32,045 bases of DNA from the IMG/VR virus record IMGVR_UViG_3300031578_000216, positions 1 through 32,045 of that record; one strand, given 5' to 3'. The position numbers and the translations under genes were made by a program. The stretch is from a virus. This document shows positions 1-32,045 of the stretch, one piece after another. The notes beneath the pieces are model-generated. The model was not told the DNA's origin and searched no databases. It was given only the letters and a program-made list of their open reading frames with translations. Every line of letters begins with the position of its first letter. Positions within the stretch are counted from its first letter, which is position 1.

Positions 1-1311
1 GCAACAAGTAATTTAGATTTGGAAAGTTATAACTTAACAGCATCTAATTTCTTTGGAAACTTTGAAGGAAACTCATCAATTTGGAGTAGAGCAGGAACAA
101 ATACTTTTTTGACTAATGTTGGGGATAGAGTTGGTATTGGAACAATAACACCTGCTTATACATTAGATGTTAATGGTTCAATAAATATAGATATAGCTTC
201 AAGCATAAAAGTAAATAATACAAATCTTATCACATGGGACCCAACTTTATATAATGTATTAATTGGAAATGCAGGAAATGGTATAACAACTGGAAATACT
301 AATTTTTTAGCAGGGAGAAGTGTAGGAAATGGTGTGATGACTGGAGATAATAATATTGTAATTGGGTATAGTGCAGGAAATGCAATAACAAGTGGTAATA
401 ATAATGTTTGTTTAGGTCGTGCTGTTTGTAGAGGTATAACAACTCACTTTGGTAATGTTGCATTGGGTAATTATGCTATGGCTGATGCAACTGGTTCAGG
501 TAATTTTGCACTTGGACAAGAAAGTCTTAAAAAAACAAGTGGAAGTTCTAATATTGCGATTGGTTCTTATACTGCAAGGGCATTTACTTCTGGTGGACAT
601 AATGTAATGATAGGTGCATATTCAGGAGATAATTTATCGGCAACTTATCTTGATGGTAATGTTATTCTTGGTGGTTTATCTGGACGAACACAAATTTCAG
701 GAATAGGAAATGTATTAATTGGATATGGTGTAGAAGCACCTATTAATAATGGAAATTATCAATTAAATATTATGAATAGAATTTATAGTGATGGAGTTTA
801 TGGAAATGTTGGAATAAACACAACAACACCTCAAAACAAATTGAATGTAATTGGTGATGGAAACTTTACAGGAAATCTTTATGGAAGTTTAATCTATGGA
901 GAAGCTTGGTATCATAATCATACAGCAACAGAAATTGATTTTGCAGTAGATGGACTTTATTATAATTTAACTTTTGATAATTCATTAGTAAATGGAATGA
1001 CTTTTAATGATGCTGGAGATTATTTAGAAGTAGATTTAAGTGGAGTTTACAAAATAAGTTATACTGCTTCTGGAGATGGACAAAATAACCATATATATTA
1101 TACAGATGTAACAATCAATGGAGTTGTTCAAGATAAATGTGAAAGCCATAAGAAAATGACAGCAGGGGGAGATGTAGTTACTATGACTGGAAGTTGTTTA
1201 TTAAGTTTAAAGATAGATGACCAAGTAAAATTAGCAACAGCAGATATTGGTGATACAGGAACTGGAAATTATTATAGTTCAAATTTAAATTTAGTTAGGA
1301 TAGGAAATTAA
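1..1311 (+). CDS. Fibre/spike protein with C1q-like tip, 5' truncated by window edge
   Basis: The reading frame is open to base 1, so the true start is upstream; the TTG at 19 is not a convincing start. At least 436 residues are visible. The N-terminal half has NxxxG-rich short repeats (GNGxxTGxxNxxxG) like the beta-rolls of trimeric fibres, preceded by a VGIGTxTPxYxLDVNG module. The module GNVGINTTTPQNKLNVIGDG follows, and the last 130 residues (from YHNHTATEIDF to LVRIGN) resemble a C1q/TNF-like jelly-roll tip (YKISYTASGDG, then a VTINGV strand). A receptor-binding virion fibre is the likely role. It is followed directly by a small cysteine-rich membrane protein gene, an arrangement repeated at 14032. 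Confidence 0.75.
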   Translation, partial: ATSNLDLESYNLTASNFFGNFEGNSSIWSRAGTNTFLTNVGDRVGIGTITPAYTLDVNGSINIDIASSIKVNNTNLITWDPTLYNVLIGNAGNGITTGNTNFLAGRSVGNGVMTGDNNIVIGYSAGNAITSGNNNVCLGRAVCRGITTHFGNVALGNYAMADATGSGNFALGQESLKKTSGSSNIAIGSYTARAFTSGGHNVMIGAYSGDNLSATYLDGNVILGGLSGRTQISGIGNVLIGYGVEAPINNGNYQLNIMNRIYSDGVYGNVGINTTTPQNKLNVIGDGNFTGNLYGSLIYGEAWYHNHTATEIDFAVDGLYYNLTFDNSLVNGMTFNDAGDYLEVDLSGVYKISYTASGDGQNNHIYYTDVTINGVVQDKCESHKKMTAGGDVVTMTGSCLLSLKIDDQVKLATADIGDTGTGNYYSSNLNLVRIGN

Positions 1312-1617
1312 ATGGAAGTTACAAAAAAATTAACAATTGGAACAATAATTACTTTAGTTTTGGCTATGTCTGGAACATATTTTTTATCTCAAGATGATGA
1401 TGCGTTTTATTGTGCAGATAAAGATTTAGTGATGATTTGTGAAAAATTAAGCAATGCAAATGACTTAGGATTACAAACAAGATGTTATTATGAAGAGACC
1501 TATAAAGTTTGTAATACAGGATGGGAAAAAATAGAAATTGGACAGGAATTAACTAAAGAGAGCCAAACTTATGCAAAACAATATTTATGTAATCAAGTGG
1601 AGTGTATTCCAATATGA
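1312..1617 (+). CDS. Small membrane-anchored six-cysteine protein, copy A
   Basis: 101 residues. Residues 8-27 form one hydrophobic segment followed by DDDAFYC, so the rest probably lies outside the membrane. Six cysteines are spaced as in the paralogue at 14032-14346, which keeps all six and the motifs VMICEKLS, ANDLG, QTRCYYE and YLCNQV. I do not recognise the family. The start abuts the fibre stop codon (TAAATG). Its position after a fibre gene in both copies suggests it works with the fibre, perhaps as an anchor or a disulfide-stabilised chaperone; that is inference. Confidence 0.8.
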   Translation: MEVTKKLTIGTIITLVLAMSGTYFLSQDDDAFYCADKDLVMICEKLSNANDLGLQTRCYYEETYKVCNTGWEKIEIGQELTKESQTYAKQYLCNQVECIPI

Positions 1618-2021
1618 ATATAATTGCTTTCTTTACAGAGAATGGAACTCCAAAGACAGGATTAACTCCAACAATCGATGTTTGGACTTTAGATAGTACA
1701 CAAGTAGTTACAGCCCAAGACATGACAGAAGTTGCAGGGGGATTTTATTATTATGATTTTACAACTTATGATGAGGATCTTGATTATGTAATTAGAGCAG
1801 ATAGTGTAAGTTTAAGTGATTCAGATAGGTATGTTTATTCTTCAAATGAAACTGCAGGTGTTGGTAAGATCCTACAAATAGAAAAAGGAAATTGGGAGAT
1901 TAAAGGAAATCAAATGTTATTTTATGATACAGACGGAACAACAGTTCTTTATACTTTTGATTTACAAAATAAAAGTGGTACTCCAACAGAACGTGATGTG
2001 TTTAAGCGTTTAGGAGTTTAA
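1614..2021 (+). CDS. Conserved tailed-virus structural hypothetical, beta-rich
   Basis: I chose the ATG at 1614, which overlaps the upstream stop as ATGA, over an in-frame GTG at 1602. The 135-residue product has two parts. The N-terminus (AFFTENGTPKTGLTPTIDVW) looks like an immunoglobulin-like or carboxypeptidase-regulatory-like fold. The C-terminus (EKGNWEIKGNQMLFYDTDG, then TFDLQNKSG) matches a pattern I know from tailed-phage structural modules: W-x-I followed by x-x-YD-x-DGTT and an F-x-L strand. Role unknown; a virion accessory or fibre-associated protein is likely. Confidence 0.7.
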   Translation: MNIIAFFTENGTPKTGLTPTIDVWTLDSTQVVTAQDMTEVAGGFYYYDFTTYDEDLDYVIRADSVSLSDSDRYVYSSNETAGVGKILQIEKGNWEIKGNQMLFYDTDGTTVLYTFDLQNKSGTPTERDVFKRLGV

Positions 2022-2022
2022 A

Positions 2023-2340
2023 GTGGGAATTTATGCTGACTCTGGAGTGATTACAAGAGGGTTTGGAAAGAATAATAGAATTGTAGCGAGGGGATTTGGA
2101 AGTAGTTTTCAAGTTGGGGGAGTAATTCCTACTTGGAGACACAAAGAATATGAGTATGATCTCTTTGCATCTATATTAAAAAAAGATTTTAAAACAATTA
2201 AAGTATTTAGTCCAGTTAATTTTATTAGAGAAAAAAAAATAGATATTTTTTTATCAATTTTTAAAGAAGTTATTTTAGATTTGAGTATTTCTTCTTATAT
2301 TAATCATGAAAAGTTGATAAAAATCCTTGATGAGATATAA
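2023..2340 (+). CDS. Hypothetical virion-region protein, GTG start
   Basis: 105 residues from a GTG at 2023, chosen because AGGAG at 2012-2016 sits 6 nt upstream and the previous gene stops at 2021. The N-terminus (MGIYADSGVITRGFG) is a short beta motif I associate with tailed-phage structural clusters; the pattern RGFG repeats at residues 12-15 and 23-26. The C-terminal half is rich in Lys and Ile and probably helical. No function can be assigned. Confidence 0.65.
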   Translation: MGIYADSGVITRGFGKNNRIVARGFGSSFQVGGVIPTWRHKEYEYDLFASILKKDFKTIKVFSPVNFIREKKIDIFLSIFKEVILDLSISSYINHEKLIKILDEI

Positions 2341-2367
2341 TCTTTATTTCTGAATATCCGCAATTAG

Positions 2368-2397
2368 ATTTATAACTATTTTCGTATTTTAAAGGGA
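2368..2397 (+). promoter_or_regulatory. TATA-like promoter, leaderless start of protease gene
   Basis: The box tttataa (2369-2375) is centred 26 nt before the ATG at 2398, the normal archaeal TATA-to-start distance. No good Shine-Dalgarno sequence precedes this ATG. Transcription probably begins at or next to the start codon. The 57-nt gap before the gene (2341-2397) contains nothing else. Confidence 0.5.
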
Positions 2398-3423
2398 ATG
2401 AATCAAGAAGCTAGTTTTACATTTACAACCCCTTTGAATGTTAATATTGTTGAGATTAAAGGAGAGGAACACTTATATGTTGAGGGAGATATTTCTACAA
2501 ATGATATTGATTTAGTAAATGATAGTATGACCAAGGCATGTCAAGAATCAATGCAAAGACAGATTATGGGAAGGAATATGAAATTAGATATTGAGCATGA
2601 ATCTTTCAAAGGAGAGAATCATGAAGAGAAAGAAATTAATAAAACAAAGATTCCTGCAGGAAAGTTAATTGATTCAACAGTTAAATATTTAGGAAGTGAT
2701 AGATATTCCACAAGAGTTAAGGGAGAGATCAACAGACACAATCCTGATTACAAAAATATTAAAGGAAATTTATTAGATAAATACCTGGATGCTTTTTCGG
2801 TTGCATTTTTACCAACTGATATTACTTATGAAAGAAAAAATGGAGAACAAATTAGAATGTTAAATGATGTTAAATTATTGAATGTTTCTTTAACTGGAAA
2901 TCCCTGTAATACAAAAGCACAAATGATTGAAGTGGTTCAAAAATCTATGGATGCAGTTGAAGAATATAAAAGATTAAAAGAATTAGATCCATCAATTGAA
3001 AAAAATCTTGTTGTAAAAAACAAATCACATTCAACTGCCCTTAAGGGTGGTTCGCAATTAAACAAAAAGAAAAAGAAAAAGAAAAAGATGACAGATAATG
3101 AAGACCCAAACAAAGATGTAAATGATCAAGGCGATGGTGAAGATGATGATCAAGACAATGAGTCTGGGGATGCTGAAACAAAAGCTATGCTTAAATCTGT
3201 AACTGAAGAAATGAAAACCTTGTCAGAGAAGTATGATTCTGTGCAAAAAGAAAATGTTGAATTGAAAGAATCTGTGGGAGAAATCTCAAAGAGTCTTGCA
3301 AAGATAACAGAAGCTTTAAGCAAACCAGTACATAAATCTCCAGGGATTTCACCTACAGATGCAGATCAAAAAGCAAATGCTGGTGAAAATAAATCTGTTG
3401 ATCCTTTAGAGCTTTGTAGATAA
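2398..3423 (+). CDS. Prohead maturation protease fused to scaffold domain
   Basis: 341 residues. Residues 20-170 look like a U35/HK97-type prohead protease, with a candidate catalytic His67 (LDIEHE), Ser134 (DAFSVAF) and the conserved closing motif NVSLTGNP at 162-169. A run of eight lysines (223-230) then leads into an acidic stretch (about 231-260) and a predicted coiled coil (about 260-310), as in assembly scaffolds. An in-frame ATG at 3088 starts just after the lysines and could give a separate scaffold from the same frame, as in lambda C/Nu3; no Shine-Dalgarno supports this. The gene precedes the capsid gene, the usual order. Confidence 0.85.
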   Translation: MNQEASFTFTTPLNVNIVEIKGEEHLYVEGDISTNDIDLVNDSMTKACQESMQRQIMGRNMKLDIEHESFKGENHEEKEINKTKIPAGKLIDSTVKYLGSDRYSTRVKGEINRHNPDYKNIKGNLLDKYLDAFSVAFLPTDITYERKNGEQIRMLNDVKLLNVSLTGNPCNTKAQMIEVVQKSMDAVEEYKRLKELDPSIEKNLVVKNKSHSTALKGGSQLNKKKKKKKKMTDNEDPNKDVNDQGDGEDDDQDNESGDAETKAMLKSVTEEMKTLSEKYDSVQKENVELKESVGEISKSLAKITEALSKPVHKSPGISPTDADQKANAGENKSVDPLELCR

Positions 3424-3424
3424 G

Positions 3425-4534
3425 ATGGTAAAAGACGCGTTTACAGGAATAGTTGAAGAAGGAATGGATGCGCAAGATGCGTATCAAATATCTTTCGGAA
3501 ACTTGAAAAGTAAGACAAAGTATTGGGACTCAGTTAGTGGAATTGATTTGAGAAAAGAAGCTGGATTCAAAGCAACTACAACAACTTCTGGTGGAGCAGG
3601 AACTGCAGGATATGCACAAATCCCAGTTTACCTAAGTCCATTGGTTGTAGATCAATCAAGAAAGAGAACACCATTAGTTGAGTTGATTTCTAGAGTTACA
3701 AACTTAGGAATGTACGCTGACTACAACATTATAACTGCAAAAGGAGCTGGTTTTACAGCATTAGAAGATGCTGCATTCTCTGAAACTGACGACACAGTCG
3801 ACAGACAATCAGTGCCAATCAAATTCCTTTATTCAGTTGGAAGAGTAACAGGCCCAGCGCAAGCTGCACAGCCTGCATTTATCCTTGAAGGTTTCCAGGG
3901 AACTGGAAGCGGATTAGGAGGAAGTGCTTTCGCAAATGTTGCGGCACCTAATGCTATGCAATTTAGAATCTTGACTGCTGCAAAGGCTATAAAGGAATTG
4001 GAAGAGAGTTTGATCGTTAATGGTGATGCTACTACTGGAGACACATCTGAGTTTTCTGGAATTGTAAAATTACAGAGTACAACAAATGTTGTAGATTTAG
4101 AGGGTGGAGCTTTGACTTACGATCACATTGAAATGGCTTGTCAATATGCATTTGATGATGGAGGAATTGTCAAATTAGCAGTTGGATCAAGTGCTGCGGT
4201 TAGAGATTGTAGAAAGATTATATTGGATACATTCCGATATAGTCCAAGTGACATCCCTGGCGGAGTATTGCCTTTCGGTGTTCCATCAGCTGTTTTACTT
4301 CAAACAATGGTAGGACCAGTTCCGTTGATCCCATCAATGTATTTAAGTAATACTGCAGGTGCAAAATCAATCTACTTCCTTGATACAGATTTCATAGAGA
4401 TGAGAGTTCTTCAAGATATGACTTATGAAAGGTTGGGTAAAAACAACGATTCAGATAAGTTCTATTTGAAGATATACGAATGTCTCATCATGAAAAGTAC
4501 CGGGTTTAATGCATTCATAGACAATATATTGTAA
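3425..4534 (+). CDS. Major capsid protein, HK97 fold
   Basis: 369 residues, immediately after the protease/scaffold gene. An N-arm of about 50 residues is followed by VYLSPLVVDQSRKRTPLVELISRV, typical of the E-loop/P-domain entry of HK97-type capsid proteins. A long helix follows (AAKAIKELEESLIVNGDAT, about 185-205), the spine helix with its NGD motif, and a C-terminal A-domain region (YFLDTDFIEMRVLQDMTYERLG). The protein forms the icosahedral shell after cleavage by the upstream protease. Codons end in C more often than in the fibre genes, consistent with high expression. A long T-run follows the gene. Confidence 0.85.
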   Translation: MVKDAFTGIVEEGMDAQDAYQISFGNLKSKTKYWDSVSGIDLRKEAGFKATTTTSGGAGTAGYAQIPVYLSPLVVDQSRKRTPLVELISRVTNLGMYADYNIITAKGAGFTALEDAAFSETDDTVDRQSVPIKFLYSVGRVTGPAQAAQPAFILEGFQGTGSGLGGSAFANVAAPNAMQFRILTAAKAIKELEESLIVNGDATTGDTSEFSGIVKLQSTTNVVDLEGGALTYDHIEMACQYAFDDGGIVKLAVGSSAAVRDCRKIILDTFRYSPSDIPGGVLPFGVPSAVLLQTMVGPVPLIPSMYLSNTAGAKSIYFLDTDFIEMRVLQDMTYERLGKNNDSDKFYLKIYECLIMKSTGFNAFIDNIL

Positions 4535-4535
4535 A

Positions 4536-4591
4536 TCCTTTTTTTTGTTTTTTAGATTTTAATTTTTTATTACTTTTTTAGAAAAAACAAA
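4536..4591 (+). terminator. T-run terminator with 10-bp stem after capsid gene
   Basis: Four T-runs lie between 4538 and 4580. The arm tttgtttttt (4544-4553) can pair with aaaaaacaaa (4582-4591). Archaeal RNA polymerase stops at oligo-T, so this is a strong termination candidate. The same arrangement recurs after the gene ending at 6039. The leader from 4592 to the next gene carries AGGAGGA at 4624-4630. Confidence 0.6.
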
Positions 4592-4643
4592 GCCAGACCT
4601 CGACGGCTAGATTGGGGTAATTTAGGAGGAAAAAAAAGAAGAT

Positions 4644-4946
4644 ATGGCACCAACAATAATAACGCACACAGTTTTAGGAGGACCTATAGGTGGGGCTAGC
4701 GCTAACCACGGGGCTGGAGTTGTGTGGGGATTGTATGAGATGACTTCAACAGAGAATAGTGATTGGATTATCCTTCCAGAATTTGAAGAGATTTTGTTTG
4801 TTTCAGCTAAAAGTATATCTACCGGAGCATTGGCTGATGAAGCAGTGACTATTGATGCGACAGACAAGACAAAGCTTGTTTTTACAGCAGGAAGCACAGA
4901 TACTATCAGAGTATTCGTTGTAGGAACTCCATCAGTTGAAAACTGA
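4644..4946 (+). CDS. Small beta-rich virion protein, possible capsid decoration
   Basis: 100 residues, beta-rich, with no signal peptide. AGGAGGA lies 13 nt upstream, a long but workable distance. The gene stands alone between the capsid terminator and the beta-helix gene. Its size, its place after the capsid gene and repeated hydrophobic strands (DWIILPEFEEILFVS, TKLVFTAGSTDTIRVFVV) suggest a capsid decoration or stabilising protein. I recognise no specific family. Confidence 0.7.
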   Translation: MAPTIITHTVLGGPIGGASANHGAGVVWGLYEMTSTENSDWIILPEFEEILFVSAKSISTGALADEAVTIDATDKTKLVFTAGSTDTIRVFVVGTPSVEN

Positions 4947-4967
4947 TTTTTCTTTTAACATAATAAA

Positions 4968-5891
4968 ATGCCAAAAGAAGGAACAGTAAGCGGAGACTAT
5001 TACGGAAACAGAACTTTTCATGATCGAATTAATTTTGCACAAGGAGCAGTAGGAGCATCATTTAATTTCATAAAGAAAGATACTCAGATTTGGTATGTTG
5101 ATTCAGGAAAAACAGCACCAGCAGTATCAGGAGATGGACTAACTTGGGATCATGCTTTTATGACATTGGCAGAGGCAGTTACAGCGGCAGGAGATTATGA
5201 CACAATTTTAATTGCGCCAAATTCAATTCAGACAATTGATCCAGCAGGGATTGAAATTAATAATGAAGGACTGAGAATCATTGGAGCATTGCCAACACCA
5301 TCAAGTCAGGTGGCAGCAATTAAATGCACAGGTACAGCACCAGTTTTTAGAATTTTAGTAAATAGATTTGAAATTGCAAATCTATGTATTTCTCAAAGAG
5401 GAGCGTATGCTTGTATACAAATTGGATCTGCAACAGTGGGAGCAGTTTATGAAACATACATACATGATTGCAACTTTGATGGATATAGTACTTGCACATA
5501 CGGAATAGAAGGATATCTAACAACTGATTGTGTGCAATTGGTGATAGAGAATAATTATTTTCAATCACATGCAACAGCAGCAATTAGATGTTCAGGAACA
5601 AAGACAACTGTTAGAGGAAATACTATCATAGTTCCAGTAGATACTATCGGAATAATGGCGGTAGATGCTGGAGGAGATAGGGCTTATTCAATATATGCAG
5701 ATAATTACTTGTCAGGAATTGCAAATGCTTCAACTGGAGGAATTGTATTTACAGGAACACCAACAGCAGGAACATTGATATTAACAAGAAACTATTTATG
5801 TGGAACTTGGAATACAACAATTACTGATGTAGGTGGAGGATGTAATAATTATGTGACTGATGCATCTGGTGGAGCTTTAATCAATTGTTAA
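4968..5891 (+). CDS. Right-handed beta-helix virion protein
   Basis: 307 residues. After an N-terminal anchor of about 40 residues, IWYVDSGKTA and TWDHAFMTLAEAVTAA mark the start of a pectate-lyase-like beta-helix: a conserved aromatic, then a helix, then YDTILIAPN. Parallel coils with N-rich turns run to the C-terminus (VIENNYF, VRGNTI, LTRNYLCG). In tailed viruses such proteins are spikes or decoration fibres that may bind or cleave surface glycans. No catalytic residues can be named. It lies among head genes, so a head fibre is the best guess. Confidence 0.75.
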   Translation: MPKEGTVSGDYYGNRTFHDRINFAQGAVGASFNFIKKDTQIWYVDSGKTAPAVSGDGLTWDHAFMTLAEAVTAAGDYDTILIAPNSIQTIDPAGIEINNEGLRIIGALPTPSSQVAAIKCTGTAPVFRILVNRFEIANLCISQRGAYACIQIGSATVGAVYETYIHDCNFDGYSTCTYGIEGYLTTDCVQLVIENNYFQSHATAAIRCSGTKTTVRGNTIIVPVDTIGIMAVDAGGDRAYSIYADNYLSGIANASTGGIVFTGTPTAGTLILTRNYLCGTWNTTITDVGGGCNNYVTDASGGALINC

Positions 5892-5892
5892 A

Positions 5893-6039
5893 ATGGCAAA
5901 GAAAGATAAACAAAAGAAAGAAATTTCTAAGCCAGGAACAGCAAAAGAGTTAGGTCCAACAAGATTCACATCTCAGGAAGACTACGAAGAGCAATTAGTA
6001 CTTGAAGCAGAAACAAAACTTGAAGAGAAAACTGAATAA
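5893..6039 (+). CDS. 48-residue charged hypothetical protein
   Basis: A short ORF starting 1 nt after the beta-helix stop (TAAAATG). It begins MAKKDKQKKEISKPG and ends in an acidic helix (EEQLVLEAETKLEEKTE). The lysine-rich N-terminus and acidic C-terminus suggest a small unstructured linker or assembly factor. It ends just before a T-run, so it is probably the last gene of this transcript. Confidence 0.5.
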   Translation: MAKKDKQKKEISKPGTAKELGPTRFTSQEDYEEQLVLEAETKLEEKTE

Positions 6040-6107
6040 TTTTATTTTTTTATTTTTATTTTTTTCTTGTTTTTTGAGTTCGGAAAAAACAAGAAGTCTT
6101 AGGACTT
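6040..6107 (+). terminator. T-run plus perfect 10-bp hairpin, then a second small hairpin
   Basis: A T-rich run begins at 6041. The arm cttgtttttt (6066-6075) pairs perfectly with aaaaaacaag (6084-6093) around an 8-nt loop. A second stem, aagtc (6094-6098) with gactt (6103-6107), follows at once. This probably ends the preceding transcript. The downstream gene has its own AAGGAG. Confidence 0.6.
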
Positions 6108-6134
6108 TAAATCAATTAAATTAAGGAGAAAGAA

Positions 6135-6515
6135 ATGACAAGAATAACAAAGTATTCAATAACTGCAACAATAGCAGCTGGTGAAACAACTGCTACAGCT
6201 TATAGTTCAGAGGTTATAAGAGGAAAAATCCTTGCAGTTGGAGTTAACTATCCAACAAATACTTGTACAGTAGATCTTGATTCAGACGGCGAAGCTTCTG
6301 CGCAAAAGATTTTAGATCTTGCAGCAGCAAATACAGATACAACTATTTATCCAAGAGTGGACGTCTGTGATAATACTGGTGGAGCAAGTCCGGTATATGG
6401 CACAGGGTTTGTAATTGTTACAGAATTTGTAGTGTTTGGAAGAATTAAGTTATCATTAGCGTCTGGAACTGCAGGAGAAAGCGTTACTGTAGATGTAATA
6501 GTAGAGGAAAATTAA
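6135..6515 (+). CDS. Head decoration-like structural protein
   Basis: 126 residues, beta-rich, with a strong AAGGAG 8-9 nt upstream. The pattern YPRVDVCDNTGG, then FVVFGRIKLSLASG, matches a small structural protein I know from tailed-phage head clusters: PRVxxxDxTG followed by a VFGRLKVxVAxG strand. Likely a decoration or outer-head protein. The next gene starts on the base after the stop codon, so the two are co-translated. Confidence 0.7.
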   Translation: MTRITKYSITATIAAGETTATAYSSEVIRGKILAVGVNYPTNTCTVDLDSDGEASAQKILDLAAANTDTTIYPRVDVCDNTGGASPVYGTGFVIVTEFVVFGRIKLSLASGTAGESVTVDVIVEEN

Positions 6516-6908
6516 ATGAAGTTCATCAATCATGGTGAATCAATTAAAATTCGAGTAGGAAAATTAAAAAATTTCTATTGGATCACTGTAAGAAAAAACG
6601 AGATAGTTGAATTGCCTCAGAGTATTGGAAAGAACCATGGACTCGAAGAGTTGAAAACAACTGAGGGTCAGATTGGAGATAAAAAAGTTGAGACAAAACA
6701 AATTGAGGTACCCGAAAAAATAAATATTTCGGGGTCCGATAATTCTTTTTATAATGAATTAATAAAAATTAAAGGTATTGCTTTGAAAACAGCAGAAGAT
6801 ATTATTGAAGTTTTTACAAAAGAAGAATTAATTAAATCTATTATCAACAAAGAAAAATTACCTTTTAGAAATGATGTTGAATTAAAGTTGAGGAAGAAAT
6901 ATGGTTAA
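6516..6908 (+). CDS. Head-region protein with helix-hairpin-helix C-terminus
   Basis: 130 residues. The N-terminal 40 residues form short strands (SIKIRVGKLKNFYWITVRKNEIVELP), typical of small phage head proteins that sit before the adaptor gene. A charged linker follows. The C-terminal 50 residues (IKGIALKTAEDIIEVFTKEELIKSI) look like a helix-hairpin-helix module, which usually binds DNA or proteins. Starts directly after the previous stop and overlaps the next gene by 8 nt. Confidence 0.7.
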   Translation: MKFINHGESIKIRVGKLKNFYWITVRKNEIVELPQSIGKNHGLEELKTTEGQIGDKKVETKQIEVPEKINISGSDNSFYNELIKIKGIALKTAEDIIEVFTKEELIKSIINKEKLPFRNDVELKLRKKYG

Positions 6909-7101
6909 TGGAATTAATATGACAAAAGAGCAATTCCTGAAATTGCCTGCAGTTCAAAGAGATGGATGTTTGTTTGAGAATCTTTCTGAATTAAGGAGAT
7001 TAGTTAAGGGATATAAAATTTATTATAAAGTAACAGCAATTATAGGAGGTGTATTGGTTACAGGAATGGGGATATTATTTTCATTCCATATAGGAGGATA
7101 A
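6901..7101 (+). CDS. Small C-terminally anchored membrane protein
   Basis: 66 residues; the ATG at 6919 is an alternative start. A helical soluble part (EQFLKLPAVQRDGCLFENLSELRRLVKGYK) is followed by one membrane segment at about residues 43-63. The layout recalls XhlA-type and related small tail-anchored phage proteins, but sequence alone does not prove homology. Its place just before the head-tail adaptor suggests a structural or membrane-docking role. Confidence 0.6.
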   Translation: MVNGINMTKEQFLKLPAVQRDGCLFENLSELRRLVKGYKIYYKVTAIIGGVLVTGMGILFSFHIGG

Positions 7102-7102
7102 A

Positions 7103-7924
7103 ATGGGAACTTATGTTACAATAGCTAGTGTAAGAAGGACTTGCGGAATAGGTAGCACAGAAATCTCTGATGATGATGTAGAAGATACAATTACAGAAGT
7201 TGAAAAGGAAGTTTCAAGATTTTTCAACACGGTTTTTGTTCCTACTGAAAGAATAGATATCCTTAACGGGGATGGAACAAATAGATTACTTTTGGATAAG
7301 AATCCATTGTTAAGCGTCAGGGAATTGAAGATTGATGATGTGACAGAGGATCCTGCAAACTTAGAAATTTACAAAGAATCAGGATATATATTCTTAGGAG
7401 AGGGTGCGGACACTTCTAAATTCAGCAACAAGAGAAATGCTATTGTAGTAAAATATATTCACGGCCTGGTGGAAGAAAGTTCTACAAGATCAACTACAAG
7501 TGCGGCAGAAGTTGCAGGCACAAATGTAAGTATAGCATTGGTATCAATTACAGGATTTACAAATGGGGATTGGGTAGAAATTTATGGCATGGACGGAAAC
7601 CGAGAAGTTGCTCAGATTAATGCAGTTCCAGCAGCAGGAGCAATAGTGGTTGATAAATTAGTCCTTGCGCATGAGTCAGGAAGCACAGTTGTGAAATTAG
7701 AGGTAAGCGAGAATTTCAAGAAATTAATGAACCTTGTTACAAGCATAGCATTAGTTGCAAGAATAGTTGGAGAATCCTACAAGGATACAGTTGGATATTC
7801 TTTGGGAGAATTGCAGGTTCAAAAGGGGGAGCCTTATACTCAGTGGAGAGAAACTGCTGCTCAATTTATTAGAGAGAGGGATCTCATGATGTCAAAAATA
7901 AGCATTAGACCTTACATAATATGA
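7103..7924 (+). CDS. Head-tail adaptor protein (gp6-like) with inserted beta-sandwich
   Basis: 273 residues with AGGAGGAT 4-5 nt upstream. The N-terminus (ASVRRTCGIGSTEISDDDVEDTITEVEKEVSRFFN) and the segment DILNGDGTNRLLLDKNPLLSVRELKID are characteristic of tailed-phage head-tail connectors of the gp6/DUF3199-like type. Residues about 127-200 (AGTNVSIALVSITGFTNGDWVEIY) look like an extra beta-sandwich inserted before the C-terminal helices (NFKKLMNLVTSIALVARIVG). The product forms a ring under the portal. Its last 4 nt overlap the next gene. Confidence 0.75.
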   Translation: MGTYVTIASVRRTCGIGSTEISDDDVEDTITEVEKEVSRFFNTVFVPTERIDILNGDGTNRLLLDKNPLLSVRELKIDDVTEDPANLEIYKESGYIFLGEGADTSKFSNKRNAIVVKYIHGLVEESSTRSTTSAAEVAGTNVSIALVSITGFTNGDWVEIYGMDGNREVAQINAVPAAGAIVVDKLVLAHESGSTVVKLEVSENFKKLMNLVTSIALVARIVGESYKDTVGYSLGELQVQKGEPYTQWRETAAQFIRERDLMMSKISIRPYII

Positions 7925-9036
7925 AATGGAAAAAAAATATAAGCATTTTGATGGCCCTGATAATTTCTGTAATGGCTTTGGGCCTAGTGACTGCTTATGA
8001 TTTTGATCCTGGAAGGGACATAAATCTTAGAGAGATATATTCAATAAAGTATGGAGTAAATGCAGATTTTGTATGCTTAAACTTGTCTGGAGATTATCGT
8101 TGTGAATGGCCTACAGAACCAGGAGGATTAATTTTACATAGTTCGCTTGCAGGATTGCAGGGAGGAACTACAGACCAATATTATCATTTAAATGAATCAA
8201 TTTATAATAGAATAATTTCTTTTATATTTTCATGGATCACTGGAGATTATTTTGATCAAGATCTAAACACGACTGATGATGTAAAATTCAGAAATATTAC
8301 TGCAAGCAATATTACAGCAGAGTATTATTTTGGAAATGGAAGTCAATTAACTGGAATTTCAACTTCTTATACTGAAACAGATCCTATTTGGTCTGCTAAT
8401 TATTCTGCTTATAATTCTTCTTGGACAACCACAAATGCAGAAATTTGGAACGTAGTTGCAAATAATACTTATATCCCATATACTGGTGCAAATCAAAATG
8501 TTGATTTAGGTAGTTATAATATCACTACCTCTTGGTTCAAAGGAATATTTAATTGGATTATAGGATCCACTTCCACGAATTATCTGAGTTTCAACGGAAC
8601 ACAATTAGAATTTAATGAGACATACTTGAATGAAACAATAAGTGGAATAGAGGGAGACAATTATTATCCATCAAATGTAAATCTTACTTCAGGAACTTAT
8701 ACTGGAAGTCTGGTTAATGGATCCAATACAGGTTATGATGCTGGAAACTCAATATGCAATACAGAATTTTCAGGAAGTCACATGTGCAATGAATTTGAAA
8801 TACTTCAATGGTTCGCAAAGGAGGATTCTCCTACAGTGACTGGAGATGCTTGGTGTAGCACAGGAGCACCAAAATACATTCCTGCGGACATTCCAGTGAA
8901 TGACTGTCATGGATGGACTCACGGATCAGCAGGAACTTACTTAGGAAATTATTGGCATTTTAATTCAACAACAGGAGGAGTCGGTCGAGCGATTAATTGC
9001 GGAACAAATTTAAAGTTGGCTTGCTGTAATTATTAA
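7921..9036 (+). CDS. Exported fibre-like protein with cysteine-rich lectin-like C-terminus
   Basis: 371 residues. Residues 1-25 are a clear signal peptide (KWKKN, then a long hydrophobic core ending at VTAYD). The middle carries N-glycosylation sequons (NITASNITAEYYFGNGSQLTG), a phage-fibre/DPANN surface module. The last 95 residues (CNTEFSGSHMCNEFEILQWF, then DCHGWTHG and LACCNY) match a cysteine-rich module with a GSHMC motif seen in secreted proteins; a sugar- or surface-binding role is inferred. Placement between the head-tail adaptor and head closure genes is unusual for an exported protein. Confidence 0.75.
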   Translation: MKWKKNISILMALIISVMALGLVTAYDFDPGRDINLREIYSIKYGVNADFVCLNLSGDYRCEWPTEPGGLILHSSLAGLQGGTTDQYYHLNESIYNRIISFIFSWITGDYFDQDLNTTDDVKFRNITASNITAEYYFGNGSQLTGISTSYTETDPIWSANYSAYNSSWTTTNAEIWNVVANNTYIPYTGANQNVDLGSYNITTSWFKGIFNWIIGSTSTNYLSFNGTQLEFNETYLNETISGIEGDNYYPSNVNLTSGTYTGSLVNGSNTGYDAGNSICNTEFSGSHMCNEFEILQWFAKEDSPTVTGDAWCSTGAPKYIPADIPVNDCHGWTHGSAGTYLGNYWHFNSTTGGVGRAINCGTNLKLACCNY

Positions 9037-9037
9037 T

Positions 9038-12000
9038 ATGAGAAATAAAATTTTATTGTTTGGGATTTTGTTTTTTTTAATCGGGATTGTGTCTGCTGCT
9101 TATTATGTAACTGACCCGAACAATTGTCCAAATAATTATCAATCGCAAACTTGTAGTGGAAGTGATTTGGTTTGTGGATATTCTGGAGGAATTACTTATT
9201 GTTATGATACGAGTAGTTTAAATGCTCCTGGCTCAACTGCTTCAAGTACAACAAATTATGCTTGTTCAGATACAACTTGTAATGGAGGATATATAACAGA
9301 TTGTTATGCTTATGATGGATCAGAGCCTCATTGTGATAATTCAGGAAATTTTTGGTGTGATAGAAGTTCAACTTGTTATGATGTAAATAGATTAACAACT
9401 TGTACTGCGAATGTTTTTGTACAAAGCACTTGTGGAACCTGTAAAAGTGGTTATACTTATTGTGATGGAAGTTATACCGACGGTGATGGATGTGAAATTC
9501 AATCTGGAGTTACACAATTTAATCATACTTCAGGAGTGTTAGAAGATAATGTTCATCATAAATCAGACTGTGATCATGAATGTGATTCTGGTTATTTAGA
9601 TTGTGATTCAGACATAGGAACAGGAGGAACAGGTTGTGAGGTTCAAGATGGAGGAAGTTGTTCAGTAGGAAGTTTGTCTGGGACTTATTCAGGATGTACT
9701 TGTGTTGTAGATAAATCTTATTTTGAGACAGGAACATTTATTGAATATCTTGTTAATCTGGTGGACGGAGCAATGTTGTGGTTTAAAAATTGGGGAACTG
9801 GTGATTTGATTAATATTTCAAATGTAAATAATCAAACTTTTAGAGTAGATAATCTTACAAATGTTATTACTGGAGGAAATGTTACAGCAGAATATTATTT
9901 TGGAGATGGGAGTCAGTTGACAGGAGTTAGCAGTGATATAGTCTCTTGGGATGCTTTGACAGATTATCCGACTACTTGTTCAGGATCTCAATACATTTCT
10001 GCGCTTGGAGATACAATAACTTGCAGTGCGATTAGCATTACAGAAAGCCAAGTTTCTGATTTACAGGATTATTATCTCGAGTCAAATCCTTTTGGATTTT
10101 ACAATGTAACTTCTTTAGTTGAATTAGATCCTCTTGCTTATAATGGAACTTTAATGTATACTTCAAATTGGAATGCAACAAATGAATCTTATTATTTGAA
10201 GATTAATCCTTTTGGATTTTATAATTCTACAGATTTTGATTACAACGATTATAGATTATTAACTAATTTCTCTTTCTTAAATTCAACAATTTATTTCTCA
10301 GGAGATGTAGGAATAAATACTGCAACCCCTCAGAATGATCTGAATGTAATTGGTGACGGAAATTTTACTGGAGATTTGTATATAGGAGATCAATTGACAG
10401 TATTGGGGGAGGGCACTTTCGATCAAACAGTTACAGCAGCTTATTTTATTGGGGATGGATCACAATTGACAAATATAGTACCTGTTCCTTTTAACCAGTC
10501 ATTTAACAGGTCAGTATCAAACGTTGTTTATCTGTTTAATCTGCAAGATATTGTTGTTTTGGGAAATAACGAAGCTGCAACTAATGCGAGACTTGAGATT
10601 TATGAAAATGCTACAGATGCGACACTTGTGATTCATGAGGATTATGGAACTCATAGTGCAATACTTAATTTTAGGAGAGGTAGTGAAGATTGGCAAATAT
10701 TACATAATCAGAATCTTTCATTTCAATTTGAAGAAGCAGAAAAGATGGTCATAACGCAGGATGGAAATGTAGGAATTGGAACTTCAAATCCTTTATCAAA
10801 ATTACATATAGAGGATTTAGATGATACTAATTTAGATCATTTAGCACTTCAGTTAGAAAATCTTGATGTTAGGGCAGGTTTTGAATTAGAAACACCAAGC
10901 GCAACCAGTACAGGACAGGGAATTTTTAATATTGGCTTAAACACAAACAGAGGAATTTTAAATAAAACAGGAGTAAGTGATACAGGAGCATGGTTTAGAA
11001 TTGATACAAGACCATCAACTGAAGGATTCCACTGGTTCTGGGAAGCTAATGGAACTGATACAGAAACTGAAATGATGACAATAAATGCAACATCAGGCAA
11101 CGTTGGAATAAACACAACAAGTCCTCAAAACAAATTAAATGTTGTTGGTGATGGAAACTTTACAGGGAATGTTACAGCAAGTAATTTTTTAGGAACACTA
11201 AACTGGTCAGATTTAAGTGGTTATCCAGTTGCTTGTCCTGCAAATACTTATTTGACGCAATTAGGTGATTCTGTTACTTGCACTGCAATCTCTGATGTTT
11301 ATCTTTTAAATACAGGAGATACAGGAACAGGAACTTATACATTTTCAGGTCAAATTAATTTACCATCAACTGGAACAACTTCTTTTGTTGATGGAGGAGG
11401 AGATATTGCATCATATGCATTAAATAATATAAATTTAAGTGGATGGTATGGATTGGGAATGTATAATCCAACAGTAGGAGGAGCATATCCTGAACAAACC
11501 TCTGGATTTTATGATTTTAGAAATGGATTTTGGGATACAAAAGCATATCCAAGAGTTGATGGAACTGCAATAAATACACTTTTTGAAGCAGCAAATGCAA
11601 ATATCCAAGCTCATATTTCTGATAATACTCAGGCACATTCAGATTATTTTTTAAACACAGGCGACATATCGACGGGAACTATAATTGCTTCTATAAGTTC
11701 TCATGGAACAAGTGGTTTTTCTGGTGATATAGCAGGTCCAAATGTTACTTCAAACGCAACTAATTATGATATTGTTGAAAGTCTTGGATTTACATCTAAT
11801 TATGATATAGCAAGTGGAATTGCCGACAACGGATATAGAATGGGTTTAAATATTGCTGCTTACAATAATGATGCTGGATTTCTTGGAACACTTAACGAGC
11901 AGTATGGTCAAAGAATACAATATGGTCATTATACTAGTGCTGGAACAGGAACAATAACAAATGCTTTTGGTATTAAGCTTGATTATCTTACTGCAGGAGC

Positions 12001-12409
12001 AGCAACTATAACAAATGCTTATTCTATTTATTCAAGTGGTGCAGCTAAAATGTATCATGCAGGAAATGTAGGAATAGGAACAACAAGTCCTTCAAGTAAA
12101 TTATCAATAAATTCAGGAACTTCAGAAGATGCTTTAAGAGTTCAAAGTACAGATGCAAATGTAAGAATGGAGTTAGTAGACGATACTGCTTCAGGATATC
12201 TTTTTCAACAAGCAGGAAAAGTAGGTCTTGGATTTAAAGCATATTTAACTCATGCAGGAAAAGGAATTATTATTGATACTGATGGATTTGTAGGAATTTT
12301 AACAGAAAGTCCCACAACAGCTTTAGAAGTTACAGGAAATATTACTTTATCAAATGCAAATAATTGTATAATTTTTAATTCAGGAGGAAAGATATGTTCA
12401 GGAGTTTAA
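9038..12409 (+). CDS. Giant exported fibre/adhesin with cysteine-rich head
   Basis: 1123 residues, the largest gene here. Residues 1-20 are a signal peptide ending near VSAAYY. About 220 residues rich in Cys pairs (CDSGYLDCDSDIG, TCGTCKSGYTYCDG) follow, then alternating beta modules: GDGSQLTG, VGINTATPQNDLNVIGDG (near 430), VGIGTSNPLSKLHI (near 580), VGINTTSPQNKLNVVGDG (near 690) and VGIGTTSPSSKLSI (near 1010). The protein ends CIIFNSGGKICSGV, a terminal disulfide candidate. The modules resemble S74-associated tail fibre shafts, but no S74 peptidase domain is visible. Export suggests display on the host surface or assembly outside the cytoplasm. Confidence 0.75.
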   Translation: MRNKILLFGILFFLIGIVSAAYYVTDPNNCPNNYQSQTCSGSDLVCGYSGGITYCYDTSSLNAPGSTASSTTNYACSDTTCNGGYITDCYAYDGSEPHCDNSGNFWCDRSSTCYDVNRLTTCTANVFVQSTCGTCKSGYTYCDGSYTDGDGCEIQSGVTQFNHTSGVLEDNVHHKSDCDHECDSGYLDCDSDIGTGGTGCEVQDGGSCSVGSLSGTYSGCTCVVDKSYFETGTFIEYLVNLVDGAMLWFKNWGTGDLINISNVNNQTFRVDNLTNVITGGNVTAEYYFGDGSQLTGVSSDIVSWDALTDYPTTCSGSQYISALGDTITCSAISITESQVSDLQDYYLESNPFGFYNVTSLVELDPLAYNGTLMYTSNWNATNESYYLKINPFGFYNSTDFDYNDYRLLTNFSFLNSTIYFSGDVGINTATPQNDLNVIGDGNFTGDLYIGDQLTVLGEGTFDQTVTAAYFIGDGSQLTNIVPVPFNQSFNRSVSNVVYLFNLQDIVVLGNNEAATNARLEIYENATDATLVIHEDYGTHSAILNFRRGSEDWQILHNQNLSFQFEEAEKMVITQDGNVGIGTSNPLSKLHIEDLDDTNLDHLALQLENLDVRAGFELETPSATSTGQGIFNIGLNTNRGILNKTGVSDTGAWFRIDTRPSTEGFHWFWEANGTDTETEMMTINATSGNVGINTTSPQNKLNVVGDGNFTGNVTASNFLGTLNWSDLSGYPVACPANTYLTQLGDSVTCTAISDVYLLNTGDTGTGTYTFSGQINLPSTGTTSFVDGGGDIASYALNNINLSGWYGLGMYNPTVGGAYPEQTSGFYDFRNGFWDTKAYPRVDGTAINTLFEAANANIQAHISDNTQAHSDYFLNTGDISTGTIIASISSHGTSGFSGDIAGPNVTSNATNYDIVESLGFTSNYDIASGIADNGYRMGLNIAAYNNDAGFLGTLNEQYGQRIQYGHYTSAGTGTITNAFGIKLDYLTAGAATITNAYSIYSSGAAKMYHAGNVGIGTTSPSSKLSINSGTSEDALRVQSTDANVRMELVDDTASGYLFQQAGKVGLGFKAYLTHAGKGIIIDTDGFVGILTESPTTALEVTGNITLSNANNCIIFNSGGKICSGV
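10303..11170 (+). repeat. Dispersed fibre-shaft repeats shared between fibre genes
   Basis: A segment of about 75 nt coding for GNVGINTTTPQNKLNVxGDG plus NFTGN occurs at 803-877 in the first fibre gene and at 11098-11170 in the giant fibre, nearly identical in DNA (for example aaacaaattgaatgt against aaacaaattaaatgt). A more distant copy is at 10306-10377. Such repeats allow recombination between fibre genes and so exchange of tips. Confidence 0.6.
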
Positions 12410-12410
12410 A

Positions 12411-14030
12411 ATGAATAAAAAATTATTAATTTTCGGGATAATTGGATTGGTTTTAGTCGCATCTTTAATTCTTATAATGGCACTTAGTTCAGGTCCAAAT
12501 TCTCCAGGAACAATGGCTGATGCTTGGATTGAAGGAGGAAATGTAGAATGGGGTGGTGTTAATAATGCAAAAGCAAGCGATAATGCTTATGCAACTACTG
12601 CTGTTCAGGATTGGGAGAATGATACAGAAGTTATAGAAAATAGTGTAAGAATGGTAAAGGGAGGAATTGTTACTGGAACTGACAAAAGTACTGGTGCAAC
12701 ACTTCCAGTTCCAGAGGCTTACACAACTTACGGAGGAACAACTGATTTATGGGGAACAACTTGGACGCCAGAACAGATAAATGATTTAAATTTTGGATTT
12801 GTTTTTAGTGTCAAAGGGGATGTGTCAGGAAAAATATCAAATTATCTAAAGGCGACTAATTTTGGATTTTCTATTCCTATAGGTTCAACTATTGATGGAA
12901 TTAAAGTAGAAGTAGAAGCAACTTGGGCAGAAGTAATAGGACACAATGGAGTAGGAAAAGTAGACCATATAAGAATAACGATTTATTATACAGCAGGAGC
13001 ACCAGATACAATTCCTCCAAAATGGTCTGATAATTCAATAAATTCAACTCTTGCAGGAGAATTAATTTTACATAGAGTAAAATGGACAGATGCAGGAGGA
13101 TTATCTGGTTATATTTTCAGTTTTGATAATGGAACAGGAACTTTTGTAAATGATTCTTGGGTTTTACAAACTGGAACAACAGCTTGGACAGAGGTTTCTA
13201 AAGTATCAAATACAACAGTTGGTTCTATAATAAGATGGATGGTTTATGCAAATGATAGTTCAAATAATTGGAACTCAACAAACATATTTCAATATATAAC
13301 TACTACAATCACAAAATATGAATATTATGATACAGGGCAGAATTTTTATATATATATTTATGAAGACCGTTTTTCAGCTCAGACTTTTACGGTTGGAACA
13401 GTAGGAACTAATGAAAATTTTATAATTTCTCATATCTTTGTAATGATTTACAGAGTGGGAGACCCTGTAACAATTTATGCAGATTTGTATGCTGTTGATG
13501 AATTTGGAAAACCTACAGGAGCTTCTTTGGCAAATGGGTCAATAGATGGAACGAGTATTACAGATAATTCAGCATCAACAACAATGTATGCAATTTATTT
13601 AACTTCTTATGAATTACAGGAAAGCACAAAATATGCAATAGTTCTTTCAGCACCATTAGGAGATTCTAATAATAAAGTAAGTTGGAAAATTGATAACACT
13701 GGAAATTATGCAGGTGGAAATTTTCTTTATTCCCTTTCTGCAGGAGCAACTTGGACTTCTGAAGCAAATTATGATTGTATGTTTGAAATTTGGGGAAATG
13801 CTGTTTATCCTAATAGTTGCAATTGTGCCGGATTAAATGAGGATTGGGAAATTAATATGGCAGACCATTGTGTGATTTCAACTGCTTGTGATTTAGGAAC
13901 AGGCACTTTAAGTTTTACAGGTTCTGGATATACAACTTGTGATGCAAGAGTAGACACTACAAATCTTGGAGACCCAGGAGCAAATAGTATTTTATATATA
14001 AATAATGATTGCCTAATAATTGTGGATTAA
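12411..14030 (+). CDS. Membrane-anchored adhesin-like protein with Ig-like domains
   Basis: 539 residues. Residues 1-28 form a signal or anchor segment. Domains in order: a sandwich with SNYLKATNFGFSIPIGSTIDGIKVEVEATW (about 140-175), a module common in DPANN and CPR surface proteins; an Ig-like domain starting at DTIPPKWSDNSINS (about 202-295); a larger beta domain with FSAQTFTVGTVG and LYAVDEFGKPTGASLANG (about 300-460); and a C-terminal module (INMADHCVISTACDLGTG) seen in archaeal adhesins. A cell-surface or virion adhesin is likely. The stop is 1 nt before the next start. Confidence 0.7.
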   Translation: MNKKLLIFGIIGLVLVASLILIMALSSGPNSPGTMADAWIEGGNVEWGGVNNAKASDNAYATTAVQDWENDTEVIENSVRMVKGGIVTGTDKSTGATLPVPEAYTTYGGTTDLWGTTWTPEQINDLNFGFVFSVKGDVSGKISNYLKATNFGFSIPIGSTIDGIKVEVEATWAEVIGHNGVGKVDHIRITIYYTAGAPDTIPPKWSDNSINSTLAGELILHRVKWTDAGGLSGYIFSFDNGTGTFVNDSWVLQTGTTAWTEVSKVSNTTVGSIIRWMVYANDSSNNWNSTNIFQYITTTITKYEYYDTGQNFYIYIYEDRFSAQTFTVGTVGTNENFIISHIFVMIYRVGDPVTIYADLYAVDEFGKPTGASLANGSIDGTSITDNSASTTMYAIYLTSYELQESTKYAIVLSAPLGDSNNKVSWKIDNTGNYAGGNFLYSLSAGATWTSEANYDCMFEIWGNAVYPNSCNCAGLNEDWEINMADHCVISTACDLGTGTLSFTGSGYTTCDARVDTTNLGDPGANSILYINNDCLIIVD

Positions 14031-14031
14031 A

Positions 14032-14346
14032 ATGGATAAAAAAGATTTAACAATTGGAATAATAATTACTTTAGTCTTGGCTATCTCTGGAACTTATGTT
14101 TTAGTTGGAGATGACGATGCTTATTATTGTGAGTCAAGAGATATTGTAATGATCTGCGAGAAATTAAGCGCTGCAAATGATTTAGGGATTCAAACAAGAT
14201 GTTACTATGAAGATACTTATAAGATATGCAATGAGGGATGGCAGAAAATAGAAATTGGTCTGGATTTAGCAAAAGAATATAACCTTGGAAGAAGTTATTT
14301 ATGTAATCAAGTAAATTGCACGGAGATAATTAATGGCATCAATTGA
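14032..14346 (+). CDS. Small membrane-anchored six-cysteine protein, copy B
   Basis: 104 residues from the ATG at 14032, one base after the previous stop; a TTG at 14020 is less likely. Paralogue of 1312-1617: same hydrophobic anchor (LTIGIIITLVLAISGTYVL), same DDDAYYC junction, same six cysteines and same YLCNQV ending. DNA identity is high around the anchor, so the duplication is recent or conserved. Its 3' end overlaps the head closure gene by 14 nt. Function unknown; both copies follow fibre genes. Confidence 0.8.
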   Translation: MDKKDLTIGIIITLVLAISGTYVLVGDDDAYYCESRDIVMICEKLSAANDLGIQTRCYYEDTYKICNEGWQKIEIGLDLAKEYNLGRSYLCNQVNCTEIINGIN

Positions 14347-15019
14347 GATAAGATCTGAAAGTTTTACAGGAGCAGATTGCACTGGAAGTAGTGGAGATCT
14401 AAACAGGACTCTTACTCTTGGAAACACAAACTTGACAGTGAATGAGGGGTTCTTAGTTTTTGTGAATGGCCTTTATTATACAAATGAAACAGATTATACA
14501 GTAGTGCATGCGGACACAGGAACAGTAATAACTTTTCTTGTGGCCATGTATGACGACTCGGCAATTACAACAGTCTATTATCAAACAGATATGCAGTCAA
14601 TTACTTTGCCCGCTGATTTGTCTTCTAAGATTCAGGATATAGTAAATATAATTGATTCAAATGGAGAGTCTGCAACTTTGAAAAGAAAGACTACAGTCAC
14701 AGGAACTATGGGAGAAGTGATTTCTGAAACAAATCAAGATTATATAATTAATTGGTTAAGACAAGATATAACAAATAAGGATCGTAATATCCATGAGATG
14801 GGTCTTGCAATTCCAGGAAACATTAAAGCGTTTTTTTATCCTTGGTATACAGAAGATATCACTGGTGTGGCAGGAACTTTAATTCCATTGACAGGAGATA
14901 TAATTGAAGATGATGCAGGAAAACAATGGAGAATAGAACAAATTGTAAATAATCCTCTGGCGGATAATCAAATAATTTATATTCTGGCAATATGCAAGAG
15001 CATAAACTTGGAAGAATGA
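14333..15019 (+). CDS. Head closure-like protein with N-terminal beta-sandwich
   Basis: 228 residues. Residues 1-90 form a beta-sandwich of a type appended to phage neck and fibre proteins (NEGFLVFVNGLYYTNETDYTVV). Residues about 100-228 resemble SPP1 gp16-like head closure proteins: a KTTVTGTMGEVISE strand pair, KAFFYPWYTE, then GDIIEDDAGKQWRIEQI and a closing strand. This protein would seal the head after packaging. The gene overlaps its neighbours on both sides (14 nt and ATGA), indicating coupled translation with the gp10-like gene. Confidence 0.65.
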   Translation: MASIEIRSESFTGADCTGSSGDLNRTLTLGNTNLTVNEGFLVFVNGLYYTNETDYTVVHADTGTVITFLVAMYDDSAITTVYYQTDMQSITLPADLSSKIQDIVNIIDSNGESATLKRKTTVTGTMGEVISETNQDYIINWLRQDITNKDRNIHEMGLAIPGNIKAFFYPWYTEDITGVAGTLIPLTGDIIEDDAGKQWRIEQIVNNPLADNQIIYILAICKSINLEE

Positions 15020-15438
15020 AAATAACATTTAACATAGATAGTGAAATCAAAAAGCAAGAGGTTTTTGATAAACTGAAATTAGTTTTATTTAAATCAATGA
15101 TCAAGATGCATGAACTGGCAGTAAATAATTGTCCTGTTGATAAGGGGGGATTAGTAAATTCAATTAATGTATTTCCATTTGCTCCAGGATACTCTTTGTA
15201 TAATTTGATAGCAGGAATAGAATATGCTGAAGCTGTTGAATTTGGAACAAGTCCAAGAGTTATTATTCCAGTACACAAAAAAGCATTGGCTTTCAAGATG
15301 GATGGAAAAAAAGTAGTTGTAAAAAAGGTTATGCATCCAGGGTCAGAGGCTCAACCATTTATGCGGCCCGCACTTGATCAAGTCAAGGGGATTTGGGTCA
15401 AAAAGTACTTTGACAGGGTATTTGCTCAAAAAGCATGA
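15016..15438 (+). CDS. HK97 gp10-like neck/tail completion protein
   Basis: 140 residues from the ATG at 15016, which overlaps the previous stop as ATGA; an in-frame ATG at 14992 would overlap more. The pattern is clear: an N-terminal helix (FKSMIKMHELAVNNCPVDKGGLVNSI), then YAEAVEFGTSPRVIIP, KALAFKMDGKKVVVKKV and HPGSEAQPFMRPALDQ. These match the HK97 gp10-like family, where the VEFGT and HPGxxAxPFxRPA motifs are conserved. It acts at the head-tail joint. It is the last gene before the structured gap. Confidence 0.85.
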   Translation: MKITFNIDSEIKKQEVFDKLKLVLFKSMIKMHELAVNNCPVDKGGLVNSINVFPFAPGYSLYNLIAGIEYAEAVEFGTSPRVIIPVHKKALAFKMDGKKVVVKKVMHPGSEAQPFMRPALDQVKGIWVKKYFDRVFAQKA

Positions 15439-15703
15439 AAGAACACACCAGAATAGGCTAAATAAAGGATTTTCAATAGATTTCGTCAAATCAGCAATAA
15501 TATTTAAATACTTCTTAGATTTCTGAATATTGTGTAACTGCTAGGGCGTTCTCGCGCAAGGGCAAACTAGGGTAGCAATATTCGGAGTAATATTCTTTGC
15601 ACATAACATTTTCCCCAGTGATGTAAGAGGTCACTGGATGACCGTATTAAATAAGCTTAAGGGGATAGTTGCCAGAATCCCCTAATAAACCAAGAGGTTT
15701 CAA
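15439..15703 (+). ncRNA. Structured untranslated leader of the tail genes
   Basis: 265 nt without a credible ORF. The box tttaaata (15502-15509) predicts a start near 15532. Perfect stems: gaatattg (15525-15532) with caatattc (15576-15583); ccagtga (15615-15621) with tcactgg (15631-15637); aggggat (15660-15666) with atcccct (15677-15683). A fourth stem, ggtca (15629-15633) with tgacc (15639-15643), excludes the second. The element ends just before AGAGGT at 15693. It could be a 5' regulatory RNA or a processed RNA. No known riboswitch fits. Confidence 0.5.
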
Positions 15704-16387
15704 ATGTTCATAAGTCCAAAACAAATTGTAGTAGAATTTCTTAGACATAGATTAACAGACCCTCGAGCTCGTGCTGAGACAAGTCAGACAGAAGAATTTA
15801 ATGGAGGAGGGACAACTTTTTCTTTAACACCTACAAGTGGATCAGTTTCATGCATTACCGGAATAACAGTCGATGCGGTTGCAGTAGAAAAGTGGAAGGA
15901 TTATTATTTGGACTTTCAGAATGAGAAAGTAATTTTTTATTCTGCAACTGGCGCAGGAGTAAATAATGTAGATATTACTTACAAAAGAGGGACAACAAAC
16001 TGGATTTATCCTGACAAGGCAAAAACATCTTTAGGATCAACAAGTTTTCCAAGATTGAATATTTTATTGGTTGGAGGATCTGGGGAAAGATTAGGTCAGT
16101 ATAATTCTAACATAGAATCTGTTTTACATTTTCAAGTTGATGTTTGGGCAAAGGAAAATTATATTGCAACTATTGATAGTGTAAAGTTCGAGGGAGATAA
16201 ACTTGCAGAATATATTGGTTATCAAGTTACAAAAGCTTTTGAAGATTACATAAATGATTTGCATCCTCAACTTTATAATTATACTTTATTGAGTCCTCCA
16301 AGGGATATGGGATTTAATAAAGAATATCAATGTTTCCATGTGATTGTGGAATTTGAATTAAAAGGAATTGATACAGGAGAATCATGA
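15704..16387 (+). CDS. Tail terminator-like protein with inserted beta domain
   Basis: 227 residues; AGAGGT lies 5 nt before the ATG. The ends look like a tail completion/terminator protein: an N-terminal helix (PKQIVVEFLRHRLTDP) and a C-terminal core in which a helix and strands (VLHFQVDVWAK, a long helix KLAEYIGYQVTKAFEDYI, CFHVIVEFELKG) recall gpU/gp17-type folds. Residues about 28-110 (GGTTFSLTPTSGSVSCITGI, VDITYKRG) look like a beta-sandwich insertion. Order supports the call: it sits between gp10-like and tube genes, where terminators normally are. Confidence 0.6.
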   Translation: MFISPKQIVVEFLRHRLTDPRARAETSQTEEFNGGGTTFSLTPTSGSVSCITGITVDAVAVEKWKDYYLDFQNEKVIFYSATGAGVNNVDITYKRGTTNWIYPDKAKTSLGSTSFPRLNILLVGGSGERLGQYNSNIESVLHFQVDVWAKENYIATIDSVKFEGDKLAEYIGYQVTKAFEDYINDLHPQLYNYTLLSPPRDMGFNKEYQCFHVIVEFELKGIDTGES

Positions 16388-16390
16388 TAA

Positions 16391-16411
16391 TTAAATTAAA
16401 GGAGGCTAAAT
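16391..16411 (+). promoter_or_regulatory. Strong ribosome binding leader, copy 1
   Basis: The 20-nt sequence ttaaattaaaggaggctaaa lies directly before the tube gene and is repeated exactly at 17374-17393 before the chaperone gene. A shorter relative (ttaaattaaggag) precedes the gene at 6135. This is the strongest Shine-Dalgarno context in the window and marks proteins needed in many copies. Confidence 0.7.
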
Positions 16412-17377
16412 ATGACTGAATACTTTCTTGGAAAAAGAGAGCAAATAGCAATGTGTGAAGAAGACACTTGGGCAGCATTAGGTGCAAAAACAATGGTTGG
16501 TAATGGTTTCATCGTCGGAAAGAATGTTACAATTGATCCTGACTTTTCAAAGAATTGGCAGGAAGTATTGACTGCAGGAGTAAATAGTCGAGACATAGAT
16601 TCCATGGAAAAGGGACCAGAAAGTTATAGATTTACTTTGACTTTTAATCCAACTAATTGGAAGTTCCTGAGATATTGCGCGCATGGAACAGTTACAAACA
16701 CGGGGACAAATCCGACAGTGCATACATTCACAGCAACAGACGTAGTGAAATCGTTTACGCTTGAATGGGCGAAGAGAGCAACAACAAGTCATGTAATTAC
16801 TTTGACAGGTTGCATAATCACAAATTGCGTAATCCGTTTTGCAAAAGGAATGGGAGCAACAGAAGGTTTTATTACAGTGGTTGCAAATTGTTTGGCAAAA
16901 TCAGGAGTTGCAGGAACAAGTGTTACAACTATCTCGGCAAACACAGATGATGCATTCCAATTTAGAATGGCTAAATTGACTTATGCAGGAAGTGAAGTTA
17001 CAGAAGTTAATTCAGGGGAATTGTCAATAGATAATGGAATCACCGAAGAGGATTCAAGATATTGTAATTCTACTTTAGATCAAGCAATTGGAGAACCAAT
17101 TCCTACAGTAAGGAGATATACTTGCAGGTTTAACATTAACCAAAAGAATGATACCTATTATGACGACTGGCATGATCAAACAGTTGTTCCAAGTACAAAC
17201 ACCCTAAAATTGACAAGGGGATCAGGTCCAGCAGATGATATCACATTTACATTTACTAGTCTTTATTTGCAAGCAGCAACAAGTCCTACAAACATAGAAG
17301 GGGTTACAAATGTAGATCTTGTAGGGATAATAAAATCTGTGGCTATAGTTGCAAATGATGCGCTTACTGATTATTAA
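16412..17377 (+). CDS. Major tail tube protein
   Basis: 321 residues with AAGGAGG 7 nt upstream. The N-terminus (EYFLGKREQIAMCEEDTWAAL) resembles the opening of siphovirus tube proteins. The core is beta-rich (SYRFTLTFNP, GCIITNCVIRFAKG, VTEVNSGELSIDNGIT), with the fold's long loop followed by a C-terminal strand set (LKLTRG, DLVGIIKSVAIVANDAL). Position is decisive: terminator, tube, chaperone pair, tape measure. Strong translation signals fit a protein made in many copies. Confidence 0.75.
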   Translation: MTEYFLGKREQIAMCEEDTWAALGAKTMVGNGFIVGKNVTIDPDFSKNWQEVLTAGVNSRDIDSMEKGPESYRFTLTFNPTNWKFLRYCAHGTVTNTGTNPTVHTFTATDVVKSFTLEWAKRATTSHVITLTGCIITNCVIRFAKGMGATEGFITVVANCLAKSGVAGTSVTTISANTDDAFQFRMAKLTYAGSEVTEVNSGELSIDNGITEEDSRYCNSTLDQAIGEPIPTVRRYTCRFNINQKNDTYYDDWHDQTVVPSTNTLKLTRGSGPADDITFTFTSLYLQAATSPTNIEGVTNVDLVGIIKSVAIVANDALTDY

Positions 17378-17394
17378 ATTAAAGGAGGCTAAAA
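17374..17394 (+). promoter_or_regulatory. Strong ribosome binding leader, copy 2
   Basis: Exact repeat of the 20-nt leader found before the tube gene. It starts inside the tube stop region and places AAGGAGG 7 nt before the ATG at 17395. It ensures high expression of the chaperone. Confidence 0.7.
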
Positions 17395-17763
17395 ATGCAA
17401 AACGAAGAAGACTTTGTTGATGAGAGTTTCGTAAGTTTTGAAATAGAAGAAAAGAAGTTTGTTTACAAACCAACTACAGCTGGAGATGAAACTGAATGGA
17501 TGGATGAGTATATAGAAGTTGGAGAAGATAATAAACCTAAACAAAATTTTTCTAAGATCACACAATGTAAACTTAGAAATCTCAAGCAGGTTCCATACGA
17601 CCAGGAATTAATTAATAAAGTTATCAAAGTTGAAAAACCATGGGAACAACTTAATAAGATCCAAAGATGGGAATTTTTAAGTAAGTTGAAACCATCAATT
17701 TTCAATAAGATAATTATTAAGATTAATGAGATTGATTCCGGGGATGAAGTAAAAAAAAACTGA
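17395..17763 (+). CDS. Tail assembly chaperone, short form (gpG-like)
   Basis: 122 residues, between tube and tape measure genes. It is charged and mostly helical (DESFVSFEIEEKKFVYKP, WMDEYIEV, EQLNKIQRWEFLSKL). It ends VKKN then TGA. The last codons form A AAA AAC (17754-17760) in zero-frame phase, followed at once by the stop. The -1 frame is open through 17990, so a fusion of 198 residues can be made. In lambda and most siphoviruses the gpG/gpGT pair chaperones the tape measure and tube and is absent from virions. Downstream secondary structure is weak. Confidence 0.75.
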   Translation: MQNEEDFVDESFVSFEIEEKKFVYKPTTAGDETEWMDEYIEVGEDNKPKQNFSKITQCKLRNLKQVPYDQELINKVIKVEKPWEQLNKIQRWEFLSKLKPSIFNKIIIKINEIDSGDEVKKN

Positions 17764-17990
17764 TTTTTAATATTCAGACTTCCAATCCAGAAGAAGGATT
17801 TGTAATGACGGATTTAAGAGAAGTGCTTTTATGGAATAAATATCAATTTTTTGAAAGAGGAATAAGTCCTGAAGAATTTAAAAGAACGCAGATGAGAGAT
17901 ATGAGGGATATCATGGAAATAAATAATGCGGTCAAAGAAAGACAGATTAGGGAGGAAAAGGTCAGGGAAATGATTATGAAAATGAAATAA
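17760..17990 (+). CDS. Tail assembly chaperone, frameshift extension (gpT-like)
   Basis: In the -1 frame from 17760 the sequence reads LIFNIQTSNPEEGF and then the ORF that could also start at the ATG at 17805 (MTDLREVLLWNKYQFFERG), ending at 17990 with 76 residues in total. No stop lies between the slippery site and the ORF. The helical, charged C-terminus (MRDMRDIMEINNAVKERQIREEKVREMIMKMK) fits a gpT-like domain that contacts the tape measure encoded next. Independent translation from 17805 lacks a good ribosome site. Confidence 0.7.
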   Translation: MIFNIQTSNPEEGFVMTDLREVLLWNKYQFFERGISPEEFKRTQMRDMRDIMEINNAVKERQIREEKVREMIMKMK

Positions 17991-17991
17991 A

Positions 17992-18771
17992 ATGGTTGAA
18001 GCAGGAAGTATAGAAATAGGTGGAAGGATAAATGTTCAAGGAATAGAGACAGGATTAACTAGGGTTGAATCTGGACTTAAAGATGTGGGAACAACAGGAA
18101 AAAGCGTCAATGCAGATTTTATAAGAATTAATCAACAGGCAGGAAGGCTTGGAAAGACTATGGGAATCTTAGCAATTTCTGGAGCTACTGCAATGATTGC
18201 GATAGCAAAGAATGCGCCAGGAACTGCAGCTGCAATGGCCCAAATAAGTGTGTCTGCGATGCAATTAAAATTTGCAATAGGAGATGCTATGGCCCCTACA
18301 TTCGATAAGTTTGCAGAAAAATTGGATGGATTTGCTGGATGGGTAGATAGAAATCCTGATTTGTTTAGAGGACTTGTTAATAGTCTTTTGATATTTGGAG
18401 GAGCTACAGTTGTCTTGAAAGTAGGAGGATGGGTTTACAAAGCATGGGCAGGATTTTTTGCATTGATTAAAGGAATAGCTGCTTGGACTGGTTGGAATGC
18501 ATTGATTGCAAATCTAGGTAAGCTTGGAGGAGCAGGAGCAGGAGCTGCAGGAATCACAGCAGCAGCAGGAGTCTCTGGAATTGTTGGAGCAGCAGCCATC
18601 CCATTAATTGTAGAAACATATAGAACAGGAGCACAACCAAGCGGTGGAATCTTCCAGGAAGAAATTAAACAAACACAACAAAATATAATCTATCTAAGTA
18701 AAGTAGGAACAGAGAGAGAGAAAAAGTTTTTAAGAAGACTCTTTGGAACAATTAAGGTGGACACATACTAA
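17992..18771 (+). CDS. Short tape measure protein
   Basis: 259 residues. The N-terminus (VQGIETGLTRVESGLKDVGTTGKSV) is typical of tape measure openings, followed by alternating helices and hydrophobic stretches (ILAISGATAMIAIAKNAPG, LVNSLLIFGGATVVLKVGGW) and a Gly/Ala-rich segment (GGAGAGAAGITAAAGVSGIVGAAA). At about 0.15 nm per residue the tail would be at most near 39 nm, very short for a siphovirus. The gene follows the chaperone by 1 nt and shares its stop with the next start (TAATG). No lysozyme or peptidase domain is visible. Confidence 0.7.
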   Translation: MVEAGSIEIGGRINVQGIETGLTRVESGLKDVGTTGKSVNADFIRINQQAGRLGKTMGILAISGATAMIAIAKNAPGTAAAMAQISVSAMQLKFAIGDAMAPTFDKFAEKLDGFAGWVDRNPDLFRGLVNSLLIFGGATVVLKVGGWVYKAWAGFFALIKGIAAWTGWNALIANLGKLGGAGAGAAGITAAAGVSGIVGAAAIPLIVETYRTGAQPSGGIFQEEIKQTQQNIIYLSKVGTEREKKFLRRLFGTIKVDTY

Positions 18772-19553
18772 TGGTAATGAAAATAGAAAACTATGAGGGA
18801 ACTGCAAGCACATTTACATTTCCAAATAATCCAAATACATTTGATGATGCGACAGCTTCTGATTATACTATAACAAATTTTCCTTATCAAAGGAGACATC
18901 ACTTTGTAAGTGGAGGGGGAGTGCCACCTAAAACTATAATCTTGACTGGGCATTTCTATGGAACAGACAAGAATACAAATTACAGGACCTTGTCTGGACA
19001 TTTTATGGAGAATTACAAACTGAAAAAGCTTTACTTTGATTCTGATAGGTTTTATCTTGGTTTTGGAAAGCTGATCAAGAAAACACATTCAGGGGGAAGA
19101 ACAAATTTCTTAGATTATGTTGCTACTTTCGAGACAATTGTAGGGGTTCTTTTTGATAATACTTTGCAGACTCATACAGATGGAGGAGCAGAAAAAACTA
19201 ACTCTGGAAATGTAACTACTTTCATAGAACAAATTTCTGGAACAGTAACTAGTGGAGCTGCTAATATAGTAATTACAGATAGTCTTGGAAATCAAATTAC
19301 AATTCCTGCAGCGAGTTTGACTACAGGCCAGGCAGTGATAATAAAATTTGTGAGTATGGTTGATTCTGGAAAAGGTATTTATGTGACTGAATATAATTAT
19401 ACTACAGTTGCAGGAAATCAAATAAAGACAGTCAGGACTACAACAGGATTTGGAATGATCCAATTGGCTGCAGCTGCTACAACCGCAACAATTACAGTCA
19501 CTAATCTTAATGCAGGGTACTTAATTAAATTAAGAAATGCTTACAGTGCATAA
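18771..19553 (+). CDS. Distal tail (Dit)-like protein
   Basis: 260 residues from the ATG overlapping the tape measure stop; an ATG at 18777 is also possible. The N-terminal 125 residues match a Dit/ORF19.1-like pattern: YTITNFPYQRRHHFV, PPKTIILTGHFYG, then a helix (NYRTLSGHFMENYKLKKLYFDSDRFYLGFG) and DYVATFETIVG. The C-terminal 130 residues form a second beta domain (GNVTTFIEQISGTVTSGAANIVI), an insertion typical of evolved Dit proteins. It would cap the tube and connect to the hub encoded next. Confidence 0.7.
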   Translation: MVMKIENYEGTASTFTFPNNPNTFDDATASDYTITNFPYQRRHHFVSGGGVPPKTIILTGHFYGTDKNTNYRTLSGHFMENYKLKKLYFDSDRFYLGFGKLIKKTHSGGRTNFLDYVATFETIVGVLFDNTLQTHTDGGAEKTNSGNVTTFIEQISGTVTSGAANIVITDSLGNQITIPAASLTTGQAVIIKFVSMVDSGKGIYVTEYNYTTVAGNQIKTVRTTTGFGMIQLAAAATTATITVTNLNAGYLIKLRNAYSA

Positions 19554-19571
19554 ATAGTATAAATAATATAA

Positions 19572-21959
19572 ATGGGATCATACATAATAAATTGCAAGAA
19601 CACGTCAGATGAAGAAGGGACAGTAGAACCAGATGCAGGATTTTCTTATAGTGATAAATTGAATGAGGTCAATGAGGCAAACTTGGTTTTTTCAGGATCA
19701 GGAGAAGTAAAAAGAAGTTTGATTGGACCTGGGTCAGAAGTCAAGATTTACAGGAATGAAACTTTAGGATTTCACGGAATTGTCGACGATATAGAATATT
19801 ACGATGGTGGAGGAATGAATGTTCATGCTTCTGGATATGAAAGATGGTTAGGTATGGAAAATGGGGCCTATGCAAGTTCGCCTTGGAGTTCGACAGCAAG
19901 TGCAACAATTTTTGCAAGCTTGATTGGAGAGAGTAATTATCTGAATGCAGGAACAATAAATGCAGGGACAAGTATAGATTTCAGGGTTTCAACTTCTGAC
20001 AGCATTTGGAATGCTATAAGTAATTTATTAAAAAAGACTCAACAAGATGTTCAAATAGATTATACAAATTCAGAGGTGGATATTTTAGATCATCGTGGAA
20101 GTTCTACAAGCGTGGAAACACTTAATGCAGGAATACAGGTTGAGGACGTTCGAATTACAAAAGGATATCCAAGGGGGAACAAAGTTATAGTTTATGGGCA
20201 AAGCGAGGGAGAGACAAGAATCAAGAGTGAATATCCTGGACACGGATACAATGCTGCAAGCCAGGCTTCTTATGGAATAATTACTTACATAATCGAGGAC
20301 CGAACAATAACTACCGTAGCAGAGGCGAATCTCTTGGCAGATGCAGAAGTGGCCAGATTAAAGGATCCTCCAAAAAACTATGAGTTTGATTCTTTGAATA
20401 AAAATAAAGATTGGATTGCTGGAGACGTCTTGACTTTGAATGCTCCAAGTCAGGAAGTCAGCAATGAGGAAGTTCGAATAGTTGAGATAAAAAGAGGGAT
20501 CCAAGGTAATGAAGAAATTTTGGAAGTTGAGGTAGCCAACAAGGAATTTTCAGAGAAGACAAAAGATGTAAATGATGTTCTTGCACAGATCCAGAAAAAT
20601 GCAAGAGATATGGACACCTATGATTTGTTTCAGGATGAATATTCAAATCAAAATGTAGACACAACTCTTGGAGGATTTATGACCACAGACATTTCTTTTA
20701 ATACCCTGAATAGTGTCAGGCAAATAGCAAACGATGGAGCTCTTACTTTGGGAACTACAAGCGGATATAAAATTTATCTTATTCCAAGTAACGGAGATCT
20801 GAGTGCGGATGTTCAAGTATGGGGGCATTTGGATATGTACACAAGCAAAATAAAGAATCTGGCGAATCCAACTTTAAACCAAGATGCAGCGACAAAATAT
20901 TATGTTGACACAGCTGGAGGAGCAGGAGACAATCTTGGAAACCACACCGCAACGCAAAATCTGAATATGAATTATTATGGAATAGCAAATTGCAGGGGAG
21001 GATTGGCAAGCGGGATTGGATACAATCTTGATCTACAACCAGGGTTAGATGTTAGGCTTTGGGGAGATATAAATATGAATAGTTATGATATTGACAATTG
21101 TGAGGATCTGGAAGTTAATGATATTTATGATTACAATCAAGGATACGTTTATTGCTATGATGATTTTGAATTGGATGATGTTGAACAAATAAGGGCAGAC
21201 ACGGCTAATTTAAGGATTCTTGGAGGAACAGACCCAGTGTCTATTGGAGGATGGAGTATTAGTGGATCGGAAGATGATTTATTTGTTGTTGATGATCTGG
21301 ATGTTCTTGGAAGTAAGAATTGCGTCGTTGATGCAAGGGATGGACACAAATACATTTTTTCAGTAATAGAAAGTCCGGAGATCTGGTTTGAGGAAAAGAT
21401 AAGTTCTCAGTTAGAAAATGGGAGAAAAGAGATAATCTTGGACGAGAGATTCTTGGCGAGCACAGTCATAGACAAAAAACATCCTCTACATACAATTGTA
21501 ACACCTACAAGTGAATGTAATGGTTTGTGGGTTGAGAAGAAGTTCGACAGAGTGATAGTCCATGCAAGTACATTGGATTCTACTTTTGATTTAACAATTT
21601 CAGCAAAAAGGTTGGGATATGAGGATGTCAGGTTTGATGAATATTTTAAAGACGAAGAGTTAGATATAGAATACAAGAAGTCAAAAAAAGGAATGTTCTT
21701 CGAGAAAAAACCATTTACTATTCAGACAAGAGAGATAAAAGAGGGAATCGGGAAAATTCGGGATGAGTTGAAACAAGAAAAGGATTTGGAAAGAGGAGAA
21801 TATCTTCAAACAAAGGATCCAGAAAAAATAGAAGAAATTAGAGTAAGGTATAATAAAATAAAAACAGACTTTAGAACAAAAATTAAGGAAGGAAGAAAAA
21901 GTGTTGGAGATTTTAGGAAAGAGATGGTAGAAATAAATAAAAAATACAAAAAACGATGA
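19572..21959 (+). CDS. Tail-associated hub protein (Tal-like) with fibre and chaperone-like C-terminus
   Basis: 795 residues. Residues 1-330 look like a baseplate hub: FHGIVDDIEYYDGGGMNVHASGYERWLG, KVIVYGQSEG, then WIAGDVLTLNAPSQEVSNEEVRIVEI. A short shaft repeat (KIKNLANPTLNQDAATKYYVD) follows near 430. Residues about 580-700 (GSKNCVVDARDGHKYIFSVIESPEIWFEEK, NGRKEIILDERF, CNGLWVEKKFDRVIVHA) match a beta module often placed next to S74-type fibre chaperones; no catalytic Ser-Lys dyad can be named. The last 90 residues are a basic and acidic coiled coil. Likely the tail tip that contacts the host. Confidence 0.7.
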   Translation: MGSYIINCKNTSDEEGTVEPDAGFSYSDKLNEVNEANLVFSGSGEVKRSLIGPGSEVKIYRNETLGFHGIVDDIEYYDGGGMNVHASGYERWLGMENGAYASSPWSSTASATIFASLIGESNYLNAGTINAGTSIDFRVSTSDSIWNAISNLLKKTQQDVQIDYTNSEVDILDHRGSSTSVETLNAGIQVEDVRITKGYPRGNKVIVYGQSEGETRIKSEYPGHGYNAASQASYGIITYIIEDRTITTVAEANLLADAEVARLKDPPKNYEFDSLNKNKDWIAGDVLTLNAPSQEVSNEEVRIVEIKRGIQGNEEILEVEVANKEFSEKTKDVNDVLAQIQKNARDMDTYDLFQDEYSNQNVDTTLGGFMTTDISFNTLNSVRQIANDGALTLGTTSGYKIYLIPSNGDLSADVQVWGHLDMYTSKIKNLANPTLNQDAATKYYVDTAGGAGDNLGNHTATQNLNMNYYGIANCRGGLASGIGYNLDLQPGLDVRLWGDINMNSYDIDNCEDLEVNDIYDYNQGYVYCYDDFELDDVEQIRADTANLRILGGTDPVSIGGWSISGSEDDLFVVDDLDVLGSKNCVVDARDGHKYIFSVIESPEIWFEEKISSQLENGRKEIILDERFLASTVIDKKHPLHTIVTPTSECNGLWVEKKFDRVIVHASTLDSTFDLTISAKRLGYEDVRFDEYFKDEELDIEYKKSKKGMFFEKKPFTIQTREIKEGIGKIRDELKQEKDLERGEYLQTKDPEKIEEIRVRYNKIKTDFRTKIKEGRKSVGDFRKEMVEINKKYKKR

Positions 21960-22162
21960 CACAAGAATTGCGTGGAGGAAAGATAAAGAAGATTGCTGAA
22001 AACGAGAAAGGGATTTCAATAACTGTCGAGAAGGAAGTGAGGATGAGCAAGGACTTTCTCAAGATGAGGCACAGGATCCTTAAGGAAGGCCTGGAAACAA
22101 TCAATGAGGAGATAGCAAGAATAGAAGAAGTAGCAAAGAAAATAAATCTCACATTAGATTAG
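21956..22162 (+). CDS. Small coiled-coil protein after the tail hub
   Basis: 68 residues starting inside the hub stop codon (ATGA). A beta hairpin (KIKKIAENEKGISITVEKEVRM) is followed by one long helix (SKDFLKMRHRILKEGLETINEEIARIEEVAKKI). Small helical proteins in this place are common at the end of tail clusters. I cannot assign a function; it may pair with the coiled coil ending the hub protein. Confidence 0.65.
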   Translation: MTQELRGGKIKKIAENEKGISITVEKEVRMSKDFLKMRHRILKEGLETINEEIARIEEVAKKINLTLD

Positions 22163-22165
22163 CAA

Positions 22166-22196
22166 CTTTTAAAAGCAAGTCAATCCTTTTAAAAAA
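22166..22196 (+). promoter_or_regulatory. TATA-like promoter for leaderless membrane gene
   Basis: The box cttttaaaa (22166-22174) is centred 27 nt before the ATG at 22197. No Shine-Dalgarno is present, so the mRNA probably begins at the start codon. This would separate the membrane genes from the tail transcript. Confidence 0.5.
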
Positions 22197-22460
22197 ATGG
22201 AAAAGAAAATCATAGTTACAATAATCTTGCTGGTTCTTTTGCTCTTTTCAGTATGGATAATCTTGAAGAATGGAGAAAACCAATTCAACAAGGGAGCAGA
22301 AGATTACAAGCAAAGGATGATTAAATATGTAAAGTATAATTCTGAAAATTGTTTTCCAATTCTTTTCTCTGGACTTGATGAAGAGATTTATTTGGTAGAC
22401 ATGAGATGTTATGAGAAACTTTTAAATAGTAATTGGTATTATAAAACAAATGGAAGATAG
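22197..22460 (+). CDS. Single-pass small membrane protein, twin A
   Basis: 87 residues. Residues 5-22 form one membrane segment; the rest is probably outside. Two cysteines lie in ENCFPILFSGLDEEIYLVDMRC. The pattern CxPI, then an acidic Ile/Leu strand, then VD/VN and CY is shared with the next gene, so the two look like duplicates. Position after the tail genes and next to a holin-like gene suggests a membrane or lysis role, for example spanin-like, but this is inference. It overlaps the next gene by 11 nt. Confidence 0.6.
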   Translation: MEKKIIVTIILLVLLLFSVWIILKNGENQFNKGAEDYKQRMIKYVKYNSENCFPILFSGLDEEIYLVDMRCYEKLLNSNWYYKTNGR

Positions 22461-22680
22461 AAACAAAATCTTAATCCTTGCAATAATCATTGCAGTAATA
22501 TTAGTTCTTGGAGGTTTATTTTTAACATATAAAACAGCTTATCAAAAAGGATCTGAAAATCAATTTCAACTATTAGTTACTTATTTAGTTCAATCAGCAG
22601 CGGATTGCAGGCCAATTACAATTCAATTAAATGAAGGGGATATCCAATTGGTTAATCCTGCTTGTTATATAGGAGAATAA
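22450..22680 (+). CDS. Single-pass small membrane protein, twin B
   Basis: 76 residues with a membrane segment at about 7-27 and an external part ending ADCRPITIQLNEGDIQLVNPACYIGE. The two cysteines and surrounding strand match twin A (22197-22460). Start ATG lies inside the previous gene. No known family recognised. The duplication suggests that the two proteins form a pair in the membrane. Confidence 0.6.
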   Translation: MEDRNKILILAIIIAVILVLGGLFLTYKTAYQKGSENQFQLLVTYLVQSAADCRPITIQLNEGDIQLVNPACYIGE

Positions 22681-22719
22681 AATTACAAATATTCTTATCT
22701 TAAAAAAATTGGAGGAAAA

Positions 22720-22986
22720 ATGGTTTTGAAAGAAATTTTAGCTTTGGTAGGATTTCCAGTACTTAGAAGCGTAGCCGGTTGGGCAGAGAATGCACTTAAA
22801 GACAACAAAGTAGAATCATTCGAATGGAAGCAACTTGGAGAGACAGTTTTAAGAGTTGGATTCATTGGAGTTGCAACTTACTTTGGATTGAATGAATTTG
22901 GTCTTGATGTGAGTGCCCTTGGAGCTGGTGCGGGTGCAGTTGTATTGGATATAATTTTATCAGCAATAAAGAAAAAGAAGAAGTAA
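22720..22986 (+). CDS. Holin-like small membrane protein
   Basis: 88 residues with GGAGG 8 nt upstream. An amphipathic N-terminal region (ILALVGFPVLRSVAGWAENAL) is followed by two hydrophobic segments (about 46-58, LRVGFIGVATYFG, and 64-81, LDVSALGAGAGAVVLDIIL) and a C-terminal IKKKKK. Small size, two membrane spans and a lysine tail fit holins. Similar proteins occur after tail genes in archaeal viruses and proviruses as far as I know. No endolysin is visible beside it, so lysis remains a guess. Confidence 0.55.
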   Translation: MVLKEILALVGFPVLRSVAGWAENALKDNKVESFEWKQLGETVLRVGFIGVATYFGLNEFGLDVSALGAGAGAVVLDIILSAIKKKKK

Positions 22987-23288
22987 TCATGCTCAAGAAA
23001 GTTGGGCAGATTTTCAAGGTTTTGTGTCAAGATACTTGGTCTGCCACTTTCTTTTAATGTATTAACTCAAAAGTAGTTTATTAATCTTTTTGTTATTTAA
23101 AGTAAGGAAAATATTGGATGTCTGGGCAGAATTATATATATTATAATTAATACCCCTAACTGAAACATATAGTTTGTATCAAAACAATTACTTTTTTAAA
23201 GCGAGAAAGCCTGATTATTCTAATTAAAATGCAAATCATTCTCTTAGAGCGGAGGCGCCTAAGCTTATACAATTAACGGAGGTAAAAA
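22987..23288 (+). other. Non-coding gap with a long hairpin and promoter
   Basis: 302 nt without a credible ORF. It begins with a long hairpin at 22995-23053: aagaaagt pairs with actttctt, and ggcaga with tctgcc, separated by a 2-nt bulge, with caag/cttg inside. The rest is AT-rich. A palindromic stretch, attata-N5-tataat (23131-23147), resembles a poor operator. The box tttttaaa (23193-23200) predicts a start near 23223, giving a leader of about 66 nt to the next gene, with CGGAGGT at 23277-23283. Confidence 0.55.
22995..23053 (+). terminator. Long imperfect hairpin after holin-like gene
   Basis: Outer stem of 8 bp (22995-23002 with 23046-23053), 2-nt bulge, inner stem of 6 bp (23005-23010 with 23040-23045), and an apical caag/cttg stem (23015-23018 with 23035-23038). 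It lies 9 nt after a stop codon. The T-run that follows is only four bases long. It may stabilise the 3' end of the membrane-gene mRNA or be a processing site rather than terminate. Confidence 0.5.
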
Positions 23289-23888
23289 ATGGTAGAAAAA
23301 ACAAACAGTCAAGTGTGGCTTGCAGCAGCATTAATTTCAGTAGTTGTAATAGCTTGTTTTCTTGTAGCAGGGGGAAACAAAGTAAGTACAGATGATGTGA
23401 AAAATATTGTAGTAGCAGAAATGGCTAAGTTGAATGTTCCAACAGCGCAAGAAATTGCAGATTTAGTTGTTATTCCTGAAATTGAATTTCCAGAATATGA
23501 TTTTAGTGGAGATTATGTCTTAACAAAAGCTGACTACGAAAAAATCTTACAAGAAGATAAGGCTGAAATCTTAGTTTTGGAAGAAATTGATTCAAGAGAT
23601 TTCAAGAAAGCTTTATTTGCTGCTTTAGTTGATTATAATGAATCTATTGAAAGTTACAAACATATCACAGAAATTGTAGTTAAAGATATAGAAATTGTTA
23701 TAGATGATGAAGAAGCAACTATTACAGTAGATTTGAAAGTTTATTACTATGTGGATGGTGATGAAGATGAAGACTTCAAAGCAAGATTCAAAGAGATTAC
23801 ATTTGATGTAACTAAATTAGTAGTAGAAGATAACTTTGAAGATGCTGAAGTAGACTTTGGAAATTTAGTAATAAATAAAGTTTACTAA
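23289..23888 (+). CDS. Membrane-anchored acidic protein of unknown function
   Basis: 199 residues with CGGAGGT 5-6 nt upstream. Residues 10-28 form one membrane segment followed by GGNKVSTDDVKNIVVAEMAKLNVPTAQEIADL, then a proline-rich spacer (PEIEFPEYDF). The C-terminal 100 residues are strongly acidic and beta-rich (VVKDIEIVIDDEEATITVDLKVYYYVDGDEDEDF). The acidic composition could mean calcium binding or a haloadapted external domain. It has its own promoter and terminator, so it is transcribed alone. I do not recognise it. Confidence 0.65.
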   Translation: MVEKTNSQVWLAAALISVVVIACFLVAGGNKVSTDDVKNIVVAEMAKLNVPTAQEIADLVVIPEIEFPEYDFSGDYVLTKADYEKILQEDKAEILVLEEIDSRDFKKALFAALVDYNESIESYKHITEIVVKDIEIVIDDEEATITVDLKVYYYVDGDEDEDFKARFKEITFDVTKLVVEDNFEDAEVDFGNLVINKVY

Positions 23889-23897
23889 TTCAATCAA

Positions 23898-23944
23898 TTT
23901 TTTATTTTTTTTATTTTTTGTTTTATTTAGGTGCGCGGGCGCAC
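23898..23944 (+). terminator. T-runs followed by GC-rich hairpin
   Basis: Long T-runs start 10 nt after the stop at 23888. Next comes gtgcg (23931-23935), loop cggg, cgcac (23940-23944), a striking GC-rich stem in an AT-rich setting. Termination of the 23289 transcript is the likely role. Confidence 0.6.
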
Positions 23945-24144
23945 TTTATTTTGGGCTAACTAATAGTCCAATTACTTATTTTAAACGCAGTGTGAGGCTC
24001 CTGTGAGGCACTTTTTTCTTAGTTTATCGTCGGAAAAGTACTATTGTTCTAATTAGTACAATTGTTACAATTTGTTACATTCCAAAAGAATTAAATACAT
24101 TAAATGTGTAACTATAGAGTGGGGTTCAACTAAATCTTAACAGA

Positions 24145-24228
24145 TTTGATTGTGTTCATGCCCCCACACTTTTCTAGAAAGTTTTTTAAAGCATATTTTG
24201 CTGGTATAATTCCATGAACATAATCAAA
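24145..24228. repeat. 16-bp inverted repeat around a promoter
   Basis: tttgattgtgttcatg (24145-24160) is the inverse complement of catgaacataatcaaa (24213-24228) except for one position that gives a G-U pair in RNA. The 52 nt between contain the box tttttaaa and a 15/18 match to the operator. The right arm coincides with the predicted transcription start and the ATG at 24214. The left arm holds the mirror-image ATG on the opposite strand. Confidence 0.6.
24183..24211 (+). promoter_or_regulatory. TATA box plus degenerate operator (copy 1 of 4)
   Basis: The box tttttaaa (24183-24190) is followed by a site (24194-24211) matching GATTATACTGGTATAATT at 15 of 18 positions; the right half is exact. 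Spacing between box and site is the same as in the other three copies. The predicted start falls at 24213-24214, the A of an ATG. The left half-site mismatches would weaken binding by a dimeric repressor. Confidence 0.55.
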
Positions 24229-24442
24229 GAACAAAATTTGGTCGGTCCGTACAACCAAATAGAATATGTCTCAATAGAGCTCGAGGGATTAAAAACCAAG
24301 TGAAAAGCTAAGGCACGACTTGAGGGGTTGAGAAGTTTGGGTAGATCGTTAGTAGACTCAACAGGGGAAACTTCGGTGTCGAACCTAAATTTAAAATTGG
24401 GAGTGGAAAGCTTTTAGTGTTTTTTATATTATCCTAAAAGTT
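24213..24442 (+). ncRNA. Putative operator-controlled structured RNA
   Basis: Predicted to run from the promoter at 24183-24211 to the T-run at 24419-24425. Helices: atttggt/accaaat (24236-24242 with 24254-24260); gttgag (24327-24332) with ctcaac (24357-24362); aagttt (24333-24338) with aaactt (24368-24373), which crosses the previous helix as a pseudoknot; and agcttttag with ctaaaagtt around the T-run (24409-24442). The segment 24304-24418 has higher G+C than its flanks and no ORF. No known RNA family fits. Function unknown; an antirepressor, antisense or packaging RNA is possible. Confidence 0.4.
24214..24303 (+). CDS. 29-residue leaderless peptide
   Basis: The ORF starts at the predicted transcription start, 27 nt after the TATA-box centre, just like the other leaderless genes here. 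It reads MNIIKEQNLVGPYNQIEYVS and then IELEGLKTK. The length is short enough to arise by chance, and a 7-bp stem (atttggt 24236-24242 with accaaat 24254-24260) lies inside it. It may be a real regulatory peptide or just the 5' part of a structured RNA. No homologue is recognised. Confidence 0.35.
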   Translation: MNIIKEQNLVGPYNQIEYVSIELEGLKTK

Positions 24443-24510
24443 AAGTTTGAACCAATAATCAGTTAGAAATCCGTTCAAGGAAGAAAATAGTAAGAAATAA
24501 AAAAAATATA

Positions 24511-24741
24511 ATGAAAACAATTAAAAAAATATCAAAGAGGGCAGAGGATTTAAGTCCAGAAGAATCAGAAAGAATCAGGAGAGATCTTACAAAGAATGCA
24601 AAGGAAGTGAAAACCCAGATGACTTTAAAAGAGATCAGTAAATTGAAAAAGCAAGGGATTGTATTTGGACCAAGAGGGGTTGTAATTGAAGGGGAAAACA
24701 AGATCAAACTTGGAGAAGGAATTGGATATAGATACAAATAG
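24511..24741 (+). CDS. Small basic hypothetical protein
   Basis: 76 residues, helical in the first half (ISKRAEDLSPEESERIRRDLTKNAKEVKTQMTLKEISKLKKQG) with a short beta ending (IVFGPRGVVIEGENKIKLGEGIGYRY). The composition suggests nucleic-acid binding. No ribosome site is convincing; the 70 nt upstream are A-rich. First gene of the early block. No family recognised. Confidence 0.55.
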   Translation: MKTIKKISKRAEDLSPEESERIRRDLTKNAKEVKTQMTLKEISKLKKQGIVFGPRGVVIEGENKIKLGEGIGYRYK

Positions 24742-24746
24742 TAAAT

Positions 24747-24775
24747 TTTAAATAAGTTTGTTGGTTGGTTAGATC
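24747..24775 (+). promoter_or_regulatory. TATA-like promoter for leaderless gene 24776
   Basis: The box tttaaata (24747-24754) is centred 26 nt before the ATG at 24776 and no Shine-Dalgarno lies between. This promoter lacks the operator, so it may be constitutive. Confidence 0.5.
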
Positions 24776-25009
24776 ATGAAAGAAAAAGAAAAAATAGTAA
24801 GAAAGACACTCGATTTACTAATGGAAAATGTAGAAAATTTTGAAGATTTATTAAATTTAAAATTTACAATACAGGATTATTTAGATGAAGGATATAAAGT
24901 ATTTGATTATGATATAAAATATAAAAGGTTAGTTATAGATTTCTATGAGAAAAAGAGGGTTGAAGAAATAAAAAAAAGAGAAAAATTAATGATTTCTGGA
25001 AAAAATTAA
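24776..25009 (+). CDS. Small helical hypothetical protein
   Basis: 77 residues, charged and mainly helical (EKIVRKTLDLLMENVENFEDLLNLKFTIQDYLDEG), with a short strand (YKRLVIDFYEKKR) and a lysine-rich tail. Probably leaderless. The helix pattern would suit a dimerising regulator or an inhibitor of a host protein, but nothing specific can be read from it. Confidence 0.55.
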   Translation: MKEKEKIVRKTLDLLMENVENFEDLLNLKFTIQDYLDEGYKVFDYDIKYKRLVIDFYEKKRVEEIKKREKLMISGKN

Positions 25010-25075
25010 AATATTAAAAATTTAATTCTGCTGTAACTTGTGAGTGAAAATCTGGTTCTTGTGGAAAATGAAATA

Positions 25076-25110
25076 TTTATAAAGCAGATTATACTGGTAT
25101 AATTAGGAGG
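25076..25110 (+). promoter_or_regulatory. Promoter with perfect operator (copy 2 of 4)
   Basis: The box tttataaa (25076-25083) is followed by GATTATACTGGTATAATT at 25087-25104. The inner 16 bp form a perfect dyad: ATTATAC, TG, GTATAAT. The predicted start (near 25106) lies at the end of the operator, right at AGGAGG (25105-25110). The mRNA would begin with its ribosome binding site. A protein bound here would block polymerase. Confidence 0.7.
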
Positions 25111-25117
25111 ATTCAAA

Positions 25118-25300
25118 ATGACAAAACAAAAAGCAATGGGTTTAAAGGAAAGAGCAAAACAATTGAAATCAGCAATTGAGGATTTTAATAAGATTGAAGG
25201 ATTTAGTGCAGAAGTTAAAAAGAAGTATGAGTCTCAATTGAAAGAAGTTGAGAAAGAGATTGAGAAAGACAAACAAAAATTACAAGGAGGTAAAAAGTAA
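25118..25300 (+). CDS. 60-residue coiled-coil protein under operator control
   Basis: 60 residues, almost entirely helical and lysine-rich (GLKERAKQLKSAIEDFNKIEGFSAEVKKKYESQLKEVEKEIEKDK). AGGAGG lies 7 nt upstream. It is the first gene after operator copy 2 and is followed 1 nt later by another small gene, so the two form one early unit. Function unknown. Confidence 0.6.
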   Translation: MTKQKAMGLKERAKQLKSAIEDFNKIEGFSAEVKKKYESQLKEVEKEIEKDKQKLQGGKK

Positions 25301-25301
25301 A

Positions 25302-25574
25302 ATGGAAACAAGGAAAGAATTTGATTGTCCAAGACGAGATGGAACAAAAGCAAAATTTGTTTTTGTGAAACCTGAAGGAAGTGTTTGGCATTGGGATTTA
25401 CCAAATCACTTAAGAGAATCATTTCCAGGACATGTAGCAAGTTTGCCTTTGCCTGATGTTAATTTAGACAAAGCAAAAGATTTGAAAACTTGCTTGGATT
25501 TGATTGGAAAAGCAAGAGGACAAGATTGGGTTGGGCAAGTCGTAGTTGATTTGTTAAAACCAATTCCTCAATAA
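25302..25574 (+). CDS. Early hypothetical protein
   Basis: 90 residues from the ATG at 25302; AAGGAGG at 25284-25290 supports this start over an in-frame one at 25248 inside the previous gene. The product mixes strands and helices (TKAKFVFVKPEGSVWHWDLPNHLRESFPG) with one cysteine pair (CPRRDG and LKTCLDLIG). No family recognised. It is transcribed with 25118-25300 and ends before an intrinsic-type terminator. Confidence 0.6.
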   Translation: METRKEFDCPRRDGTKAKFVFVKPEGSVWHWDLPNHLRESFPGHVASLPLPDVNLDKAKDLKTCLDLIGKARGQDWVGQVVVDLLKPIPQ

Positions 25575-25588
25575 TTTAAATTTCACAG

Positions 25589-25609
25589 CAGGGAGAAATC
25601 CCTGTTTTT
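25589..25609 (+). terminator. Intrinsic-type terminator with GAAA tetraloop
   Basis: A perfect 6-bp stem, caggga (25589-25594) with tccctg (25599-25604), closed by a GNRA loop (gaaa) and followed by ttttt. It looks like a bacterial factor-independent terminator, and the T-run would also serve archaeal polymerase. It ends the operator-controlled pair of genes. Confidence 0.75.
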
Positions 25610-25621
25610 ATAATAAATAAA

Positions 25622-25738
25622 ATGAGTGAAAATCAAAAAGAATGGGAAGCATGCAAGAAATGTAAGAGGCCAAAGAAAGTTGGAAAATCTTGCGTTTGTG
25701 AGAAAGAAGGATCTCCCAAAGAAGAAGAAGATGAGTGA
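25622..25738 (+). CDS. 38-residue zinc-ribbon peptide
   Basis: A short ORF whose stop overlaps the next start. It has CKKC at residues 11-14 and CVC at 24-26, enough to hold one zinc ion, followed by an acidic tail (EEEDE). Many such zinc knuckles occur in this early block. Support rests on the cysteine pattern and the tight overlap with its neighbour. Confidence 0.45.
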   Translation: MSENQKEWEACKKCKRPKKVGKSCVCEKEGSPKEEEDE

Positions 25739-26132
25739 ACATAAAAAACACAGGATGCAAGAGACCAGTTTAATCGCACATGAGAACATCAAACCAAAGT
25801 TAGGAGAAAGACAGGCAATGGTTTTAAAGGCAATTTATGAATTGGGAATTTTATTTGGAGATGCAACAGACTCAGAGGTAATGAGTCACTTAATTAAATT
25901 TGATCCAAACTATGTAAGGCCAAGAAGATACGAGCTTGTAAACAAATTCAAGTTTGTGGCTTTTTCACAGCAAAGAACATGCAAAATTACAGGAGAAACC
26001 TGCATGGCTTGGAAAATTTTACAAGGAGGTATATATGAAATTGAGAAAATGCCCAAAGTGCAAGAAGATCAAACCAATGACGAAGCACTCGATTCTGGGG
26101 AATCATCAGCCACCATTCAAGAAAATGTGTAG
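25731..26132 (+). CDS. Winged-helix DNA-binding protein
   Basis: 133 residues from the ATG at 25731; an upstream in-frame ATG at 25626 would overlap the zinc-ribbon gene. Residues about 20-90 give a winged-helix pattern found in phages: GERQAMVLKAIYELG, DATDSEVMSHL, VRPRRYELVNKFKFVAF, then TCKITGETCMAWKI as the wing with a Cys pair. The acidic C-terminus runs 98 nt into the next gene. A transcription or replication regulator is likely; it is a candidate to bind the 18-bp operator. Confidence 0.65.
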   Translation: MSEHKKHRMQETSLIAHENIKPKLGERQAMVLKAIYELGILFGDATDSEVMSHLIKFDPNYVRPRRYELVNKFKFVAFSQQRTCKITGETCMAWKILQGGIYEIEKMPKVQEDQTNDEALDSGESSATIQENV

Positions 26133-26241
26133 AGAGTGTCATGATAAAGAACATGGAATTGTATCAAATGTAATAAAGAGACAAATGAGAAAATTTAAAA
26201 AATATCAACCAGGAACTAAACGAATGCATAAGAAAAAATGA
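26035..26241 (+). CDS. Small zinc protein, HNH-like
   Basis: 68 residues from the ATG at 26035, which has AAGGAGGT 5 nt upstream and lies inside the previous gene in another frame. Two zinc pairs are visible: CPKC (residues 6-9) and CREC with a following H (residues 32-36). The pattern CPKCKK, KHSILGNHQPPFKKMCRECHD recalls minimal HNH or McrA-type zinc modules. A complete catalytic site cannot be claimed. The C-terminus is very basic. Confidence 0.6.
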   Translation: MKLRKCPKCKKIKPMTKHSILGNHQPPFKKMCRECHDKEHGIVSNVIKRQMRKFKKYQPGTKRMHKKK

Positions 26242-26534
26242 AAATAACAATAATCTTCCTAATCGTTGGAATGTTTGTTTTTATGGGTGGAATATATCTG
26301 CATGAGCAAGTCCATGTTGAGATTTACAAAAGTTATGGAATTGAAAGTCATGTAGAGTACCTCTCTCATTTTCCAAAAGTTGTGACAATAGCAGAAGAGT
26401 ATTGCCCAACAGAGGCTTGTGAATCTCAGCATAATCTTAATGAGATAGTATCATACAACCTTAATATTTTGTTTGGGATCCTTCTTTTTGGGTTTGCATG
26501 TGTAATATATATCTTGGAGGAAAAGAATGAATAG
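26238..26534 (+). CDS. Membrane protein with HExxH metalloprotease motif
   Basis: 98 residues starting inside the previous stop (ATGA). Two membrane segments, at about residues 3-20 and 78-92. HEQVH at residues 22-26, right after the first segment, matches the HExxH zinc-protease motif. NLNEIVSYNLN in the second half could supply a third ligand. Two cysteines lie in EYCPTEAC. It is shorter than characterised membrane metalloproteases, so it may be a minimal protease or a binding-only relative. Target unknown; host envelope modification is one option. Confidence 0.5.
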   Translation: MKITIIFLIVGMFVFMGGIYLHEQVHVEIYKSYGIESHVEYLSHFPKVVTIAEEYCPTEACESQHNLNEIVSYNLNILFGILLFGFACVIYILEEKNE

Positions 26535-26539
26535 AAGCT

Positions 26540-26574
26540 TTTTTAAGGGGGATTATACTGGTATAATTGGGAGG
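26540..26574 (+). promoter_or_regulatory. Promoter with perfect operator (copy 3 of 4)
   Basis: The box tttttaa (26540-26546) is followed by GATTATACTGGTATAATT at 26551-26568, identical to copy 2 over 18 bp. GGGAGG at 26569-26574 starts directly after it. The start predicted from the box is near 26570. The gene's ATG is at 26589. Confidence 0.7.
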
Positions 26575-26588
26575 ATTAAAATTATAAG

Positions 26589-26792
26589 ATGATCTCAAAA
26601 AGACAAGTAGAAATGTTAAAGGAGAATATTGATAAACTGTCAAGATCTGATGAGCAATTTATTTTTATTATTTTCAAAAATCCGAATGGAACAGATAATA
26701 TAACAGAATATTGTTATAATCTTCCATTAGATAAATTAAGACATTATTTCATGGAAGCACTAAAGAGAGGAAAATTAAAAGATGGAAATTAA
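26589..26792 (+). CDS. Operator-controlled hypothetical protein
   Basis: 67 residues, charged and mainly helical (ISKRQVEMLKENIDKLSRSDEQFIFIIFKNPNGTDNITEYCYN). GGGAGG lies 14 nt upstream, a long gap, so translation may be weak. It is the first gene after operator copy 3. No family recognised. Confidence 0.55.
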   Translation: MISKRQVEMLKENIDKLSRSDEQFIFIIFKNPNGTDNITEYCYNLPLDKLRHYFMEALKRGKLKDGN

Positions 26793-26796
26793 TAGT

Positions 26797-26876
26797 TATC
26801 TTAAGATACACTGGGGGGTGGATTCTTACAAATGTTTGAATCCTCCTGCCCTCCAATTAAAACAGGAGGTATATAA
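26797..26876 (+). promoter_or_regulatory. Two-state leader hiding or exposing a ribosome site
   Basis: The leader of the annealing-protein gene. Stem A: ggattc (26820-26825) with gaatcc (26838-26843), extended past a T-T mismatch by G-C pairs. Stem B: cctcctg (26842-26848) with caggagg (26863-26869), which covers the Shine-Dalgarno. The two share bases 26842-26846 and cannot form together. A perfect 12-bp palindrome, tatcttaagata (26797-26808), lies at the predicted start. An upstream attaaaag (26774-26781) is the likely TATA box. Confidence 0.6.
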
Positions 26877-27434
26877 ATGGGAAAAATAGGAAAAATCATA
26901 AAATTTGATGGAAAGAGTATTTGGTTTATTGAACAAGGTCAAACAGGAGAAGGAAAATATCCTCTTGCAGATTGGATAAAACCAGAATACGTAAAACTTG
27001 GAGAGGCAGAGATTACAGTAGATTCTAATAATGTTATTACATTTGTTGCAATGACTGAAGATATGGCAAACCAAAATTCAAAAGAAAAGAAATCAACTAC
27101 TAAAAAACCAAAGGGATGGGAAGATGATATAGTGTCTTTTGAAGTTTTACTTACTGCAACACACAAGAAGTCAGGTGGAAATTTCTCAATAAAGACAGAG
27201 TGTATAACAGTTGATTTAGATAAAAAGTATGCTTTGTTTAAGGCAACTCTTTCAACAAGTGGTAAAGATGGAAATGTGGCATTGAGTGAATTTGATGGAC
27301 ATGGAGATGCAACAATCGAGAATGTAACTGGTGATTTTATTAAGCCACACTTTATTCGAATGGCTGAAACTCGAGCTATTGTAAGAGCACTTAGATGGTA
27401 TACAAACAACGGCTGCGCCGAAGAAGAGAAATGA
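26877..27434 (+). CDS. Candidate single-strand annealing/recombination protein
   Basis: 185 residues with CAGGAGGT 6 nt upstream. An N-terminal OB-like beta domain (residues 1-60: GKIIKFDGKSIWFIEQ, WIKPEYVKLGEAEITVD) is joined by a lysine-rich linker to a core (about 80-185) ending FIRMAETRAIVRALRWYTNNGCAEEEK. The MAETRAxxRALR motif is the hallmark of Rad52/ERF-type annealing proteins. It would anneal single strands during replication and recombination. The gene is preceded by a possible translational switch and overlaps the next gene by 4 nt. Confidence 0.6.
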   Translation: MGKIGKIIKFDGKSIWFIEQGQTGEGKYPLADWIKPEYVKLGEAEITVDSNNVITFVAMTEDMANQNSKEKKSTTKKPKGWEDDIVSFEVLLTATHKKSGGNFSIKTECITVDLDKKYALFKATLSTSGKDGNVALSEFDGHGDATIENVTGDFIKPHFIRMAETRAIVRALRWYTNNGCAEEEK

Positions 27435-27697
27435 GAATCTTTTGCACAAGAATTATAAGAGAAAAGACTTACAGGGAACTTCTTAAATTCAAGAGTGAAG
27501 TCGAGGAAATTCTTAAAAGGAAATTGCCTGCAGTCAAAGATGCAATTTTGAAGAACAAGAACATTACACTGAGTAGAGGATGTGTTTTGATAAACAGCAA
27601 TATTAGTGATTCAAAGATTGATTACAAAAGCAAAGAAGCAATTAAAGCATTTTACAATAGCATAATTCAAGGTTGTGTGTTTATGAAAAAGAAATAA
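27431..27697 (+). CDS. Hypothetical protein following the annealing gene
   Basis: 88 residues from the ATG at 27431, which overlaps the stop of the annealing gene as ATGA. An upstream in-frame start at 27395 would lie inside that gene and is less likely. It is basic and mixed (MRIFCTRIIREKTYRELLKFKSEVEEILKRKL, GCVLINSNISDSKIDYKSKEAIKAF). Translation is coupled to the annealing protein, so it may be a recombination accessory. No family recognised. Confidence 0.6.
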   Translation: MRIFCTRIIREKTYRELLKFKSEVEEILKRKLPAVKDAILKNKNITLSRGCVLINSNISDSKIDYKSKEAIKAFYNSIIQGCVFMKKK

Positions 27698-27741
27698 TTT
27701 ATTTATTATTTTTTTATTTTTACTCTTTCAAATGCGAGAGT
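27698..27741 (+). terminator. T-run then small hairpin
   Basis: T-rich stretch at 27698-27721 followed by actct (27722-27726) pairing with agagt (27737-27741). Same arrangement as after the genes ending at 6039 and 23888. It ends the recombination unit. Confidence 0.5.
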
Positions 27742-27759
27742 CAAAAGAAGCAAGACTAA

Positions 27760-27999
27760 ATGGAGAAAAGAACAATGGAAAACAAAGAAATAACAAACGA
27801 AGAAAGAGCATTACTTATTTTAAAGGATAAGTGTGAGCTTGTGATAAACAAGACAGAAAAGCCTAACTCTTATGAGTTTGGTAAGCCAGGAAATAGATTT
27901 AAGATTTATTTTTCAGATGTCGAAGATCTACAAATACAATTAAAAGGAATTGTAGATGCAGGGTTGGTATTAGAAGAGGATTTTAAAAATGGAAAATGA
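27760..27999 (+). CDS. Hypothetical acidic early protein
   Basis: 79 residues; an ATG at 27775 is an alternative start. Helical beginning (NKEITNEERALLILKDKCELVINK) and a second half with GKPGNRFKIYFSDVEDLQIQLKGIVDAG. It overlaps the next small ORF by 11 nt. No function assigned. Confidence 0.55.
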   Translation: MEKRTMENKEITNEERALLILKDKCELVINKTEKPNSYEFGKPGNRFKIYFSDVEDLQIQLKGIVDAGLVLEEDFKNGK

Positions 28000-28084
28000 A
28001 ACAGTAGAACAATTGAAAAAAGAAATCAGAGAAGCAGAAATTGTTAGTAGAGCAAGAGAAAATGGTAAACCTGAGGAAAGATAA
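27989..28084 (+). CDS. 31-residue helical peptide
   Basis: Short ORF overlapping both neighbours. It is a single charged helix (TVEQLKKEIREAEIVSRARE). Support is only the tight gene overlap and codon use like its neighbours. Confidence 0.3.
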   Translation: MENETVEQLKKEIREAEIVSRARENGKPEER

Positions 28085-28214
28085 AGTCTGTTACAATCTC
28101 TGGCTAACAAAACAAGAAGAGAAGATTTTATTAGAGAGTATGAAATCACTTCCTTCAATAGCTTGGACAATTGTAAGAAAAGCAAATAGACGTGGAGACT
28201 TTGAGAAGAGATAA
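28062..28214 (+). CDS. 50-residue hypothetical protein
   Basis: ORF starting inside the previous small ORF and ending 1 nt before the HNH gene. It contains the segment DKVCYNLWLTKQEEKILLESMKSLPSIAWTIVRKANRRGD, which has the periodicity of a helix-turn-helix. No ribosome site is strong. It fills a stretch that would otherwise be empty, which supports it. Confidence 0.4.
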   Translation: MVNLRKDKVCYNLWLTKQEEKILLESMKSLPSIAWTIVRKANRRGDFEKR

Positions 28215-28215
28215 A

Positions 28216-28725
28216 ATGCCAAAAGGAATTTATAAAAGAATAAAACCAACTTGGAGTAAAGGAACAAAAGGTATTGTGAAACCAAATTCCGGAAGTTTTA
28301 AGAAAGGACATAAAATTGGTTTCAAAAAAGGATATATGCCATGGAACAAAGGGAAAACAAGAAAAGAGGATCAAAGAATCCCTCAATCTTGGTTGGGAAA
28401 AAGAAGAGAAGAGATTTGTGGAAAAAAGAATCCTAATTGGAGTGGGGGGTTTAGTAAATTAGATAAATTAATAAGAAGATTACCAGAGTATTTTCTTTGG
28501 AGAAGTAGAGTTTTTGAAAGAGATAATTGGACTTGTCAAACTTGTCAAAAAAGAGGAGTTTATCTTGAAGCACATCATAAAAAAGAATTTATAAAGATAA
28601 TTCGTGAAAATAATATAAAATCTACAAGGGAAGCAATAAAATGTAAGGAATTTTGGGATATTGGAAATGGGGTTGCTTTATGTAAGGATTGTCATAATTT
28701 AACAAAGAGAGGCAAGGGAACATGA
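28216..28725 (+). CDS. HNH homing endonuclease with NUMOD3-like repeats
   Basis: 169 residues from the ATG at 28216, 1 nt after the previous stop. Residues 1-70 carry NUMOD3-like motifs (SGSFKKGHKIGFKKGYMPWNKGK), which bind DNA. The C-terminal HNH domain reads RSRVFERDNWTCQTCQKRGVYLEAHHKKEF, with CQTC as a zinc pair, HH as catalytic, an N-containing stretch (IGNGVALCKDCHNLTK) and a closing CKDCH. This is a free-standing homing endonuclease, common in tailed viruses. It can spread its own gene into related genomes. Confidence 0.85.
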   Translation: MPKGIYKRIKPTWSKGTKGIVKPNSGSFKKGHKIGFKKGYMPWNKGKTRKEDQRIPQSWLGKRREEICGKKNPNWSGGFSKLDKLIRRLPEYFLWRSRVFERDNWTCQTCQKRGVYLEAHHKKEFIKIIRENNIKSTREAIKCKEFWDIGNGVALCKDCHNLTKRGKGT

Positions 28726-28859
28726 GCCCGACACAATCAATGCAGAGAAGAAAAGAAGAAGCAAAAGGATCTACAAAAGGGTACACTGATTATTCAGAGT
28801 ATGAAGCAGGAAAGCCAAGAGACAAAAAACAAAAGAAATTAAAGGAGTATTTTAAATGA
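28722..28859 (+). CDS. 45-residue basic peptide
   Basis: Short ORF overlapping the HNH stop as ATGA and the following start. It is hydrophilic and lysine-rich (MQRRKEEAKGSTKGYTDYSEYEAGKPRDKKQKKLKEYF). Coupling on both sides supports expression. No family recognised. Confidence 0.45.
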   Translation: MSPTQSMQRRKEEAKGSTKGYTDYSEYEAGKPRDKKQKKLKEYFK

Positions 28860-29176
28860 CAATTCAACTACTAATGAAAAGGGCAATCCAGATCATCAAA
28901 AAAAAGCAGTATAAAATAATCAGCGAGAGAATGATTGTTGTTAAGGATCAAGATAAAAAATATACAGTCACTTATCAAACAAAGCCAGGAAGAACAATCC
29001 AAACTTGCACGTGTACGAATTATGTTAGGCATTGCAAACAATCAATTAGATGCGTGCACATGATCGTAACTGAATGGATCTTAATGTTCAATCAAATAAA
29101 TTCAGGAGGTAAAAATGAAACAAATATTAAAAGCAGAAATCAAATGCCAGAAGAGGAAGACATCAGGAAAGATTGA
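28856..29176 (+). CDS. SWIM zinc-finger protein
   Basis: 106 residues. A beta stretch (YKIISERMIVVKDQDKKYTVTYQTKPG) leads into TCTCTNYVRHCKQSIRCVHM: Cys51, Cys53, Cys66 and His68 form CxC-x12-CxH, the SWIM zinc-finger signature. SWIM fingers bind DNA or proteins and occur in recombination partners (Sws1/Rad51 paralogues). The last 20 residues run over the start of the next small gene. Proximity to the annealing protein and resolvase-like nuclease suggests a recombination role. Confidence 0.75.
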   Translation: MTIQLLMKRAIQIIKKKQYKIISERMIVVKDQDKKYTVTYQTKPGRTIQTCTCTNYVRHCKQSIRCVHMIVTEWILMFNQINSGGKNETNIKSRNQMPEEEDIRKD

Positions 29177-29243
29177 GATCACAAGAAAGGAACTCAAGAA
29201 GTATGGAAACAAGAAGTTGATTGTGAAAATTTACGAAAAATAG
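29115..29243 (+). CDS. 42-residue basic peptide with strong ribosome site
   Basis: The ORF has AGGAGGT 5 nt upstream (29104-29110) and lies partly inside the SWIM gene in another frame. It reads MKQILKAEIKCQKRKTSGK and ends LKKYGNKKLIVKIYEK, a beta-hairpin-like arrangement resembling half of a swapped-hairpin DNA-binding fold. The strong ribosome site makes it more than chance. It is the last gene before the structured RNA block. Confidence 0.5.
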   Translation: MKQILKAEIKCQKRKTSGKIEITRKELKKYGNKKLIVKIYEK

Positions 29244-29567
29244 TCACAAAGTGGGGATGGAGTGACAAGGCTGTTTTATCACTGCTTGTTTGATACCGAG
29301 GCCCCACACTAAGCAGGAGTAGTCTAATGGTAAAATCTGAGCTAGTCGCTTGGGGTTCCAGGTTCGATTCCTGGCTCTTGCATTGCACAAAGAAGCTTGG
29401 CAACTATCCAGTCTTTGTGCAGGAAGTTGTAACTCTCAGTATGGTTAAACATATTGGGAGTTTTGGTGTGTATACCCTCCTGTAAAGTCAATGGAGGCAG
29501 TCCTAAGGGGATGGGAATTAAAAGACCAACAATAAAACCTGACAGCCAGGAAAGACTGGCATGAATA
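29244..29567 (+). ncRNA. Block of hairpins around a tRNA-like gene
   Basis: 324 nt without ORF. Stems in order: gtgggg (29251-29256) with ccccac (29302-29307), enclosing agtga/tcact and a crossing caag/cttg; the tRNA-like cloverleaf 29313-29382; a perfect 9-bp stem, tgcacaaag (29384-29392) with ctttgtgca (29413-29421); a 12-bp stem (29432-29443 with 29450-29461) with two G-U pairs; cctcc (29476-29480) with ggagg (29493-29497); and gccag (29545-29549) with ctggc (29556-29560). Almost every segment is paired, which points to a functional RNA rather than a spacer. No known family fits. Confidence 0.5.
29313..29382 (+). tRNA. tRNA-like gene, anticodon uncertain (AGT by geometry)
   Basis: Acceptor gcaggag pairs with ctcttgc (one G-T). 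The T arm is perfect: ccagg, ttcgatt, cctgg. D-loop AATGGTA carries the conserved GG. Anticodon stem ctgag/cttgg has two wobbles around the loop ctagtcg, which puts T at 33 and AGT at 34-36. The D-stem gtct/aaat is poor (C-A mismatch), position 26 is missing and position 37 is a pyrimidine. Discriminator is A; CCA is not encoded. It may be a decayed tRNA, an unusual functional tRNA or a structural mimic. Confidence 0.55.
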
Positions 29568-29906
29568 ATGAAAAAAGAATTTACAAAAATATGCCATAAT
29601 GAATTATGTAAGAAAGAATTTAAAACAAGAGATAAAAGAAGAGTTAATTGTTCAAGACAATGCAGCAGAGAATCAGAAAAACAATATAAAAAAATATATG
29701 CTGAAAGTGAAAAAGGAAGAGAAGTTCAAAAAAAATGTAGGCAAAAGAAAAAACAAAAACATGAACATTTGAGATGGGTACATGGAAATCCAGTGTATGG
29801 GGTTCATGTTTGTAAACATTGTGGAGAGGAATATTGGGGTAACGAGGGATATTGTGATTTTAAAAAAATTAAAGAAATGGAGAAGAAATGCCAACCCAAA
29901 CAGTAA
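29568..29906 (+). CDS. Basic protein with two zinc-binding pairs
   Basis: 112 residues. The N-terminus has ICHNELCKKEFKTRDKRRVNCSRQCSRE, a four-cysteine zinc module. A helical basic middle region (QKKCRQKKKQKHEHLRWVHG) is followed by VCKHCGEEYWGNEGYC, a second zinc module. Such double modules are typical of small phage DNA- or RNA-binding proteins, sometimes with HNH relatives. An ATG at 29561 in another frame overlaps the start. No catalytic motif seen. Confidence 0.6.
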   Translation: MKKEFTKICHNELCKKEFKTRDKRRVNCSRQCSRESEKQYKKIYAESEKGREVQKKCRQKKKQKHEHLRWVHGNPVYGVHVCKHCGEEYWGNEGYCDFKKIKEMEKKCQPKQ

Positions 29907-30055
29907 GACAAGGAGTTTTTTTTATTTTCATATTCGTAGAACTATTTGTAGGATCATACTTTTTAAAATTTTCAATGTTTGAGAATTTGATTATTATAAT
30001 TTTTGCAGCAATAGTCATGAAATTGACAGACATCGAAGAGGCTATAAGATGTTAG
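29888..30055 (+). CDS. 55-residue membrane protein
   Basis: Short ORF overlapping its neighbours at both ends. Two hydrophobic stretches are visible, QGVFFIFIFVELFVGSYFL and NLIIIIFAAIVM, so it probably spans the membrane twice. GGAG lies 6-9 nt upstream. Function unknown; superinfection exclusion or a membrane regulator is possible. Confidence 0.5.
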   Translation: MPTQTVRQGVFFIFIFVELFVGSYFLKFSMFENLIIIIFAAIVMKLTDIEEAIRC

Positions 30056-30258
30056 GATATAAAAAATGCCCAGAGTGGCTTAAAAGAGCATACAAAAAAG
30101 CAGTAAAATTTACTTGTGAAGATTGTGAAGAAGTTTTCCAAGAGAAAGAATTGGAGATTCATCGAATAATTCCTGGATACAAAGGAGGAACATACAGGCC
30201 AGGGAATGTTAAGATTTTATGTAAAGAGTGTCATAAGAGGTATGCAGAAGAATGGTAG
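30049..30258 (+). CDS. Small HNH endonuclease-like protein
   Basis: 69 residues. CEDC (residues 23-26), EIHRIIPGYKGGTYRPGNVKILCKECHKR: the EIHRI histidine, the N in GNVKILC and the CKECH zinc pair follow the HNH order closely. It is about the minimum length for the fold. It overlaps the previous stop by 7 nt and the next start by 7 nt. HNH proteins in viruses act as packaging nicking enzymes or homing endonucleases; position among early genes favours the second. Confidence 0.7.
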   Translation: MLGYKKCPEWLKRAYKKAVKFTCEDCEEVFQEKELEIHRIIPGYKGGTYRPGNVKILCKECHKRYAEEW

Positions 30259-30470
30259 ATAATTGTGAAAATTGTGGAAAAGAAATAGATGTTCCTGAAA
30301 CAGCATTGAAACTTTGTGATAATTGTTTTAATGAGGAATGTGAATGTAGACATATAAGAGCAAAGCATGTTGATAATGGGAGTTGCATACATGAATTTAG
30401 TTTAAATCATAAAACTAAAAGAGGGGAGTTTTGTAAATGTAAAAAGTTTAAATTAAAAAATGATAAATAA
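30252..30470 (+). CDS. Zinc-ribbon protein with several cysteine pairs
   Basis: 72 residues with nine cysteines and two or three histidines: CENC (5-8), CDNC (22-25), CEC, CRH, SCIHEF and FCKCKKF. Probably two zinc sites. The pattern RAKHVDNGSCIHEF recalls small zinc-binding proteins of phages and archaea that bind nucleic acids or other proteins. Overlaps both neighbours. Function unknown. Confidence 0.6.
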   Translation: MVDNCENCGKEIDVPETALKLCDNCFNEECECRHIRAKHVDNGSCIHEFSLNHKTKRGEFCKCKKFKLKNDK

Positions 30471-30717
30471 AATAGAAATGGAATGGAAGAAAAAGAGAGG
30501 CAAAAGTAGGTGTGTACTTTGCGGGCATTGTGTAGTTGCTTGTCCTAATGATGCTCTTAGATTTAACAGAAGTAGTGATGATCTAACTTTTGATGATGAG
30601 ATAATTATCAATCATTCAAAATGTACTGGATGCGGAAAATGTACTGAAGCTTGTCCAGAGATTGGAGGAATGATTAAATTAAAAAATGGCAAAAACAAAA
30701 CAAAAACCAAAAATTGA
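30460..30717 (+). CDS. 2[4Fe-4S] ferredoxin-like protein
   Basis: 85 residues; an ATG at 30478 is also possible. Cys18, 21, 24 and 28 followed by Pro29, and Cys55, 58, 61 and 65 followed by Pro66, give two complete C-x2-C-x2-C-x3-C-P motifs. Both clusters are intact, so it should bind two [4Fe-4S] centres and carry electrons. N- and C-terminal extensions are lysine-rich. Ferredoxins are rare in viruses; it may supply a viral or host redox enzyme, though no partner is visible here. Overlaps both neighbours. Confidence 0.8.
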   Translation: MINKIEMEWKKKRGKSRCVLCGHCVVACPNDALRFNRSSDDLTFDDEIIINHSKCTGCGKCTEACPEIGGMIKLKNGKNKTKTKN

Positions 30718-30943
30718 AAAATGTTTTTGTGGGCACCTAAATGCTCATACTAGAGAATGTAAAAGAAAAAATACTTTTTTAAGATTTTATGAAGTTAGAA
30801 AAAAAAGATGGAAAGAAAGAGTAAAGAATCATCAATGTGGGGATTGTGGAAAAAAAGTAGAACCAAAAATTATATATCCCTCAAGATGTAAATGTTGTAA
30901 TGATAAAAACAATGGACAAAAAAACACAAGGAAAAAAGAATAA
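30686..30943 (+). CDS. Small zinc-ribbon basic protein
   Basis: 85 residues. CFCGHLNAHTREC (13-25) and CGDCGKKVEPKIIYPSRCKCC (51-71) form two zinc modules. Very basic elsewhere (FLRFYEVRKKRWKERVKNHQ). It overlaps the ferredoxin gene by 32 nt in another frame and the nuclease gene by 44 nt. Nucleic-acid binding is likely. No enzyme motif seen. Confidence 0.55.
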   Translation: MAKTKQKPKIEKCFCGHLNAHTRECKRKNTFLRFYEVRKKRWKERVKNHQCGDCGKKVEPKIIYPSRCKCCNDKNNGQKNTRKKE

Positions 30944-31388
30944 AGCAAGTGGAGCTCGGTTTGAATTGAAAGTTAGAAAGGATCTTGAATCTAAAGGTTG
31001 GATTGTTTCTAAGTGGATGAATAATGTTGAGTTTGATAAAATATTTGTAAATACAACTTGTCCAGAGATAGGTTATTTTTATGATACGAAAGGAAACCGT
31101 AAGCCAATATCTGGTAAACTAATCCCAGCAAAGCACAAGTTTAGAGGACCAGGAATACCAATGGCCATAGGAACAGGTTTTCCAGACTTTATTGTTTTTA
31201 GTCCAGCAGATTCGTGCAGACCTAAAATTATTGGAGTAGAAGTAAAATCAAATGGATATTTAGACAAAGTAGAAAAAGAGAAATGCAAATGGTTATTAGA
31301 TAATAATGTTTTCAGTAAAATAATTATAGCAAGTAAGTCTAAGAAGAGAGGAGAAATTGTATATAAAGAAATTGCTAAAAACCAATAA
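30900..31388 (+). CDS. PD-(D/E)XK nuclease, Holliday junction resolvase-like
   Basis: 162 residues from the ATG at 30900; an ATG at 30912 is as plausible. Motifs in order: GARFELKVRKDLESKGWIVSKW (helix with the motif I Glu, then a strand), TGFPDFIVFSP (motif II Asp), IIGVEVKSNGYLDKVEKEKCKWL (motif III E-V-K, then a helix). This is the order in archaeal Hjc-like resolvases and VRR-NUC proteins. An insertion of about 45 residues separates motifs I and II. It could resolve branched DNA before packaging and acts well with the annealing protein. Confidence 0.75.
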   Translation: MIKTMDKKTQGKKNKASGARFELKVRKDLESKGWIVSKWMNNVEFDKIFVNTTCPEIGYFYDTKGNRKPISGKLIPAKHKFRGPGIPMAIGTGFPDFIVFSPADSCRPKIIGVEVKSNGYLDKVEKEKCKWLLDNNVFSKIIIASKSKKRGEIVYKEIAKNQ

Positions 31389-31389
31389 G

Positions 31390-31419
31390 TTTAAATAGTG
31401 ATTATACTGCTATAATTAT
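31390..31419 (+). promoter_or_regulatory. Promoter with operator, leaderless winged-helix gene (copy 4 of 4)
   Basis: The box tttaaata (31390-31397) is centred 26 nt before the ATG at 31420. The operator at 31400-31417 is GATTATACTGCTATAATT, one change from the consensus that breaks the dyad at one position. The start codon follows 2 nt after it, so the operator covers the promoter-start interval. This is the likely autoregulatory site. Confidence 0.7.
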
Positions 31420-31611
31420 ATGGTTGTTGAGAGAGTTGATATTAAAGAGGCTACATTGAAAAAAGTTAAAGATTTCTTGAAAAAACAAAAAAAGCCAGTG
31501 TATAAATCTGATATTGCAAGAAAGGCAAAAGTTGATTATAATTCTTTGAATTTTGCATTAAAGCAAATGAAAATTAAAACAGATGAAAAGGGGAGGATAA
31601 AATTATGTTAG
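31420..31611 (+). CDS. Small winged-helix regulator, candidate operator-binding protein
   Basis: 63 residues, leaderless. The helix-turn-helix reads LKKVKDFLKKQKKPVYKSDIARKAKVDYNSLNFALKQMK, with KVDYNSLNFALKQM as the recognition helix, followed by a wing (IKTDEKGRIKLC). It is the first gene after an operator copy. Phage repressors commonly control their own promoter, so it is the first candidate for binding the 18-bp dyad. Its small size would need dimer formation. Confidence 0.65.
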   Translation: MVVERVDIKEATLKKVKDFLKKQKKPVYKSDIARKAKVDYNSLNFALKQMKIKTDEKGRIKLC

Positions 31612-31910
31612 AAATAATTAACCAAAGATACATGAAATTTCTTTTTGAAATTGCAAAGAAGCCAAAAAACATTTCTTGGCTTGCAAAAAAAGGGGACTTA
31701 ACTTTGAGTGTAGCATCTACTTTGATTTCAAGGTGGGAAAGAGAAGGAGTTATTTCAAAGAAAAAATCAGATGGGGGACGTGGAAAAGAAATAATTATTT
31801 ATATGACAGAATATGGAAAAGATCAAGTAAAATTATTGAGACAGATGTATAAGAATCATAAGGATAAAAAGGTAAATGTTCAAAACATAGTTGAAGGGAG
31901 GGAACAATGA
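31605..31910 (+). CDS. MarR-like winged-helix regulator
   Basis: 101 residues. INQRYMKFLFEIAKKPKNISWLAKKGDLTLSVASTLISRWEREGVISKKKSDGGRGKEIIIYMTEYGKDQVKLLRQMY matches a MarR/ArsR-type fold: helix, helix-turn-helix with SVASTLISRWEREG as the recognition helix, then a beta-wing (GRGKEIIIYMT) and a C-terminal helix. It overlaps the 31420 gene by 7 nt, so both are made from the same operator-controlled mRNA. It is a second candidate for the operator-binding factor. Confidence 0.7.
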   Translation: MLEIINQRYMKFLFEIAKKPKNISWLAKKGDLTLSVASTLISRWEREGVISKKKSDGGRGKEIIIYMTEYGKDQVKLLRQMYKNHKDKKVNVQNIVEGREQ

Positions 31911-32045
31911 AAGAACCACAAGAAGAAAAAAGCAGTTTATCTTACGATGATAGAAGAAAAATTCTTACTTTAAAGAAATCTGTAATTAATGAAAACAAAA
32001 CATTAGAAGTAAAAGAAGGTGAAAAAGTTATTGAAGAACCAAGAT
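31907..32045 (+). CDS. Hypothetical protein, 3' truncated by window edge
   Basis: 46 codons are visible and no stop is reached. It starts inside the previous stop (ATGA), with GGGAGG 6 nt upstream. The visible part is hydrophilic (MKEPQEEKSSLSYDDRRKIL, then a lysine-rich helix). Third gene of the operator-controlled unit. No family can be named from this fragment. Confidence 0.6.
   Translation, partial: MKEPQEEKSSLSYDDRRKILTLKKSVINENKTLEVKEGEKVIEEPR

Follow-up and report, generated by a model that had tools for sequence, protein, structure and literature searches.

An operator-like dyad between TATA box and start at predicted early promoters of an uncultured tailed virus, with candidate winged-helix regulators

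The window, that is the whole 32,045 nt stretch of viral DNA analysed here, carries an 18-bp element (GATTATACTGGTATAATT) in front of small ORFs and of two overlapping winged-helix genes. The features at these places, with TATA boxes read from the sequence, are as follows.

24182–24189, + strand: TATA-like box TTTTTTAA
24194–24211, + strand: operator copy 4, weak, three changes, at a possible first early promoter (motif match)
25076–25083, + strand: TATA box TTTATAAA of predicted early promoter 1
25087–25104, + strand: operator copy 1, perfect, ending at a Shine-Dalgarno (SD) sequence (motif match; alignment with relative G008)
25105–25110, + strand: AGGAGG SD and predicted transcript start (from TATA spacing)
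25118–25300, + strand: small ORF, 60 aa, family matches all sub-threshold
25734–26132, + strand: phrog_1123 ORF (unknown function), a third, weaker candidate regulator
26539–26546, + strand: TATA-like box TTTTTTAA of predicted early promoter 2
26551–26568, + strand: operator copy 2, perfect, ending at GGGAGG (motif match)
26589–26792, + strand: small ORF, 67 aa
31390–31397, + strand: TATA box TTTAAATA of the putative regulator operon
31400–31417, + strand: operator copy 3, one change, candidate auto-promoter site (motif match; homologous site in 13 of 17 contigs)
31420–31611, + strand: leaderless gene for a 63-aa winged-helix (wHTH) protein that may read the site (AlphaFold wHTH, pLDDT 78)
31605–31910, + strand: 101-aa MarR-like wHTH protein encoded by the overlapping gene downstream; could read the site in place of the 31420 protein or as its partner

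As a preliminary description of this DNA had reported, exact copies of GATTATACTGGTATAATT are found at 25087 and 26551, a copy with one change at 31400 and one with three at 24194; four copies at up to three mismatches compare with a mean of 0.06 and a largest value of 1 in 100 dinucleotide shuffles. As was also claimed, the 16 bp inside the two exact copies (from 25088 and from 26552) form a perfect 7+2+7 inverted repeat with all seven arm pairs matched, and the dyad was generalised to the consensus AWTATACNNGTATAWT, written AWTATAC-NN-GTATAWT. The 16-bp dyad by itself at up to three mismatches was not unusual in this AT-rich window (seven found versus 4.16 expected), so the case rests on the pair of exact copies, the near copy at 31400, their geometry and what is seen in relatives. 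TATA-like boxes were located for all four copies, each placed between its box and the predicted start; counting 26–27 nt from the TATA centre put the predicted starts at approximately 24211/12, 25105/06, 26568/69 and 31419/20. Copies 1 and 2 abut an SD (AGGAGG and GGGAGG respectively) and copy 3 stands before the leaderless ATG at 31420. A second leaderless ATG, proposed at copy 4, begins an ORF of just 29 codons that lacks support. Of the graded sites that were proposed, the fourth is no more than plausible; the copy is weak, as 30 shuffles of the window gave an average of 0.87 sites at up to two mismatches to AWTATACNNGTATAWT. It lies 893 from copy 1, a distance resembling that between the first and second sites of the relative G024 (844). 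A structured RNA downstream of 24194 was considered and rejected, the fold there being no better than shuffles (z −0.49) with no Rfam match.

The virus is uncultured and tailed, and its host probably belongs to Woesearchaeota-type archaea. Four of the five genomes with capsid relatives are titled archaeal, and the fifth is a MAG titled WOR-3 bacterium. Searches of INPHARED with the capsid protein and with the 31420 protein gave no match to either, a host search with the 31605 alignment gave no match, and the papers listed in literature searches included none about how viruses of this group control transcription. The integrase family PF00589, looked for as a mark of a temperate virus, was matched in one of 18 records (G036) and was absent from the window and G003, a result confined to PF00589 and to records that may be fragments. 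For comparison we used 17 non-redundant contigs (413 kb in total), many of which are fragments. Near-duplicates (G007, G019, G025, G031, G037 and G038) were omitted, on the basis of overlaps of at least 99% checked for four pairs and, for G031 and G037, of an identical promoter and protein. Also omitted were G029 and G034, which begin at the 31420-orthologue gene, and G022, in which the 31420 gene was not found; G003 repeats the window and stops before 31400.

At up to one mismatch to AWTATACNNGTATAWT, 21 sites were found in the 17 contigs. In relatives, too, the dyad stands between the TATA box and an SD or leaderless ATG: 18 of the 21 sites fall between TATA and start or overlap them, and the remaining three are upstream of a TATA box. 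Seventeen were automatically flagged as upstream of an ORF and the other four run into an SD. The geometry table holds 22 sites, namely 20 of the 21 (without G036 15439) plus 24195 of the window and G021 2280, with two mismatches each. The site at G036 15439 is upstream of the TATA box, and the next SD promoter of that contig matches poorly; one further one-mismatch site, outside the 17 contigs, is present without a clear promoter at 12252 in the own portion of the partial duplicate G007. Multi-site regulons were seen in G008 (456, 6763 and 40181), G018 (6914 and 9090) and G024 (2792, 3636 and 4856), and G008 and G018 each have three sites at up to one mismatch against a shuffle mean of 0 (30 shuffles). 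G024 had been retrieved by means of an operator-like pattern, which makes its SD sites a selected set. The copy 1 promoter aligns with that of G008 at 77.6% over 107 bp, and G018 and G024 have the same architecture. Sites at two or more predicted early promoters occur in four viruses only (the window, G008, G018 and G024); 11 of the 17 contigs, a set in which fragments are many, gave no site at up to one mismatch beyond the wHTH promoter. An automatic search of 11 contigs for TATA plus SD returned eight places, six of them with the operator at 0–1 mismatches and two without it (G008 9626, inside a methylase ORF, and G006 2121). In the viral_contigs set, exact 18-mers were found, besides G003, in only three contigs, one match each, and were taken as chance because TATA and SD were not in place around them. 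SD promoters picked by symmetry in G026, G027, G030 and G033 were rejected as carriers of the motif (4–6 mismatches); in G026 the motif is present at the wHTH promoter and absent from the picked one.

The near-perfect copy had been assigned to a candidate autoregulated gene, and this promoter proved to be the best-conserved part of the predicted regulon. A site at up to two mismatches precedes the 31420 orthologue in 13 of the 17 contigs, compared with nine of 595 other ORF upstreams (Fisher 5e-18), the control ORFs being taken mechanically (at least 60 aa from ATG, + strand of oriented contigs) and not proven genes. Among the contigs obtained after the consensus had been fixed, 9 of 12 had the site (3.5e-13). 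The distance from TATA centre to the first plausible ATG was 25.5–28.5 nt in 13 of the 17. The match in G027 is ambiguous, and the motif is absent from four of the 17 orthologous promoters (G005, G020, G030 and G033). Other perfect palindromes take the same promoter place in G030 (AAGGATATAATTATATCCTT) and G033 (ATACTTGTAATTACAAGTAT); no second copy of the G030 variant was found, its core being single-copy in that contig.

Three proteins were considered as readers of the site. The 31420 protein matched Pfam TFIIE_beta (TFIIE-beta/TFE) at 15.7 bits, under the cut-off of 28.1. The 31605 protein has a MarR fold (profile versus PDB 1.6e-5; Foldseek ST1710 5.8e-5, the ST1710/BldR fold) and its model has a long C-terminal helix, with a Pfam MarR_2 score of 19 bits, under the cut-off of 27. 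No homology was found between the two families. Homologues of the 25734 ORF were present in G008 and G024. Covariation of recognition helices as a means to name the reader gave a contradictory outcome: G024 and G018 have an operator in common, yet their 31605 recognition helices differ strongly, and G026 and G027 share the same 31420 recognition helix with different dyads. We infer that 31420, alone or with 31605, is more likely to be the reader than 31605 alone.

Taken together, these results suggest that the virus probably encodes a self-regulated operator regulon at its early promoters, controlled by a dimeric winged-helix regulator. This regulator's operator would be AWTATAC-NN-GTATAWT, which would sit between TATA and the transcription start not only of two early operons, or possibly three, but also of the regulator's own operon (31420–31910). 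Once accumulated, the regulator would cover about −20 to −1 and block recruitment of RNA polymerase, or opening, after TBP/TFB binding; the early operons would be shut down and the regulator would restrict its own synthesis. According to passages of PMC5569661, archaeal (viral) repressors commonly act by occluding TBP/TFB or polymerase, and commonly regulate themselves. The preliminary description had read the sites as a dimeric-repressor regulon, a reading that would fail if relatives had none of them or had them elsewhere than in front of genes. Relatives do have the dyad in front of genes, and it is not enriched in four host-type genomes, which supports that reading. We infer the dimer, its binding, repression over activation, the early timing of the operons and the start sites.

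The dyad might instead be a positive, extended early-promoter element read by an activator. It is common to strong-looking SD promoters, and in G018 (22790) and G010 (13234) it lies 20 nt upstream of the protease-promoter TATA box, an activator-like place. However, 18 of the 21 sites lie where a bound protein would block polymerase, and the dyad is absent from other promoters of these viruses; we consider this explanation unlikely. The same protease sites may fit a switch between early and late genes in viruses that infect DPANN archaea. One regulator, bound between TATA and start, would repress itself and the early promoters, and from the protease site it would act as an activator of the protease-capsid promoter, with operator specificity diversifying between viruses like immunity groups (the other palindromes of G030 and G033); such a dual role is possible but speculative, and we hold it with little confidence. 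That the virus uses the site of a host transcription factor is decidedly improbable: archaeal host regulators of viral transcription exist according to excerpts of PMC5569661, but conservation is strongest at the virus wHTH gene, and four archaeal genomes with capsid relatives, which may not be the true host, showed no enrichment (16 matches versus 18 for a reversed-pattern control).

All four window copies contain TGnTATAAT, so that TGGTATAAT could be viewed as a bacterial extended −10 promoter of a virus infecting bacteria, as the single WOR-3 title would allow. A −10 there would, however, start transcription inside the SD or past the leaderless ATG, the tabulated sites of relatives retain the dyad and not TGnTATAAT, the TATA boxes stand at a near-fixed distance, and the other genome matches are titled archaeal, making this explanation barely credible. 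That the copies arose by chance or by promoter duplication in an AT-rich genome, and regulate nothing, is already disfavoured and appears very improbable. The two early promoters of the window have 42 bp in common at 86% identity, and one may have been copied from the other, but the dyad recurs in diverged viruses, at orthologous promoters, where the changes preserve its symmetry.

The proposed operator regulon resembles systems reported before in other archaeal viruses, those of Aca8 and F55. Early, predicted anti-defence regulons with the predicted wHTH repressor Aca8 are described for Sulfolobales viruses in parts of PMC11065993. By that account, they resemble the present case in three respects: several small early genes (here predicted early) share a regulatory sequence that is specific to the virus and surrounds a strong TATA promoter; the sequence is also found at a wHTH gene of very small size (55 aa there, 63 aa here); and the flanking sequence varies between viruses. 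Unlike those systems, the virus here is of another class, tailed and probably of Woesearchaeota, and what its promoters share is a symmetric dyad that stands between TATA and start. One sequence at several genes was found in the window, G008, G018 and G024 and not seen in the other contigs, and the small wHTH gene is preceded by the same sequence in 13 of 17 at up to two mismatches. The 31420 protein showed no detectable homology to ORF55 of SIRV1 variant XX, taken as Aca8 on length (hhalign probability 0.3%, 3 columns), and PADLOC matches reached only E 0.004 or worse (nine proteins). F55 of SSV1, as portrayed in sections of PMC5569661, also has sites at more than one early promoter as well as at that of its own gene, which overlap the start site and BRE; F55 is a ribbon-helix-helix protein on tandem repeats, whereas here the candidates are winged-helix and the repeat is inverted. 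The MarR family (ST1710, BldR) shares its fold and long C-terminal helix with 31605, but the latter has 101 aa, falls below the Pfam cut-off and has a recognition helix that does not track the operator. RepR of the haloarchaeal tailed virus phiH1, a DNA-binding repressor in an immunity-giving region according to extracts of PMC6210493, is likewise a repressor of a tailed archaeal virus, a likeness by description.

If the predicted regulon is real, the operator would mark probably early small genes as candidate anti-defence genes, following the logic set out in portions of PMC11065993, and two candidate regulators are named. The differing palindromes that some relatives carry at the 31420-orthologue promoter would then form a natural series for co-change of operator and regulator.

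The preliminary description had placed four copies of an 18-bp sequence between TATA box and start at early promoters, and all four were recovered, at 24194–24211, 25087–25104, 26551–26568 and 31400–31417 with 3, 0, 0 and 1 mismatches respectively, against 0.06 expected by chance. The dyad core is 16 bp (ATTATAC-TG-GTATAAT in the window), and the starts predicted from TATA-like boxes and a 26–27-nt spacing lie near 24211/12, 25105/06, 26568/69 and 31419/20. The claimed contact with the SD (Shine–Dalgarno) sequence was borne out, as two sites continue directly into AGGAGG/GGGAGG, and a third does end 2 nt ahead of a leaderless ATG. The fourth copy (24194) is present, but is weak taken alone. 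Two hairpins with GTGGGG...CCCCAC stems are predicted at 24119–24167, immediately upstream of the 24194 site, and at 29251–29307, immediately upstream of a tRNA gene (29313–29382, predicted Thr, anticodon AGT). This anticodon is unusual for archaea, and the gene may be degenerate or misread.

Related contigs were retrieved using the 26877, 31605, 31420 and capsid proteins and an operator-plus-SD pattern, and sites were counted in a non-redundant set of 17 (412,768 bases) against the generalised dyad AWTATACNNGTATAWT. Upstream of the orthologues of 31420, the gene of a 63-aa winged-helix (wHTH) protein, the best match in these 17 contigs had 1 mismatch in eight, 2 in five, 3 in two and 4 in two. 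The sites were AATATACACTTATATT (G008), ATTATACTAATATAAT (G035), ATTATAGCAGTATAAT (G032), ATTATATAGGTATAAT (G026), ATTATATAACTATAAT (G021), AATATACATATATAAT (G006), ATTATATTGGTATATT (G010), AATATACCCTTATAAT (G028) and AATATATGTTTATATT (G036); G018 and G024 each had a pair of overlapping dyads spaced by 14 bp. The motif was absent from 4 of the 17 promoters and the G027 match was ambiguous; G030 (22191–22206) and G033 (L093) had other perfect palindromes there, AAGGATATAATTATATCCTT and ATACTTGTAATTACAAGTAT respectively. Nine of the 12 contigs fetched once the consensus had been written had a site with ≤2 mismatches at the 31420 orthologue.

At SD promoters, G008 had AATATGCGTGTATATT at the position aligning to window 25087 and AATATATCTGTATATT ahead of a different SD gene. 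G018 contained two copies of ATTATACGTGTATATT separated by 2.2 kb, both with a TATA box on one side and TTAGGAGGATT on the other, and G024 had a site at three SD promoters, two of them identical to those of G018, although G024 was retrieved by an operator-like pattern and these sites are therefore selected. The motif was absent from the SD promoters listed for G026, G027, G030 and G033, and one in G026 (oriented 14587) bore another dyad (ACTATAGTCTATAGT) between TATA and AGGAGG. One additional site (G007 12252) had no clear promoter, and 11 of the 17 contigs had no further site with ≤1 mismatch beyond the 31420-orthologue promoter. Because of these motif-less promoters, the ambiguous G027, the contigs without a further site and G007 12252, the multi-promoter regulon is shown, at the level of sequence, in four viruses; the auto-promoter site is found in a larger number.

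Among 595 other ORF upstream regions used as a control, four had the motif with 0 mismatches, five with one and none with two; letter-shuffled upstreams gave ≤2 mismatches in 52 of 3400. The nine regions with a match belonged to ORFs 25118 and 26589 of the window, one ORF each of G008 and G036, two of G018, and the protease genes of G018, G010 and G024. Eighteen of the 21 sites with ≤1 mismatch lay between TATA and start or overlapped them, the other three (G018 22790, G010 13234 and G036 15439) being upstream of a TATA box. In a table of 22 sites (20 of the 21, without G036 15439, plus window 24195 and G021 2280, each with two mismatches), the distance from TATA start to site start was 10–13 nt in 17 and 4 nt in three, and two had no preceding box. 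The wHTH promoters had 25.5–28.5 nt between TATA centre and ATG in 13 of 17, 29.5 nt in G033 and 33.5 nt in G027 and G028. The first ATG/GTG of the G018 promoter lay 42.5 nt from the TATA centre.

Taken together, the dyad is likely to be the operator of a virus-encoded, self-regulated repressor regulon at early promoters. Bound as a dimer across roughly positions −20 to −1, the regulator would keep polymerase from being recruited or the promoter from opening; archaeal regulators characterised so far mostly repress by occluding the promoter (PMC5569661). As the site also lies at the regulator's own gene, negative feedback would be expected, with the early operons and the regulator firing first and then being shut off. 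As an extension of this reading, though an improbable one, the regulator may be an early/late switch which also activates the protease–capsid promoter, with operator specificity diversifying between viruses. A one-mismatch dyad lies exactly 20 nt upstream of the protease-promoter TATA box in G018 (L066+L067, 22790–22805) and G010 (L045, 13234–13249), and another between TATA and ATG at the protease/capsid promoter of G024 (L082, 17166–17181); none was seen at the protease promoter of the window or G008. The motif-less SD promoters and the extra sites (G007 12252 and those upstream of TATA) led us to trust both the repressor regulon and the switch slightly less, and three rival explanations slightly more.

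The site at the 31420 gene favours a reader from the 31420/31605 operon. These genes overlap in the window and are about 300 nt or more apart in some relatives (e.g. G010, G026, G028, G030 and G036). The 31605 protein is MarR-like by profile and fold, and the 63-aa wHTH protein had no strong match. G024 and G018 have a common operator but very dissimilar 31605 recognition helices, which counts against 31605 as sole reader, and G026 and G027 have a common 31420 helix with different dyads, which counts against 31420 as sole reader. Alone or together with 31605, 31420 is the somewhat favoured candidate; 31605 alone seems unlikely, and another protein, such as that of the phrog_1123 ORF at 25734, or a host factor seems equally so.

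The 32-kb IMG/VR record encodes a caudovirus prohead protease and a tail-tube protein. A 37-kb contig (G003) is identical to window 10850–29337 and 99.9% identical across 800–10849, extends farther upstream and carries terminase and portal genes. Capsid relatives were encoded on five GTDB contigs (MAG titles: Nanoarchaeota, one; Woesearchaeota, two; 'archaeon', one; WOR-3 bacterium, one), and none occurred among 50,697 phage records. We infer an archaeal host, probably of the Woesearchaeota type, which fits the TATA boxes and leaderless starts. The WOR-3 relative lies on a 4.6-kb contig (L072), reflecting wrong binning or a broader host range. In G010 the capsid gene (L045 14318–15406) has one in-frame stop where eight aligned relatives have an invariant Gly, due to sequencing error, a pseudogene or recoding, and its 39.5-kb contig has an inverted repeat near both ends (2–143 and 39224–39365; 95.8% over 142 bp). 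The portal genes of G010 (about 11800–12490) and G022 have in-frame insertions at the same position (residues about 491–510), that of G022 perhaps resembling an ADP-ribosyltransferase. A tyrosine integrase is encoded in one relative (G036 contig 21309–21749, minus strand), so at least this member of the group may be temperate.

Two Woesearchaeales tailed proviruses have already been published, and neither 'repressor' nor 'MarR' occurs in the main text of that paper (PMC11705971). By analogy, the nearest published system is that of the Sulfolobales virus early regulons with the predicted wHTH repressor Aca8, in which every aca8 gene is reported to be preceded by its own virus's regulatory sequence (PMC11065993). 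The two appear to work alike, although the 31420 protein showed no similarity to the protein taken as Aca8; F55 of SSV1 is a second analogue (PMC5569661). Since it is probably alike in working to the Aca8 and F55 systems, the regulon would belong to a type already known from other archaeal viruses, to which the present system would add a member.
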